A program made the position numbers and the translations under genes. Under the pieces are notes generated by a model, which worked only from the letters and a program-made list of their open reading frames with translations, searched no databases and had not been told where the DNA came from. From Glaciecola amylolytica (GTDB lineage Bacteria; Bacteroidota; Bacteroidia; Flavobacteriales_D; Crocinitomicaceae), in NCBI GenBank assembly GCA_003856375.1, contig CP034120.1:2728001-2792000 (forward strand): a DNA stretch of 64,000 nt. The letters are read 5' to 3'. Position 1 is the stretch's first letter. The number at the start of each line of letters is the position of its first letter. Shown one piece after another: positions 1 to 64,000 of this stretch.

Positions 1-822
1 AAACCCTCATTCCTGGTTCAAAACGAAGCATACATCGGAGGAGGAATAAAATTGCCTTTGTTCAACAATTCTAAATTCAGTGTGGATTACAGGCATTTTG
101 AAACACAGGATCGCTATTATCAGTTGCCGGATTTCACCAACAAAGACACTACCGACAGAACCATATTGTATGGTAACTCCTTAATGGTCACGCTGGAACA
201 CAATTCATTGAACCGGAAACAATGGGCATCATCGGGAACTTTGGCACTTTTCAAAGCAATTTATAGTGGAGCCAAAGAACACAGTGTGGCCGGATCAACC
301 TCTTTGGAAAAATATGATTACCGAAACGGGCATCATTGGTTCAACATTCGTGGAGAAATTCAGAATTTTCCTCTGAGTACCAAATATTTCTCATTCGGAG
401 TTCACGGTTTGGCCAGTATTACCAATCTTTCACTCCTGAAAAATTACACCGCAACGTTGCTGAATATGAATGCTTTTCAGCCCCTGCCCGATTTGCAAAC
501 GTATTTCTTCTCGGATTATCGTTCTCCTCAGTATATCGGAGGTGGAATCAATATTATTTTTTCCCTGCGTAAAAACATTGATATCCGGGCAGATGGTTAC
601 TGGTATCAGCCTTTCATTTCCATTACCAAAAACGATGACGGAACCTTTGGTTACTCCAAGCCATTTAAGGGAGAATCTCAGGTTGTATCACTGTCTGCAA
701 TTTATCATTCGCCCCTCGGCCCTCTTCGTGCTTCATTGAATTACTTTCCGAAGCAAAAATCGCCTCTGGCATTTCAATTTACATACGGATTTATCATTTT
801 CCACGAACGAGCGTTTCGTTAG
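1..822 (+). CDS. C-terminal part of patatin-like outer-membrane barrel protein (partial)
   Basis: The reading frame is open back to the first base of the window, so this is the 3' end of a longer gene and no internal codon needs to be the start. The product is rich in alternating aromatic and polar strands and ends in a motif of the type YHSPLGPLRASLNYF followed by a short strand, as in the C-terminal beta-barrel of Bacteroidetes patatin-like phospholipase/BamA-type proteins. The complete gene at 16027-18411 has a comparable barrel. By family knowledge the missing N-terminus would hold a signal peptide, a patatin lipase domain and a POTRA-like domain; none of that is visible here. It could be another Omp85-like barrel. 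Confidence 0.7.
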   Translation, partial: KPSFLVQNEAYIGGGIKLPLFNNSKFSVDYRHFETQDRYYQLPDFTNKDTTDRTILYGNSLMVTLEHNSLNRKQWASSGTLALFKAIYSGAKEHSVAGSTSLEKYDYRNGHHWFNIRGEIQNFPLSTKYFSFGVHGLASITNLSLLKNYTATLLNMNAFQPLPDLQTYFFSDYRSPQYIGGGINIIFSLRKNIDIRADGYWYQPFISITKNDDGTFGYSKPFKGESQVVSLSAIYHSPLGPLRASLNYFPKQKSPLAFQFTYGFIIFHERAFR

Positions 823-861
823 TAAGATCAGAACTATTAAATTCGCATCAAATTCGAGAAA

Positions 862-1929
862 ATGACAAAAATCATCTGTGGTATACAGCAAATGGGAATT
901 GGTGTTCCCAATGTGCAATCAATTTGGAAATGGTATCGTGAACACTTTGGTGTGGACGTAAGAATTTTTGAAGAAGCTGCTGAAGCCCCTTTGATGACAA
1001 GATATACCGGTGGTGTTATTCATTCCAGAACGGCAACTTTGGCACTTTCCATGGAAAGCGGCGGCGGATTTGAGATCTGGCAATTTACATCACGTCCAAC
1101 GGAAAAAAGCACAGAACCAATCATTCTGGGTGATTTCGGTTTATATGCTTGCCGGATCAAATCCAGAGATGTAAAAGCGACCCACGCTTTCCTGACTAAA
1201 AAAGGAGCGAAAGTCTTATCCGAACCACAACAATTACCCAACGGCAGTTTTCACTTCCTGGTAGAAGATCCGAACGGAAATCTGTTCGATATCGTGGAAG
1301 GATCCGGATGGTTCATGGACACTAAATTTGAAGGAAAGACAGGAGGTGTTGCCGGTTCCATGATCGGTGTCAGCTCCATCGAAAAAGCATTGCCCTTGTA
1401 TCAGACTATTTTGGGATACGACCAGATCGTTTACGACGTAACGGATACTTTTGACGCTTTCAATCAGGTTCCAAACGGAAATCACAAAGTAAGACGTGTT
1501 TTACTTCAGCATTCCGAAGACAGAAAAGGGCCGTTTGCAAAATTGCTTGGTCCTACACAAATTGAATTGGTACAGGCTGTAGAACGAACAGATGCAAAAT
1601 CCATTTTCAAAAACCGTTTCTGGGGCGACTGGGGCTTCATTCACTTGTGTTTCGATGTTCAGGGAATGGATGATTTGCAGAAGGAATGTGAAAAGCTTGG
1701 CTTCCCGTTCACTGTCGATTCCGGAAAAACCTTTGATATGGGAGAAGCCGGCGGAAGATTCAGCTACATTGAAGATCCGGACGGAACGTGGATTGAATTC
1801 GTTGAAACTCATAAAGTTCCGGTAATGAAAAAGTTAGGATGGTATATTCATCTTAAAAATAAAAAGCCGGGAGCATTCCTTCCCAACTGGATGCTTAAAG
1901 CAATGAGATTTAACCGTGTAAAAAATTGA
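862..1929 (+). CDS. Two-domain VOC (glyoxalase/bleomycin-resistance) family protein
   Basis: The 355-residue product contains two vicinal-oxygen-chelate modules, roughly residues 5-150 and 160-320. Each ends with the typical strand: LVEDPNGNLFDIVE near 133-146 and YIEDPDGTWIEFVE near 302-315. A histidine in GFIHLCF (H261) and the glutamates in these strands are plausible metal ligands. There is no signal peptide, so it should be cytoplasmic. VOC proteins include lactoylglutathione lyases, extradiol dioxygenases and isomerases, and nothing in sequence or context fixes the substrate. It starts 39 bp after the upstream gene, with no Shine-Dalgarno sequence, and may be cotranscribed with it. Confidence 0.85.
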   Translation: MTKIICGIQQMGIGVPNVQSIWKWYREHFGVDVRIFEEAAEAPLMTRYTGGVIHSRTATLALSMESGGGFEIWQFTSRPTEKSTEPIILGDFGLYACRIKSRDVKATHAFLTKKGAKVLSEPQQLPNGSFHFLVEDPNGNLFDIVEGSGWFMDTKFEGKTGGVAGSMIGVSSIEKALPLYQTILGYDQIVYDVTDTFDAFNQVPNGNHKVRRVLLQHSEDRKGPFAKLLGPTQIELVQAVERTDAKSIFKNRFWGDWGFIHLCFDVQGMDDLQKECEKLGFPFTVDSGKTFDMGEAGGRFSYIEDPDGTWIEFVETHKVPVMKKLGWYIHLKNKKPGAFLPNWMLKAMRFNRVKN

Positions 1930-1982
1930 TTTAACCGTAGTTCCCATTGATTATGATAGTCATTCATTTCATATTTAAATCG

Positions 1983-1990
1983 TAACTTTG
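1983..1990 (+). promoter_or_regulatory. Bacteroidetes-type -7 promoter element for the DUF4249 gene
   Basis: TAACTTTG matches the TAnnTTTG element read by the Bacteroidetes primary sigma factor and lies 17 bp before the ATG at 2008. No TTTG/TTG is seen at the usual distance upstream, so only the -7 half is supported. Confidence 0.5.
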
Positions 1991-2007
1991 GGTCAAATTG
2001 TATACTT

Positions 2008-3156
2008 ATGAGATTTCTCCAATTTTCACTTTGCACCATCATTCTTGCTTCATTGGCTTTATTAAGCTCTTGTAAAGACGATATTGATTTTGCAGGAGAT
2101 CATGTTGAAACTCCCGTGCTATTCGGGTTGTTAGACAAAAGTGATTCGCTTCATTATGTGAAACTTACACGTACTTTTGCAGGTTCCAATAACTCCATAG
2201 ATGTTGCATTGATCGAGGATTCCAGTTATTTTCAGGATGCAGAGATTGTAATTGAAGAGTGGGGTACGGTAGGTAATGCATTCATAAAAGTAAGATCCTG
2301 GATCTTACGGGATACAATCCTGACAAATAAGGTTCCGGGAGCTTTCTACAGTCCGAATCAAAAAGTATACTATTTCCAAACAAAGTCATTCAATACTTTA
2401 ACTCCACCGGATATTGCTGATCCAAATCCGACGACCGCACTAAAAGATGCAGCAACTTACAGGTTGATTGCAAACATTAACAATGGTCAGATCATTGTTA
2501 ATAGTGAAACAAAACTGGTTAACACAATTGGGATAACTTCACCGAGCCCTAACGGATCTTATGCATTTGTTAAAACGGTTAACAATGTGAAACAATATGC
2601 ACCTGCACCTATCAAAGCAAATAATGGAAATGCCAAAGTAATGGATGCCCGCATTCAATTTTTCTTTGATGAGTATTTCAATGGGATTCCTGTTCAAAAA
2701 TCCTTTATCTGGAAGATTGGAGAATTTAATGGAGATCAGGTGACAGGAGGTAGTTCAAATTTTTCTGCAAACGGTGAAACGTTCTATCAATTGGTAAAGC
2801 AAAATTGTACAAATGATGTCACGATCAACAAACGAAAACTGACATCCATGCGTTTGATTATAACCGGAGGAAGTGAAGATTTGAGCAAATACATTTTGGT
2901 GAATAAACCAAGTTCTTCTTTGGCTCAAAACAAACCAACTTTCTCGAATCTGACGAGAACAGACGGCGGGCCGGTGATCGGGCTTTTCAGTTCGCGCATG
3001 ACCAGCAGACAGGATAAACTATCAGGCACGAATTTACGTGTACTTGATTATTTATCCATGAAAGAACTTTGCTCCGGACCAATCACAGGTTTGCTGTTAT
3101 TCTGCAGTGATTTTCAAACTGATATAAACAATGGTGAGTCCTGGGCTTGTCAATAA
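2008..3156 (+). CDS. DUF4249-family lipoprotein
   Basis: The 382-residue product begins with a lipoprotein signal ending LLSSC, with the acylated cysteine at about residue 22, so it is an exported lipoprotein. The following region (TPVLFGLLDKSDSLHYVKLTRTF) resembles DUF4249 proteins, which in Bacteroidetes often sit next to TonB-dependent receptor genes. No receptor is adjacent here, so this copy is solitary. It has its own -7 element and is closed by a strong terminator, so it is probably monocistronic. Function unknown. Confidence 0.75.
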   Translation: MRFLQFSLCTIILASLALLSSCKDDIDFAGDHVETPVLFGLLDKSDSLHYVKLTRTFAGSNNSIDVALIEDSSYFQDAEIVIEEWGTVGNAFIKVRSWILRDTILTNKVPGAFYSPNQKVYYFQTKSFNTLTPPDIADPNPTTALKDAATYRLIANINNGQIIVNSETKLVNTIGITSPSPNGSYAFVKTVNNVKQYAPAPIKANNGNAKVMDARIQFFFDEYFNGIPVQKSFIWKIGEFNGDQVTGGSSNFSANGETFYQLVKQNCTNDVTINKRKLTSMRLIITGGSEDLSKYILVNKPSSSLAQNKPTFSNLTRTDGGPVIGLFSSRMTSRQDKLSGTNLRVLDYLSMKELCSGPITGLLLFCSDFQTDINNGESWACQ

Positions 3157-3176
3157 GATATAACCGAAACAAAAAG

Positions 3177-3212
3177 CTCCCGTTTTATCGCCAGATAGAC
3201 GGGAGTTTTTGT
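3177..3212 (+). terminator. Rho-independent terminator after the DUF4249 gene
   Basis: A perfect 7-bp stem (ctcccgt at 3177-3183, acgggag at 3199-3205) is followed at once by a T-run, 20 bp after the stop codon. Confidence 0.85.
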
Positions 3213-3236
3213 TTGTACACACCGATTTCACCCCAC

Positions 3237-3262
3237 TGTGGATAAGTGTACGCTTATCCACA
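3237..3262. promoter_or_regulatory. Inverted pair of DnaA-box-like 9-mers upstream of priA
   Basis: TGTGGATAA at 3237-3245 and TTATCCACA at 3254-3262 are two perfect copies of the classical DnaA-box sequence facing each other across 8 bp. With flanking bases they form a 10-bp inverted repeat with a 6-bp loop. The site follows the upstream terminator and precedes the priA start by about 90 bp. A 12-bp palindrome (TTACCCGGGTAA, 3265-3276) adjoins it. DnaA binding is inferred from the match; a simple hairpin is the alternative. Confidence 0.55.
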
Positions 3263-3340
3263 TCTTACCCGGGTAAATAGTATTCCTATCATTTAATTGG
3301 ATAGATCCGGACAAAAAACTCTTTTTTCTTTTTAGTTCAT

Positions 3341-3348
3341 TAAATTTG
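3341..3348 (+). promoter_or_regulatory. Bacteroidetes-type -7 promoter element for priA
   Basis: TAAATTTG fits TAnnTTTG and ends 4 bp before the priA ATG at 3353. If used, the message would be essentially leaderless. No clear -33 TTTG is present. Confidence 0.4.
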
Positions 3349-3352
3349 TTCC

Positions 3353-5836
3353 ATGAGCGAACGCATTACTCTTTTCGTTGATGTTATCTTACCCATTCCG
3401 TTAAGTCAGGAATTCACCTACCGGGTTCCTTTCGAGATGAATGATTTTATCCGGGAACATTTGCGTGTAATCGTCCCTTTTGGAAAAGGAAAGCTCTATA
3501 CTGGAATCATTACAAAAATCCATCAGGAAGCGCCAAAAATCTATCAGGCGAAATACATTGAACACATTCTGGACGAAAGCCCGTTGATCACTAAAAGACA
3601 GTACGCTTTCTGGAAATGGATTTCAGAATATTACATGGCTCCTATCGGAGATGTCATGAACGCCGCTTTGCCTTCCAATTTCAAATTGGCGAGCGAAACA
3701 AAAATTGTTCTTCATCCCGATTTCGATCAGGAAAATACATCACTCACCGACCGCGAGTTTCTGGTTGTAGAAGCTTTGGAAATCAAGGAAACGCTTGATC
3801 TGAAAGAGATTTCCGAAATCATCGGAATTAAAACAATACAACCCCTGATAAAAACCTTATTGGAAAAACGCATCGTCCTCACGTTGGAAGAAGTTTCCAA
3901 TAAATTCACACCTAAAACAGGATTATTTGTAGTCATACAGGAAGATTACAGATCAGATACTGTTCTGAACGAACTTTTTGAACAGCTTGCTCAAAAAAAG
4001 ACCACTCAAAAGCAAGAGCAGGTATTGTTGAAAATTCTTCAATTGGGAGGATTTCATGATGGGAACGTTACTCCTATTCTTCGAAAGTCACTGGAAGATC
4101 AGGGTTGTTCCTTATCTGCAATCAATACCTTGGAAAAACAGGGTGTTTTGCGTATTGAACGACTCGAAATTTCCCGAATTCAAAGTTTGGATCAAAGTAA
4201 ATTTGAGTTTCCGACATTAAGTGCGGCACAAACCGATGCCTTCAACCAAATTGAAAATGGATTTCAGGAAAAAGATACCGTTTTACTTCAGGGAATCACA
4301 GGTTCCGGAAAAACCGAGATTTACATCGAACTGATCAGAAAAGTGCTCAATGAAGGAAAACAGGTTTTGTTCCTTGTTCCTGAAATTGCATTGACCACGC
4401 AGCTGATTCAGCGTTTATCGGCTTATTTCGGAGAGAAGATCGGAGTGTATCATTCCAAATTCAATTCAAATGAGCGGGTAGAAATCTGGAATAAAGTACT
4501 GAGCAACGATCCCAATCAATTCCGTTTGGTTGTCGGAGCGCGTTCATCCGTCTTTCTGCCGTTTCAGGATCTGGGCCTGGTCATTGTTGATGAAGAACAT
4601 GAATCTTCCTACAAACAGCAAGATCCGTCTCCACGATACAATGCGCGCGACATGGCGATTGTTTTGGCACATTTCTTCAAAACAAAAACACTTTTGGGTT
4701 CGGCAACCCCTTCCATTGAAACTTTCCAGAACACCCGAGATCAAAAATACGGACATGTGCTGCTGACCGAACGATTTTCCCAGGTGCAATTGCCGGAAAT
4801 TTTGTGCGCGGATATGAAGGAAGAACGCAGACAAAAAAGTCTGAACGGACACTTCTCCAAATTCCTTCTCGACAACATTACAGAAACACTGAAAAATCAG
4901 GAACAGATCATTTTGTTTCAAAACAGAAGAGGCTATACTCCTATCTGGACTTGCGAAATTTGTGGATTCAGCCCGAATTGCATCAATTGCGATACAACTT
5001 TGAATTATCACAAGCATGCCAATATTCTGAAATGCCATCATTGCAGTTACCAGACAAAACCAATCGGAACCTGCCCTGCTTGTGGGAGCAACCGTTTGAA
5101 GATGCTTGGATTCGGAACGGAAAAAATTGAAGATGATTTGTCGTTGATTTTACCGGATGTTAAGATCGGACGAATGGATCTGGACACAACCCGCAATAAA
5201 AACAGCCACCTGGAATTGATTCAGGCATTCGAAAATCGGGAAATCGATATTTTGATCGGAACACAAATGGTTGCAAAAGGTCTGGATTTTGATCATGTTG
5301 GACTCGTAGGAATTCTGGATGCCGATTTAATGCTCAATAAAACGGATTTCAGAGCATTTGAGCGTGCTTTCCAGCTTATGACTCAGGTTGCAGGAAGATC
5401 GGGTCGCAGAAACAAGCGTGGAAAGGTAATTATCCAAACTGGAAATCCGGATCATTGGGTTATTCAAAAAGTCATGGAACACGATTACGATGCGTTTGCG
5501 ATTAATGAAGTCGTCGAGCGGAGAAATTATCATTACCCTCCTTTTTACAAATTGATTCGCTTCACGTTGAAGCATCGGGACAGAGATTTGGTGGAAGCCG
5601 GAGCATTGCATTTCAGTAAATTACTGAAGGAGCAATTTCACGAGCGCGTTTTAGGCCCTGAATCCCCGGTTATTGCGAGGATTCAGAACTTTTATTTGAA
5701 AGAAATAATTTTAAAAATTGAGCAAGAAGCTCCTCAGAAGAAAGTAAAGGAACGCTTACATGAGCTGACGGATCAATTTTTCAGCGTTCCCCATTTCAAA
5801 CCTATTCGACTGATAACAGATGTCGATCCCGCTTAA
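3353..5836 (+). CDS. priA: Primosomal protein N' (replication restart DNA helicase PriA)
   Basis: PriA recognises stalled or collapsed replication forks and reloads the replicative helicase. The 827-residue product has the expected order: an N-terminal 3'-DNA-binding domain, a winged-helix region, a superfamily 2 helicase core with Walker A GSGKTE near residue 316 and a DEEH box near 413, then paired zinc-binding cysteines from about 534 to 580 (CEICGF, CINC, CHHC, CPACG). The QVAGRSGR motif lies at about 680. Length is normal for Bacteroidetes. The gene converges on rpoD and the two stop codons share four bases. The start was chosen for the classical N-terminus ([14 protein letters not shown]). 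Confidence 0.97.
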
Positions 5837-6702
5837 CCAAGGTATGATTTAAGCATCCGGCTTCGGGATGTATGTTTCAAGCGTCGAATTGCCTTCTCTT
5901 TTATTTGTCTTACTCTTTCTCTTGTCAGATCGAACAAATCGCCGATCTCTTCAAGTGTCAGAGGATGTTTTCCGTTTAAACCGTAGTAAAGTCGAACCAC
6001 GTCACCTTCTCTTCCTGATAATGAAGACAAAGAACGTTCGATCTCTTTTCGCAAAGATTCTTTTGTCAATTCATTTTCCGGACTTGGCAAAGCATCATTC
6101 GGCAATACATCATACATGCTTGATGAACTTTCGTCTCCGTCCACAAGCGGTGCATCCATCGATAAATGACGAGCAGTATTTGCCAGCGACTGGCGCACAT
6201 CATCTACAGAACATTCCAGATATTCCGCCAATTCATCTGCAGAAGGAGGACGTTCGTAGAGTTGTTCCAATTCGCTGTATGCTCTGTTAATTTTATTGAT
6301 CGTTCCAATTTTGTTCAGCGGAAGGCGAACGATTCTTGCCTGTTCAGCCAATGCCTGTAAAATCGATTGACGAATCCACCAAACGGCATATGAAATGAAT
6401 TTAAATCCGCGGGTTTCATCGAAACGCTCAGCAGCTTTTATCAACCCAAGGTTTCCTTCGTTAATTAAATCAGGAAGTGATAAACCTTGATTTTGATATT
6501 GCTTTGATACGGAAACTACGAAGCGGAGGTTTGCTTTTGTTAATCTTTCCAGCGCTTTTTTGTCGCCTGCTTTGATCCGTTTTGCCAACTCTACTTCTTC
6601 ATCCGCACTGATTAATTCAACACGACCAATTTCTTGTAGGTACTTATCAAGGGAAGCTGTCTCCCGATTGGTAACCTGCTTTACAATCTTTAACTGTCTC
6701 AT
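5833..6702 (-). CDS. rpoD: RNA polymerase primary sigma factor RpoD/SigA, short Bacteroidetes type
   Basis: This 289-residue sigma-70 protein directs RNA polymerase to housekeeping promoters. It starts with region 1.2 ([22 protein letters not shown]) and has no region 1.1. Region 2 includes [15 protein letters not shown] and the promoter-melting stretch [13 protein letters not shown]. Region 4 ends in the -35-reading helix-turn-helix ([29 protein letters not shown]). This short form is normal for Bacteroidetes and fits the TAnnTTTG elements seen across the window. The gene overlaps the end of priA tail to tail by four bases. Confidence 0.96.
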
Positions 6703-6854
6703 GGTCTTTACAATTGATTTACATGAATATAACGATTATAAGATACAGATAGTTGTGTTCGTTGGAATCAAAAAATGTTAAATGAATAAACGGTTTGTTT
6801 AAACTAACAAATTGTGTGAATCAATGAAGATTTCGTTTAACCAAGTTAAAAAAG

Positions 6855-6862
6855 TAACTTTG
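6855..6862 (+). promoter_or_regulatory. Bacteroidetes-type -7 promoter element for the phosphatase/methyltransferase pair
   Basis: TAACTTTG fits TAnnTTTG and lies 20 bp before the ATG at 6883. About 20 bp upstream is TTTC (6831-6834), an imperfect -33 match. Confidence 0.5.
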
Positions 6863-6882
6863 CACCCGATAACACATGATTT

Positions 6883-7353
6883 ATGCGCATTTTGATGGTT
6901 TGTTTGGGCAATATTTGCCGCTCTCCGATGGCAGATGGCTGGTTGAGACACAAAAACAAAAAATACGGTTTGTCTCTGGAAATTGACTCCGCGGGAACCG
7001 CTGACTATCATGTCGGAAAAAAACCGGATGATCGGATGAGAAGACTTTCTCTGGAATATGGTGTTTCTATCGATGAGCTAAGAGCCCGTCAGTTCTCTGT
7101 CTCCGATTTCGACAACTACGATATCATCTTTGCCATGGATAAAAACAATCGTCAGAATATCCTGCGCATGGCCCGCAATGAAGATGACAAACAAAAAGTC
7201 CGATTGTTTCTGAATGAATTACGACCAAATGAAGACCTGGAAGTTCCGGATCCTTATTATGGAACTGATGCCAATTTCAGGGAAGTGATTCAACTTCTCG
7301 ATGAAGCAACAGAATCTTTTCTAATCAATAATCAATTAATAGCAAAACAATGA
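6883..7353 (+). CDS. Low-molecular-weight protein-tyrosine phosphatase
   Basis: The 156-residue product is a full-length LMW-PTP. The P-loop CLGNICRSP begins at the catalytic Cys7 with Arg13, and the general-acid aspartate is Asp123 in DPYYG. The family hydrolyses phosphotyrosine in the cytoplasm, often opposing bacterial tyrosine kinases; no kinase or capsule locus lies nearby, so the target is unknown. The stop codon overlaps the next start by four bases (ATGA), so it is translationally coupled to the RsmI-like methyltransferase. Confidence 0.95.
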   Translation: MRILMVCLGNICRSPMADGWLRHKNKKYGLSLEIDSAGTADYHVGKKPDDRMRRLSLEYGVSIDELRARQFSVSDFDNYDIIFAMDKNNRQNILRMARNEDDKQKVRLFLNELRPNEDLEVPDPYYGTDANFREVIQLLDEATESFLINNQLIAKQ

Positions 7354-8060
7354 GCACGGGAAAATTATACCTGATTCCAAACACACTTGGAGGAGAAACA
7401 ACAGAAGACATTATCCCGCAAAAAGTAGCTGAAATTGCCAGCGGATTACGCGTATTTGCAGTTGAAGACATCAAATCTGCCCGCAGGTTATTGCGAAAAA
7501 TTGATCGCTCATTTCCCATTGATGAATCGGAGTTTTTTGTTCTGAATAAGTCAACTGCTGCTTCTGAAGTTTATCACCTCATCAAAGCAATGAAAGCAGG
7601 AAAAGATATAGGAATCATCAGCGAAGCCGGTTGTGCAGGAATTGCAGACCCGGGAGCTGTATTGGTTGCTTTGGCTCATGAAAATGAAATCCACGTTTGC
7701 CCCACAGTTGGTCCAAGCTCCATCCTTCTCACACTAATAGGAAGCGGATTTAACGGACAGCAATTCTCGTTTCATGGTTATTTACCAAAAGAACAGAAAG
7801 AACGCATCCGAAAATTAAAAGATTTGGAACAACGTATGAAAAGAGGCGGTGAAACACAACTATTCATGGATACTCCTTTCAGAACTATGCATGTTTTTGA
7901 AGACCTGTTGAACTTTTTGGCAGACGATACCTTATTATGTGTTGCATCCAATCTGACATTACACAACGAACGCATTCAGACAAAAAGCATTGCCGACTGG
8001 CGCGAAAATGCTTACGATATCAGCAAGCAGCCTGTGATGTTTGCACTAGGAAAATTATAA
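7350..8060 (+). CDS. RsmI-like SAM-dependent methyltransferase (tetrapyrrole methylase fold)
   Basis: The 236-residue product has the tetrapyrrole/ribosomal methylase fold: N-terminal KLYLIPNTLG, SEAGCAGIADPGA near residue 91 for SAM binding, TVGPSSILLTLIGSGF near 119, and FHGYLPKE near 140. RsmI makes the 2'-O-methyl group of C1402 in 16S rRNA. This protein is shorter than E. coli RsmI and belongs to the YraL-like branch, so rRNA methylation is probable but not certain. It overlaps the LMW phosphatase gene by four bases. Confidence 0.85.
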   Translation: MSTGKLYLIPNTLGGETTEDIIPQKVAEIASGLRVFAVEDIKSARRLLRKIDRSFPIDESEFFVLNKSTAASEVYHLIKAMKAGKDIGIISEAGCAGIADPGAVLVALAHENEIHVCPTVGPSSILLTLIGSGFNGQQFSFHGYLPKEQKERIRKLKDLEQRMKRGGETQLFMDTPFRTMHVFEDLLNFLADDTLLCVASNLTLHNERIQTKSIADWRENAYDISKQPVMFALGKL

Positions 8061-8069
8061 AAGGATTCA

Positions 8070-8106
8070 AAGAGTTCAAACCGAAGCAATCGGAATTTGA
8101 ACTCTT
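8070..8106. terminator. Bidirectional hairpin between convergent genes
   Basis: An 11-bp inverted repeat (aagagttcaaa at 8070-8080, tttgaactctt at 8096-8106) has an inner 4-bp stem (ccga/tcgg). It lies between the RsmI-like gene and the giant surface-protein gene, whose 3' ends face each other. Flanking runs are A/T-rich rather than pure T tracts. Confidence 0.65.
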
Positions 8107-8129
8107 GAACATTTTATACCTTTTGAACC

Positions 8130-11100
8130 TTATTTTATAATAACCAGGTGTCCGTTTGAGGAATACTTTTTATCGTTATCGGAATCCCGGAATGTAACTG
8201 TCCAGGAATAAGTTCCTTCCTGAACGGGTGTTCCGTTGTAGGTTCCATCCCATCCCACTTTGGAATCGTGGCTTTCGAATATGATTTCTCCCCATCTGTT
8301 GAAAATAGCCATTGTAAAGCTGTACGGATCAAATCCGGAAGTGAATACCGGCTGGAACGTATTATTATGTTCATCTCCATTCGGTGTAAAACAATTCGGA
8401 ACATAATAAATCAATTCATCCAAAATCCGAACAATCACGCTGCTCGTATCCGAACATCCGAAGGAATTCGTAGCAATCAGCTTCACCAGATAATTCCCCA
8501 CTACCTGATCATAGGCATGAACCGGTGAAAAAGCTGCCGATGTTCCACCGTCTCCGAAAAGCCAGGTATAACTGGTTGCATTCGTCGAAGTGTTGATAAA
8601 CTGAATCTCCGGACTGGTAACAGTTGCTGTAGCGGGAGAAGGAACAAACGATGCATCTGCTTCCGGATTGACACAGATCATACCTGTCTTTGTAGAAGTT
8701 CGCATACATCCGTTCGCATCCGTTACAGTTAAAGCAATGTCGTAACATCCTTGTGAAGTGAAACTGGCAGAACCCGTTGTAAGCGACGTAGACGTTTGTC
8801 CGTTTCCAAAATTCCAGAGTGCGCTTACGGCTCCGGGTGTTGCATTCGTAAATGTGACCTGCAAAGGTGAACAACCTGATATGTTATTTGCTGTAAAAGC
8901 AACTATCGGAGCTGGATTCACAACAATGGTGGTACTTGAAGGTCCGGAACAAGATCCCGGAATATCATACGTAATAACATGCGAACCTGCTCCTGCAACT
9001 GCCGGATCAAACAAACCGCTTGCAGCATTCACAATTCCGGTACCAGACCAGCTTCCTCCCGGGCTTACTGAAGTAAGTGAAACCGTTGTTCCGTTTTCAC
9101 AAAAAGGACCGGCAGAATTAATTGCAGTTGAATTCCCCGGATTCACAGTCACAGTCGTTGTTGCTGATGAAGAACACAAATTCGATGTCAGAGTAACTGT
9201 ATACGTTCCGAAGTCTGCTCCTGTAATGGATGCAATACTCGGGTTCTGGGAAGTGGAATTAAATCCGTTTGGTCCTGTCCATACAAAAGACCCCGTTCCG
9301 GTAGCAGTCAAATTCAATGTTTGTCCCACGCATAAAGGTCCGTTATTCGAAGCGGTAATTGTTGGTAACGGAGTTACTGTAACCGTCGTCGGCGCAGATG
9401 TCGTGGAACAAGCTCCAAGAGAAGCAGTCACGGTATATGTTCCTCCTGTGGTAACAGTAATCGCTTGTGTCGTTGCTCCGTTCGACCACGTATTTCCGGT
9501 TGTGGCAGACGATGTCAAAACAACAGAACCTCCGGCACAAAATGTCGTCGAGCCACCAGCTGTAATCGTTGGAGTTGCCGGAAGCGGATTAACCGTAACT
9601 GTTGCTGCTGTGGATGTAGCCGAGCAAGTTCCGTTCGAAACCGTAACGGTAAAAGTTCCACTTGCAGTAACAGTAATCGCTTGTGTGGTTGCTCCGTTCG
9701 ACCACGTATTTCCGGTTGCAGCAGATGATGTCAAAACAACAGAACCACCGGCACAAAATGTTGTCGGGCCACCAGCTGTAATCGTTGGAGTTGCCGGAAG
9801 TGGGTTTACCGTAACTGTAGTAGGTGCAGACATGATAGAACATGGTCCGTTCGAAACAGTCACGACATAAGAACCACTTGCACTTACGGTAATGGACTGT
9901 GTGGTTGCCCCGTTCGACCACGTATTTCCCGTGGTTGATGAAGAAGTCAGAACAACTGAACCTCCGGCACAAAATGTTGTAGGGCCGCCAGCTGTAATGG
10001 TTGGTACGGGAGGTAGCGGATTAACTGTAACTGTCGTTGCTGTAGATGTCGCCGAGCAGGTTCCGCCCGAAACCGTAACGGTAAAAGTTCCGCTGGCTGT
10101 AACCGTGATTGATTGTGTGGTTGCTCCGTTTGACCACGTATTCCCGGTTGTGGAAGAGGAGGTCAAAGTAACGGATCCTCCGGCACAAAATGTCGTTGGT
10201 CCGCCAGCAGTGATTGTTGGAGTTGGAGGAACAGGATTCACCGTAACGGTTGTTTCGGCAGATGTTGTCGAACACGAACCGTTTGAAACCGTAACCGTAT
10301 AATTTCCGCTGGCTGTAACCGTGATTGATGGAGTTGTCGCTCCGTTTGACCACGTATTTCCGGTTGCAGATGAGGAAGTTAAAGTAACCGACCCTCCGGC
10401 ACAAAATGTCGTTGGACCGCTAGCAGTGATTGTTGGTGTAGCAGGAAGCGGATTAACCGTAACGGTTGTTGCTGTGGAAGTTGCCGAACAAGATCCGTTT
10501 GATACCGTAACTGTGTACGTTCCACTAGCTGTAACTGTGATTGATTGAGTCGTTGCTCCGTTTGACCACGTATTTCCAGTTGCAGAAGACGATGTCAAAG
10601 TAACCGATCCTCCGGTGCAAAATGTCGTCGGGCCACCAGCAGTGATTGTTGGAGTTGGAGGAACAGGATTAACCGTAATCGTTGTTGAAGCGGCAGCAGA
10701 TGTACAACCACCCGCTGAAACTGTAACTGAATAAGTTCCACTCGCTGAAACGGTAATCGATTGTGTCGTTGCTCCGTTTGACCACGTATTTCCGGTTGCG
10801 GATGAAGAAGTCAGAGTCACTGAACCGCCGGTACAGAATGCCATTGGACCACTGGCCGTAATCGTTGGTGTTGCCGGAACCGGGTTAACAGTAACAACTG
10901 TTGCCACGGATGTTGATGAACAGCTTCCACTTACGACCGTTACCGTATATGAACCACTTGCAGTAACTGTAATAGATTGAGTCGTTGCTCCATTTGACCA
11001 CGTATTTCCGGTTGCGGAAGAAGAAGTCAGAACAACAGAACCGCCGGCACAAAATGTTGTTGGGCCGCCAGCTGTAATTGTTGGTGGCGTTCCCGGTGTT

Positions 11101-12794
11101 ACAGTAATCGTTCTGTTACTTGTAATCTGATTTCCGCAAGCATCCGTCACAATGGAATAAAGTGTTATCGTTCCGGCTGTCGGGAATGAAATGCTTGCAC
11201 TTGTTCCCGTTCCGACACTTGGCGTTCCCGATGCGTTGAAACTCCAGTTGTAAGTGTATCCCGGAACTCCGAAAGCAGCAGAAGTAGTTGCTGTCAATGA
11301 TCCTCCCTGACAAACTGTTGTTGCGGATAAGGCAATAGGAGTTGTCTGATTGGTATATTCAAGTGTTCTTCCGGTTGCATTCATGACCCAGGGAGAACCC
11401 GCTCCGATACACGTATTTGAACAGCCCGTTGCTCCCCAGCAAGAGCGGAAAAATTGCAAAGTAAATGTCACGTTCTGAGCAGCACAACCAGCAGCTGGCA
11501 TACAACCTGCTAAGTCGGAAAAAACCGTTTGATTCGCTGCCGAACAATTTCCTCCTCCTATTGCGTTACAGAACCAATAGAAACCTGCTGCAGATGGGCT
11601 CACACATCCTCCCGTTGCAATCCGCATGGCTCCATCCTGAAGCCAGCATGTTGTTCCGTTTGCTATATACGTGAAAGAAAAAGTTAAATCTGTGAATGTT
11701 GCATTTGCAGGGCATGGAACTACTAAATTGTAGTCGCAGGAGTTGGTAAAATCACAAGACCCGTTGTATCTCGATCCGGTAATCGAAGCCTGCGCCAAAG
11801 TAGCCGTTCCGGTTACAAGCGGATCAACTACCAGTTGGTAAGAACCGATATTCTCGTTGATCCAGGAATAGTCAACCAACACATCAATCATGTTTGAATG
11901 AATGTTGTAGACTCCGGAACGTGCCAGATTCTTCGGGCCGTTTTTCGCAAATAATTTTGCTTCGTCCATAACTGCCAGTTCTGTTGATCCTGACATGAGT
12001 TTCAAACTTCCGATTCCCTGCGTGTGATTTCCATCGGCAAATTGAGCATGAAGTGAATTTAAGCCCTCTAAATGCTCGCGGAACAATAGTTTTTCGAACA
12101 CACCGAATTCGTTGGATTTGATAATGAAACTGGTTTTGACAGCTCCCCTCAATACAACCATTTCGGCATCAATTCCGGGAAAGATGTTGCGGATAAGTGC
12201 TCCGTCAGAACCAACCGTATAATCCGACCAGTTTGCCGGGATCTCATTCGATTCCAATGCATTCTGAACGACTATTAGTTTCCAGTTGTTGAATTGAAAA
12301 GTTCCTTCGTTTGTTTTTAATTCTGTTCTTTTGATTGAAAAGTCAATTGCAGCCCGATCGAGCAGATATCCTGACTCATATTTCGTTCCGGAAGCCGGTT
12401 GTAATTCATGTTCGATTGAGATCCATGATCCGTTTACGAATTGATGGAGATCTCCTAACGCTTTTTGCGTATAGAATTCATTATTATCGGTAATATTAAC
12501 AAAATAACGTTCATCAATCTTTCGTTTTTCCAAAACTTCCACGCAATTATCGCAAGGTGCGTTGTCCGGAAGTTTCCCAAATTCAGGATGAGAATAGTAT
12601 TCAGGAGTGTTGAATTTTTTCCAGGATTCAAGATTTTTCACCTCTCTGGTGCGAAAACCATTCAGCAGGTTTTCTCTCGCCTCCATCTGGGCAAATAATT
12701 GATTATTAACTGATAACAGGAATAAAACGAAAAGTATTAAGCCGATTTTTAGTGCGCTTGCTTTACGGAGAGTAGTATGTAGTGCCTTTTTCAT
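8130..12794 (-). CDS. Giant T9SS type B surface protein with eight Ig-like tandem repeats and PKD domains
   Basis: The 1554-residue secreted protein has a signal peptide ending near NNQLFAQ. A beta-rich N-terminal region runs to about residue 340, followed by a Cys-rich region. Residues 572-1147 hold eight near-identical 72-residue repeats, each with FCAGGSV and GNTWSNGATT. Two further Ig-like modules and two PKD domains (WNFGNG, WLFGDGGTS) follow. The last 90 residues (VPNCFTPNGDEHNN, IFNRWGEIIFES, WDG) form the gliding-motility-associated type B sorting domain. By analogy with SprB-like adhesins it is probably a surface adhesin. No enzymatic motif was found. Confidence 0.92.
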   Translation of the reverse strand: MKKALHTTLRKASALKIGLILFVLFLLSVNNQLFAQMEARENLLNGFRTREVKNLESWKKFNTPEYYSHPEFGKLPDNAPCDNCVEVLEKRKIDERYFVNITDNNEFYTQKALGDLHQFVNGSWISIEHELQPASGTKYESGYLLDRAAIDFSIKRTELKTNEGTFQFNNWKLIVVQNALESNEIPANWSDYTVGSDGALIRNIFPGIDAEMVVLRGAVKTSFIIKSNEFGVFEKLLFREHLEGLNSLHAQFADGNHTQGIGSLKLMSGSTELAVMDEAKLFAKNGPKNLARSGVYNIHSNMIDVLVDYSWINENIGSYQLVVDPLVTGTATLAQASITGSRYNGSCDFTNSCDYNLVVPCPANATFTDLTFSFTYIANGTTCWLQDGAMRIATGGCVSPSAAGFYWFCNAIGGGNCSAANQTVFSDLAGCMPAAGCAAQNVTFTLQFFRSCWGATGCSNTCIGAGSPWVMNATGRTLEYTNQTTPIALSATTVCQGGSLTATTSAAFGVPGYTYNWSFNASGTPSVGTGTSASISFPTAGTITLYSIVTDACGNQITSNRTITVTPGTPPTITAGGPTTFCAGGSVVLTSSSATGNTWSNGATTQSITVTASGSYTVTVVSGSCSSTSVATVVTVNPVPATPTITASGPMAFCTGGSVTLTSSSATGNTWSNGATTQSITVSASGTYSVTVSAGGCTSAAASTTITVNPVPPTPTITAGGPTTFCTGGSVTLTSSSATGNTWSNGATTQSITVTASGTYTVTVSNGSCSATSTATTVTVNPLPATPTITASGPTTFCAGGSVTLTSSSATGNTWSNGATTPSITVTASGNYTVTVSNGSCSTTSAETTVTVNPVPPTPTITAGGPTTFCAGGSVTLTSSSTTGNTWSNGATTQSITVTASGTFTVTVSGGTCSATSTATTVTVNPLPPVPTITAGGPTTFCAGGSVVLTSSSTTGNTWSNGATTQSITVSASGSYVVTVSNGPCSIMSAPTTVTVNPLPATPTITAGGPTTFCAGGSVVLTSSAATGNTWSNGATTQAITVTASGTFTVTVSNGTCSATSTAATVTVNPLPATPTITAGGSTTFCAGGSVVLTSSATTGNTWSNGATTQAITVTTGGTYTVTASLGACSTTSAPTTVTVTPLPTITASNNGPLCVGQTLNLTATGTGSFVWTGPNGFNSTSQNPSIASITGADFGTYTVTLTSNLCSSSATTTVTVNPGNSTAINSAGPFCENGTTVSLTSVSPGGSWSGTGIVNAASGLFDPAVAGAGSHVITYDIPGSCSGPSSTTIVVNPAPIVAFTANNISGCSPLQVTFTNATPGAVSALWNFGNGQTSTSLTTGSASFTSQGCYDIALTVTDANGCMRTSTKTGMICVNPEADASFVPSPATATVTSPEIQFINTSTNATSYTWLFGDGGTSAAFSPVHAYDQVVGNYLVKLIATNSFGCSDTSSVIVRILDELIYYVPNCFTPNGDEHNNTFQPVFTSGFDPYSFTMAIFNRWGEIIFESHDSKVGWDGTYNGTPVQEGTYSWTVTFRDSDNDKKYSSNGHLVIIK
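9354..11081 (-). repeat. Eight tandem 216-bp repeats inside the giant surface-protein gene
   Basis: Eight head-to-tail 216-bp units encode 72 residues each. The TGGTCAAACG-type anchor around WSNGATT recurs at 9475, 9691, 9907, 10123 and onwards at exactly 216-bp spacing. Unit-to-unit variation is mostly silent or conservative. The last unit runs into a diverged partial copy. Confidence 0.9.
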
Positions 12795-12810
12795 CTAACG
12801 AGAGATAAGT

Positions 12811-12851
12811 ACCCGTACGGGTTTGTGTAACAATAGGATTACGCAAACGTA
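12811..12851 (-). promoter_or_regulatory. Promoter -7 element and leader palindrome of the giant surface-protein gene
   Basis: On the minus strand TACGTTTG (12844-12851) fits TAnnTTTG. It would give a leader of about 40 nt. That leader contains the perfect 12-bp palindrome ACCCGTACGGGT (12811-12822), a possible operator or RNA hairpin. No convincing -33 element was found. Confidence 0.45.
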
Positions 12852-12997
12852 CGAAAATTTACCGCAAAAAAAAATGAAATATCAACCACAAGAACTAAAC
12901 ACCTCGTTGAAACCAGTGTTAATTCTAAATAAATTTAAAACAAAATTGTTATTAATTTTAACATTCTAAAAATAGAACTACATTAAGCAGATTAAAC

Positions 12998-13774
12998 TCA
13001 CAAACCTCTCGCCTTCTTGATGTTATCATATGCTTCCTGAATTCGTTGGAATTTCTCCTTGGCACCTTTCTGATATTCCTCTCCCAAAGAAGCTACTTTG
13101 TCCGGGTGGTAACGAACTGCCATTTGGCGGTATGCCTTTTTCACCTCATCATCACTTGCTGATTCTTCGATTCCAAGAATTTCATAATCTGCATTGAGGT
13201 TTTGTTTAAACATTCCCTGAACAGATCTGAAATCCATTGGCGGAACCTGCAGTAAATTGGCTAAATATTGCAACGTTTTAATTTCCTGATCGGAAACCTG
13301 ACCATCGGATTGAGCAATTCCAAACAAGTAATGAAGCAGTTGAATCCGGATTTCAACCTGCGCACGCATACGGATATCCGAACAAATCTGATCGATAGGA
13401 ATGGTTGGAGCATCTAAAAAGTGCTTCAATGTCTGCAAATGCGAACCATTGAACTGATTTCCGAATTGCTGAGCCAGAAAGGATTTTACGAAATTCAATT
13501 CGGACTTCACCACTTTCCCGTCGCTTTTCATCATATAGGCTGAAAGAGCCAATAGCTGAGTAGGGAAATCGTAACGCTGGGTTTGCTGCTTGTAATATTC
13601 GAAAACATCCTGAAAAGACTGACGGTTTCCTCCACCGCCATTTCCGGAGCCTTGATTTTTTCTTGCCCGAACTGTCTGATCTATAAATCCACCGATTAAA
13701 AATGCGATTACAGCAGGAATAAATCTTCCTCCCGAAACTGCGAACGCAACAATTGCAAAAATGATACTATACAC
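12998..13774 (-). CDS. DjlA-like membrane co-chaperone: TerB-like domain plus C-terminal J domain
   Basis: The 258-residue product has a hydrophobic N-terminal segment (about residues 1-32), a Gly/Asn-rich linker, a TerB/DjlA-like helical domain (about 65-180) and a C-terminal J domain ([20 protein letters not shown]) with the HPD motif at about 223-225. The J domain stimulates DnaK ATPase, and the layout matches membrane-anchored DjlA. It lies just downstream of htpG on the same strand, but a strong terminator separates them. Confidence 0.88.
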
Positions 13775-13786
13775 ACTAAAAAGATA

Positions 13787-13820
13787 AAATTCCCGTCCCG
13801 ACAGCTATCGGAACGGGAAT
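13787..13820 (-). terminator. Terminator downstream of htpG
   Basis: ATTCCCGT and ACGGGAAT (13813-13820 and 13789-13796) enclose an inner CCGATAGCTGTCGGG-like stem. On the minus strand a T-rich tract follows, 5 bp after the htpG stop. Confidence 0.8.
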
Positions 13821-13825
13821 CAAGA

Positions 13826-15715
13826 TTATACAAATGAGATACTTCTCTCAATAAACTGGTTCAATTCTTTCCCTTTCAACATTCCCTGAGCAAGCAATGC
13901 CAAATCTGTCAATTGCTTCACTTTGCTGGATTTTTCTGTTTCATCCGATAGCGCCAAAAGAGATTCTACTTTCTGATGGTTTGCATTTACAACCAGGTTG
14001 TATGATTCCGGAAATACTCCGAAGAAACCACCGCCGCCATTTCGCTGCTGTTCCATCATACGACGGATAAACTCAGGCTGGGTAACAATAATCGGCGCAT
14101 CCGTTTCGCTCATAGATTTGAATTCCACTTTGAACTTCTGGCTGTCAACAGCCGATTCAAACAAAGGTTTCAATTCGGTTTGCTGCTCTTCGGTCAACTT
14201 TGCAGGCAATTCTCCTTCTTTCTTGATCAATTGATCCAAAGTATCCGCATCAACACGCGCAAAACTCAAGTTTTCGAATGTCTGTTCAACTTTAGAAATC
14301 CAATGAGAAGCAAGAGGTCCATCGATCAATCCAACCTGATAACCACGGTCTTTCGCCTGTTTTACAAACGAGAAGTGTTCTTCCAGACTGTGTGTGTAAA
14401 GAGCAACTACTTTTCCGTCTTTATCTGTTTGAAGCGGAGCAATTTGTTCCTTCATTTCTTCAATCGTGTAATACTTTCCGTCTGTATTTTTGATCAGCGC
14501 AAAGCTTTTTGCCTTCTCTGCAAATTTGTCATCCGAAAGCATTCCATATTCGACAAAGATTTTCAAATCATCCCATTTTTCTTCGAAATCAGCACGGTCT
14601 TTCTTGAACATTTCAGCCAGTTTATCCGCTACTTTTTTAGTAATGTGTGCTGAAATCTTTTTCACGTTACCGTCGCTTTGCAAATACGAACGGGAAACGT
14701 TCAGAGGAATATCCGGTGAATCAATTACTCCGTGAAGCAAGGTCAAAAATTCAGGTACGATTTCCGCCACCGAATCGGTAATAAACACCTGATTCGAATA
14801 CAAATTGATCTTATTGCGCTGAACTTCTACATTTTCCTTGATTTTCGGGAAATACAAAATTCCTGTCAGGTTGAACGGATAATCAACATTCAAATGAATG
14901 TGGAACAAAGGATCTTCGAAAGACATCGGATACAACTCACGGTAGAACGAGGTGTAATCTTCATCCTTCAAATCAACCGGAGCACTTGTCCATGCCGGTT
15001 TCGGGTTGTTTACCTGATTTGGAACGTCAATTGAAACGCGTTTTACTTTTCCTTCTTCGTCCTTTTCTCCTTCAGGTGAATCGATGTATTCTACTTTCGT
15101 TCCGAAAAACACCGGAATCGGAAGGAATTTACAGTATTTATCCAAAATTCCCTGAATGCGGGATTTTTCTAAAAACTCTATGGATTCGTCATTAATGAAC
15201 AAAACGATATCTGTTCCTCTCGTATCTTTTTCGATTTCCGTTAAGGTATATTCCGGAGAACCGTTACTTTCCCATTGAACTGCCTGAGCTCCTTCATGAC
15301 GCGACAAAGTTCTGATTTGCACTTTCTCTGCCACCATAAATGCGGAATAGAATCCTAAACCGAAATGCCCGATAATGCTTTCTGCTCCGTCTTTTCCTTC
15401 GTATTGTTTCACGAATTCTTCGGCTCCCGAAAAGGCAATCTGATTGATGTATTTATCAATTTCCTCAGCAGTCATCCCGATTCCATTATCTCGGATCGTC
15501 AGCGTTTTAGCTTCTTTATCCAACAGCACTTCCACTTTCAGATCACCCAATTCGCCTTTGTATTCTCCTGTTGAGGAAAGTACTTTCAACTTCTGACTTG
15601 CATCTACCGCATTTGAAACCAATTCCCGCAAGAAAATCTCGTGGTCGGAATACAAGAATTTTTTGATGATTGGAAAAATATTTTCCGTTGATACATGAAT
15701 CTGTCCTGTTTTCAT
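13826..15715 (-). CDS. htpG: Molecular chaperone HtpG (Hsp90)
   Basis: The 629-residue product is a complete bacterial Hsp90. The N-terminal ATPase domain has ELVSNAVDAS, DNGIGM and HFGLGFYSAFMV; the middle domain has LYSNQVFI and LNVSRSYLQ; the C-terminal dimerisation domain has EFIRRMMEQQ. The frame is open for 26 more codons upstream, but that stretch is not Hsp90-like, and the start at 15715 gives the usual MKTGQIHVSTEN. The leader holds a TGGCAC-N5-TTG motif at 15741-15756 on the minus strand, resembling a sigma-54 promoter; this is only suggestive. Confidence 0.95.
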   Translation of the reverse strand: MKTGQIHVSTENIFPIIKKFLYSDHEIFLRELVSNAVDASQKLKVLSSTGEYKGELGDLKVEVLLDKEAKTLTIRDNGIGMTAEEIDKYINQIAFSGAEEFVKQYEGKDGAESIIGHFGLGFYSAFMVAEKVQIRTLSRHEGAQAVQWESNGSPEYTLTEIEKDTRGTDIVLFINDESIEFLEKSRIQGILDKYCKFLPIPVFFGTKVEYIDSPEGEKDEEGKVKRVSIDVPNQVNNPKPAWTSAPVDLKDEDYTSFYRELYPMSFEDPLFHIHLNVDYPFNLTGILYFPKIKENVEVQRNKINLYSNQVFITDSVAEIVPEFLTLLHGVIDSPDIPLNVSRSYLQSDGNVKKISAHITKKVADKLAEMFKKDRADFEEKWDDLKIFVEYGMLSDDKFAEKAKSFALIKNTDGKYYTIEEMKEQIAPLQTDKDGKVVALYTHSLEEHFSFVKQAKDRGYQVGLIDGPLASHWISKVEQTFENLSFARVDADTLDQLIKKEGELPAKLTEEQQTELKPLFESAVDSQKFKVEFKSMSETDAPIIVTQPEFIRRMMEQQRNGGGGFFGVFPESYNLVVNANHQKVESLLALSDETEKSSKVKQLTDLALLAQGMLKGKELNQFIERSISFV

Positions 15716-16026
15716 ACTATTTGAAATTTGCAGGAGCACCGACAAGCTTTGTGCCAAGCCTGCTTTTGTGACAAAATGACAGACTCCTTTCAAAAAATGG
15801 GGTAATTCCGCAATATTACGTCCGCTTCTTTTACAACAGTATGTTTATTCAGGTAGTAAAACCAATAGATTGAGGGATAAAACAAGTTGTACGCAATTCC
15901 GCAATATTACGTCCGAGTTCCATTCAAAAAATGAGGTCAGATTTCGAACCTTCCTGTATGAAAAAGATGTATTTTTATGTTGTTCCGCATAAAGATTACT
16001 TTTGTTGCATCCATAAACTCAAACCG
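15716..16026. other. Divergent intergenic region between htpG and the patatin gene
   Basis: About 310 bp without a confident gene. It holds the htpG leader, a 21-bp perfect direct repeat (15804-15824 and 15895-15915) and a TACTTTTG -7 element (15997-16004) ahead of the proposed GTG start of the patatin gene. An in-frame open stretch upstream of 16027 is not needed for the product. Confidence 0.6.
15804..15915. repeat. 21-bp perfect direct repeat between htpG and the patatin gene
   Basis: AATTCCGCAATATTACGTCC plus one G occurs at 15804-15824 and again at 15895-15915, 91 bp apart. Near each copy, before the first and after the second, is a ttcaaaaaatg sequence. It may be the footprint of a small duplication or a pair of binding sites. 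Confidence 0.75.
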
Positions 16027-18411
16027 GTGAAAGCGCTATCACTCACTTTTCTGTTATTCCTCTTCTGTTCCTCTTTCGCATACGGGCAAAAAGCAAGGGA
16101 CTTTGAACCAGGCAATAAAATCGGGCTTTGTTTGAGTGGTGGCGGCGCAAAAGGACTGGCGCATATCGGGATTTTAAAGCTGATAGATTCCCTTGGTATC
16201 AAGATCGACTACATCACCGGAACCAGCATGGGAAGTGTGATCGGCGGACTTTATGCAGCCGGATATACCGGAAATCAGATTGACAGTCTTGCACGCACAG
16301 CCGATTGGGAGATCATTCTCAATCAATACGTTCCTGCCGACAATATCAACATGGATGAAAAGGACGAATACTCCAAATACATTGCGGAAATTCCTTTTGT
16401 CAAGGGAAAGTTCAACTTCACGGGAGTGATAGACGGGCAAAGTTTGCAGGAATTATTCACCCGGTTAACCAGGCATGTCAATCACATTACGGATTTCAAT
16501 AAACTCCCGATTCCGTATAAATGTATGGCAGTTGACATCCTGACGATGAAACCCGTGGAACTGGATTCCGGAAACCTCGCGCTTGCAATGCGTTCGAGTA
16601 TGTCGATTCCTACGGTTTTCAGACCAATCAAATGGAACAATTATTTGTTGGTGGACGGTGGAGTCATGGTCAATTTCCCGGTGAAACAACTCAAGGAAAT
16701 GGGAGCTGATTTCATTATCGGAAGCTATACCGGCGGGCGTTTACTGGAAGAAGATGAATTAAATACCATCAACAAACTATTGATTCAATCCAGCAGTTTT
16801 TACGGAATCAGAGAAGCCAAAGACGATATTGAAGCGTGCAACATTTTCAACAATCTCACCAAAAACATGCTGGAATACAATGCGGGAGATTTCAAATATG
16901 CGGAACGGATCATTGATAAAGGAATCCAGGTGGTGAATCTGATTCGTCCTCAATTGATCAAGTTATCCGACCAATTCCGCACAGCAAACGGGAAATACCG
17001 AAAACCGGATTTGATTAACACCAATCCTCAATTTGTTGTGAAATCCATTTGTATTGAAGGCGTTTCATCTACTGAAATAGAAGAATTCATCCTCCATCGA
17101 TTGAATTTAAAGCCCAGCGACACAACCACTTTCGAGGCCATCGATCATTCGGTCATTGATGCCTATTCCAACCGCTATTTTTCCAAAGTCTATTACACCA
17201 TCATTCAGGATTCAACGAATCATGCAGAGATCAAACTGCAGGCTATTGAGGATTTCAAAATGGCTTTCAAAGGTTCTGTTCATTATGACAACGAATACGG
17301 CGCAGGTATTTTCCTGAATTACACCGCCAGAAACCTGCTTGGAAAGAACTCACGGATTGTGATAGCGATTGACCTGGCAGAATCTTTAAAATTCCGGGCA
17401 AACTACCGGAAATACATCCGGGCTTCCCGTTTCAGTACTTTTACCTCTTTCTACAACGAAAGTATCAAACAGAATTTCTTCACTTCCAACGGAGGACTTC
17501 AAGACACTTACCGGAACAAATACAACATGATTTCAACCGCATTGTCCTACAATATCAATGTAGAATCTTCGGCCTACCTGGGAATTATGTATGAAGTTTC
17601 ATCGCTAAAACCCATGTTTGAGAACTTGGTACTCGATGAAATTCGCGTCAAAAAGATTGTAGGAAACATCTTCAGTGTCTTTCTGAACTATCATCGAAAT
17701 AGCTACAACAACCTTTTTTATCCGACAAAAGGAAGTAATTTGTTTTTTGAAAACCGTTTTGCCTTGTTTACCTATGAAGACTTAAAGGGTGAAATTGCTG
17801 TAGAAGATTCTACGAGCTCCAGCGGAATTTCGACCCAAAGTATCGAAATCAAATACAAATTCAATCCGAGTTACCGGGTTTCCCTGACTTTCGAAAAGTA
17901 CTTCAAGGTTGCCCGGAAGGTTAGTATTCCGATTTCATTTAAAACCGGTTTTGTGATCAATCACTTGTATAAGATCCAAACAACCGATCAATACCCTATT
18001 CAGGACAACAGCACCTCTTTTGCGGAATATTTCAATATCGGAGGAATTAATACCACTTCCAGAAACGGCTCTATCGATTTATGGGGCTACCGGAACGGTG
18101 AAATCAGTACCAAGGCTTTCTATTCCTTCCGTTTGGGCGTTCAATGGGAATGTATCCGGAAATTGTTCATTACTCCCTATGTGAATATTCTCTACAGCGC
18201 AGATGAAGTGATTGATTTCGGCAACAACATCAAGCATGCTTTTGACTATTCCAAGAAAGACCCGAACGGCATTTACGCTTACACGAATTCCATCGGATAT
18301 GGAATCAACATTCGATTTAAAACCATACTCGGACCAATCAATCTGAATGTTTCAAAAGTGAGCAGTTTCAGTAAACCTACTGCGTTCTTATCGATCGGGT
18401 ATTATTTCTAG
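16027..18411 (+). CDS. Patatin-like phospholipase fused to a POTRA/outer-membrane beta-barrel
   Basis: A GTG start at 16027 gives a clean signal peptide (MKALSLTFLLFLFCSSFAYGQ) 23 bp after a TACTTTTG -7 element, so it is preferred over ATG 15958 or the longer frame from 15931. A patatin domain follows, with the oxyanion loop GGGAKGLAH, nucleophile elbow GTSMGS and the catalytic-dyad motif DGGVMVNFP. Next is one POTRA-like region (VVKSICIEGV) and a C-terminal barrel ending in an aromatic residue. The arrangement matches PlpD-like (type Vd) proteins and suggests an outer-membrane lipase; the lipid substrate is unknown. Confidence 0.88.
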   Translation: MKALSLTFLLFLFCSSFAYGQKARDFEPGNKIGLCLSGGGAKGLAHIGILKLIDSLGIKIDYITGTSMGSVIGGLYAAGYTGNQIDSLARTADWEIILNQYVPADNINMDEKDEYSKYIAEIPFVKGKFNFTGVIDGQSLQELFTRLTRHVNHITDFNKLPIPYKCMAVDILTMKPVELDSGNLALAMRSSMSIPTVFRPIKWNNYLLVDGGVMVNFPVKQLKEMGADFIIGSYTGGRLLEEDELNTINKLLIQSSSFYGIREAKDDIEACNIFNNLTKNMLEYNAGDFKYAERIIDKGIQVVNLIRPQLIKLSDQFRTANGKYRKPDLINTNPQFVVKSICIEGVSSTEIEEFILHRLNLKPSDTTTFEAIDHSVIDAYSNRYFSKVYYTIIQDSTNHAEIKLQAIEDFKMAFKGSVHYDNEYGAGIFLNYTARNLLGKNSRIVIAIDLAESLKFRANYRKYIRASRFSTFTSFYNESIKQNFFTSNGGLQDTYRNKYNMISTALSYNINVESSAYLGIMYEVSSLKPMFENLVLDEIRVKKIVGNIFSVFLNYHRNSYNNLFYPTKGSNLFFENRFALFTYEDLKGEIAVEDSTSSSGISTQSIEIKYKFNPSYRVSLTFEKYFKVARKVSIPISFKTGFVINHLYKIQTTDQYPIQDNSTSFAEYFNIGGINTTSRNGSIDLWGYRNGEISTKAFYSFRLGVQWECIRKLFITPYVNILYSADEVIDFGNNIKHAFDYSKKDPNGIYAYTNSIGYGINIRFKTILGPINLNVSKVSSFSKPTAFLSIGYYF

Positions 18412-18570
18412 GTTTTGCACGAAAGTATAGGTGATTTTTTTAATAGCCACCTGAACACGCAGACTCACCAAGGGTGAGCGCAGATTATGACCTTATTTAA
18501 TATCTGCGTAATTCGCGAGATCGGCGGGAAACAATAATGTATCAATGAAATTCTCGGACAAGACGTATTT
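18412..18570. repeat. Intergenic inverted-repeat element, likely a dispersed Bacteroidetes repeat
   Basis: Between convergent genes lie CTCACC-AAG-GGTGAG (18464-18478) and CGCAGAT...ATCTGCG (18479-18485 and 18502-18508). The text around 18500-18530 (atctgcgtaattcgcgagat) resembles short elements I recall being scattered through Bacteroidetes intergenic regions. It may also end transcription of one or both neighbours. Confidence 0.4.
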
Positions 18571-19464
18571 CTAAAGAGATTCTTTTTTGGGAACGCAAAT
18601 AATGTTGTCGTGATTCGGAAGGTCAGCAGCGCTTCTGATTTCAATCAGCTTCCCTCTCCGTTCTTTTGTTCCTTTTTGCTTGTAAAACGAATATTCGCCG
18701 ATTGTCTGAACAAGTTCCATGACTTCCGCTGGACTCGGGCCAACTTCTTTTTCACGTTTTTCGGAAACTTCAATGATGAAAACCGGCTGTTGTTTCTGAA
18801 ACCAGTTCATTCCACCACGAATAACTTGCGGCTCGAAACCTTCCACATCGATCTTCACCAGATGAATCGGCGTGTTCTCGTCAAACAAATCGTCCAAACG
18901 CTCCATTTTCACTTCTATTCCCTGTTCTTCATTACTCTGAGAAATCAGCGATGCTCCTCCCCGGTTTACTTCCCAATTCTCGAACAAAAGGGCCGTTCCG
19001 GAGGTATCTGAAAGTGCAACAGGAATCAATTCCACGTTCTTGCAAACATTCAGATCTATATTTGCCTGTAAAATCGGAACCGTTTTCGGATTGGCTTCAA
19101 CGGCATAAACAATTCCGTTTGTTCCCACATATTTTGAAGCCAGCACCGACATCAAACCGATATTTGCTCCGATATCCAAAAACGCACTTCCTCCTTTGAG
19201 GTATTTTTCGAGCAGTTGAATGGTTCCTTTTTCATACGTTCCCGTTTCGAACAGCGAAAGCTCCACCCCATTGTCTATCGAAGGATCGATCAGCATTTCA
19301 ACTCCGTGAATGGTTTTCAAAATGTGTTTCCCTACTGATTTGGGATCGGGAAGAATTCTTTTAGGTAAACTGACGGATAACCTGCGAATTCCCTTTATAT
19401 CCAGGTCACGAAGAGTTGATATTAACTGATGTCTGAATAAAAATGAACGCTTGGGTATACTCAT
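18571..19464 (-). CDS. FkbM-family SAM-dependent methyltransferase
   Basis: The 297-residue product has the FkbM signature: SAM-binding motif FLDIGANIG at about residues 95-103, acidic loop YAVEANP near 119-125, and LVKIDVEGFEPQVIRGG near 201-217. It has no signal peptide. FkbM enzymes O-methylate sugars, polyketides or other small molecules. No polysaccharide or secondary-metabolite cluster lies beside it, so the substrate is unknown. It appears to be a single-gene unit. Confidence 0.88.
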   Translation of the reverse strand: MSIPKRSFLFRHQLISTLRDLDIKGIRRLSVSLPKRILPDPKSVGKHILKTIHGVEMLIDPSIDNGVELSLFETGTYEKGTIQLLEKYLKGGSAFLDIGANIGLMSVLASKYVGTNGIVYAVEANPKTVPILQANIDLNVCKNVELIPVALSDTSGTALLFENWEVNRGGASLISQSNEEQGIEVKMERLDDLFDENTPIHLVKIDVEGFEPQVIRGGMNWFQKQQPVFIIEVSEKREKEVGPSPAEVMELVQTIGEYSFYKQKGTKERRGKLIEIRSAADLPNHDNIICVPKKESL

Positions 19465-19530
19465 ATCGCTTAATCGAAACCTAAAAGTAATGAGATTTCG
19501 GGGAATAATCCGGTAGTTTGAGAAATTACA

Positions 19531-19563
19531 AAAACCCTCTGAACATCACATTCAAAGGGTTTC
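19531..19563 (-). terminator. Terminator downstream of the subtilase gene
   Basis: Inverted repeat aaaccct (19532-19538) and agggttt (19556-19562). On the minus strand a T-run follows. Confidence 0.75.
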
Positions 19564-19593
19564 GTTTTTAAGTCCGTACAATTCTTAATCAGA

Positions 19594-21795
19594 CTACTGA
19601 ATGATCAGTTTTTGCAGTATGCTTTTACCTGATGCCTGTTTTAATTCTACAAAGTATGTTCCCGGAGATAGATGACTCGTATCCATTACCAGATTTTGCT
19701 TTCCGCTTTCTGTCAATTCCTGTTTATATAACATATGACCCAAAAGATCTGTTAACGTAATCTGGCCGGTACCGTTCGTCTCAATACTTAAGACAACCTG
19801 TTCTGTTGCAGGATTTGGAAACAGTTCCAAATTGGATTCAGCCAACACCCCCTCTTGATTTGCTCCTCTTTCAGATGTTCCTGAAGTCTGAATAAGCGGA
19901 ATAGCAAATATATTATTTGACTCGTTAGATTCATCATTCAGGTATTCTGCATCAACCTGAATTAAAAGGTAAGAGCGAGCTGCCAGCTGATTCTTATTCG
20001 GAAAGATCATTTCCTGTCCGGGAGTCAAAGTAATGAGGCTATTCATATTTTCAGACCCAAGAAGCTCATCGTCGTTACTAAGTGTTGCGTCGTAAGAATC
20101 CCAATATCTGACCGCATCACGGTAGAGGTATAACATTCCGTTTGCCGTTCCCACATTTTTGACTCTATACGTCATATTGACAGCTTTTCCGAGCGAAGTA
20201 ACGTTTACAGAATAGGAAACCTGCGCTGGGATGAGATCGGGTCTGCTATTAGGATTAGGATGTACGAAAGTAGAGCGGCCATTATTTGCATCATCCATTT
20301 CATACTGCGTCATACCGGGATCTACAACGGCATTCAGCCATAGCTTGTATTCCGCTGGATCATAATTAACATAAGGGAGCTGTATTATATACGTGTTCGT
20401 AACTCCAGGTGCAATGGCCGGTATGTTGATTTGTGTAGGAGGAAACCCTTCATCACTGAAGTAACCGTTGTATTCCCGGGTAAATGACAGGTATGCCTGC
20501 AGCTGGGTTGGATCAGAGGCAACCGTAGTTGATTTGTTAGAAACGGTAATGGTTGCCCGAACAGTGTTTGTATTTATTTTTTCATAAACTACTTGATTTA
20601 CAGATAAGTCCGCTAATTGGTGACTCCCCGGAGTATAACCCGAAGCCAGAACGACTGCTTCATAAGCATCAGGTAAATAATAACCTCCGGCCATCGTTGC
20701 AGTAGAGGCTTTCAACAGCAAATCCTCCACTTCGTGCATTTTTAACTGATTATTGACGGAAAGTACCTGAGAAACAATACCAGTTACATAAGGTGCTGCA
20801 ATCGAAGTTCCATAGGCATTGGTAACGTAATCGCCATTTATTCCGGAATTATAGCAGGTTCCCGCATTACAGTTTGTATAACTGGATAAGCCCTGCTGTG
20901 CACCACGGACATCAATAGCCGGAAGCATCGTACCCGGTCCCATAACATCCAGCCCGGCTCCGTAATTTGAACCCCAGATAATGAAAGTATTGGACTCAAT
21001 CTCGATGGTTCGCAAGTCCTGCTCACAGGTTAGCGATGTAGTAGGATTTTTTATGGCTCCGCATGGATTGGCTGCTCCAACCGCAATCCCGACCTTTGCA
21101 GGAAAATGAACTTCATTGGTATTAAAATTACCTGAAGCTCCTACAAAAACACATCCGTTGGCTATCCCGTATGAGATTGCTTCACGGATATCATTACTAA
21201 TTGTTCTTTCATTCCATCCAAAGCTCATGTTGATCACTTTGATATTCTTATTTACAGCATAGCGGATCGCATCAGCAATATAAAATCTCTGGTTTATCGA
21301 TACTGAAGGGGTCATTTTGATAGGCATCACCAGGCAATTTTTGTCCACACCTGCTATTCCGATACCGTTGTCTACCGTTGCTGCAATAGCTCCCAATACA
21401 TGAGTACCGTGGCCCAATATATCTGTTGTATTGAGATTGTAAGGGGTTTCTGAAAAATTCTTTCCCGGCAGAAGACGTGCAGAATTCAGATCAGGATGTC
21501 CCGAATCCAGCCCGGAATCAAGAACTCCGACACGCACTTGGTAAAGGAATTTTCTGTTATTCAAATACTGCCAGGCTTCAGGAATGTTCATGTCAAATCC
21601 CGGCAGACCGCAAACTCCGGTTCCGGGAAAAGTAGGAACTGTTCCCGTATTATTGTGCGACCATTGGAGAGGATAATCAGGATCATTAGGTGGTGTAATT
21701 TCCAGCGAAGGTTCAATCACTAGTTGTGTGTATGCGTAATTTGTACAACATACACCAATGGCCAACAGGCCAACTGATAAAGACATTCTTTTCAT
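19594..21795 (-). CDS. Secreted subtilisin-like serine protease (S8) with T9SS type A sorting domain
   Basis: The start at 21795 gives a normal signal peptide (MKRMSLSVGLLAIGVCC...); the longer open frame upstream is not signal-like. The catalytic triad is visible: Asp93 (VLDSGLDSGHPD), His129 (GHGTHV) and Ser331 (YGTSIAAP), with oxyanion Asn223 (GASGNF). A CARDB-like segment around LIPAQVSYSV follows, and the last 80 residues form a type A sorting domain (LELFPNPATEQVVLSI to KLIIQ). It should be exported through T9SS and attached or released at the surface, probably for protein degradation. Confidence 0.93.
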   Translation of the reverse strand: MKRMSLSVGLLAIGVCCTNYAYTQLVIEPSLEITPPNDPDYPLQWSHNNTGTVPTFPGTGVCGLPGFDMNIPEAWQYLNNRKFLYQVRVGVLDSGLDSGHPDLNSARLLPGKNFSETPYNLNTTDILGHGTHVLGAIAATVDNGIGIAGVDKNCLVMPIKMTPSVSINQRFYIADAIRYAVNKNIKVINMSFGWNERTISNDIREAISYGIANGCVFVGASGNFNTNEVHFPAKVGIAVGAANPCGAIKNPTTSLTCEQDLRTIEIESNTFIIWGSNYGAGLDVMGPGTMLPAIDVRGAQQGLSSYTNCNAGTCYNSGINGDYVTNAYGTSIAAPYVTGIVSQVLSVNNQLKMHEVEDLLLKASTATMAGGYYLPDAYEAVVLASGYTPGSHQLADLSVNQVVYEKINTNTVRATITVSNKSTTVASDPTQLQAYLSFTREYNGYFSDEGFPPTQINIPAIAPGVTNTYIIQLPYVNYDPAEYKLWLNAVVDPGMTQYEMDDANNGRSTFVHPNPNSRPDLIPAQVSYSVNVTSLGKAVNMTYRVKNVGTANGMLYLYRDAVRYWDSYDATLSNDDELLGSENMNSLITLTPGQEMIFPNKNQLAARSYLLIQVDAEYLNDESNESNNIFAIPLIQTSGTSERGANQEGVLAESNLELFPNPATEQVVLSIETNGTGQITLTDLLGHMLYKQELTESGKQNLVMDTSHLSPGTYFVELKQASGKSILQKLIIQ

Positions 21796-22050
21796 GATTT
21801 TTTCAATGAATGGGTTAATAAATAGTGGTATTGCCTGTTTTGGTAATTGAAACAAACAATTTGAAACGAAATATAACGAATCTTTAGCTGTTTTATGTGA
21901 ATTTTGTGATAAAAAACGGAGTAAAAACTGCAACCAACCAAACTCTTATCATCCTGATTTCGAACCAATTTGAACCACTGATTATTTAGAAATCTGAAGC
22001 AAAGTCTGATTTAGATAAATTGATTGGTTATTGATTACCAAAAGGCATTA

Positions 22051-22083
22051 AAAAAGGGTATTCTTAAACAGAACACCCTTTCT
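22051..22083 (-). terminator. Terminator downstream of the ABC-F gene
   Basis: AAGGGTGTTCT and AGAATACCCTT pair on the minus strand and are followed by a T-run, about 20 bp beyond the ABC-F stop. Confidence 0.8.
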
Positions 22084-22103
22084 CTAATTATTTTAAGTTG
22101 AAA

Positions 22104-23795
<1,692 letters not shown>

Positions 23796-23846
23796 TCACT
23801 CATAAATATTTATAAATCATTCGATTAAAGTTAAAAGAGCAGAAAA

Positions 23847-23887
23847 GTTTAAAAGGCTCAAAGATGAATTCCCCGAACCTTTTAAAC
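23847..23887 (-). terminator. Terminator downstream of the M43 protease gene
   Basis: A 10-bp inverted repeat (gtttaaaagg 23847-23856, ccttttaaac 23878-23887) is followed on the minus strand by a T-rich stretch, shortly after the stop at 23909. Confidence 0.7.
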
Positions 23888-23908
23888 CCTTTAAACTATT
23901 AAATCATA

Positions 23909-26110
23909 CTAATAAACCACCACTCGATGAGTCGATTTAGCTGCTCCCTGAACCGCATTCAGGATATAACATCCTTTTGCAACATGCATCGGAATATTGA
24001 TCGTTTGGGCTCCGGAAGAAGCCGGAACATCTGTTGTGGAGACAATCGCACCTTTCAGATCCATTACGATCAGCTTCATTCCGATTTCACTGTTTGGAAC
24101 TTCAATCGTTAAATCAGATCCTGTAGCAACCGGGTTCGGAGCAATCGAAACAGAAGAAGTTAATCCATTGTCTTCGATTCCCAGAGTTCCTGTAATGTTG
24201 AAATTGTCAAAATAGAAATTCGAAGAGAAATCGGATGCCCGGAATTCAAATCTGAATTTCGTTTTGTTATCCGCAGCAGAAGTGGTGTAATTGAAACTAG
24301 CCGTTTTCCAGTGAAGATCCGTATTCGGAACAAAATCCGTGTTTCCGACATATCCTGCAGTTACCAATGCAGCTCCGCTTAATGAAAGTCTTTGCTGCCA
24401 TGTTTTTCCGCAATCTCTGGAGGAATAAACGATCAGTTCTTCCGTAATTAGAGGACTCGAGATCGTTTTCGTACCGTAAGCATAATCAAAAGAAATGCTC
24501 ACATTGGACGTATTTCTCAAATCAATGGCCGGAGAGATCAGATAATCTTTCGCATTTCCCAAACGGTCATTGTGAAACCAATCTTCCGTGAAGGCCATCG
24601 CTGAGCTGATATCTCTGAAATTGTTCAGCTTAAAACATGCCGTATTTCCTTTTCCTCCGCTTGCAACGCGGCTAAAAGACGCATCATTGTCTTCCGGATT
24701 ATGGGAAATCCAGAAATCTGCATTCTGATTGAAATCTTCCATTCTCGGACCGGTGTATTCTGCCCACTCACCCTGAATATAAATCATGTTATTCATGGTT
24801 TTAGTATCTGCTCCAACACTATTCGAAACGGTCAGCGTTACGTTGTACCAACCCGGAGCAGCATACGTTACGTTCGGATTTTGTGAAGTGGATGTAGCAG
24901 GACTTCCTCCCGGAAAACTCCAAAGCCATGAAGTGATCCCCGCTTTCCATGAAGCATCTTTAAATGCAATCGGATCGTTGACACAAGCTGTCATCACATT
25001 CGCATTTGATCCTGCGTTTCCCATCAGACCATTCAGATCAGCATAAAAATCGGCTACCGGAATACAAGTTACCGGTGTTGTCGTATTTGTTCCTGTTTCA
25101 AGCAGATTATCCACTGTATACAAATTGTTTCTGCCGCTCGTTACCTGATCCAGAACGTTGTTCATAAAATCCCCCTGCCCTCTTGTAAACATGAATCTGC
25201 AACCGGAGTATTCCATGAAATTCTGTGCGTTGTCAATGACATCATTTGGATACCAGTAATCAGAAGGATTTACACCGTCCACACAGGAATTGGATGCCAG
25301 CTGACAAGTCTGCAATCCAATGCAATTCGGTGTATCTTCAACGCCATCATCAATGTTGCAATTAGTTGCCACATTGGGTGTATTGGTATTTCCCCAGGTA
25401 TGGGACAAGCCCAGATAATGCCCGATTTCGTGGCTTAAAGTACTTGGGTTCAATTGCGTACCCGCAGTTCCGATAGTACCAACATAATTATTTAAAACCA
25501 CGATTCCGTCTCTCCAGAATCCGGTTCCGGTAACATCTGTAGGATAATGAGCAAAACCGGCAACACCGGCATCTCCCATTGTTTTTACGACCCAAATATT
25601 CAGGTACTTTTCACGATCCCATTGATTGACCTTCGAATAGGAATCCCCCATATTGGTGTTGTGGTTGTAGATGTGCTCGATTCCATTGGTGCAATGCCCG
25701 AAAGGGTCCAATGTTGCCAAACGAAATTCAATTCCCACGTCTCCGATAATCGAATCGAAAGGTTCCACGATCAAATTCAGACCTGGATTCATTTTCTGGA
25801 AGTCGCGGTTCAAAATCATCACCTGATTCTGAACCTGTTGATCTGAAATATTTTCGTCTCCATACTCGTGAAGAATATGAAATACAACCGGAATCACACG
25901 AATGGTAGTTGATTTCCCATTGACCAAACGGTTTTCCCGGCAGTGGTTCACCAATTTTCTGTAATCTTCCGCCAATCCCGGATTTTCAGCATATAATTTT
26001 CGTTGTTGTGCTTCTAAGCCGCAACCAATATGTGTTTCCTGGGCAAATGAATTTCCGGTTGAAATCAGCCCCATGATTGAAAACGCATTGAAGAGTAATC
26101 TTTTTCGCAT
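23909..26110 (-). CDS. Secreted M43 (pappalysin-type) metalloprotease with PKD and T9SS type A domains
   Basis: The start at 26110 gives a signal peptide ending near GNSFAQ. The protease domain has the zinc motif HEIGHYLGLSH (ligands His227, His231, His237; catalytic Glu228) and a Met-turn in NFMEYSG. A PKD domain (WLWSFPGGSPATSTSQNP) follows, then a beta-sandwich of the MAM-like/peptidase-associated kind (ISFDYAYGTK, VYSSRDCGKTW). The C-terminus is a type A sorting domain (SIAPNPVATGSDLTIEV to HRVVVY). It is predicted to be an extracellular endopeptidase, related in layout to the larger protease at 44621-50263. Confidence 0.93.
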   Translation of the reverse strand: MRKRLLFNAFSIMGLISTGNSFAQETHIGCGLEAQQRKLYAENPGLAEDYRKLVNHCRENRLVNGKSTTIRVIPVVFHILHEYGDENISDQQVQNQVMILNRDFQKMNPGLNLIVEPFDSIIGDVGIEFRLATLDPFGHCTNGIEHIYNHNTNMGDSYSKVNQWDREKYLNIWVVKTMGDAGVAGFAHYPTDVTGTGFWRDGIVVLNNYVGTIGTAGTQLNPSTLSHEIGHYLGLSHTWGNTNTPNVATNCNIDDGVEDTPNCIGLQTCQLASNSCVDGVNPSDYWYPNDVIDNAQNFMEYSGCRFMFTRGQGDFMNNVLDQVTSGRNNLYTVDNLLETGTNTTTPVTCIPVADFYADLNGLMGNAGSNANVMTACVNDPIAFKDASWKAGITSWLWSFPGGSPATSTSQNPNVTYAAPGWYNVTLTVSNSVGADTKTMNNMIYIQGEWAEYTGPRMEDFNQNADFWISHNPEDNDASFSRVASGGKGNTACFKLNNFRDISSAMAFTEDWFHNDRLGNAKDYLISPAIDLRNTSNVSISFDYAYGTKTISSPLITEELIVYSSRDCGKTWQQRLSLSGAALVTAGYVGNTDFVPNTDLHWKTASFNYTTSAADNKTKFRFEFRASDFSSNFYFDNFNITGTLGIEDNGLTSSVSIAPNPVATGSDLTIEVPNSEIGMKLIVMDLKGAIVSTTDVPASSGAQTINIPMHVAKGCYILNAVQGAAKSTHRVVVY

Positions 26111-26550
26111 GTAGAACAGTTTTATAGAATTAAACAACTTGTCCCGACTGATCGGGATCACTTTGATAAAAATGTGACTATTACGAATCGAAGAGCAGCA
26201 GTATTTTACATGTGTTTAATCCGGACTAAGCTGCTAGCTCCAAGGGTCTTAAAACTCACATGAAGCAAATGTAAATTAAGTATTTTTAACATTTTAGCAC
26301 CTGCTAATCTATTTAGCTGTGTGTATCGAATGGCGATTAAAAGCTATTTGACGGAATCTAAACGGTATTCCATTTTGATTTAAAACCGGACACTAACCTT
26401 TTAGTAGACTGAAAGTTATAGCGAATTGGAATAAAACAGGTGGTTGAAGAGTTTAATTATCACGGAGTCATTGCCCGGAAAGTTTTGAAAGCAAAAAGCC
26501 CAATCTGCAAACGCAAACTGAGCTTTCAATTTTACATTTTCAATTTTGAA
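26111..26550. other. 440-bp intergenic region with hairpins and no confident gene
   Basis: It holds the leader of the M43 gene, a TCCCGA-CTGA-TCGGGA hairpin at 26142-26157, AT-rich sequence, and the hutH-operon terminator near 26493-26526. A plus-strand open stretch around 26429-26578 has no recognisable product and no support as a gene. Confidence 0.5.
26493..26526 (-). terminator. Terminator of the hisS-hutH operon
   Basis: AAAGCTCA (26519-26526) pairs with TGGGCTTT (26495-26502) on the minus strand with one G-U, followed by a short T-run, 25 bp after the last stop. Confidence 0.55.
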
Positions 26551-27075
26551 TTATTTATTCATCCATTTTAAGTTCAACGCATAAAGGAATACGAATACTC
26601 CTGAAAAAATCAAACTCATGATTGCAGAGGATAGCGGATCGATATGCGGAGGCATGATCAGGAAAATTCCTCCGAAACTCAATAAGCTATAAATGATGTA
26701 CAAATGAAATCCTAGTTTTCTTCCTTTGAACATCATTAAAACTCCGGCAAAACCCGTTCCTGACGTGACCGCATTTACCAAAAGCACCAACCAGTAATTA
26801 TTCTGTTGATAAGAGGTCACTTCTGCCATTTGTTCGAACATGTCTGCTACAAAAACAAGGTTTTGATCCCGATTATCGGAAGCTGTCTGCATCATTTGAT
26901 TGTACGATTTTTCAATCGTTTCCGGAGTAGGCTCGCCTCCGGCCAGAGAAAGCAACACGCCCAACAAACCAAATCCTACCACAATAAATGATAAAATGCA
27001 TAAAACCGTCAATAAAACAGGTCTTTTTACAGGTTCTTCCTGTGGCTCATTTATTGGAGAAAAGTAGTCGCTCAT
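26551..27075 (-). CDS. Hypothetical four-helix membrane protein in the hisS-hutH operon
   Basis: The 174-residue product has a short acidic/proline N-terminus and about four hydrophobic segments (VLCILSFIVVGFGLLGVLLSL, LVLLVNAVTSGTGFAGVLMMF, LYIIYSLLSFGGIFLIMP, IMSLIFSGVFVFLYAL). It has no signal peptide and should sit in the inner membrane. Its start overlaps the hutH stop by four bases, so the two are translationally coupled. I do not recognise the family. Coupling could suggest a role with histidine or urocanate, but nothing in the sequence shows this. Confidence 0.75.
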   Translation of the reverse strand: MSDYFSPINEPQEEPVKRPVLLTVLCILSFIVVGFGLLGVLLSLAGGEPTPETIEKSYNQMMQTASDNRDQNLVFVADMFEQMAEVTSYQQNNYWLVLLVNAVTSGTGFAGVLMMFKGRKLGFHLYIIYSLLSFGGIFLIMPPHIDPLSSAIMSLIFSGVFVFLYALNLKWMNK

Positions 27076-28556
27076 ATTCCTGTCTTTACAAATTCCTTAC
27101 TCGCCTGCATCAACGGATGCATGTATCGGTCTTCCGTAACAAAAGGCACATTTTTTCTGAAATCGGAAAAAATCTTCTCCAATCGCGGACTTGATTTCGC
27201 CGGTCTTCTGAATTCCAGTGATTGACACGCATGCAAGATCTCAATTCCCTGAATGGAATAACAATTATCGATCACACGGAACAATTTTGTTGCCGCATTT
27301 GCTCCCATCGACACATGATCTTCCTGTCCGTTGCTCGAATCAATCGTATCAATACTCGCCGGAGTACACAACTGCTTGTTCTGACTCACGATCGAAGCGC
27401 AGGTATATTGCGTGATCATGAACCCGGAATTCAAGCCTGGTTTTGCAACCAAAAAGGCCGGTAAGGTTCTTGTTCCAGAAATGGATTTATAAATTCTTCG
27501 TTCGCTGATACTTCCCATTTCCGCCAAAGCAATTGCCAGAAAATCCATTGCCAACGCCAAAGGCTGACCGTGGAAATTTCCTGCGGAAACAACAATATCG
27601 TCATCCGGGAAAACTGTTGGATTATCTGTTACGGCATTGATTTCGCGCTCCACAATGGTTGCGCAATGCTCGATCGTATCATAAGAAGCTCCATGAACCT
27701 GAGGGATACATCGGAAAGAATACGGATCCTGAACGTGTGCTTTTTCGCGGTTTGCCAATTCACTTTCAGCCAGTAATTCTCTGAAAATCTCAGCCGTTTT
27801 GATCTGGCCAACCTGATTTCGGATTCCGTTTACCTGAATTCCGAAAGGTTCTTTTCTTCCGTCATAACCATCCAATGAAATCGCAGCAATCTCGTTAAAC
27901 TGTTTCCACAATTTTCGTGCATGAGAAATGGCATAAGAAGCATATCCCGACATAAACTGAGTTCCGTTCAACAAAGCCAATCCTTCTTTGGAGCGCAAAG
28001 CAATCGGTTCCAATCCGAATTGTTTGTTGATCTCTTGTGAAGTGTATTCTTTTCCTTCAAACATCACTGTTCCTTCACCCAAAAGCGGCAATACCAAATG
28101 AGCCAACGGAGCTAAATCTCCGGATGCGCCCAAACTTCCCTGTTGAAAAACAACCGGATGAATGTGATTGTTGAAGAAGAAAACCAAACGCTCCACTGTT
28201 TCCAGTTGAACCCCTGATGCGCCATGAGAAAGTCCCATGATTTTCAGGATCAGCAAACGACGCACGATTTCTTCCGGAACGCGTTCTCCCATTCCACAAG
28301 CGTGTGAAAGTACCAGATTGCGCTGCAATTGTTCCAAGTCTTCCGAAGAAATCGCCGTATCGCACAAACTTCCGAAACCGGTATTGATTCCATAAATCAG
28401 GCGATCACTTGTTGCTACTTTCTCGTCCAGATAAGCACGGCATTTCAAAATAGCAGCTTTGGCTTCTTCGCTCAAAGCTAATGTTGTATTTGAAGCTAAG
28501 ATTTCATCCAGTTTTTCCAGAGAAACCCATTCATTTGTAATGGTAAAATTATTCAT
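27072..28556 (-). CDS. hutH: Histidine ammonia-lyase
   Basis: The 494-residue enzyme belongs to the MIO-dependent aromatic ammonia-lyases. The Ala144-Ser145-Gly146 triad that forms the MIO cofactor lies in GSLGASGDLAPLAH, with catalytic Tyr55 in YGINTGFG and GQEDHVSMGANA further on. The Ser-His pair in NLVLSHACG fits histidine as substrate; related tyrosine ammonia-lyases can carry a similar pair, so specificity is likely but not proven. It would convert L-histidine to urocanate and ammonia. Three bases separate it from hisS. The other hut genes are not in this window. Confidence 0.9.
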   Translation of the reverse strand: MNNFTITNEWVSLEKLDEILASNTTLALSEEAKAAILKCRAYLDEKVATSDRLIYGINTGFGSLCDTAISSEDLEQLQRNLVLSHACGMGERVPEEIVRRLLILKIMGLSHGASGVQLETVERLVFFFNNHIHPVVFQQGSLGASGDLAPLAHLVLPLLGEGTVMFEGKEYTSQEINKQFGLEPIALRSKEGLALLNGTQFMSGYASYAISHARKLWKQFNEIAAISLDGYDGRKEPFGIQVNGIRNQVGQIKTAEIFRELLAESELANREKAHVQDPYSFRCIPQVHGASYDTIEHCATIVEREINAVTDNPTVFPDDDIVVSAGNFHGQPLALAMDFLAIALAEMGSISERRIYKSISGTRTLPAFLVAKPGLNSGFMITQYTCASIVSQNKQLCTPASIDTIDSSNGQEDHVSMGANAATKLFRVIDNCYSIQGIEILHACQSLEFRRPAKSSPRLEKIFSDFRKNVPFVTEDRYMHPLMQASKEFVKTGI

Positions 28557-28559
28557 GGT

Positions 28560-29930
28560 CTAATGATTGAAAAATGCGTGCAATTCGGATTCTGTCAACT
28601 CCTTTTGCTCTCCGCTTTCCATGTTTTTTAATTGTATTTTTCCTTTGTTCAATTCATCTTCACCGATAATGGCAACAAATTTCACTTTTCGATTATCAGC
28701 ATATTTAAACTGCTTCTGCATTTTGGCAGTTGTTGGATAAACCTCGCAGTCTATGCCATTCTGACGCAATTTCTTGCTTTGTTTCATACAGTACGCCGCT
28801 TCCTTGTCTCCGAAATTGGCAAACAACAAGGTCAAACCTGCATTCGTATTTTCAGGATACAAGTCCAGTTCATTCAAAACGTCGTAAATGCGGTCGGCAC
28901 CAAACGAAATCCCAACTCCGGAAAGCCCGGAAAGTCCGAACAAACCTGTCAGATCATCGTAGCGGCCACCACCACAAATGGATCCCATTTTCACATCGTG
29001 AACCTTCACTTCGAAAATTGCTCCTGTATAGTAATTCAATCCGCGGGCAAGTGTCACGTCGAATTCTACCTCTGCGCGTTCCAAACCAAGTTCTTTCGTT
29101 TGGTTCAATACAAATTCCAATTCTTCGATTCCTTTCAAGCCAATCTCAGATGCTTTCAGGAAGCTTTTCATCTGCTCCAATCGCTCTTCGTTCGTTCCGG
29201 AAATTCTGAACAACGGAGAAATGATCTCAATGGCTTTTTCGGAAACACCTTTTTCGGTCAATTCCTTGATAACGCCTTCTTCCCCTACTTTATCCAATTT
29301 ATCGATCGCAACGGTAATATCTACCAAGCGCTCCGATTCTCCTGAAACTTCAGCAATCCCGGAAAGAATTTTGCGGTTATTGATTTTAATAGTGAATCCC
29401 GGAATCTGAAGATTGGTCAATACCTGATCAAAAATCTGAACGAAATCCACTTCATACAACAAGGAATCCGAACCTACTACATCCGCATCGCATTGATAAA
29501 ATTCCTGATAGCGTCCGTGCTGCGGGCGATCTGCTCTCCAAACCGGTTGAATCTGGTAGCGTTTGAACGGGAACGACAATTCATTTTGATGCTGTACAAC
29601 AAAACGCGCAAAAGGAACCGTCAAATCGTAGCGCAGTGATTTTTCAGCCAACGAATTGGCAAAACGTGCCAGATTATCTGCCTGAAGCGCTTCCAGATCT
29701 GCTTTTTTCATTTTTTCTCCCGAATTCAGAATCCGGAAAATCAAACGATCTCCCTCTTCTCCGTATTTCCCCAACAAAGTGGAAGAAAGTTCGAAAGAAG
29801 GTGTTTCGATCGGTGCAAACCCGTATGTTTTAAAAACAGACTTGATCGTATCGAAAATATACGTACGGCGAGCTACCTCATCGGGTAGAAAATCTCTTGT
29901 TCCTTTTGGGATTGCCGGTTTTTGTGCCAT
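28560..29930 (-). CDS. hisS: Histidyl-tRNA synthetase
   Basis: The 456-residue class II synthetase charges tRNA-His. It has the N-terminal [10 protein letters not shown] motif, motif 2 region [10 protein letters not shown], histidine-binding [12 protein letters not shown], and [13 protein letters not shown] with motif 3 [11 protein letters not shown], followed by the anticodon-binding domain ([10 protein letters not shown]). The start at 29930 lies 16 bp after a TATCTTTG -7 element. It is the first gene of an operon with hutH and a membrane protein. Confidence 0.97.
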
Positions 29931-29946
29931 TACAACTAAATTTGCA

Positions 29947-29954
29947 CAAAGATA
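29947..29954 (-). promoter_or_regulatory. Bacteroidetes-type -7 promoter element for hisS
   Basis: On the minus strand TATCTTTG matches TAnnTTTG and would start the message about 10 nt before the hisS ATG. A clear -33 element is not seen. Confidence 0.5.
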
Positions 29955-29988
29955 GGTTTTCTAAAAAATCACGTCTCACATTTTTTTG

Positions 29989-30015
29989 CAATTCTAAATT
30001 ATTTGTCTAGAATTG
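29989..30015. promoter_or_regulatory. 8-bp inverted repeat in the hisS/glycosyltransferase divergent region
   Basis: CAATTCTA (29989-29996) and TAGAATTG (30008-30015) are perfect inverted repeats 11 bp apart, upstream of the hisS -7 element. The spacing is one helical turn, as in many dimeric operators. The regulator is unknown. Confidence 0.4.
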
Positions 30016-30092
30016 TAAAAGAAACAAGTACTTTATCGAATACAACCTCCTAAACGTACTATTCCACTAAGTAAAAGCAGTTTTTTTTCCAA

Positions 30093-31640
30093 ATGGCACT
30101 AACTGATGTAATAAGCAATATTGACAGCAGATCTCAGATTTTATTACTTTTCTGGGGAATCTTTCTGGCAACTTGCATCTATACGTATTTCAAAAAGCCA
30201 TCCTTCACGCCCTGTTTTCTGTTTCTTTCCGCCGTTTGCATCGCAGCAGCATTTGCATTGCTTACTCCCTATTTGTATTTGTGGGATGAGCAATTTCATG
30301 CTCTTGTAGGCAAAAATCTCGCTAAAAACCCTCTCACTCCGGAGCTCATTCCACAGAATCCGATTGATACGGATCAAAGTATCTGGGCAAATGGAAAGAT
30401 CTGGCTTCACAAACAGCCTCTTTTTACGTGGCAAATCGCTTTATCGATCAAATTGTTTGGAACCAGCGCCTTTGCCGTTCGTTTACCCTCGGTTCTTTTT
30501 CATGGTATTCTCGTTCTTACCATTTTCAGAATCGGCACCATTGTATTCAACAGACGAACAGGCTTCATTGCATCCTTACTGACCATGCATTCGGCCTATT
30601 TGTTAGGATTGATTTCCGGCAGAATCGGAACTGATCACAATGATTTCATCTTCCTGTGTTACATCACGTTGTCGTTTTGGGCTTGGTTTGAATGGAGATT
30701 GACCTTCAATAAGAAATGGATTTATTGGATCGGAATCTTCGCCGGATGTGCTATTCTCACCAAATGGCTGGTTGGTCTTCTGGTCTTCATGGGATGGGGA
30801 ATTGTTATTCTTCCTGAATTAAGAAAAGGTCATTACTGGAACTCATTAAAACCCCTGTTAATCTCATTTGCTGTGGCACTATTTGTTTCGATGCCCTGGC
30901 AAATCTATTCCTTTCTTCGTTTTCCCGCTGAATTTAAACGCGAGATGACTTACAATTCACTTCACCTGTTCCAATCTATTGAGAATCATTCGGGAGGCGC
31001 ATCGTATCATTTCGATCGGATCTCTGACATTTACTTCAATACCATTGATTTCGCGATTGTGTTTCTGATCAGTGTGGTATTCCTGATTCTTTCAAAAAAA
31101 GTAAACATTGAGAACAAGGTTTACCTGCTAACAACCATTTTCATCTTGTATCTCTTCTTTACCATTGCACAGACAAAAATGCCCTCGTTTACCATTCCGG
31201 TGTTTGGATTTGTTGTACTGATCATCGCATTCGGGATTTCGGAAATTGCAGCCTTGATTAAACGGCCATTGATTCAAAATCTGGTTTTCACTGCACTTTC
31301 GGTGCTGCTGATCAATTGGATGCTGAAGCCATCTCCTACTTTGACCAATTACAATCCGGAACTTTCATCGGAAAAGGAAATGCGCAAAAGCTTTCGTTTT
31401 ATGAAGGAAAAAGGAAGCAATTCAGCAAAACACCTGGTATTCGGAGTCAATTTTTTCCCTCATGCACATATCTCCTGGATGTTTTTCAACGATGAAATTG
31501 CGTATCCGTTCATTCCATCAGATAGTCAGATCAGAAAAGCTCAAGAGAAAGGATATTCAGTTGCCATTATAGAAATGAATGGAGTTGAGTTTAAAAGCAA
31601 GGATAAATTTCAGAATATAGAGCTTATTCGTTTTGAATGA
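30093..31640 (+). CDS. ArnT/PMT-like membrane glycosyltransferase
   Basis: The 515-residue product has about 11-12 membrane helices, the Asp65-Glu66 pair in LWDEQFHAL in the first large periplasmic loop, and HKQPLFTW, all typical of GT-C transferases such as ArnT and protein O-mannosyltransferases. These use lipid-linked sugars on the periplasmic face of the inner membrane. Whether the acceptor is lipid A, a protein or another glycan cannot be told. It is transcribed divergently from hisS. Confidence 0.85.
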   Translation: MALTDVISNIDSRSQILLLFWGIFLATCIYTYFKKPSFTPCFLFLSAVCIAAAFALLTPYLYLWDEQFHALVGKNLAKNPLTPELIPQNPIDTDQSIWANGKIWLHKQPLFTWQIALSIKLFGTSAFAVRLPSVLFHGILVLTIFRIGTIVFNRRTGFIASLLTMHSAYLLGLISGRIGTDHNDFIFLCYITLSFWAWFEWRLTFNKKWIYWIGIFAGCAILTKWLVGLLVFMGWGIVILPELRKGHYWNSLKPLLISFAVALFVSMPWQIYSFLRFPAEFKREMTYNSLHLFQSIENHSGGASYHFDRISDIYFNTIDFAIVFLISVVFLILSKKVNIENKVYLLTTIFILYLFFTIAQTKMPSFTIPVFGFVVLIIAFGISEIAALIKRPLIQNLVFTALSVLLINWMLKPSPTLTNYNPELSSEKEMRKSFRFMKEKGSNSAKHLVFGVNFFPHAHISWMFFNDEIAYPFIPSDSQIRKAQEKGYSVAIIEMNGVEFKSKDKFQNIELIRFE

Positions 31641-31698
31641 ATTGTCTTAAAAAAGAAAAAACTAAAGCAACTAAAAACTACGATCTTTTACCTTTTCA

Positions 31699-31716
31699 TT
31701 CCGATAACTATCGGAA
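31699..31716. repeat. Small palindromic hairpin TTCCGATA-AC-TATCGGAA
   Basis: An 8-bp perfect stem with a 2-nt loop lies between the convergent glycosyltransferase and HmuY genes. It resembles the hairpins at 13797-13812 and 26142-26157. It may act as a weak terminator or belong to a dispersed palindromic family. Confidence 0.55.
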
Positions 31717-31733
31717 CTCAATTTCCCATTAAT

Positions 31734-32693
31734 CTACGGTATCAATTCCTGCAATTCAAACTTCGGAGCTCCTTTCACTCCGCCGTCATCATAGAAATCA
31801 ATAAAACGCAGCTTGAAATAACGCCCGTTGACCGTTTTCACGATGAATGTTCTGTTGCTGCTGACAGCATAAACGCCCGTATCGAAGTCATATACTTTCC
31901 AGTCGTATCCGATCACATTGATATTGTTCTTGAAATTGGCCTCAATGATATCAGAATGCTTCAAATCTGCAAAAGGAATGCTTACCTCCTGCACTTTTAC
32001 ACCGTAACGATTGGACAAAACTCCCACAACAGAATATGGAGTGTGTGCATCAAAAACGTGGCAATAGTTTGTAAACAATAAATCCCAGGTTCCTTTATCC
32101 GGTTCAACATCATGAATGGATCCGCTTCCCGTCATAGAGAAATAAGTAAATCCTGCGGTTGAAGATTTTGGAATGGTGTACGTTTGAAAAGAAGTACTGC
32201 TCAGATCTGCAAACTGAATCTCGTATTCCGTATCACTCACTGAAATCACTTTCAATTTTTTCTTACCCATGTTTGTTCCGGTCAAACTTGTTCCCAGATC
32301 AATGGCGTAAACTTTCCCCAAACTCTGCCAATCACCGATTGCTGTTGAATCCAGATTTCCGGTATGAAAATCCCAGGTATACGTTAATCCCGCATCACTT
32401 GTAAGCGCATTGATATCCGTTTCGGAAGAAATTGCAGCTCCCATCACACGTGATTCGTTCAACAATACATGAAAACCATTTTCTCCTGCTTCAAAAGCCA
32501 GATCCCAAACCTCGCGGTTGTTCTGGCGAATGATGGTATTCGTTTCGAGATCGTAATAAATCTGATTGGCATAATCCGACCCGACCACAACCTGAAAAGT
32601 CGTTGCATTTGAAACCGGTTTCTGAACCGGAAGTTCTTTCTTAAAACAAGCACTTACAATCGGAAGTAAGGCTATAAAAATCCACTTTCTCAT
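31734..32693 (-). CDS. hmuY: HmuY-family haem-binding lipoprotein
   Basis: The 319-residue product starts with a lipoprotein signal (IVSAC, Cys16), so it is anchored in an outer membrane leaflet or exposed at the surface. The repeated pattern WDLAFEAG, GTWDLLFTNY and NVIGYDWK is typical of HmuY-like proteins, which bind haem and pass it to a TonB-dependent receptor. It is the last gene of the haem operon and overlaps the receptor stop by four bases. Confidence 0.87.
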   Translation of the reverse strand: MRKWIFIALLPIVSACFKKELPVQKPVSNATTFQVVVGSDYANQIYYDLETNTIIRQNNREVWDLAFEAGENGFHVLLNESRVMGAAISSETDINALTSDAGLTYTWDFHTGNLDSTAIGDWQSLGKVYAIDLGTSLTGTNMGKKKLKVISVSDTEYEIQFADLSSTSFQTYTIPKSSTAGFTYFSMTGSGSIHDVEPDKGTWDLLFTNYCHVFDAHTPYSVVGVLSNRYGVKVQEVSIPFADLKHSDIIEANFKNNINVIGYDWKVYDFDTGVYAVSSNRTFIVKTVNGRYFKLRFIDFYDDGGVKGAPKFELQELIP

Positions 32694-34939
32694 TGCTTCG
32701 ATTTAATCAGGTATGTAATATTGATATAAAAACTTCTTCCCCATGCAATTGGTGCGCTTCCGCTGCTTGAAGCATGCGCTCCGCCTGTTGTTCCGCTTCC
32801 CGCTCTGATATTGGTTACATTCAATAAGTTTTTACCGCCCAGCGAAACGCCGAGTGTTTTCTTCAAAAACCATTGCTGCACCTGAACATCCAATAACTGG
32901 TAATCCGAAATGAACTGCTGTGTTACCGTAGCGTCGTCATTTATAAAATATGCAACTACTTTTCCGGTGTATTTGTAAAATGCACTGAACTTCGTCGTTC
33001 CGTTTTTCAACTGGTAGGAAACATTTGAAACCAATTCAGGTGAGTATGCAAAACGATTCCCTGAATAATTGGATGCTGTCCCGATGTAGTTGAATCCAAC
33101 ATTTACGTTCCATTGTTTTTGTCCTACTTTCAACAAAGATTGAATTCCTTTTGCATAGAACTGATCGATATTGAAATAGCTGTAATTCTTTCCATCAGGT
33201 GTTTGAGACAAACTGATCCGGTTGTGAATATCCTGATAATATGCAGACAATTCGAAGCCTAAATTCCATTTTTTCGGTTCCCAGTTGAAGTTATACCAAC
33301 CCTGAACGTGATTGGCAACTTCCGGCTTCAAATCCGGATTTCCGTAAATTTTGTGGTTGATATCCACAAATTCCATGTACAATTCCTTGATTGACGGTGA
33401 ACGGAATCCGGAAGCAATACTTCCGCGAAGAATGTGTTTCTTCTTCCCTACTTTCACATTCAAAGCCGGCATGAATGCTTCTTTGTATAAAGTATTGTAA
33501 GTAAATCGAAGTCCCGGTTTTATGTGAAGCCAATTCCACGGTGCCCAGTTAAATGTCCCGAAAACAGCATAATCACCGATTTCTTTTTTGCGGTGTTCAA
33601 TGCGGTTTCCGTATCCTGTTTCGTAATTGATGTCGTAACCTACCTCGTAATTGAACTTTTTATCCGGATTGTTTCTGGTCAGAGTGATGCGATTGAAATA
33701 CAACACAAAGCGGGAAGTATCCTGTTCCGAATTTGCCAAAAGCTTGCGGTCCAAAGTTGTCAGATCTGTCATATAAGAGTTCTTTGTCCGTTTGTAATTG
33801 GAATAATTCAACTGCACATCCAATTTCAAGTTTGATTTCAACCAACCGATTACTTCAAGTCCTCCGTTCTGGCGATTCGTTACATATTCATCATCGAAAG
33901 CAGAAACCTGAAAAGGTGCTCTCGGATATCCTCTGTTAACGATTTTCTCGCGGAACAAGTCCAGAGAAGGAATCAGCTCTACTTTTTTGAATTTGTAGGA
34001 ATATTTCAATCCTCCCAAATACTGTTCTTTCATTTTCCATTGCTGGAACCGACCTGAATCCGCAACTTCTTTTTTCGGGAATTCAATCCATTTATCTCCG
34101 GGTGTCCACCCATCGAAAAAATTCCGTGCTCCGTAAGCCGAAATCGAATGGTTCTTAACCCGGGAAGTGATTCCTAAATTCAGATTGTAGTTTCCTACCG
34201 TTTCGTAAAATGCTCCCAGATTTATATCGTAACCCTTGTTCTTGGGTTTCTTTGTGATCAAATTAATGGTACCCGCCATGGCATTGCTTCCATAGTTCGT
34301 ACTTAAAGGTCCTTCAACAATCTCTACCCGTTCGATGTTCGAGAGATTGATCTGACTCAAATCAATGTTTCCGTTCTGACGACCGATAATCGGAACGCCG
34401 TCTATTAATATTTTAACTCCTTCTCCGCCGATTCCAAGCATCGACATTCCGCTTCCCAGAACCTGATCCTGGCTGATGCGGATATTCATTTCATTCTGAA
34501 GTAAATCGCGTAAATTAACTGCTCCCTTTGCTTCGATGGTTGCACGGTCAATCAGCTTTACTTTGTTGGTAGATCCTGTGAGAGATCCTGCTCCAAGCTG
34601 TCCGGTGATGACAACTTCTTCGATGTCTTTCGCATTTGCTTTTAGCTTAATGCTGTGGCTTTTTCCTTTTGAGATGGTATCTACTTCCTGATGAAATCCA
34701 TCCGTATTGACCTTCACAATGACTTGTTGCCCGGTCGTGTAAAAGGATGCAGGAACAACCAATATTCCCAAATCATTCGACTGAACATAACTTGTTTTTT
34801 TTGCGCTGATATCTTGCAGGGCAATTTGTGCAAAAGGTACAGCAACTCCAGCTTCGTCGCTGATATAGAGAGTATCCTGAGCAGAAACAACTCCGCTCAG
34901 AATACTCATTATAAGAAGCAAATATGCTTTTTGCATCAT
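32690..34939 (-). CDS. hmuR: TonB-dependent haem receptor (HmuR-like)
   Basis: The 749-residue receptor has a signal peptide ending VVSAQ, a carboxypeptidase-regulatory-like N-terminal domain (about 22-105), a plug domain starting at EEVVITGQ with ILIDGVPIIGRQ and NYGSNAMAGTINLITK, and a 22-strand-type barrel. The motif GNPDLKPE matches the NPDL motif of haem receptors. It lies between hmuS (7-bp gap) and hmuY (4-bp overlap), which supports haem or haem-protein import energised by TonB. It ends in a charged residue rather than the usual terminal aromatic. Confidence 0.9.
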   Translation of the reverse strand: MMQKAYLLLIMSILSGVVSAQDTLYISDEAGVAVPFAQIALQDISAKKTSYVQSNDLGILVVPASFYTTGQQVIVKVNTDGFHQEVDTISKGKSHSIKLKANAKDIEEVVITGQLGAGSLTGSTNKVKLIDRATIEAKGAVNLRDLLQNEMNIRISQDQVLGSGMSMLGIGGEGVKILIDGVPIIGRQNGNIDLSQINLSNIERVEIVEGPLSTNYGSNAMAGTINLITKKPKNKGYDINLGAFYETVGNYNLNLGITSRVKNHSISAYGARNFFDGWTPGDKWIEFPKKEVADSGRFQQWKMKEQYLGGLKYSYKFKKVELIPSLDLFREKIVNRGYPRAPFQVSAFDDEYVTNRQNGGLEVIGWLKSNLKLDVQLNYSNYKRTKNSYMTDLTTLDRKLLANSEQDTSRFVLYFNRITLTRNNPDKKFNYEVGYDINYETGYGNRIEHRKKEIGDYAVFGTFNWAPWNWLHIKPGLRFTYNTLYKEAFMPALNVKVGKKKHILRGSIASGFRSPSIKELYMEFVDINHKIYGNPDLKPEVANHVQGWYNFNWEPKKWNLGFELSAYYQDIHNRISLSQTPDGKNYSYFNIDQFYAKGIQSLLKVGQKQWNVNVGFNYIGTASNYSGNRFAYSPELVSNVSYQLKNGTTKFSAFYKYTGKVVAYFINDDATVTQQFISDYQLLDVQVQQWFLKKTLGVSLGGKNLLNVTNIRAGSGTTGGAHASSSGSAPIAWGRSFYINITYLIKSKQ

Positions 34940-34946
34940 GATGATA

Positions 34947-35978
34947 TTACAATTGTTCTACCAATTTTCTCCAGGACTCCAATTCAGGAATTCCAGGTTT
35001 GCGTGCTCCGAAAAGCGTACAGATCAATTCTTTTTTCTCATTGAATAACTCCAAAGAAGTCACGATTCCGTCTTCTGTTGGTTTACGAACGATCCACGAT
35101 TGTGCGATTCCGTCTTCTTTTGCATGCAGGTTGAACATCGGATCCAATACATTGATCCACGGACCGTGTTCAACGATATTTTTCACTTCTCCGGTATGAA
35201 TTTGGATCATTCCGGCATTTCCAACGAAAACCATGATCGAAACCTGCTCTTTAGCAGCCAATTCCAATGCTCTTCTCAACGCTTTGTTATCGATTTGCTT
35301 TGCATATGTTTCATCCGGTGCAAAACGCAATGCCTGAGTACGCGTCAATTTGTGGCTCTTCAACAATCCGAAAAATTCGTGTGTATCTTTCAGGTTGATC
35401 CAGGATTCCTGGAATGCTTTCACATCGATTTCGCTGTCCGGCAATTCCGGGCTTTCCAATGGCAGCAAAGCTCCGATTTCCAATTCAGAAGATTGGTTTT
35501 CGTCTTTGTATTTTGCAACCAAAGCATCATACGCTTCTTTGTTGCTTTTGGACTCCAGGTAAATCTTATGTGTAGCAGCTCCGTCAGTTGTAAAAAACTG
35601 CAAACTGTGACGTGGTTTGTCGCCTCCTTCGGTTACTGCAAAAACAGATGCCCATGCACTTGGGAAAATACGTAAATCGATATCTTTTCCTACGAACAAT
35701 GACGCATGCGGTGTGGTGCTGAAGTTTTCGTAAACTCCTTTACGCTCATGCACTACCTCATCATTTCTTGTTAAAGCCATCACATAACCCAACGACTCAA
35801 TTTCTCCAAGAATTGCTACGAATTCAGGACGCAAACGAACTGCAGTTGTTCCAACTCCCAAAGCAACTAATTCTGCTTCGGAAGCATTCAAACGCTTCGC
35901 ATACTCTCTGATTCTCAATTTTGGTTCGCTCTCTTTCAATTGTGCGAAAGCTTCTTTTAGGGACAAAGTTGTTTCCAT
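34947..35978 (-). CDS. hmuS: HemS/HmuS-family cytoplasmic haem-handling protein
   Basis: The 343-residue product has the duplicated HemS/ChuS layout: an N-terminal half (LRIREYAKRLNASEAELVALG) and a C-terminal half with GNAGMIQIHTGEVKNI and WINVLDPMFNLH. No signal peptide is present. The family carries haem away from the ABC importer and in some members degrades it to release iron. It sits 47 bp downstream of hmuV in the same operon. Confidence 0.9.
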   Translation of the reverse strand: METTLSLKEAFAQLKESEPKLRIREYAKRLNASEAELVALGVGTTAVRLRPEFVAILGEIESLGYVMALTRNDEVVHERKGVYENFSTTPHASLFVGKDIDLRIFPSAWASVFAVTEGGDKPRHSLQFFTTDGAATHKIYLESKSNKEAYDALVAKYKDENQSSELEIGALLPLESPELPDSEIDVKAFQESWINLKDTHEFFGLLKSHKLTRTQALRFAPDETYAKQIDNKALRRALELAAKEQVSIMVFVGNAGMIQIHTGEVKNIVEHGPWINVLDPMFNLHAKEDGIAQSWIVRKPTEDGIVTSLELFNEKKELICTLFGARKPGIPELESWRKLVEQL

Positions 35979-36025
35979 GTTTGTTATATTTAATTCTTTG
36001 TTGATCTGCTAATACAAATCATTTG

Positions 36026-36847
36026 TCACCCGCCGTGCGGCCTCTTATCTAACAAGTCCGATGAATATGATACATGTCTGTAAAATATTTCTCCATCTAA
36101 TGACTGGATCTGTTCCAGGTCAATCTGATAGGTATTACTCAGAACTTCGGGGCTCATCACTTCATCCACCGTTCCATCCATAATGACCTTTCCTCTCTGC
36201 ATCAATAACACGCGATCCGCGTATTGATAGCACAAATTGATGTCGTGCATGACAACAATCACAGTTCCCCGCTTATCATCCACAAATTTGCGGGCATGTT
36301 TCAATAATTCAATCTGATAACGAACGTCCAGATTGTTCAAAGGCTCATCCAAAAACAAGTATTTGATCGGCTGAATTTCTCCTTCGTTTTCCAACTGCAG
36401 TAAAACCCGTCCGAATTGAACACGCTGTTTTTCTCCACCCGACAGGAAGTTGAATTCGTTGTCCAGAAGAGATTCCAGATTCAATTCGGCTACGATCTTA
36501 TCCGTGATGTGCTTATTGAAGTGTTTTTTTGATTCAGGATAACGGTAGCGCGCCATTTCCAAAACTTCACGAACCGTAAAGTTGGAAGCGATCATGCTTT
36601 CCTGATGCATATATGCTCTGTATTTGGACAAAGCGTCCAAGGTCCAGTTTTTTAAGTCTTTTCCGTAATACGAAATGCTTCCGGTGCTCAGATTAGATCC
36701 GTTGGAAAGCATTTTTACAAGCGTACTTTTCCCTGCTCCGTTCGGGCCGAGAATCACAATAAATTCTTCTTTGTCAGTTGTGAAATCAACCGATTGAAGA
36801 ATAGATCTTCCTTTCACTGTAAACGATATGTTCTTTGCTTCAATCAC
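36026..36847 (-). CDS. hmuV: Haem ABC transporter ATP-binding protein
   Basis: The 273-residue ATPase has Walker A GPNGAGKST near residues 34-42, signature LSGGEKQR, Walker B YLFLDEPLNNLD and the switch histidine in VVMHDINL. It matches HmuV/FecE-type importer ATPases. Its start overlaps the permease stop by four bases, so the two are coupled. It should energise transport through HmuU. Confidence 0.94.
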   Translation of the reverse strand: MIEAKNISFTVKGRSILQSVDFTTDKEEFIVILGPNGAGKSTLVKMLSNGSNLSTGSISYYGKDLKNWTLDALSKYRAYMHQESMIASNFTVREVLEMARYRYPESKKHFNKHITDKIVAELNLESLLDNEFNFLSGGEKQRVQFGRVLLQLENEGEIQPIKYLFLDEPLNNLDVRYQIELLKHARKFVDDKRGTVIVVMHDINLCYQYADRVLLMQRGKVIMDGTVDEVMSPEVLSNTYQIDLEQIQSLDGEIFYRHVSYSSDLLDKRPHGG

Positions 36848-37884
36848 ACTGAAAACTTACGCTTGTGTTTAAAAATAATTGCAATAAAAATCGGAGTTCC
36901 CATCAAGGCGGTAATGATTCCGATCGGAACCTCTGTCGGAGGTAAAATCGTTCTTGAAATCATATCTGCACAAGAAAGAAGAATGGCTCCGAAAAAAGCA
37001 CTGAAAGGTAGTAATAATCGATGATTCGGGCCGGATAAAATGCGAATAATGTGGGGTACAACCAGTCCAACAAAACCAATGACACCCGACATAGAAACGG
37101 AAGCTCCGACCATACATGTCGCACATACAATCACTATTACCTTGATAGTCTTCACTTTATACCCCATGTATTGCGCGTTGCTTTCACCCAATGAAAGTAC
37201 GTTCAAACTCTTCGCCTGCATGAAGATCACAATCATGGGAACAATTGTGAAAATCAATAATAAAATCAGGGAATCGTTATTTGCAGAACCTAAACTTCCC
37301 AGCGTCCAGAATGTCAGATCCCGCAACTGATCGTCCGTAGCCAAAAAGCTCATTAAACCTGTCAATGAGGCCGTTAACGCATTCAATGCTATTCCGGCAA
37401 GAATCAAGGTCAGTGAATTTACTTCACCATTACTCAATGACAAGCGGTAAACAATGAAGGCAACAAATGACGCTCCGACGAAGGCCACTAAAGAAAGGGA
37501 AAGTCCCTCGTTGAAAATCATCAACCAAGGGACTAAACCACTGAATAAAATGAATAAGGATGCAAACAATGAGGCTCCGGTTGAGATTCCTATTAAGGCG
37601 GAATCGACCAGCGGGTTTCTGAAGATTCCCTGCAATGCTGCACCTGAGACTGCTAATCCTGCACCAATAAGACAGGAATAAACCGCTCTCGGAAACCGGA
37701 TGTTGTAAACAACATTGTATTCGATTTCCGTTATTTTCAAATCGGTGTCGAAACCAATTTTTTCAAGCAAACTGCCGAAGACGTGGGAAATAGGGACATG
37801 AACATTCCCAACTGATAGATTAACTACGAAGCAACCTAACACTAAAATCAATAATGAAAGAGCTATTATTCCCTGTCTTGACAT
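36844..37884 (-). CDS. hmuU: Haem ABC transporter permease (FecCD family)
   Basis: The 346-residue permease has about ten hydrophobic segments and FecCD-family motifs such as NPLVDSALIGISTGAS, GSLGSAN and the C-terminal GTPIFIAIIF. This is the BtuC/HmuU fold that dimerises with two HmuV subunits. It lies 4 bp after hmuT and overlaps hmuV, consistent with one complex. Confidence 0.94.
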   Translation of the reverse strand: MSRQGIIALSLLILVLGCFVVNLSVGNVHVPISHVFGSLLEKIGFDTDLKITEIEYNVVYNIRFPRAVYSCLIGAGLAVSGAALQGIFRNPLVDSALIGISTGASLFASLFILFSGLVPWLMIFNEGLSLSLVAFVGASFVAFIVYRLSLSNGEVNSLTLILAGIALNALTASLTGLMSFLATDDQLRDLTFWTLGSLGSANNDSLILLLIFTIVPMIVIFMQAKSLNVLSLGESNAQYMGYKVKTIKVIVIVCATCMVGASVSMSGVIGFVGLVVPHIIRILSGPNHRLLLPFSAFFGAILLSCADMISRTILPPTEVPIGIITALMGTPIFIAIIFKHKRKFSV

Positions 37885-37888
37885 GCTA

Positions 37889-38746
37889 TTATTTAACCTT
37901 TCCGAATTCTTTATTTAATTCAATGATTGCTTCAGCTACACGCGGACCAAATCCACTCAGCAACTGACCATCCATTTGAATCAACGCTTTATTTTTTCCT
38001 GCATTTGTTACAGCCACTCCCGGAACATTGAAAATTCCTTCCGGCCCTAAACTTTGTGCTCCGGATGTAAACATCAAAATCACATCAGGATTTGCTGCAA
38101 TCACAGATTCGCTTGTCAAAGGTTTGAAATCCGTAAACCCTTTTCCTGCGTTTTCACCACCTGCCAAAACAATCATTTTTTCAAGCGGAGTGTTTTCACC
38201 TGCAACCATCAATGTTCCCGCACCACGTGCATAAACGAACAATACTTTCGGTTTTTCAGGCAATTTCGTGATGCTCTTAATATCCGAATCAATCTTAGCA
38301 GTCAATTCTTTTGCAGCATCGGATTTCCCCAACCATTCCGCAACTTCGTTTACCAATACTTTCGATTCTTCAACACTGTTCGGGTGTTTGAAAGTCACCA
38401 ACTCAATTTTCGCCTGCTTCAATTTTGATTTTAAATCAGGAGAAACTTCGTCTTCCAACATCACAACGTGTGTCGGATTCAGTGCTAACAAGCTTTCAAC
38501 CGCCAATTTACGAACGTGTCCCAAATTAGTCAGTTTTTCAGCAGCTGCCGGATAAGTGGAAGTTACATCAACGCCAATGAGTTCCTTTTGGGAACCCACT
38601 GCGTAAATGATTTCTGTAACTGATCCGTTCAAAGAAACAATTCGTTTCTCTATTACTTCTTCTTTTTTCTCTTCGGTTTTTGCACCTGAGTTACATGAAG
38701 CAACTGCAAACGCAAGTCCAAGGAATAGAAATCCAATTTTTTTCAT
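37889..38746 (-). CDS. hmuT: Haem ABC transporter substrate-binding lipoprotein
   Basis: The 285-residue product has a lipoprotein signal (AVASC, Cys18) and a class III periplasmic-binding fold: RIVSLNGSVTEIIYAVGSQKELIGVD, then LNPTHVVMLEDE and SVIAANPDVILMF. It is predicted to deliver haem to HmuU on the periplasmic side. The gene starts 18 bp after the T9SS HmuY-like gene. Confidence 0.92.
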   Translation of the reverse strand: MKKIGFLFLGLAFAVASCNSGAKTEEKKEEVIEKRIVSLNGSVTEIIYAVGSQKELIGVDVTSTYPAAAEKLTNLGHVRKLAVESLLALNPTHVVMLEDEVSPDLKSKLKQAKIELVTFKHPNSVEESKVLVNEVAEWLGKSDAAKELTAKIDSDIKSITKLPEKPKVLFVYARGAGTLMVAGENTPLEKMIVLAGGENAGKGFTDFKPLTSESVIAANPDVILMFTSGAQSLGPEGIFNVPGVAVTNAGKNKALIQMDGQLLSGFGPRVAEAIIELNKEFGKVK

Positions 38747-38764
38747 CTTTATTTTTTCAAATCA

Positions 38765-40021
38765 TTAGTGTTGAACTACCAAACGTTGTGTTGATGTTGC
38801 AGCACCATTAGAAACTTGCACCAAATATACTCCGTTTGTGAAGTTTTCTGTAGAAATAGTTGTTGTAGTTAATCCGTTTGAAGCAGCTGTTTCGAAAACA
38901 ACTTGTCCTGTCATACTCACTACTTTCACTGTTGAATTTGCTTTAGAATCCACAACAACTGTAGCTACATTTGCAGCAGGGTTAGGATAAACAGATACAA
39001 ATACATCTTTCTCCAATTCGTTTACAGAAAGTGTTGTCAGGTTTTGCTTGGAGAATACGTTCATATTACTTGAACTTCCTGATGTAAATTTCGTGAACAC
39101 CAATTTCCAGATGTTGTTGTCGTTCGTTTTCACGAAGTAAACCGTACTATCTTCAACTGTTTGAGCCTGAGCATTTTTCCAGCTATAACCGATTACATTT
39201 GCAGCATCGCTGAACGTTTGGGACTGGTAGTTGGTAAAGTTTGGAACGTCTGCTACTGCTGTAACTTTTACTGCCTCAATTCCAACATTATTCAAAATAC
39301 CAAAGGAAAAGTATTGCATATTCGGAGCAATTGTAGCATCATATTGCAAGAATGTGAAATCCCAGCTTGCAGAAACAGGCTCTCTGTCTAATACCGCATT
39401 TGTATTGATCTTGTAATAAACAAAGTTCTTAGTCGTATAAGGAGTCAATACTAAATTCTGTGTTGTTTGTGCTGCTCCGTTTGCCAAATCAGCTGAGATG
39501 ATCTCGTACTTTCCTTGTGTGGAAATCAAGTTCACATAGAATTTCTTCTTTGAGTTATCATTGTATACTACAACAAACACTTTACTTCCGATAACCGAAT
39601 GCGTAGTAGAATTGTATGTTCCCCAACCGAAATCAAACATTCCTGTATTGGAAGCACGTCTCAAAGCACCATTTGCCCAATCAGAATCGTCATTCACAAG
39701 TGGAGTTAACGCTGTGAAATTCACCGTTGCCAATGTGTCAAATGAAGTTGCAGGATCGGAATTAGGAATTGCGTATACTTTTCCAATTTTCGAGTTGAAC
39801 AAGATACTGCTTGTCAATGGATTGGTTTGAGAAGCTGTTGACGCCAACGCGATATCCCAGTTTGTAGAAACATCTGTGTCTTGTTCGTCATTTTGTAAAC
39901 TGTACCAAACGTTCGTTCCGTAACCTGCACCAGTTATCACTGTATCAATTACAACCGGACCTTGAGCCATTGCATTTGATAAAGAAATAAGAGCCGCCGC
40001 GCTAAGTAATATTCTTTTCAT
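38765..40021 (-). CDS. T9SS-exported HmuY-like haem-binding protein
   Basis: The 418-residue product has a standard signal peptide (ends SNAMAQ, no lipobox) and two blocks matching the HmuY pattern seen in the lipoprotein at the other end of the operon (NWDIALAS, ASWDFTFLQY, NVIGYSWKNAQ). The last 80 residues are a T9SS type A sorting domain (VSVYPNPAANVATVVV to QRLVVQH). It is therefore a predicted secreted or surface-attached haemophore rather than a lipoprotein. It is the first gene of the haem operon. Haem binding is inferred from family and context. Confidence 0.88.
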   Translation of the reverse strand: MKRILLSAAALISLSNAMAQGPVVIDTVITGAGYGTNVWYSLQNDEQDTDVSTNWDIALASTASQTNPLTSSILFNSKIGKVYAIPNSDPATSFDTLATVNFTALTPLVNDDSDWANGALRRASNTGMFDFGWGTYNSTTHSVIGSKVFVVVYNDNSKKKFYVNLISTQGKYEIISADLANGAAQTTQNLVLTPYTTKNFVYYKINTNAVLDREPVSASWDFTFLQYDATIAPNMQYFSFGILNNVGIEAVKVTAVADVPNFTNYQSQTFSDAANVIGYSWKNAQAQTVEDSTVYFVKTNDNNIWKLVFTKFTSGSSSNMNVFSKQNLTTLSVNELEKDVFVSVYPNPAANVATVVVDSKANSTVKVVSMTGQVVFETAASNGLTTTTISTENFTNGVYLVQVSNGAATSTQRLVVQH

Positions 40022-40039
40022 GATTCTTGTTATTTTATT

Positions 40040-40072
40040 ATTTATATTAAGTCTAAATTAATCTCCGCAAAT
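40040..40072 (-). promoter_or_regulatory. Fur-box-like dyad over the haem-operon promoter
   Basis: On the minus strand ATTTAGACTTAATATAAAT (40040-40058) is an imperfect 9-1-9 dyad matching the Fur-box shape at 14 of 18 arm positions. A TTTG (40068-40071) is 18 bp upstream of TAATATAA (40042-40049), an imperfect -33/-7 pair, so the dyad would cover the -7 region. Iron-dependent repression is inferred. Confidence 0.5.
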
Positions 40073-40143
40073 TTATCTATTTTCTATATCGGAGGCAATC
40101 CCTATAATCAGCGTAAAAAACTACCCTCCACAGGGTATGTTTT

Positions 40144-40764
40144 TTACTTTTTAAACACCTGATTTTCCATTTCGAACAACAACAGCTCCGACAAGGACTT
40201 CACTTTTAATTTCCTGAAACAATTCTTCCGATGTGTTTGTACTGTATGCGGACTCAAACCCAGCTCTTTACTGATTTCCAAAGTTGATTTCCCGATCAGT
40301 AAGCGATCTACGATTTCAACTTCCCGTTTTGTGAGACTGAAATGAGTTGGTGAGCTGACTTCCTCATCCTGATTCAGAATTTTGCTCCAAACTACTTCGC
40401 AGTAATAATTCTGGTTATGCAAAATTTTCTGAAAGGCTTCTTTCAAATCCTGAACCGTGCAGTTCACATCAATAAATCCGGAAACACCATATGAAACAAG
40501 CTTGGGAAGCTGTGAAACATCTCCATTCAGAATCAGGATTACTTTGATACTCGTATCTTCCGCCGTCCGTTTCAGATTGTTTTCCAATTCCTGGAAATTA
40601 TCCGTGAAATTGTAAACGACCACCAATTCTTTGGCAGGTGTTATCGTATTCAACTGAGGGATTCCCGAATGCCATTCCACATGCAATTCTCCGAAGATCG
40701 TCCGGGTTAATTCCTTGAATCCAAGGCTAATTAATTGGTTTCTGTTGTCAAGATACAGATTCAT
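40144..40764 (-). CDS. LuxR-type transcriptional regulator next to the haem operon
   Basis: The start at 40764 (MNLYLDNRNQ) is preferred because the open frame upstream relies on TTG and overlaps a Fur-like operator. The 206-residue product has a response-regulator-like N-terminal half (about 1-120) and a LuxR/NarL helix-turn-helix (about 143-198: LTKREVEIVDRLL, SPHTVQTHRKN). The strand where a phospho-aspartate is expected reads VVVYNF, so the receiver is probably not phosphorylated in the usual way. It is transcribed in the same direction as the haem operon, 122 bp upstream, and may regulate it. Confidence 0.85.
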   Translation of the reverse strand: MNLYLDNRNQLISLGFKELTRTIFGELHVEWHSGIPQLNTITPAKELVVVYNFTDNFQELENNLKRTAEDTSIKVILILNGDVSQLPKLVSYGVSGFIDVNCTVQDLKEAFQKILHNQNYYCEVVWSKILNQDEEVSSPTHFSLTKREVEIVDRLLIGKSTLEISKELGLSPHTVQTHRKNCFRKLKVKSLSELLLFEMENQVFKK

Positions 40765-40767
40765 GTT

Positions 40768-40786
40768 ATGTAGAATAATTCTAAAT
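40768..40786 (-). promoter_or_regulatory. Fur-box-like dyad before the LuxR-type regulator gene
   Basis: ATGTAGAAT-A-ATTCTAAAT is a 9-1-9 dyad with one mismatched pair, close to the classic Fur layout. It ends 3 bp before the regulator ATG, and a TTTG (minus strand, about 40789-40792) lies just upstream. Binding by Fur is inferred from the sequence only. Confidence 0.6.
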
Positions 40787-40895
40787 AACAAAGGTGAGGT
40801 CTAATTTTACATTCCGCAATACCACAAAAAGGGTAATTACATAATTACGAATGATGTACAGTCAAATTCGTCAAGAAACGAATTCGCAATTCATG

Positions 40896-43490
40896 TTACC
40901 TCTGTCGAATATGCCCCTTCTCTCCGTTCGGAATGCTGAAAATCCAGGTATACAACCCAATAAAATGAGAATCAAAGTAGCCTTTGCGCTTAAATAATGT
41001 TTTCGGAATGTAGATTCGTTGCGCTTCACTCAAACCTTTCACAGCCGTTTGCGGTGCCACCCCATCCTGCAAACATGGAGCATCCTCACCTTTGGCATTC
41101 AGATTACTTCCGTATTGCCAAACCTGCTTCCATTCTTTCAGATTGATTCCTCCTGCTTCGGCATTTTCGGGAGCCAGAACATAATAGCCTCCAAAATTGA
41201 TTTTTCCTCTCAACTGACTCACAAGTCCCTGAGAATAGGCAAATCCCATACTGTGAACAACCAAATACAAGGTGTCATTTTTGGATGTATTCGGGAGTTC
41301 GTTCAGCATCTGATACAGGTTTCGTCCGGCTATTCGTCCGCTGTTCTCACGAACTTTAAATCCTCTTTTGTTGGATCTTGTTGCTAACAGACCCAGCGTT
41401 TTGGCCTTTTTAGAACCAAAAATTTTCGATCCGACGGTATTGGTCGTATAACAGGTGTGAACTCCCGGATGCAGGCATCTTTTCGGATAAACACTTGAAT
41501 TTGTCGTAAAATTGAGCAGACTCCTGTGATTTGAAGTTGCCACGGAATGATGTCCGTCTGCGTAATAATACTCTGTCGGATTAATTCTCAATCTGAAAGT
41601 ATCGTCGATTTGTTTCCATGGATGCCAGTAATTGTAGCGGTCTTCCGAAAACAAGCGATTGACCGAATTCGGGAATTCCAGTCCATATTTCTTGATATCC
41701 TCAAAGTTCTCTTCAAAAGTGCTTCCCAAAGAAGTCGGTCGATATCCGTTGACAAAAATCAGAATCCGTTTGGGTGGATCTTCCAGTTTCAATTTCTTGG
41801 TCAGATCTACACCCAAATGGTTGTAAACCTGATCGCGCAGCCACTTTCCTTTCCGGGAATAGATTTTCACCACCATGTAGTGACTTTGTGCCACTACCGG
41901 TTTCTCCAATTGAGCCACTTTCAATGAATCCGAAGTCGAAATCAAACGAAGTTTCAACGGAACATTATTCTTCGAAACATTCATTTTAAAGTAGAGCACT
42001 TTTTTCCGTTCGTAAAGAAAGTAGTTCTTATCCCGCTTAATAATCAGCTCAGAACCGATATTCTTTTCTTCCAGTTTGGAAGGATGCGTGTTGTTGAACA
42101 ACAAATCAAGTACCTTTTTCTCCTCCAGATCCGAATACGATTTGATAATCCCATCCGTTACCTCGAACCAGGAATAACCCAAATCCACCAGACGAATAAA
42201 ACCATAAGATAAAAGAACAATTCCCGACCACTGGATCAATCTTGAAACAAAAGAAACCAGACGCGGCTTTTTCATTTTCGTGCGGATAAAAGACCTGAGT
42301 TTTCGAAAACCGTAAATACATCCTGCAACAGAAAGCAATACGCTCAGCAGATGCAATGCATTGAAAGGCTTTCCCTGAATCCTGAAAATGGTCTTGTAAA
42401 AAAGATTGTCTATCTGCAAATGATAGGAATAAGTGTTCTTCTTTATTGGGCGCAGCACAGACGACAAAAAGTTCTTTTTCTTCAGAACAATGGTTCCGTC
42501 TTTATTTTGTTCGAAGAAGTAGTACGCCACCAAACCATTGTTTGTGACCACCTCTTCATAATCGTCGATAATGGAATAAATTCCCGGATTGTTGTTTGCT
42601 CTCAGCCAGCCTTCCTTGTCCAGACCCCGGCTTTTTGTTATTTCTTCATCAGATTCCAGACTCAGAAAACCTTTCAAATATTCGTTTGCAATGATTGCCG
42701 CCAGTAATTGATCTTCTTTATCACTTACAAAACCCATCGATTTGCTTTTCACCATGAAGCCTTCCCATTTCGGACTCACAAACTCCGGAACAACAAAAAA
42801 CAACAGAGTATTTGTTACTTTTTCCTTTTCAGACTGCTTGTAGGCATCCCGAACATCCCGCATCTGATCGGTGTATTTCAATCGATCAGGACTTGGATTT
42901 TCAAAAGGCTTACCCGCCTCAAAAGCATCGCTTTCATACAAAGCTTCCACCGTTACATGAAAGTGCACATTGGCAGATTTGAACAAGACATTCAGCTCTC
43001 TTTCCAGACTGTCTTTGTTGATTTTGGTTTTAACCAGAGGAACAATGCGGATCTGTTGTTCTAAAAGCGGTAAAACCGAGACGGATAAAACCGAAATTGT
43101 TTTACCGTGGTATTTTGCATGCACTTCATAATCTTTATCCATCGCAGGCAAAAAGACCGTGCACTTTGATTTACTGATCCGGAATGTTTTCAGCGGATTG
43201 GAAGCTATGAAAAACACAACCGAATCAATTGTACCGATTCGTGTAGTATTGATTTTAAAATCCACCAGATCGGATTGAGATTTTCCTGTAGATTTAAAAA
43301 CCTGCACCTCATAGGTTCCATCTTTCTTTTCAAGATCCTGCTCGTAAAATCCGTAATGCTGCTTCGTATTTTTAACGAACCGGGCAAATTCAATGGGAAC
43401 ATGAATCACCGAATCCTTCTCGTTTTGCGTAAACGCATAAAGACTTTGAATCAAGCAAACGATAAAAAGGACCGGAATTCTGAATGTCAT
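40896..43490 (-). CDS. Unusual exported membrane-spanning alpha/beta-hydrolase
   Basis: The 864-residue product has a signal peptide (ends SLYAFTQ), an unrecognised region of about 350 residues, two membrane segments (about 379-395 and 416-434), a short beta-rich part, and a C-terminal alpha/beta-hydrolase domain. In the hydrolase, ILIFVNGYRPT (576-586) fits the oxyanion strand, VVHSMGF holds the nucleophile Ser747, and SHFIGLY holds a candidate catalytic His842. The acid residue is not assigned. It could be a lipase, esterase or acyltransferase. It starts 6 bp after the ACMSD-like gene, so they are probably cotranscribed. I do not recognise this architecture. Confidence 0.75.
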   Translation of the reverse strand: MTFRIPVLFIVCLIQSLYAFTQNEKDSVIHVPIEFARFVKNTKQHYGFYEQDLEKKDGTYEVQVFKSTGKSQSDLVDFKINTTRIGTIDSVVFFIASNPLKTFRISKSKCTVFLPAMDKDYEVHAKYHGKTISVLSVSVLPLLEQQIRIVPLVKTKINKDSLERELNVLFKSANVHFHVTVEALYESDAFEAGKPFENPSPDRLKYTDQMRDVRDAYKQSEKEKVTNTLLFFVVPEFVSPKWEGFMVKSKSMGFVSDKEDQLLAAIIANEYLKGFLSLESDEEITKSRGLDKEGWLRANNNPGIYSIIDDYEEVVTNNGLVAYYFFEQNKDGTIVLKKKNFLSSVLRPIKKNTYSYHLQIDNLFYKTIFRIQGKPFNALHLLSVLLSVAGCIYGFRKLRSFIRTKMKKPRLVSFVSRLIQWSGIVLLSYGFIRLVDLGYSWFEVTDGIIKSYSDLEEKKVLDLLFNNTHPSKLEEKNIGSELIIKRDKNYFLYERKKVLYFKMNVSKNNVPLKLRLISTSDSLKVAQLEKPVVAQSHYMVVKIYSRKGKWLRDQVYNHLGVDLTKKLKLEDPPKRILIFVNGYRPTSLGSTFEENFEDIKKYGLEFPNSVNRLFSEDRYNYWHPWKQIDDTFRLRINPTEYYYADGHHSVATSNHRSLLNFTTNSSVYPKRCLHPGVHTCYTTNTVGSKIFGSKKAKTLGLLATRSNKRGFKVRENSGRIAGRNLYQMLNELPNTSKNDTLYLVVHSMGFAYSQGLVSQLRGKINFGGYYVLAPENAEAGGINLKEWKQVWQYGSNLNAKGEDAPCLQDGVAPQTAVKGLSEAQRIYIPKTLFKRKGYFDSHFIGLYTWIFSIPNGEKGHIRQR

Positions 43491-43496
43491 ATCATA

Positions 43497-44537
43497 CTAT
43501 ATTGAAGTCTTTCCCAACCAACGAAGCACATTGTCATACCAAATGGCATCGGATTCTTTTTCCTCTAAAATTCCTACCTGAACAGCAAAATCAATCACTC
43601 TTCCCGGATAAGAATTGGCTACACCTTCCATTTCTCCCAAAGGATACGGATCATCCAATCCCGAAACAATCTGTGAAGAACCCACTCTGATCTTCAGCAA
43701 TTGAAGCGTATAGGAATCATGTACCAAAGTATCGAAAAACAAGTTCGGATGTCCCAAACTTGCACGCGGATCTCTTGTTTCCGTAAACAAATCCGGACGA
43801 CCGTCAAACCCCTGAAGTCTTCTTCCGTAATTGGCTTGTCCCAACATGCAGCCGTGTGCAAAACACGTACGAATATCCGGGTATTTATTGACGAAATCCT
43901 TCAAGGCATACATGTGTAAGGTATCTGCCGTTTGCGCCATCATCCAAACCAGGTGGAAACGCCAGTACATATCTTTCAAAGCCACCATTTTTTCACCGTC
44001 ATACGGATGAATTTCGACCGCCAGTTTGTATTCATTTGCCAATTCAAATAAAGGCAGCGTAGAATCGTCAACCACAGAAAGCCATTCGTTGTTTTTATTC
44101 AAAAAGTGTGTCGGTAAACAAAGTACATTCATTTTTAAATCTTCCACACAACGACGAATTTCATTCAGAGCGTCATCCAGATGAAGCGGCTGCACAACAA
44201 AACCACTCGTAAACTTATCTGGTCTTCTTTCCTGAACACTTGCATTAAAATCATTCTGCCAGCGAACAGCATCGAAGGTATCTTGTCTGGACCAACCGTT
44301 GCAATAGACCTGAGACAAATTGAGCATCACACCGTGATCAATATCGTGTCTTTCCATCCATTCGATTTTCTCATCAAAGAAGAAGCTCGGATCCGTAATC
44401 GGCCTGGCCCAATCGTCCTGTCTCATGAACTTTTTGTCATCGTCGATCCAAAACAGCTTTTTTTCGCGCATAAATCTTGGAATTTCCGATGGTTCCGGTA
44501 AAATGTGTCCGTGACCGTTAATCTTTAGTTTCTTCAT
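43497..44537 (-). CDS. ACMSD-like amidohydrolase (2-amino-3-carboxymuconate-6-semialdehyde decarboxylase)
   Basis: The 346-residue product matches the amidohydrolase-2/ACMSD family. Metal and catalytic residues line up with human ACMSD: His9 and His11 in GHGHILP, His177 in VEIHPYD, His228 in CFAHG and Asp295 in GLDDPYPLGE. ACMSD removes CO2 from an intermediate of tryptophan (kynurenine/3-hydroxyanthranilate) breakdown, diverting it from NAD synthesis. No other kynurenine genes are in the window. Related decarboxylases act on other ring acids, so the exact substrate is inferred. Confidence 0.85.
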   Translation of the reverse strand: MKKLKINGHGHILPEPSEIPRFMREKKLFWIDDDKKFMRQDDWARPITDPSFFFDEKIEWMERHDIDHGVMLNLSQVYCNGWSRQDTFDAVRWQNDFNASVQERRPDKFTSGFVVQPLHLDDALNEIRRCVEDLKMNVLCLPTHFLNKNNEWLSVVDDSTLPLFELANEYKLAVEIHPYDGEKMVALKDMYWRFHLVWMMAQTADTLHMYALKDFVNKYPDIRTCFAHGCMLGQANYGRRLQGFDGRPDLFTETRDPRASLGHPNLFFDTLVHDSYTLQLLKIRVGSSQIVSGLDDPYPLGEMEGVANSYPGRVIDFAVQVGILEEKESDAIWYDNVLRWLGKTSI

Positions 44538-44569
44538 TTTCGAGTGAATCTTTGAATCAAAATTAAGAA

Positions 44570-44597
44570 AAAAGAAAAAGCCGACTTACGGGTCGGC
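44570..44597 (-). terminator. Terminator downstream of the large M43 protease gene
   Basis: GCCGAC (44580-44585) and GTCGGC (44592-44597) form a 6-bp GC-rich stem. On the minus strand TTTTTCTTTTTT follows, about 25 bp after the stop. Confidence 0.85.
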
Positions 44598-44620
44598 CTT
44601 CTAAGTAGTAGTGGTTAATT

Positions 44621-47600
44621 TTATTTGTTCACAATCAAGCTATAATTGTGTATACTGCTTTGAGTTTTTACCTGAAGTACATACTGACCGTTAGCGAATG
44701 CAGTCAGATCGATGACTTGTTCTTTTTCAAAAGAACCAGACTCCAGTTTCCAGACCATTCTTCCGGCAGCATCAATTACCTCAACAGATTGGTACTGAAC
44801 ATCCGAAACCAGGGTGATTATTCCGGAAGTCGGGTTCGGATAGACAAACATTTGTGCTTCATCTTGCTCCGAAAGTGATAAACATTCATCAACCACAATG
44901 CTCGATTGAGCCGTTCCCGAGCAGCCGTTTCCATCTGTGAAAGAATAGGTGATCGGGAAAGTTCCCGCACCACTCGCTGCAGGATTAAAGTTCCCGGAAT
45001 TCACTCCCGTTCCCGAATAATTTCCTCCAAGCGGCGAACCTCCTGTCAATGTAAAGGAAGGTGTGTAGGTACAAACCTGATTCAAAGCTCCCAAACTCAC
45101 ATTCGGGTTGCTGTTTACAGTTACTGTTACCTGATCCGTATTCTGGCATCCGTTTGCATCTGTCCCGGTCAGAGTATAAGTTGTTGTTCCATTTGGAACG
45201 AAAGAAACACCGTTTTGAACTCCGTTGTTCCAACCCAAAGCAGGCGAACCGGAAGAAGTTCCCGTCAAAGTCACCGAAGTTCCGGCACACACACTTTGAT
45301 CAGATCCTGCATTCACCGTAAACGGAGTTGAAGCCGTAATGGTCATTGGTTCAGAAGTTGAAATACACCCCGCAGCTGAAACCGAAACGGTATAAGTACC
45401 TGCAGACGAAACTGTAATCACCGGTGTCAACGATCCTTCAGACCAGGTATTCCCCGAGGAGTAGGACGATGTCAAAGTAATGGTATTTCCCGCACACAAA
45501 ACAAGTGAACTTGCTGTAATCACCGGAGGAGTTGGTGCTCCCGGATCCGTTAAGCTTCCGGAAATAGTATTTGAGACACACCCTGCCCCACTCGTTAAAA
45601 CAATGTTGTATGAACCTGCTCCCAGATTCGGAATATTGGTAGGAAGCGATGCGACCGGAGTTGAACCCGATGCCGTTCCCGACCACGAAATTGTTCCTGA
45701 ACCGCTTCCGTTCACAGCAATTGATCCTGTATTTGTAGCACAAGCAGTAGGACTTGTTACAGTTCCCAATGTAATTGCCGGTGTTGGATTCACCGTTACT
45801 GAAATTGAATTGCTGTTTGCACTCTGGCATCCGGAAGCATTACTAACCTGAACCGTGTAAGTTCCGGCAGTAGCAGCTGTAATCGTTTGCGTTGTAGCTC
45901 CATTCGACCACAAATAAGATGTTCCGGTTGTGGAAGTCAAAGTCACCGAACTTCCCGAACAGAAAGTAGTTGCTCCACCCGCTGTAATCGTAGGTGCAGT
46001 TGGTATCGGATTCACCGTCACTGAAATTGAATTACTGTTTGAACTCTGGCATCCGGAAGCATTGCTGACCTGAACGGTATAAGTTCCGGCAGTTGTCACC
46101 GGAATGGATTGCGTTGTAGCTCCGTTCGACCACAAATAAGACGTTCCGGCTGTGGAAGTCAAAGTCACGGAACTTCCCGCACAGAAAGTAGTTGCTCCGC
46201 CAGCTGTAATCGTAGGCGCAGTTGGAGTCGGATTCACTGTTACGCTGATCGAATTACTATTCGGACTCTGACATCCGGAAGCACTCACAACTTTACAAGT
46301 ATATGTTCCGGCAGTTGTCACCGGAATGGATTGCGTTGTTGCTCCGGTCGACCACAGATAAGATGTTCCGGCAGTGGAAGTCAAGGTAACAGAACTTCCC
46401 GCACAGAAAGTGGTTGCTCCGCCTGCTGTAATTGTAGGTGCTGAAGGAAGCGGATTGACCGTTACCACAATCGAATTACTATTCGGGCTCTGGCATCCGG
46501 CAGCACTGATTACTTTACAAGTATATGTTCCGGCAGTTGTAACTGAAATAGATTGTGTCGTTGCTCCGGTCGACCATAGGTAAGAGTTTCCGGATGTAGA
46601 AGTCAAAGTCACGGAACTTCCCGCACAAAACGTGATTGCTCCACCAGCTGTAATGGTTGGTGCTGTTGGTGTCGGATTGACCGTAACCGTAGTTGCTGCG
46701 CTTGCAGCACTTTGACAGCCCGCTGCACTTGTAACCTGAACGGTATACGCTCCGGCTGTTGTTGCAGTAATCGTTTGACTCGTAGCACCATTTGACCACA
46801 AATAAGACGCTCCGGCACTGGAAGTAAGTGTTACTGATCCTCCGGCACAGAATGTTGTGGTACCTCCGGTCGTAACAGTTGGTGCTGCCGGAACAGCATT
46901 TACAGTTACATAATTGGTCATCGTACTGGTATTCGATCCGGCACCGTTTGTTGCTGTCAGAACCACATTGTACGTTCCCGCTGTGGAATATGTCACCGTA
47001 GGACTTGCAGCAGTAGAAGTTGGAGGTGTTCCACCAGGGAAAGACCAGGAATAAGACGTTGGTGATCCGGTAGAAGTATTGGTATATGTTACACTTTGTC
47101 CGGCACAAACAGAAGTAACTGTTGTGGTGAAACTTGGTGTTGGCGGAGTAGCAACCGCCACTCCCGTAATATTGATATTGTCGACGTAAATGTTGTTTCC
47201 GTATGCCGATAGATTCTTAAACGCAACAATCACATTTGCCTGTCCCACATACGGAGTCAGATTCACAGTTTCTGTTCTCCATTGAGCCGCAGTGGTAGGA
47301 ATGAAAGCATTGGTAGTGTTTGTGGCAGTAGCCAAGGTAGCTCCTGACTTCGAATAAACACTCGTAAATGTCAAGCCGCAATCAGTAGAAACCAACACTT
47401 CCAAACCATCCGTACTTCCGTTATTGTATCGTGCGTAGGCAACACTAAATGTCAATTGAGCAGATGAATACCCGGTAAAGATCAACGGTTTTATTTTCAC
47501 AACATCATCATCCGCGTCTTCAAACTGGTAATTATCAAACCACATCGAATTTCCTGCAGTAGGGGCCAATCCTACAGTTGCTGAACGTGCCCAGGTTGTT

Positions 47601-50263
47601 GTGGAGTTATTGTTATTCTGAATACTCCAGCCTGTAGGCGGAAAAGTAGCTGTTGTAAATCCTTCTGTCAATGGCAATGCCGATGCAGTAGATGAAACAA
47701 CGGTGATATACCCTGTTTTTGTTTCCGTATCAGAACCATTTGCATTGGTTGCAACAAGTGTTACAGCATATGTTCCCGCCGTATTGTATGTAACTGTTGG
47801 GTTTGTTGCCGTAGACGTTGATGGAGTTCCTCCGGTAAAAGTCCACGAATAGGACGTTGAAAACGTAGACAAATTGGTAAAAGCAATGGAAGAACCCTGG
47901 CAAACAGTTGTTTGAGCTGCAGAAAAATCTGCCACAGGAGAACTCACAACTCCCAAACCGTTCAATACAAAATTGTACGTTCCTTCATCACAGTCATTGG
48001 TTCCGAACTGAATATTTCCGGTGAAATTTCCGGCAGCATTCGGTGAAAATACAACCGTAAATGTGGTGCTTGAACCCGGAGTTACAGTAGTCGTTCCGAA
48101 ACCGGTTCCAAGAGAAAATCCTGTTCCCGTTACAGTAATCGGATTCGTCAGTGTTAAATTGGTTGTTCCGGTATTGGTGATCGTAAATGTGGCAGTTGTC
48201 GATCCTCCGGATTGCGTATTGGCAAAAGTGTAAGATCCGCCATCAAGAACTTCAACACCTGCAGAAGCCAATTGGATTTCTCCTGGTGTTGTTCCTTCAA
48301 ATTTCACATTATCAATGAAAATATTGTTTCCGTTTGCCGAAACACCTCTGAAACGGAAGCGCAGATTCTTGGAAGTTGCACCAACATAGGACATCAAACT
48401 GATCGTTTCTGTTCTCCAGTCGGCAGCAGCTGTCGGGAAATATTCCGTTCCAAGAATCGTTGCATTTTGATACAAAAACGGAGTTGCATTTCCTGTTTTA
48501 CTGTAAACGTTTGTCCACGTTGTTCCGCAATCGGTAGAGATCTGAACAATTAACTGATCGTTTGAAGTAGCGGTTCGTTTTCTATATGCCACGTCGAATT
48601 TCAAAGTTGCTGCAGTCGCATTACACGGCAATAAAAACACCGGAGTATACAAATCTTCGTTCGTAGTGGAACCATTTCCATAACATGGAACCTGAGCAAT
48701 GTTGTTGGTAAAAGTTCCCGTTGAAGAAACTCCTGAAGCCGGAGACCATTTGAAACAATCTCCGTTCACGTTATCGATTCGCCATTTCACATCCGGAGGA
48801 AATGACTGTCCTTCGAAATCCTGTGTATAGTTCGGCATGATTCCGTTTGAAACCACGAAATCAATTCCTGAAGTATCATACACCGCATACGGATCAGCAA
48901 CACCATTCGGCAAAGTGGAATAAGCTCTGAAAGAATGTGTTCCCAACGCCGCTGTAAAAGCAGGTAAAGCAACAGTAGCGGAAGCATTCGGACTCAAATT
49001 TCCGGTCCAGCTGAATGTTACAGCAGTTCCGTTATCGACCTTATATGAAATGGTTGCAGCAGTTAAATTATTCGATCCGCGGTTTCTCAATTGCACACTT
49101 GGAGTAATCGCTCCCGCACAATTATCCCCTCTCGGTGCAAAAACATCCGTCACGGAAGCATCACTCGGATTCGGAGGTGTACACGCATCGGAATTGATTA
49201 AAGCAACCCGCATCGGAGAACCTTCCAACACAGCTCTCATACGCTGTTTTTGGTCATTGGTAAACACATTCATACAAGCGTCGTCTGTGTAATCCATGTA
49301 ATTCTGAATCATATCCGGACCTTGATCAGGAGCAGCTGTGCACGAATTTTGTCCCGTCGGACAGCCATAATTCGGAGCATTTGCAGTCGGAGTATCATTA
49401 CAATAATCTGTCGCATTGCAGTTACCATCGCCCCAAATATGGCGCAAACCAAGCCAGTGACCGATTTCATGCGTTGCAGTTCTTCCCTGATTGTATGGTC
49501 CCGGATATCCGGTTACAGAGCTTTTCCCGATTGAATTATACAGGAAAACAACTCCATCCGTTGCAGCAGCAGGAGTTCCACATCCCATTCCACCAATCGG
49601 TGATTGAGGAAACTGCGCATATCCCAAAATTCCTCCGCTGATATTGCACAGCCAGATATTCATGTATTTATCCGGAGACCAGCCTCTTGTAGCCGTAGGG
49701 GTTCCGTTATTGTAAGTATATGTTTTGATTGTTGCGTCGATGTAATTGGTTGAATACGGCGGAGCTGTAAACGATGCTGAAGTACGATTGATGCGGTTTA
49801 CACCATTTTCTCCGTTCGGAAATGCGGAACCATCAGGTCGTCTTTTTGACAAACAAAATTCGATTTGAGTATCTGCACCAACAGCATTTGTATTCCAACC
49901 GTTTGATCCGAACATTCGACGGAAATCTTCGTTCAACACATCAATTTGTGATTGGATTGCAGCATAACTGACATTGGTTCCCGAACCAACTGCTTCCCCG
50001 TTATGAATGACGTGAACGACTACCGGAATCTGGTATACTCCTCCGATAATTTTTCCGGCAACAGGATTGCTGAGTTCCGACTGAAGCCATTGTTCAAACT
50101 GGGCACTTGATTCTAATTCCGGGTGGTTGGCGTGCAGGATTGCATCGTTTTCATCTGTGTAACATCGGACCACACCATTTGTCTGACCGAATACTCCATA
50201 AGAGAGCACCGTGAAAAACAAACATGCGACGAATGCACGTAGTTTTACTCCGTTAGTTTCCAT
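44621..50263 (-). CDS. Giant secreted M43 metalloprotease with PKD, repeat and T9SS type A domains
   Basis: The 1880-residue product has a signal peptide ending SYGVFGQ. The M43 catalytic domain holds HEIGHWLGLRH (zinc ligands His265, His269, His275; Glu266) and a Met-turn in NYMDYTD. A CARDB-like region, two MAM-like sandwiches (FRGVSANGNNIFIDNVKF, FKNLSAYGNNIYVDNINI), an abnormal-spindle-like beta domain, PKD domains (WTFTGGTPSTS, WSFPGGTPPTS) and five 74-residue Ig-like repeats (1129-1498) follow. More Ig-like modules precede the type A sorting domain (MFVYPNPTSGIITLVS). It is predicted to be a surface or secreted endopeptidase. Confidence 0.92.
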   Translation of the reverse strand: METNGVKLRAFVACLFFTVLSYGVFGQTNGVVRCYTDENDAILHANHPELESSAQFEQWLQSELSNPVAGKIIGGVYQIPVVVHVIHNGEAVGSGTNVSYAAIQSQIDVLNEDFRRMFGSNGWNTNAVGADTQIEFCLSKRRPDGSAFPNGENGVNRINRTSASFTAPPYSTNYIDATIKTYTYNNGTPTATRGWSPDKYMNIWLCNISGGILGYAQFPQSPIGGMGCGTPAAATDGVVFLYNSIGKSSVTGYPGPYNQGRTATHEIGHWLGLRHIWGDGNCNATDYCNDTPTANAPNYGCPTGQNSCTAAPDQGPDMIQNYMDYTDDACMNVFTNDQKQRMRAVLEGSPMRVALINSDACTPPNPSDASVTDVFAPRGDNCAGAITPSVQLRNRGSNNLTAATISYKVDNGTAVTFSWTGNLSPNASATVALPAFTAALGTHSFRAYSTLPNGVADPYAVYDTSGIDFVVSNGIMPNYTQDFEGQSFPPDVKWRIDNVNGDCFKWSPASGVSSTGTFTNNIAQVPCYGNGSTTNEDLYTPVFLLPCNATAATLKFDVAYRKRTATSNDQLIVQISTDCGTTWTNVYSKTGNATPFLYQNATILGTEYFPTAAADWRTETISLMSYVGATSKNLRFRFRGVSANGNNIFIDNVKFEGTTPGEIQLASAGVEVLDGGSYTFANTQSGGSTTATFTITNTGTTNLTLTNPITVTGTGFSLGTGFGTTTVTPGSSTTFTVVFSPNAAGNFTGNIQFGTNDCDEGTYNFVLNGLGVVSSPVADFSAAQTTVCQGSSIAFTNLSTFSTSYSWTFTGGTPSTSTATNPTVTYNTAGTYAVTLVATNANGSDTETKTGYITVVSSTASALPLTEGFTTATFPPTGWSIQNNNNSTTTWARSATVGLAPTAGNSMWFDNYQFEDADDDVVKIKPLIFTGYSSAQLTFSVAYARYNNGSTDGLEVLVSTDCGLTFTSVYSKSGATLATATNTTNAFIPTTAAQWRTETVNLTPYVGQANVIVAFKNLSAYGNNIYVDNINITGVAVATPPTPSFTTTVTSVCAGQSVTYTNTSTGSPTSYSWSFPGGTPPTSTAASPTVTYSTAGTYNVVLTATNGAGSNTSTMTNYVTVNAVPAAPTVTTGGTTTFCAGGSVTLTSSAGASYLWSNGATSQTITATTAGAYTVQVTSAAGCQSAASAATTVTVNPTPTAPTITAGGAITFCAGSSVTLTSTSGNSYLWSTGATTQSISVTTAGTYTCKVISAAGCQSPNSNSIVVTVNPLPSAPTITAGGATTFCAGSSVTLTSTAGTSYLWSTGATTQSIPVTTAGTYTCKVVSASGCQSPNSNSISVTVNPTPTAPTITAGGATTFCAGSSVTLTSTAGTSYLWSNGATTQSIPVTTAGTYTVQVSNASGCQSSNSNSISVTVNPIPTAPTITAGGATTFCSGSSVTLTSTTGTSYLWSNGATTQTITAATAGTYTVQVSNASGCQSANSNSISVTVNPTPAITLGTVTSPTACATNTGSIAVNGSGSGTISWSGTASGSTPVASLPTNIPNLGAGSYNIVLTSGAGCVSNTISGSLTDPGAPTPPVITASSLVLCAGNTITLTSSYSSGNTWSEGSLTPVITVSSAGTYTVSVSAAGCISTSEPMTITASTPFTVNAGSDQSVCAGTSVTLTGTSSGSPALGWNNGVQNGVSFVPNGTTTYTLTGTDANGCQNTDQVTVTVNSNPNVSLGALNQVCTYTPSFTLTGGSPLGGNYSGTGVNSGNFNPAASGAGTFPITYSFTDGNGCSGTAQSSIVVDECLSLSEQDEAQMFVYPNPTSGIITLVSDVQYQSVEVIDAAGRMVWKLESGSFEKEQVIDLTAFANGQYVLQVKTQSSIHNYSLIVNK
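45770..46879 (-). repeat. Five tandem 222-bp repeats inside the giant M43 protease gene
   Basis: Five units of 74 codons each share FCAGSSVTLTS, SYLWSNGATTQ and TAGTYT. The DNA anchor at GCTCC(A/G)TTCGACCAC recurs 222 bp apart (45897, 46119). The unit is clearly related to the 72-residue repeat at 9354-11081 but two codons longer. Confidence 0.9.
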
Positions 50264-50428
50264 AAAAGCAGTTTTATCATTTCGAACGAATGCTCTTAAT
50301 CCTTAAATGGAAATAACTGATTTAGAGCACTCAATTCTAGTTTTAGCAAACCAATGATAGTAAAAAAAACTGATTGACAAACTTTTAGAGTTCAAATATT
50401 AACATTGACTTATCAACGATGTTTAATT

Positions 50429-50779
50429 CTATTCAAACATATCTCCAAGCATATTCTCGCCTGCCTGGCCTATTAACGGAACGTATTTTTTCTCTCCCTG
50501 AATGGCTGAAAAAATGAGCATTAACCAAATCAAAAAAAGCAAGATCGAGATCACATTAATGACGATCACGCCAATGAAAGGAATAAAAAACAAGATTGTA
50601 TCGACGATACTTACCGCCGCACCAACGAGCATCAATATGAGCATTTGCCTCAGATGAAAAGCGGTAAATTTCCGCTCTTCCCCTTCAGTCGAAGAGACTT
50701 TTACAAGCGAAACAATCCATCCTATCAATGTGCAATAACAAAGAATTGCATAGGTTTTATTAAGTGACTTTGAATCCAT
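50429..50779 (-). CDS. DUF4870/Tic20-like small membrane protein
   Basis: The 116-residue product has three to four membrane segments (YAILCYCTLIGWIVSLV, LILMLVGAAVSIVDTILFFIPFIGVIVINVISILLFLIWLMLIF) and a short polar tail. The N-terminal pattern and AFHLRQML are typical of DUF4870 proteins. No function is established. It follows ftsY on the same strand with an 88-bp gap. Confidence 0.75.
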   Translation of the reverse strand: MDSKSLNKTYAILCYCTLIGWIVSLVKVSSTEGEERKFTAFHLRQMLILMLVGAAVSIVDTILFFIPFIGVIVINVISILLFLIWLMLIFSAIQGEKKYVPLIGQAGENMLGDMFE

Positions 50780-50867
50780 GGTGATATAAGTAACACTAAA
50801 ATATGCTGTTAATTATATTTCTAGTTCAAAAATTAGTGAATAGTAAATTTAAATGATTGGTTTTCAG

Positions 50868-51824
50868 TTATTCTCCAAAAATAGACGAAACAAACTCTTC
50901 TTTTCGGAAAACCTGCAAGTCATCTATTCCCTCTCCGACTCCAATAAATCGAACAGGAATATTCATTTGGTCTGAAATACCAATGACAACTCCTCCTTTT
51001 GCCGTACCATCCAATTTGGTGATGATGAGTCCGGTTAATGAAGTAGCGAGAGCAAATTGTTTGGCTTGTTCAAAGGCATTTTGCCCGGTTGAACCATCCA
51101 AAACCAGTAAAATTTCATGCGGTGCATCCGGAACTACCTTCTCCATCACCCGTTTGATTTTGGAAAGCTCATTCATCAGATTCACTTTGTTATGCAAACG
51201 TCCGGCAGTGTCAATGATCACCACATCAGCTCCCTGAGCTTTAGCTGAACTCAAAGCATCAAAAGCAACAGAAGCAGGATCTGCGCCCATTCCTTGCTGT
51301 ACGATCGGCACTCCGACTCTTTCCGACCAAATGATCAACTGATCAACAGCTGCAGCACGGAAAGTATCAGCAGCTCCAAGAACCACTTTTTTTCCGGCCT
51401 TTTTGAACTGATTGGCCAATTTCCCGATCGATGTTGTTTTTCCAACTCCGTTCACTCCCACAATCATAATCACATGCGGATTTCCATTGTGATTCGGGAT
51501 ATTGTATTCTGTTGGTCCGTCCGAATCATTTTCAGATAAAAGACTGGCAATTTCTTCCTTCAGAACCCGGTTCAATTCATCGGTTCCAACGTATTTGTCT
51601 CTGGAAACCCGTTCATTGATCCGATCGATAATTTTCAATGTTGTATTCACACCGACATCAGAGCTGATCAGAATTTCTTCCAACTCATCCAAAACCTCAT
51701 CATCTACACGGGATTTCCCAACAAGCGAACGCGTTAGTTTACCAAAAAAACTTTCTTTTGTTTTTTCAAGTCCTTTGTCGAGTGTTTCTTTATTCTCCTT
51801 AGAGAACCAACCAAATAATGCCAT
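50868..51824 (-). CDS. ftsY: Signal recognition particle receptor FtsY
   Basis: The 318-residue SRP receptor GTPase docks ribosome-SRP complexes at the membrane. It has the NG domain with P-loop GVNGVGKTT (123-131), DTFRAAA, DTAGRLHNK, TKLDGTAKGG and GVGEGIDDLQVF. The N-terminal acidic domain is very short, as is common outside proteobacteria. A TATTTTTG -7 element (51829-51836, minus strand) lies just before the ATG, right after the terminator of the ribosomal cluster. Confidence 0.97.
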   Translation of the reverse strand: MALFGWFSKENKETLDKGLEKTKESFFGKLTRSLVGKSRVDDEVLDELEEILISSDVGVNTTLKIIDRINERVSRDKYVGTDELNRVLKEEIASLLSENDSDGPTEYNIPNHNGNPHVIMIVGVNGVGKTTSIGKLANQFKKAGKKVVLGAADTFRAAAVDQLIIWSERVGVPIVQQGMGADPASVAFDALSSAKAQGADVVIIDTAGRLHNKVNLMNELSKIKRVMEKVVPDAPHEILLVLDGSTGQNAFEQAKQFALATSLTGLIITKLDGTAKGGVVIGISDQMNIPVRFIGVGEGIDDLQVFRKEEFVSSIFGE

Positions 51825-51837
51825 AGTTCAAAAATAC

Positions 51838-51864
51838 AAAAACCCCGAAATAATTCGAGGTTTA
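51838..51864 (-). terminator. Terminator after the rpmB-rpmG-DUF4295 cluster
   Basis: AACCTCGAA and TTTCGGGGTT pair with one G-U on the minus strand, followed by TTTTT. The ftsY -7 element overlaps the downstream edge. Confidence 0.65.
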
Positions 51865-51896
51865 AAAACAATATCGCGTTTACAACTTTTAAAGAA

Positions 51897-52052
51897 TTAG
51901 GCTTTAGTAAACCACTCTTTAACTTTATCGTTGTGTACAATCTCTTCTTTGAAAGCGAAAGATCCTGATTTCTCAGACTTAACCATCTTGATCACTTTCG
52001 TATGCTCTTTTCCTCCACCTTTTTGTAGGGATGCTACTACTTTCTTAGCCAT
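51897..52052 (-). CDS. DUF4295 protein, probable ribosomal protein bL38
   Basis: A 51-residue basic protein (starts MAKKVVASLQKGGGKEHTKV, ends VKEWFTKA) lies 81 bp after rpmG. It matches DUF4295, which in Bacteroidetes always follows rpmB and rpmG; I recall it being identified as large-subunit protein bL38 in Flavobacterium ribosomes. Start and stop are unambiguous. The size and Lys-rich composition fit a ribosomal protein. Confidence 0.88.
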   Translation of the reverse strand: MAKKVVASLQKGGGKEHTKVIKMVKSEKSGSFAFKEEIVHNDKVKEWFTKA

Positions 52053-52133
52053 GACTTAAATTTTTATATTAGTTTCACTTTGAATTTTTTCCATCAATGA
52101 CGGCGATCAAATCAAAAGTTTCACTTTTTCTTA

Positions 52134-52322
52134 TTACTTAATCTCTTTATGAACTGTGTAACGCTTCAAGACCGGATTGAATTTCTTAATTTCCAAACGA
52201 TCAGGAGTGTTTTTACGATTTTTCATCGTAATGTAACGAGATGTTCCCGCCATTCCAGATTCTTTGTGCTCAGTGCACTCTAAAATAACCTGGATTCTAT
52301 TTCCTTTTGCTTTCTTAGCCAT
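52134..52322 (-). CDS. rpmG: 50S ribosomal protein L33
   Basis: The 62-residue product ([20 protein letters not shown], then [25 protein letters not shown]) is a typical L33. It has only one of the cysteines used in zinc-binding L33 forms, so it is the zinc-free type. It lies between rpmB and the DUF4295 gene. Confidence 0.97.
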
Positions 52323-52369
52323 TTTCTTAATTCTTTATGATTGAACCACTTTTGTGACCGAATCCGGAT

Positions 52370-52606
52370 TTACTTTAAAAAACCTTTTTCACGTGCTTCT
52401 TTCAAACACGCAGAAATCCCTTTCTTATTAATTGTTCTCAACGCAGACGCAGAAATCTTTAATGTAACATACATATCGTCTTCTGGTACGTAGAACTTTT
52501 TAGTTAACAAGTTCGGGTAAAACTTGCGTTTTGTTTTGCGGTTTGAGTGAGAAACGTTGTTCCCTACCATTACCGACTTTCCTGTTAATTGACAAACTCG
52601 TGACAT
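52370..52606 (-). CDS. rpmB: 50S ribosomal protein L28
   Basis: The 78-residue product has [21 protein letters not shown] and [12 protein letters not shown], as in L28. It heads the conserved rpmB-rpmG-DUF4295 cluster. Confidence 0.97.
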
Positions 52607-52673
52607 TGTATTTTATTTTTCCTTATTCTAAAAGCGGGTGCAAAGAAAAGCAAATTCCAACAATTAAGCAACA

Positions 52674-53930
52674 TTAATCTTGCTTTTTTTCAATATTTAT
52701 TCCTAAAATTTCGCAGCGTAACAAATTTAGCGCTGTCAGGACAGTCATTTGCACTGTTCTGTGTCTGTCTGACCCAAAAAGAAATTTTCTGGAAATTTTT
52801 CTGTTTGGTCCGTCAATCGCGATCCAAACTGTACCAACCGGTTTTTCTTCACTTCCACCAAGCGGTCCCGCAATTCCCGAAACAGAGATCGTCCAGTCTG
52901 TTCCCAAAACTTCTTTTCCGCCGGAAGCCATTTCAAAAACGGTCTCTTCCGAAACTGCTCCGAAGCTTTCCAAAGTGTCTGATTTCACGTTCGCCAATTT
53001 CATCTTCAATTCATTGCTGTATGTGATCAAACCTCCGAGTACATAAGCCGACGAACCTGAAATACTTGTCAGATTTGCCATCAAAGCTCCTCCTGTGCAA
53101 CTTTCAACCGTTCCGACAGTTTCTTTCCGCGCTTCTAAAAGCTTCCCGACAACCTCTGCCAGGGTTTCTTCCTCTTCACCATATACATGCACCGGAATCA
53201 TTTCCTTTAATAAAGGACCGAAGTAATTCACCCGTTCCTGATTTCCGGAACTGGAACTGATCCGCAGCTTCACCATTCCGGGAGAAGGCAAATATGCCAG
53301 ATCCAATCCTTCTTCGCGCAGCTGGTTTTCCCACTCTCCTATTCTATCCGCCAAAAAAGATTCTCCGATTCCCTGCGTCAGGTAAGTTCTCTGAACCAGT
53401 TTTTTCAATGGAAACCGTTCCGACAAGCGCGGAATCACATGTGTTTCCATCAAATATTTCATTTCATACGGAACTCCCGGCATTGAAACGAAAATAGTTC
53501 CGTTCTTTTCAAACCACATTCCCGGAGCAGTTCCCTGATCGTTGAAAAGCACTTCACAGGATTCCGGAACCATTGCCTGAAGTTTGTTCACTTCGAGCAT
53601 CGGGCGGTTTCGTTTAATGAAAAAAGATTCCACGTGATGCAGTACCTGTTCATCCAAAACCAGGGTCGTATTAAAATATGCGCACAGAACCTGTTTCGTG
53701 ATATCGTCTTTGGTTGGGCCAAGTCCGCCGGTTATCAAAACAACCTGACTTCTGCCCTGCGCATCCTGAAGTGCACCGGAAATTGCATCCCATGAATCGG
53801 AGATCGTAGCAACATACGAAACCTTGATTCCGTTATCTGCTAATTGAGTTCCCATCCACGAAGCATTCGTATTAATTGTCTGTCCAATTAAAAGTTCGTC
53901 TCCGATGGATATAATTTCAACATGAATCAT
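52674..53930 (-). CDS. cinA: CinA-family nicotinamide-nucleotide amidohydrolase / competence-damage protein
   Basis: The start at 53930 gives the normal N-terminus MIHVEIISIGDELLIGQTIN; upstream in-frame sequence is not conserved. The 418-residue product has the MoaB/MoeA-like N-terminal domain (TGGLGPTKDDITK, MPGVPYEMKYLM) and the C-terminal CinA domain (TVESCTGGALMANLTSISGSS, VSGIAGPLGGSEEKPVGTVWIA) that deamidates NMN in pyridine-nucleotide recycling. It sits beside the ribosomal cluster, as in many Bacteroidetes. Confidence 0.93.
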   Translation of the reverse strand: MIHVEIISIGDELLIGQTINTNASWMGTQLADNGIKVSYVATISDSWDAISGALQDAQGRSQVVLITGGLGPTKDDITKQVLCAYFNTTLVLDEQVLHHVESFFIKRNRPMLEVNKLQAMVPESCEVLFNDQGTAPGMWFEKNGTIFVSMPGVPYEMKYLMETHVIPRLSERFPLKKLVQRTYLTQGIGESFLADRIGEWENQLREEGLDLAYLPSPGMVKLRISSSSGNQERVNYFGPLLKEMIPVHVYGEEEETLAEVVGKLLEARKETVGTVESCTGGALMANLTSISGSSAYVLGGLITYSNELKMKLANVKSDTLESFGAVSEETVFEMASGGKEVLGTDWTISVSGIAGPLGGSEEKPVGTVWIAIDGPNRKISRKFLFGSDRHRTVQMTVLTALNLLRCEILGINIEKKQD

Positions 53931-53939
53931 GGTACTGTT

Positions 53940-53971
53940 TTTGAGCATAGACAAAATTATTCTTAAGTTTG
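53940..53971 (+). promoter_or_regulatory. Complete Bacteroidetes-type promoter for the DUF4197 gene
   Basis: TTTG (53940-53943) and TAAGTTTG (53964-53971) are 20 bp apart, matching the TTTG/TAnnTTTG consensus and spacing. Transcription should start about 10 bp before the ATG at 53989. This is the best full promoter in the window. Confidence 0.7.
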
Positions 53972-53988
53972 AACATAAAAAATAATCC

Positions 53989-54732
53989 ATGAGAAAATTC
54001 ACAACAATCTTGGCATTAAGTAGTCTGGCAGTCGGTTTATCTGCTTGCGAAACTTTAAAAGAAGCAGCAAGTACCATCAATACCGGAACAGGATCCACAG
54101 CAACTCCTTCTTTAACGAATTCGGAAGTTATTTCAGGATTGAAGGAAGCTTTGACGGTTGGGATTCAAAATTCTGTGAATTTAACCTCCATCACGGACGG
54201 ATTTCTGAAAAATGACGCAATCCGGCTTCCCTTCCCTGCAGATGCGATGAAAGTGAAGGAAAAAGCAATCGATTGGGGCTTGGGTTCTCAGGTTGAAAAA
54301 TTCGAGACAACCTTGAACAGAGCGGCTGAAGAAGCAACGAAAGAAGCACTTCCTATTTTCAAAGATGCGATTTTAAACATGAGTATCTCGGATGGTTTTA
54401 CCATTCTGAACGGAGGAGACGGCGCTGCTACCCGGTTCCTGAAAGACAACACGACAGCGAAATTAGTAGCTGCATTTTCACCGAAAGTAAAAGAAGCGAT
54501 CTCTAAAGTGAAGCTGACGGAATACTGGAATCCGATCATCACCAAATACAACGGTGCGATGAGTTTGACAGGAGGAGAAAAAATCAATCCTGATTTGAAT
54601 CAATATGTAACTGAAAGAGCGATCTCCGGATTGTTCCAGATGGTGGAAAAAGAAGAAAACAAAATCAGAAAAGATCCTGCTGCGCGCGTAACGGATTTGC
54701 TTACTAAGGTTTTCGGGAGTATCAAGAAGTAA
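53989..54732 (+). CDS. DUF4197 lipoprotein
   Basis: The 247-residue product has a lipoprotein signal (VGLSAC, Cys20) and the DUF4197 core: ISGLKEALTVGIQNSV, IRLPFPADAMKVKEKAI, LNRAAEEATKEA, SISDGFTILNGGDGAATRFLK. It is exported and acylated. Function is not known for the family. Confidence 0.88.
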   Translation: MRKFTTILALSSLAVGLSACETLKEAASTINTGTGSTATPSLTNSEVISGLKEALTVGIQNSVNLTSITDGFLKNDAIRLPFPADAMKVKEKAIDWGLGSQVEKFETTLNRAAEEATKEALPIFKDAILNMSISDGFTILNGGDGAATRFLKDNTTAKLVAAFSPKVKEAISKVKLTEYWNPIITKYNGAMSLTGGEKINPDLNQYVTERAISGLFQMVEKEENKIRKDPAARVTDLLTKVFGSIKK

Positions 54733-54828
54733 TTAATCATTGAAAAGTGAGAAGGTGAAAAAAATTGCGAATTACTTAAATTCGATTTTTAACTCTTACC
54801 TTTTCAATTTTAACTTTTACCTTAAAAT

Positions 54829-55692
54829 ATGAAGTATCCTGCATCGGAACTGGTATTGGATTCAAAGGGAAATGTCTATCATTTGGGTATTTCCCCTGAA
54901 AATCTTGCTGATCATGTCTTATTGGTCGGAGATCAAAACCGCGTTGCCGCTATTTCTGCATTTTTCGATGAAATTACACATCGGTCGGAGCACCGCGAGT
55001 TTGTTTGTCATACCGGATTCTATCAGGGAAAACACATCACCGCATTGTCAACAGGAATCGGGACCGACAACATCGATATCGTTATTAACGAACTGGATGC
55101 TTTGGTCAACATCGATCTGAAGGAACGCAAAAACAAAGAGCAAACCACTTCTTTGAACCTGATCCGGATCGGAACCTGCGGAATTCTGCAGGCTGATATT
55201 GATGTGCACAGCTACATTCTATCCAGTCATGCTGTTGGTATTGACAATGTAGCGCACTTTTACCCTATTGAATTCAGCGATCATGAGAAGGCATTAGCGC
55301 ACTCTCTGGATTCGTTCGTAGGTTTTCCGGATGAAATCACACCTTATTGTGCAGAAGCATCCAAACAACTCTTAAATCAATTCGAAGGATCGGAAACACA
55401 TCAGGGAATCACAGTAACCAGCTCCGGTTTCTATGCCCCTCAGGGAAGATCTCTTCGATTAGGTACGAGAACCCCTGAAATCAATGAAAAACTCGAAGCA
55501 TTCTCTTTTGAAGGCCACCGGGTTGTGAATTTTGAAATGGAAAGTTCCGCTTTGTTTTCACTTGGAAAAGCAATGGGACATCAATGCATTACCATTTGCC
55601 TGGGAATCGCAAACAGACCCCGAATGGAATTCAGCAAAGGATACGAAACGGAAATGAACCGTTTGATTCAATATGTATTAGACAGAATCTGA
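54829..55692 (+). CDS. Nucleoside phosphorylase (PNP/UDP family)
   Basis: The 287-residue product has VLLVGDQNRVAAI, STGIGTDNIDIVINEL, IRIGTCGILQ and the signature VVNFEMESSALFSLG of the PNP/uridine phosphorylase family. These enzymes split nucleosides with phosphate for base salvage. Base specificity is not assigned; the residues are closest to the uridine-phosphorylase-like branch. It ends 2 bp before the converging lipoprotein gene. Confidence 0.87.
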   Translation: MKYPASELVLDSKGNVYHLGISPENLADHVLLVGDQNRVAAISAFFDEITHRSEHREFVCHTGFYQGKHITALSTGIGTDNIDIVINELDALVNIDLKERKNKEQTTSLNLIRIGTCGILQADIDVHSYILSSHAVGIDNVAHFYPIEFSDHEKALAHSLDSFVGFPDEITPYCAEASKQLLNQFEGSETHQGITVTSSGFYAPQGRSLRLGTRTPEINEKLEAFSFEGHRVVNFEMESSALFSLGKAMGHQCITICLGIANRPRMEFSKGYETEMNRLIQYVLDRI

Positions 55693-55694
55693 TT

Positions 55695-56099
55695 TTACTC
55701 AACCGGATACTTTCTTTCATATTCTTCCGGAGTTAAATCATCTCCGTTATCATCATCCAGAATTGTCACGTTGAAATTATTCTCGCGCACTTTCACATTC
55801 ATTTTGATGATTTTCGTCTTTCCGATCTCCTGAACAACCTGAAACCAGTAATATCCGTTCTTCCCATTCAGCAAATCTTTACTCAATTGCAAGGAAACTT
55901 TTTGATTCTTTCTTTCGGCTGCAGCCTGTAGTTTTTTGACAACTTCCAGGTTCTGAACCAATTCATACGCCTTATACTCAGGAGTATTCTGATTTGCCTC
56001 CACTTTGGCATCGGTTTCTTCCTTTTCTCCACAGGAACCAGCTATTCCGATCAACAGGGCACTCAACAATATCAACGAGAAATACTTCATGACTTTCAT
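55695..56099 (-). CDS. Small hypothetical lipoprotein
   Basis: The 134-residue product has a lipoprotein signal (IAGSC, Cys23), a charged linker and a helical then beta-stranded part ending LDDDNGDDLTPEEYERKYPVE. I do not recognise the family. It faces the nucleoside-phosphorylase gene tail to tail. Confidence 0.75.
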   Translation of the reverse strand: MKVMKYFSLILLSALLIGIAGSCGEKEETDAKVEANQNTPEYKAYELVQNLEVVKKLQAAAERKNQKVSLQLSKDLLNGKNGYYWFQVVQEIGKTKIIKMNVKVRENNFNVTILDDDNGDDLTPEEYERKYPVE

Positions 56100-56160
56100 T
56101 TAGTTCCTAAAATAGGGAATAAATCTCAATCCGCTTCTCCAAAATAACATCAAAGCAAAA

Positions 56161-56185
56161 AAGGCCGGCAGTCATTGCCGGCCTT
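56161..56185 (-). terminator. Terminator downstream of the 973-residue T9SS gene
   Basis: A perfect 10-bp GC-rich stem (aaggccggca at 56161-56170, tgccggcctt at 56176-56185) with a 5-nt loop is flanked by T-runs on the minus strand. Confidence 0.9.
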
Positions 56186-56203
56186 TTCAGGATTTAATTT
56201 TCT

Positions 56204-59125
56204 CTATTGTTTCACGAAAGAATACACTTTCGCACCGTTCTTGATCAGATAAACGCCTGCTTTTAAGGATGAAATATCCAAAACAACCGTTCCGTCATCC
56301 TGCTTATATGAATGCACATTCAGACGCACATTTTGTCCCATCGGACTTAATAATTCAAAAGTACTTAATGAAACCAGATCTCCTTTCACAGTAAGCAAAT
56401 CTGTTGCCGGATTGGGGAAAATCACCAGGTCACTTCCTCCGCTGATGTCAATAAACACAGATTCGGTTTCGTGTATTCTTTGCTGACCATTAAAATCAAC
56501 TTGTTTCAAACGGTAATATGAAATTCCATCCAATGGAAGATTATCAGCAGCAGTATAGTCTTTCGGAGTTTCGGAATTCCCGGCTCCATCAACTTGCAAA
56601 ATATCTTCCCATCCGTCAAAACCGTCCGCAGAACGCTCGATAATGAAATAATCATTGTCTTGTTCGGAACTGGTTTCCCAGCTCAACTGAACGGAAGTAT
56701 TATCAAGTGCAGAAGCATCAAAGCTCACCAATCCGATTGGCAGAGAAGTTCCGCAATTCACTGTTATGCATTGAGGAGCAGTGTACGTACAACCAAAATT
56801 ATCCGTTACACTGTAAGTAAAACACGGAGCTCCCTGATTGGTCGGGACCACATTTGCCGTAGTTATCCCTGTACTTGTCAAAGTTGTTTGCGCCACCCAT
56901 CCCTGAGAAACAATAGTCGGTGTATACGAAGGAACTGCTGTAATTCCGGCACTGAAGTTCACATCCCAGTTAAAAATATAGCCGTCATCCTGATTCAGAT
57001 TATCCGTAACCCGGATCGTCCAACTTCCGTTCAGCGGACAACCAATCATATTCGAAAAGGCATCCAGCGGTTCATAATCGCCGGCAACCACAGAAGGGTT
57101 GGCAGGTGAACCTGCAGAAGAAGTTGTTCCGTCAACCAGATAAGTGGTTGCGGTAGGAGTAAAACAATAGGTTCTCCCGGTTCCCGGGCCACTTGTCACA
57201 TCATCAATCGGAGATCCCAGATAGGTTCCCAATCCGTCCTGAGCGTAGGATTTTAAAATCATACTCTGTCCGTTAGGGCAAATCAATTCGATTTGTAAAT
57301 CTCCCAGATACGAATGTTCCATGGTCAGACATACATTCGAAATATCATTTACAGAGGTAATTGTTGCCGCCGGATTGTAACAATTGGTTGTAATCGAAGT
57401 CTGATATGAAACTCCGGAACCATCGGGTAAAAAGGTCGTTCCGGAAACAGGTGGTGTACAATTCACAGAATAAGTGTTCATCGTAACATTTGCATTCAAT
57501 GCAGAAGTCTGATTCGTACAAAGCGTAGCAGGCGTAGCTGAAGTAGTAATAGTTGGTGTTGTAGAAACCTGAACCACCTGATTATTGTAATTGGTATTCG
57601 TACAGCCATTTGCGTCAGTTGCAACCAGATTTAGGTAGTAACTTCCCACCGCAGGATACGTATAGGTCGTTGAACTTCCTGCAGCAGTAACTCCATTCCC
57701 GAAATTCCAGGAATAAGTGGCTCCTGCGCTACTGGAAGAAAACGTTCCCGTTCCGGTAGCTGTTAAACTTTGTCCCTGACACAAGCGGATAATTCCGCCC
57801 GGTCCCGGCGCCGGTGTAATAGAAGTAATGCTTGTTGTAATTGTCTGACAAGGAATGACACAAGAAATCGCCGCAATCCATCCGGCTTCAGTGACAGAAC
57901 CATCGGAGGTAAACCGGAATGTCAAACAACCACTTGCATTACCCGGTGTTGCCTGAACCGTTCCCGGACCGGTGGTTCCTGAATAAGTTCCCAATGAAGG
58001 TGCAGCAACAGAGTTTCCATCAAAGATTTGAAGAAGATCCACATCTTCTGTATCAAAAGCACTGAACACCAACCTTAATTTAGCCCCGGCAGTAGAGGGG
58101 CAAATGGTGAACACGCGGGTTTCTAAATTGGCGTACTCTCCCACCCCTCCGGAATCATAAAAAGTACCGCTGCATGCAGAAGTACTTCCGCTCGACGGCA
58201 TGTAAATCGATCCGACCGGCGGAGTAGTCACACAAATTGTAAAGCTTGGATTAGCCGGTATAAAGCCGGAGCCCCAGGTATACATTCGTACGTAGTAATT
58301 CATCCCAATTGTCAGTCCGCTAACCATAAAATCACTTTCCGGATCCTGACAACCCAATGAAGTACCGATACACGAACCGGGTGCTGCACCTGTACTTGCA
58401 AAAACTTCCACTCCGGAATCCCACGAACCGCCGGTTGTTCTGGTAATAATAGCACTTGTAGCTGTTGCTGTAAATGAATACCAGACGTCATCATCCGTTG
58501 TACCGGTACACGATGTAATTCCTGAACTCGTTGCTCCTGTTACCGTTCCAGAAGTTGGACTACAAGAAGCTGATTGAGTAATAACCGTTGCACCGGCGCA
58601 ATTGTCGTTTGCAGGAGGAGGTACTACAGAAGTAACACAAATATTTCCCACCATATCCGCATTCGGCCCTCCACTTGTTCTCACAATCTGGATATAATAG
58701 GTTGTTGCCGAAACAGAACTGAAAGTCATTGATCCGGAAGCTCCGGAAACAACGTTCATACAAGCAACCTGAGTCGTTCCGGGACAATTACTCCAAACGG
58801 CAATTGCTGCGTTTCGATCCGTACCGGAAACCGTTACCTGCAGCGTTCCTCCTGTTCCCGTCACACGATACCAGACATCCGAAGATTCTGTTCCTGTCAT
58901 ACAACTTGGATTCGGTGTCCCGGTTTCGGGCTGTCCGTTCTCATCATTTGTAAAGGCAGTAGTGGTACAAGTCGCGTTGACCGTTAAAGGACCTGCTCCC
59001 GCACAATCATCGGATTGAGACCAGGTATTATTATTAAAAGCACTGATAAACACGATCAATTGAAGCAAGCTTTTGCACATACTTCTTCCATCTGAAATTC
59101 GGATATTCTTCATAACAGGTCTCAT
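56204..59125 (-). CDS. Secreted multidomain protein with CUB-like, PKD, P-domain and T9SS type A domain
   Basis: The 973-residue product starts with an ATG that overlaps the upstream stop by one base (TAATG); an ATG four codons later also fits a signal peptide. It contains two DVWY-type beta sandwiches (SSDVWYRVTG, DDDVWYSFTA), a CUB-like domain (YDSGGVGEYANLET, LQIFDGNS), a PKD domain (YSWNFGNG), a proprotein-convertase P-domain (LTMEHSYLGDLQIEL, GCPLNGSWTIRVTDN) and a type A sorting domain (VIFPNPATDLLTVKG). No catalytic domain was found. It is probably an adhesive or substrate-binding surface protein. Confidence 0.9.
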   Translation of the reverse strand: MRPVMKNIRISDGRSMCKSLLQLIVFISAFNNNTWSQSDDCAGAGPLTVNATCTTTAFTNDENGQPETGTPNPSCMTGTESSDVWYRVTGTGGTLQVTVSGTDRNAAIAVWSNCPGTTQVACMNVVSGASGSMTFSSVSATTYYIQIVRTSGGPNADMVGNICVTSVVPPPANDNCAGATVITQSASCSPTSGTVTGATSSGITSCTGTTDDDVWYSFTATATSAIITRTTGGSWDSGVEVFASTGAAPGSCIGTSLGCQDPESDFMVSGLTIGMNYYVRMYTWGSGFIPANPSFTICVTTPPVGSIYMPSSGSTSACSGTFYDSGGVGEYANLETRVFTICPSTAGAKLRLVFSAFDTEDVDLLQIFDGNSVAAPSLGTYSGTTGPGTVQATPGNASGCLTFRFTSDGSVTEAGWIAAISCVIPCQTITTSITSITPAPGPGGIIRLCQGQSLTATGTGTFSSSSAGATYSWNFGNGVTAAGSSTTYTYPAVGSYYLNLVATDANGCTNTNYNNQVVQVSTTPTITTSATPATLCTNQTSALNANVTMNTYSVNCTPPVSGTTFLPDGSGVSYQTSITTNCYNPAATITSVNDISNVCLTMEHSYLGDLQIELICPNGQSMILKSYAQDGLGTYLGSPIDDVTSGPGTGRTYCFTPTATTYLVDGTTSSAGSPANPSVVAGDYEPLDAFSNMIGCPLNGSWTIRVTDNLNQDDGYIFNWDVNFSAGITAVPSYTPTIVSQGWVAQTTLTSTGITTANVVPTNQGAPCFTYSVTDNFGCTYTAPQCITVNCGTSLPIGLVSFDASALDNTSVQLSWETSSEQDNDYFIIERSADGFDGWEDILQVDGAGNSETPKDYTAADNLPLDGISYYRLKQVDFNGQQRIHETESVFIDISGGSDLVIFPNPATDLLTVKGDLVSLSTFELLSPMGQNVRLNVHSYKQDDGTVVLDISSLKAGVYLIKNGAKVYSFVKQ

Positions 59126-59550
59126 TAATAATTCCTTGGATGAATAACCATGACGTAGTCCGTATTGTCAATCCGGATCATCTGAGCCTTGTCTGAAAAG
59201 AATTCAATCAGATATGCCAATGGATTAAAGGCATTCACGTTGAAATTCTCCGGGTTCACACCCTGAAGGGCCTGATTTACTTTCGTATTGAGCAGAAAAG
59301 AAGAAAGCAGTACGTATTTTTCATCCGGATTCTGTTGGACCATGCGGTATTCAATCCGTTGAGTCATTACTTCTCCAAATGTGGTAACCAGAGTTGGATT
59401 ATTGAGAACAAAATCGTTTCCGAAGACCTGAGAAACCCTGTTGGCGATTTCTTCTGGATTAAGTTGTTGCGTGATGGTTTGTCCGAATAACGAACAACTC
59501 ATCTGTGCAACCAGCAGGGTGAGAGAAACCCTTAGTAGCAGTAATTTCAT
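59125..59550 (-). CDS. Small secreted protein coupled to the 973-residue T9SS protein
   Basis: The 141-residue product has a signal peptide (ends SLFGQ) and about 115 mature residues with no recognised domain; there is no lipobox at the cleavage site and no sorting domain. Its stop shares one base with the start of the next gene, so the two are translationally coupled. A role in export or binding of the partner is a guess from context. Confidence 0.8.
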   Translation of the reverse strand: MKLLLLRVSLTLLVAQMSCSLFGQTITQQLNPEEIANRVSQVFGNDFVLNNPTLVTTFGEVMTQRIEYRMVQQNPDEKYVLLSSFLLNTKVNQALQGVNPENFNVNAFNPLAYLIEFFSDKAQMIRIDNTDYVMVIHPRNY

Positions 59551-60129
59551 AAATTTTATAGTTCTGTAAAGTGCCCCAAATGTATATTTAACACTTTGGT
59601 AATCAAAATTGATTTTGTTAAATTCTTAATTCAACAACTAAAACTAATTACATAGTTATTACAAGTCTTTAAATCAGTGGGACACAGAGAAAAAAAATTA
59701 AATAACTCAAATTGAAAATTTAGTTCATTTATGATTTTTAAATGCAAAATGTTTGGAAACAAACAAAACCAAACACTTGGCCATAAATTAAAAACAATTA
59801 ATTTAACAGAAAAACCTCCAATGAATATCTTTTAATGTAATTGTGAGTTTCACCCCAAACACTAGCTGAACCTTCCTATCCAAACACTTAAATCAGCGTT
59901 TCGCAGAAAGACATAATCAACTCGTTAACAATACATTACATTTGGGTCGGAAAAAATCGCAATAAGCGTCATTCCACACTATTTACTGAATGAGCATGCC
60001 AGACATGCCTTACTACTCTTCGTATACACTCATTCGAAAGACACTGGTTATCAGCATTATCATCAGAAATAGTACGGAGTAAGCCGAAAATCCTTAAAGA
60101 GTAGGCACCACTATACACTCAATGCTAGT
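59551..60129. other. 579-bp divergent intergenic region, AT-rich
   Basis: No gene is supported. A TACATTTG -7 element lies at 59937-59944, which would give the 289-residue gene a leader of about 185 nt. The leader includes GCATG-CCAGA-CATGC and two near-copies of TATACACTCA (about 60023 and 60112). No tRNA or riboswitch was recognised. Confidence 0.5.
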
Positions 60130-60999
60130 ATGGCAACTATTCGAATCAAGTACGTGGTTTACAAAATCACGAGCGGCGGGAGGCGCAATCACCACTCAAT
60201 TACTGACATGCCACTGATCTCGGAAACAGATCCGGGTTCTTTCGGTGCCGGTGACCTCTACCCGATCAACGCTAATGAACAAATGGTCTATGAAGGTCAA
60301 ATCGTTTCATTCGCCTTTGCGGCCGTCAAAGGAACCGCAAGAGGCAGTCTTTTCTTTACATCCATTGCCGATTTCGAAGATCTGGAAGTAGGCAGCAGTA
60401 ACATCGAAGGTGTAGTCGTATACTTACCTTCAGGCGGCGATGGTGGCGAAAACTTTATCGTGGATGCATTCAATGTGGACATCTGCGATTTTTCCAACAG
60501 TGATTTTATTGATGTATTCACTAACGGATCTCCGGATGCAGGCAAAAAATTCAATGCCAACGAATACGGAACGATTGATACGGATCCTTCTCCGGTAGAC
60601 GTTACCGCTTTCCCGAATGTAGATGGTGTGCCGTATAAGGAATGGCAAAAGATCAAAAATGGCAGCACCGTTCTGACGAACCGGGAACAGCACATCCAAC
60701 AGGAAGAAAAGGGAATTCTCTTTGCTTTCTATCGAACGCCAGAAGGTACTCCACCTCCAAAAATCGACCCGAATCGTTACAAAATGGGATGGATCTATGT
60801 TTCCCACGGCGTAAAAGTTGATGGCGGTGGATTTGTTATCGGACCGAAAGGGCCTGTTCCTGTAGGCCCATGGACACGTTTCTGGATCCGCTTTCACACG
60901 AATGTTGCACTGATATTCCGCAAAAGCGGTAATGTTCCGGCCAGCGATATTCAATCCGCAGCCGAACAGCTTCAGCAGAAGACCAAAGGCATGAAATAA
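60130..60999 (+). CDS. Unrecognised 289-residue cytoplasmic protein
   Basis: The product has no signal peptide, membrane segment or sorting domain. The N-terminal half is beta-rich with many Gly/Asp (TDPGSFGAGDLYPINANEQ, YLPSGGDGGENF), and a C-terminal part has GWIYVSHGVKVDGGGFVIG and WTRFWIRFHTNVALIF. I recognise no family. It stands alone with a long leader and a strong terminator shared with icmF. Coding pattern looks genuine: long open frame, ordinary codon use and a clear ATG. Confidence 0.75.
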   Translation: MATIRIKYVVYKITSGGRRNHHSITDMPLISETDPGSFGAGDLYPINANEQMVYEGQIVSFAFAAVKGTARGSLFFTSIADFEDLEVGSSNIEGVVVYLPSGGDGGENFIVDAFNVDICDFSNSDFIDVFTNGSPDAGKKFNANEYGTIDTDPSPVDVTAFPNVDGVPYKEWQKIKNGSTVLTNREQHIQQEEKGILFAFYRTPEGTPPPKIDPNRYKMGWIYVSHGVKVDGGGFVIGPKGPVPVGPWTRFWIRFHTNVALIFRKSGNVPASDIQSAAEQLQQKTKGMK

Positions 61000-61004
61000 A
61001 AATG

Positions 61005-61038
61005 AAAAGGGCTGCATCAAAATGAGGCAGCCCTTTTT
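61005..61038. terminator. Bidirectional terminator between the 289-residue gene and icmF
   Basis: AAAAGGGCTGC (61005-61015) and GCAGCCCTTTT (61027-61037) form an 11-bp stem with T-runs on both sides, between converging genes. Confidence 0.9.
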
Positions 61039-61057
61039 TAGTTATTCTGAAATTCGA

Positions 61058-64000
61058 TTACATATTTCTTCGGTATTGTCCACCTACTTCAAAGAGGGAT
61101 TTTGTGATTTGTCCCAAAGAAGCATATTTACAAACCTCCATCAATTGTTCGAAGATATTTTGATTTTGAATCGCAGTTCGTTGAAGCTCATTCAACATTT
61201 CATCCAATTTATCTTTATGATTGGCCTGCAAAGCGCTCAACATCGTGATTTGATATTGTTTTTCATCTTCGGAAGCACGAATCACCTCTTTCGGTTCCAC
61301 CGTCGGAGATCCTTTCGAACTCAGGAAGGTATTCACCCCGATGATCGGGAAATCTCCATTGTGTTTCAACGTTTCGTAGTACAAGGATTCTTCCTGAATC
61401 TTGGAACGCTGATACATGGTTTCCATCGCTCCCAAAACACCTCCGCGTTCTGTGATACGATCAAACTCCGTCAAAACAGCTTCTTCCACCAAATCCGTTA
61501 ATTCTTCAATGATAAATGATCCCTGAAGCGGATTCTCATTTTTAGCCAATCCCAACTCGCGGTTAATAATCAACTGAATAGCCATTGCACGGCGAACGGA
61601 TTCTTCCGTAGGTGTTGTAATCGCTTCATCGTATGCATTCGTGTGAAGTGAGTTACAGTTATCGTAAATCGCATACAAAGCTTGCAACGTTGTTCGGATA
61701 TCGTTGAAATCGATTTCCTGCGCATGCAGTGAACGTCCGGAAGTCTGAATGTGGTATTTCAACATCTGAGCACGTGGATTCGCTCCGTATTTTTTCGACA
61801 ATGCTTTTGCCCAGATTCTTCGCGCCACACGACCGATTACCGCATATTCCGGGTCAATTCCGTTGGAGAAGAAGAATGACAAATTCGGCCCGAATGCATT
61901 GATATCCATTCCGCGGCTTAAGTAATATTCTACATACGTAAATCCATTCGCCAAAGTGAATGCCAACTGCGTAATCGGGTTTGCACCGGCTTCTGCAATG
62001 TGGTATCCGGAAATGGAAACCGAATAGAAATTCCGTACTTGTTTTTCAATGAAATATTGCTGTACGTCTCCCATCAAACGAAGCGCAAATTCCGTAGAGA
62101 AGATACACGTATTCTGTGCCTGATCTTCTTTCAGGATATCTGCCTGAACGGTTCCGCGAACCTGTTTCAGCGTTTCTGTTTTGATTTCAGCATAAATATC
62201 AGCAGGAAGTACCTGATCTCCGGTTACTCCTAAAAGGAATAAGCCCAAACCATCGTTTCCTTCCGGAAGTTCGCCCTGGTATTGCGGACGGTCAATTCCT
62301 TTTGATTTGTAAATCGCTTTGATTTTTGCTTCGACTTCTTTCTCCAAGTCATTTGCTTTGATGTATTTCTCACAATTCTGATCAATCGCAGCATTCATGA
62401 AGAAACCAAGAAGCATTGGTGCCGGTCCGTTAATCGTCATGGAAACGGAAGTAGCAGGATGCGACAGGTCAAAACCGGAATACAATTTTTTCGCATCGTC
62501 CAAACAGCAGATAGAAACTCCTGAGTTTCCTACTTTTCCATAAATATCCGGTCTTAAATCCGGGTCATTTCCATAAAGTGTTACCGAGTCGAACGCTGTA
62601 GACAAACGTTTTGCCGGCATTCCCAAACTTACGTAGTGGAAACGGCGGTTGGTTCTTTCCGGGCCTCCTTCTCCTGCAAACATTCGTGTAGGGTCTTCTC
62701 CTTCGCGTTTGAAAGGGAATAATCCGGAAGTATACGGGAATTCTCCGGGAACATTTTCCTGCAAAGACCAACGCAAAATATCTCCCCACGATCTGAATTT
62801 CGGAAGTGCAACTTTCGGAACCTGTGTATGAGAAAGTGATTCGGTGTGCGTTGCCATGCGCAATTCTTTATCGCGCACTTTGAAAATAAATTCAGGTGCT
62901 GCATAAGAAGCTTTTTTCGTTTCCCACGACTCCAGAATCTGCCAATTGTGCGGATCCAAGTCGCGTTTAACGGCTTCAAAGGCTTCCTGAACTCCTTTTA
63001 CCAGACGATCCTTATCGTCCATCGAACTTTCCTGAAGTGTAACGATGGATTTTTGCAAACCATATAATTTGTCGGCAACTTCTACTTGTTTGTTAACCCA
63101 TTTGTCAAAGTTCCGGTTGTTTTCCGAAATTTCAGACAAGTAACGGGTTCTGTCCGGTGGAATGACGAAAATCTTTTCAGACATTTCTCTCGTGATCTCA
63201 AATTTGGATTCCAAAGGAGCGTTTGTCTTTTCTTTCACCTTATCCATGATTACTTTATACAAAGTATTCATTCCCGGGTCGTTGAACTGTGAAGCGATGG
63301 TTCCGAAAACCGGCATCTCATCCACATTTTTATCCCACAAATTGTGGTTTCGCTGGTATTGCTTGCGCACATCTCTCAAAGCATCCAAAGCTCCACGCTT
63401 ATCGAACTTATTCAATGCGATCACGTCTGCAAAATCCAACATATCGATTTTCTCCAACTGTGTTGCTGCTCCGTATTCAGGAGTCATTACATATAGAGAA
63501 GTATCTGAGTGATCCAATATTTCGGTATCTGACTGACCAATTCCGGAAGTTTCCAGAATGATCAGATCGTAATTCGCTGCTTTCAGAATCTGAATTGCTT
63601 CAGAAACGTGTTTTGACAAAGCCAGATTTGACTGACGTGTTGCCAGAGAACGCATATAAACACGCGGATTCTTAATCGCATTCATCCGGATTCTGTCTCC
63701 AAGCAAAGCTCCCCCTGTTTTTCGTTTTGACGGATCCACAGAAACAACCGCAATTTGCTTGTCCGTAAAATCCATTAAGAAACGTCGAACCAACTCATCT
63801 ACCAAAGAAGATTTTCCTGCACCACCGGTACCCGTGATTCCCAAAACGGGAACATCGTTCTTGGCAGCAATCTGGTGAACCTGATCCATAATCGGAGCAG
63901 CCATTTCAGGATAGTTTTCCGCCGCAGAGATCAATCGTGCAATGGAAGGAACATGTTTTTCAGCCAAATGATTGATTTCTCCGTTCAATACATCTCCTAC
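61058..64000 (-). CDS. icmF: Fused isobutyryl-CoA mutase IcmF (5' end outside window)
   Basis: The frame is open through the last base of the window (reading [11 protein letters not shown] at the edge), so the N-terminal B12-binding domain lies outside. Visible parts are a MeaI/ArgK-like GTPase chaperone domain ([34 protein letters not shown]) and the large mutase domain ([61 protein letters not shown]). This order is that of IcmF, which interconverts isobutyryl- and n-butyryl-CoA with adenosylcobalamin, the GTPase maintaining the cofactor. Related fused mutases act on other acyl-CoAs. Confidence 0.92.

Follow-up and report, generated by a model that had tools for sequence, protein, structure and literature searches.

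The window, by which we mean the whole analysed stretch of 64,000 nt, contains an operon on the minus strand (40021-31734) that begins with a T9SS-sorted HmuY-like protein, here called T9Y, and ends with an HmuY-like lipoprotein, here called LipY. The best explanation, to which we assign a probability of roughly 0.6, is that T9Y is a two-repeat haemophore that is exported by the T9SS and then either released or held at the surface, that LipY is its old two-repeat lipoprotein paralogue working with the TonB-dependent receptor HmuR, and that haem passes from T9Y to LipY/HmuR, from there to HmuTUV and finally to HmuS. This explanation is built on the gene order, the sorting signals, homology, tandem repeats, a conserved T9Y-HmuR-LipY core and a tree with two clades, all of which were observed in the analysis.

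Operon layout and sorting signals

T9Y is followed by HmuT, HmuU, HmuV, HmuS, HmuR and LipY (Table 1), and the gaps between the seven genes, calculated from their coordinates, are 18, 4, -4, 47, 7 and -4 nt. For HmuV, the top NCBIfam model was a haem ABC ATPase, with 249 bits slightly short of the cut-off of 261. For HmuR, all NCBIfam receptor models remained under their cut-offs. A third HmuY-like gene was not found in the genome: PF14064 retrieved one gene, and the T9Y protein as query (E <= 1) retrieved only T9Y and LipY. A ferrochelatase is present in the genome, and thus the imported haem may be needed more for its iron than as haem. The LuxR-type gene next to T9Y adjoins it in 9 of 40 family loci as well. 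The candidate promoter has the form TTG-N20-TAAATTTG, which we take to be the Bacteroidota-type pattern. The scans for promoters (5 sites in the window versus 6.45 expected) and for terminators (6 versus 7.0) were both not above chance.

Table 1. Features of the operon and its upstream region (window positions)
Feature	Position	Strand	Basis and remarks
LuxR-type regulator	40144-40791	-	GerE 62.8 bits; directly upstream of T9Y, same strand
Candidate terminator between LuxR-type gene and T9Y	40122..40137	-	Terminator scan
Candidate promoter	40068..40098	-	Pattern scan
T9Y	38765..40021	-	One ORF, 418 aa; signal peptide, two HmuY repeats, T9SS type A CTD
T9Y signal peptide, residues 1-19	39965..40021	-	Judged by eye
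T9Y HmuY repeat 1, includes His141 (39599-39601)	39488..39964	-	Profile comparison
T9Y HmuY repeat 2	39023..39487	-	Pfam and profile comparison
T9Y T9SS C-terminal sorting domain, residues 344-416	38774..38992	-	Pfam and NCBIfam
HmuT, haem-type periplasmic binding lipoprotein	37889..38746	-	Peripla_BP_2 107.5 bits
HmuU permease	36844..37884	-	FecCD 305.8 bits
HmuV ATPase	36026..36847	-	ABC_tran
HmuS, HemS/ChuX type	34947..35978	-	PF05171 255 bits
HmuR, TonB-dependent receptor	32690..34939	-	Plug 74 bits
LipY, lipoprotein with two HmuY repeats	31734..32693	-	PF14064 95.5 bits

The signal peptide of T9Y is directly followed by Gln20, a residue shared by all 32 of the 32 family rows. At the C-terminus, Por_Secre_tail matched residues 344-416 with 54.5 bits (cut-off 27) and TIGR04183 matched residues 344-417 with 51.4 bits (cut-off 23). 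The genome encodes SprA of the T9SS, and at least 150 Por_Secre_tail matches were counted in it (150 of 234 candidates scored). With a signal peptide, a TIGR04183 match and a T9SS in the genome, T9Y is predicted to be a T9SS type A cargo. At one orthologous locus (L129), the CTD profile built here gave no match; the tail is CTD-like by eye.

The N-terminus of LipY, MRKWIFIALLPIVSAC, was judged by eye to be a lipobox-type start. The lipobox cysteine, Cys16, is present in 50 of 50 rows, and with it LipY is a predicted outer-membrane lipoprotein. The C-x-K-x-E start is invariant across 30 rows and, in our assumption, resembles a surface-export signal of Bacteroidota lipoproteins. This resemblance suggests that T9Y and LipY may both face outward.

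Two long proteins elsewhere in the window contain the motif HEIGHxxGLxHxW, which is presumably that of an M43-type metalloprotease. One of them (44621-50263, minus strand) has a Por_Secre_tail match, and the tail of the other (23909-26161, minus strand) is CTD-like by eye only.

HmuY repeats and candidate haem ligands

Comparison with PF14064, for which the curated cut-off is 27 bits, yielded 95.5 bits for LipY and 23.8 bits for T9Y (residues 198-318, E 5e-5), so that T9Y stayed under the cut-off. The orthologues of T9Y did not yield uniform scores: L144 passed with 42 bits, and for L150 a match was absent at E <= 0.01. Profile-profile alignment of the T9Y family (32 rows) with the LipY family (30 rows) covered 297 columns with a probability of 100 and an E value of 7e-44. 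Because of this match and of the score of L144, T9Y was assigned to the HmuY family, and by sequence profiles it is HmuY-like. The proposal of the preliminary description that HmuY-like proteins stand at both operon ends, the first carrying a T9SS CTD and the last a lipobox, is thus borne out by the profiles, the CTD scores and the PF14064 score of LipY.

In the PDB, the T9Y profile matched the HmuY-type chains 8b6a (E 5e-4) and 3h8t (E 0.002), and the LipY profile matched 8b6a with an E value of 9e-10. AlphaFold2 models were confident for T9Y without its tail (pLDDT 92.3, pTM 0.90) and for LipY (pLDDT 93.9, pTM 0.86). In the Foldseek search with the LipY model, HmuY-type structures occupied ranks 1-10 with E values of 5e-6 to 6e-5 and TM-scores of at most 0.5. 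With the T9Y model they occupied ranks 1-6 with E values of 0.0066-0.038, none at or below 0.001, and with low TM-scores. In the structural comparison with HmuY that had been proposed earlier, the nearest PDB neighbours of a confident model were of the HmuY type, but the E values and TM-scores were weak; an HmuY fold of T9Y is neither refuted nor established by them.

Without tail or leader, T9Y and LipY are about 300 residues long each, compared with 191-238 residues for the listed HmuY-type chains of the PDB, and both proteins consist of two repeats. Repeats 1 and 2 of T9Y matched each other with a probability of 94.7 (E 5.7e-8), and the similarity between the two repeats of LipY was weaker (probability 81, E 1e-5). 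Between the proteins, the repeats corresponded in order, with E values of 1e-17 for the two first repeats and 1e-35 for the two second repeats. When repeats were used singly as profiles, LipY repeat 2 matched the P. gingivalis HmuY chain at both of its ends. T9Y repeat 1 weakly matched both ends of 8b6a, T9Y repeat 2 weakly those of 3h8t, and LipY repeat 1 matched the N-terminal part only (E 0.95). Each repeat is most simply read as one HmuY domain, which would explain the poor superposition of one-domain HmuY on the models.

The only histidine within residues 20-333 of the window T9Y is His141. It is conserved in every one of the 55 rows and lies in repeat 1, a little ahead of the last strands. 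LipY instead conserves Met84 (43 of 50 rows) and His212 (34 of 50 rows). The haem ligands of P. gingivalis HmuY are His134 and His166, and other members use two methionines, according to excerpts of PMC11967795. None of these ligands could be aligned with His141 by sequence, as the alignment fails in the central part of the domain. His141 is a candidate haem ligand.

Distribution of the pair and exchange of T9Y

Three samples were analyzed, namely 150 genomes of the family, the best 80 of 355 relatives among named genomes, and 295 genomes sampled evenly across the class. In the family, the identical 44 genomes carry a T9Y match and a PF14064 match, and in one of them (G129) the sole PF14064 match is T9Y itself. 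T9Y, HmuR and LipY follow one another in this order on one strand in 37 of 40 fetched family loci, and the other three loci run off the contig. HmuTUVS lie between T9Y and HmuR/LipY in 13 of the 40.

Among the loci of the best 80 of 355 named relatives, 67 have the order T9Y-HmuR-LipY, 17 of them with TUVS. The exceptions are three loci with T9Y-HmuR and then the contig end, one with HmuR-LipY-T9Y, one with LipY alone at a contig edge, and eight without HmuR and LipY. Six of these eight have less than 1.3 kb of contig downstream; in L095 and L133 neither gene was found despite about 9.7 kb of downstream sequence. The named relatives include Chitinophagaceae, Cytophagaceae, Cryomorphaceae, Sphingobacteriales and one Bacteroidales record.

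In the class sample, 102 of 295 genomes matched the T9Y profile at E <= 1e-10, and removal of two with LipY-type matches only left 100 genomes with T9Y. Long LipY was found in 103 genomes, both proteins in 99, and PF14064 in 108. At 92 of the 104 T9Y matches, LipY follows within 15 kb on the strand of T9Y; at the remaining 12 it lies upstream (3), on the other strand (2) or is missing within 15 kb (7). In the three samples, the two families were almost always found as a pair beside a TonB receptor of one kind (37 of 40 loci, 67 of the best 80 of 355, and 99 of 100 T9Y genomes with the long LipY as well). The view that a T9SS-sorted HmuY paralogue is uncommon has to be abandoned, as T9Y occurs in 100 of the 295 class genomes. 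T9Y-HmuR-LipY is a conserved core, and HmuTUVS is one among several additions to it. A chance pairing in the operon is ruled out by the gene order kept in other genera and families; the match itself is not a chance one either, as orthologues of both proteins recur jointly elsewhere. In about one third of the sampled class genomes, these results suggest, two HmuY proteins of two repeats each, one of them T9SS-sorted, form a unit around a TonB receptor. A possible contribution of the T9SS to haem uptake becomes testable in harmless environmental strains.

The genes between T9Y and HmuR were clustered over 69 loci and named from one representative each. The clusters were CbiX (17), PepSY_TM-like (15), DUF6607 (12), DUF6686 (10), an unnamed membrane protein (5) and DoxX-like, below its cut-off (4). 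Examples of CbiX-type proteins are L044:10161-11114 (by eye) and L104:11212-12252 (60.9 bits); such a protein could possibly provide an iron- or metal-handling step on tetrapyrroles. Three loci showed further peculiarities. In G205:C1:3560757-3561736 (minus strand), the LipY match is split across two frames and one match contains two TAG, and the T9Y match beside it is intact. In locus L077, LipY is followed by a second, shorter LipY-type frame (17266-18231 and 19056-19529), which makes three HmuY-like genes. In L118 (14514-18310), the genes for HmuS, V, U and T are found downstream but on the other strand and run towards T9Y-HmuR-LipY.

A tree was calculated in which the window and 54 of the 80 loci contributed 55 T9Y rows, and the window and 49 loci contributed 50 LipY rows. 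The 105 rows formed two clades, T9Y and LipY, with 100/100 support. A recent duplication in this genome is ruled out by this topology, and the tree characterizes T9Y and LipY as an old pair of paralogues.

Seven Fluviicola-like loci contain T9Y of two types. The first type (window, L035 and L036) is 67-73% identical and the second (L039, L041, L042 and L043) 83-88%, and the identity between the types is 42-49%. Over the same pairs, the identities are 75-90% for LipY, 82-92% for HmuR and 87-97% for HmuS. Between the window T9Y and the second type, the HmuY repeats are 39-45% and the CTD 63-71% identical. The T9Y of L035 belongs to the first type, yet the rest of this operon together with the LuxR-type gene nests within the second group. 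In the operon tree without T9Y, L035 is sister to L043 (99.6/98; next node 100/100). In the T9Y tree, the four sequences of the second type are grouped without L035 (100/100), the placement of which within the first type is poorly resolved. The DNA identity of L035 and L043 is 78-90% along the operon and 49-64% over T9Y. By these comparisons, T9Y alone was affected in the Fluviicola-like operon, either by replacement or by the sorting of two old alleles. If both types are functional, both would operate with a LipY and an HmuR that hardly differ. The loci constitute a natural swap experiment, with two T9Y types alongside nearly the same receptor. We tentatively hypothesize, with less confidence than doubt, that T9Y is an exchangeable capture cassette that can give way to a version of less than 50% identity, with LipY, HmuR and the other operon genes inherited vertically. 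The cell would then adjust its haem source, or evade predators, phages or cheaters, at the outermost step, leaving the receptor untouched.

Known systems and alternative explanations

The HmuY literature that was found deals with Porphyromonas, Tannerella, Prevotella and Bacteroides, and in addition with F. psychrophilum and F. columnare. P. gingivalis HmuY-HmuR (PDB 3h8t, 6ewm) resembles the present system in that an HmuY-family protein lies beside a TonB receptor and that profile matches connect it to LipY and T9Y, but its HmuY has one repeat and a chain of 191 residues. The P. gingivalis-type hmu operon is described in excerpts of PMC10434189 as HmuY, HmuR, a CobN-type HmuS, and ExbB-type and DUF2149 genes, with TUV as membrane proteins of other families. 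This composition was not found here, where S is of the HemS type and T, U and V are parts of an ABC transporter. The same source describes a T9SS protein gene after hmuY in P. intermedia that is induced upon iron depletion. The arrangement of the hmu genes varies among Porphyromonas species, and two or three HmuYs occur in some of them (excerpts of PMC12106395). In P. endodontalis, a T9SS-CTD gene, POREN0001_0445, is located upstream of hmuY in the same operon; its product is set apart by its description as beta-barrel-like and not HmuY (excerpts of PMC11208336). F. psychrophilum has the HmuY-like haem binder HfpY and the TonB receptor HfpR with a DoxX-family gene between them; excerpts of PMC9331221 describe one HmuY-like protein and mention no T9SS-sorted partner.

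Another close precedent is F. columnare C6N29_01035, which by description combines PF14064 and Por_Secre_tail within one protein; Table 1 of PMC9618737 lists no second HmuY or TonB receptor at a neighbouring locus tag. A T9SS-secreted HmuY as such has thus been published before. A paired two-repeat HmuY system was not found in the literature on HmuY, T9SS and haemophores, on Fluviicola-like genera and on tandem HmuY, a search that lay mostly outside subscription journals. Nor did this search bring up the T9Y-HmuR-LipY core, a double HmuY repeat, an invariant His141 or an exchange of T9Y only in the Fluviicola operon.

According to the best explanation, a capture of haem in two stages, T9Y would be exported by the T9SS, released or kept at the cell surface, and would capture haem outside the cell. 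The haem would be handed to LipY and HmuR and then pass via HmuTUV to HmuS. We infer haem as the ligand, the actual export and the direction of transfer from the sorting signals, the family and the neighbours. This explanation is in line with the neighbouring genes, which encode an HmuS of the HemS type (255 bits) and an ATPase of the haem type, and with the 1:1 haem binding of HfpY, a related HmuY-like protein of F. psychrophilum (excerpts of PMC9331221). The explanation is weakened by several results. Deletion of the T9SS-secreted HmuY in F. columnare left growth in two media and virulence unchanged (excerpts of PMC9618737), T9Y stays under the PF14064 cut-off, its Foldseek matches are weak, the ligands known from HmuY could not be mapped, 7 of 104 T9Y matches are without LipY within 15 kb, and L095 and L133 lack both partners.

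Alternatively, T9Y could be a surface sink, store or adhesin for haem or haemoproteins that hands nothing over, and LipY and HmuR would act alone. The exchange of T9Y for a version of less than 50% identity with LipY and HmuR unchanged fits this alternative, as it argues against a close lock-and-key fit among them, and HfpR of F. psychrophilum can import haem without HfpY (excerpts of PMC9331221). The near-obligatory pairing of T9Y with long LipY, in 99 of 100 T9Y genomes, would not be expected, and we regard this alternative as unlikely. Even less probable is that the ligand is another tetrapyrrole, a corrinoid or porphyrin, taken up in a Btu-like manner. HmuR scored 103 bits with a TonB-B12 model versus 101 bits with a haem model, both far under cut-off, the top model for HmuU, also under cut-off, was BtuC, and CbiX-type genes occur in 17 of 69 loci; however, HmuS of this operon and the top model of its ATPase are of the haem type. 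Finally, a T9Y that no longer binds a ligand and is retained otherwise, for example as a surface structure under diversifying selection, would agree with the weak PF14064 score, the weak fold match and the single histidine, but this is very improbable in view of the invariance of that histidine in 55 of 55 rows and of the position of T9Y in haem-type loci, which is kept across families.
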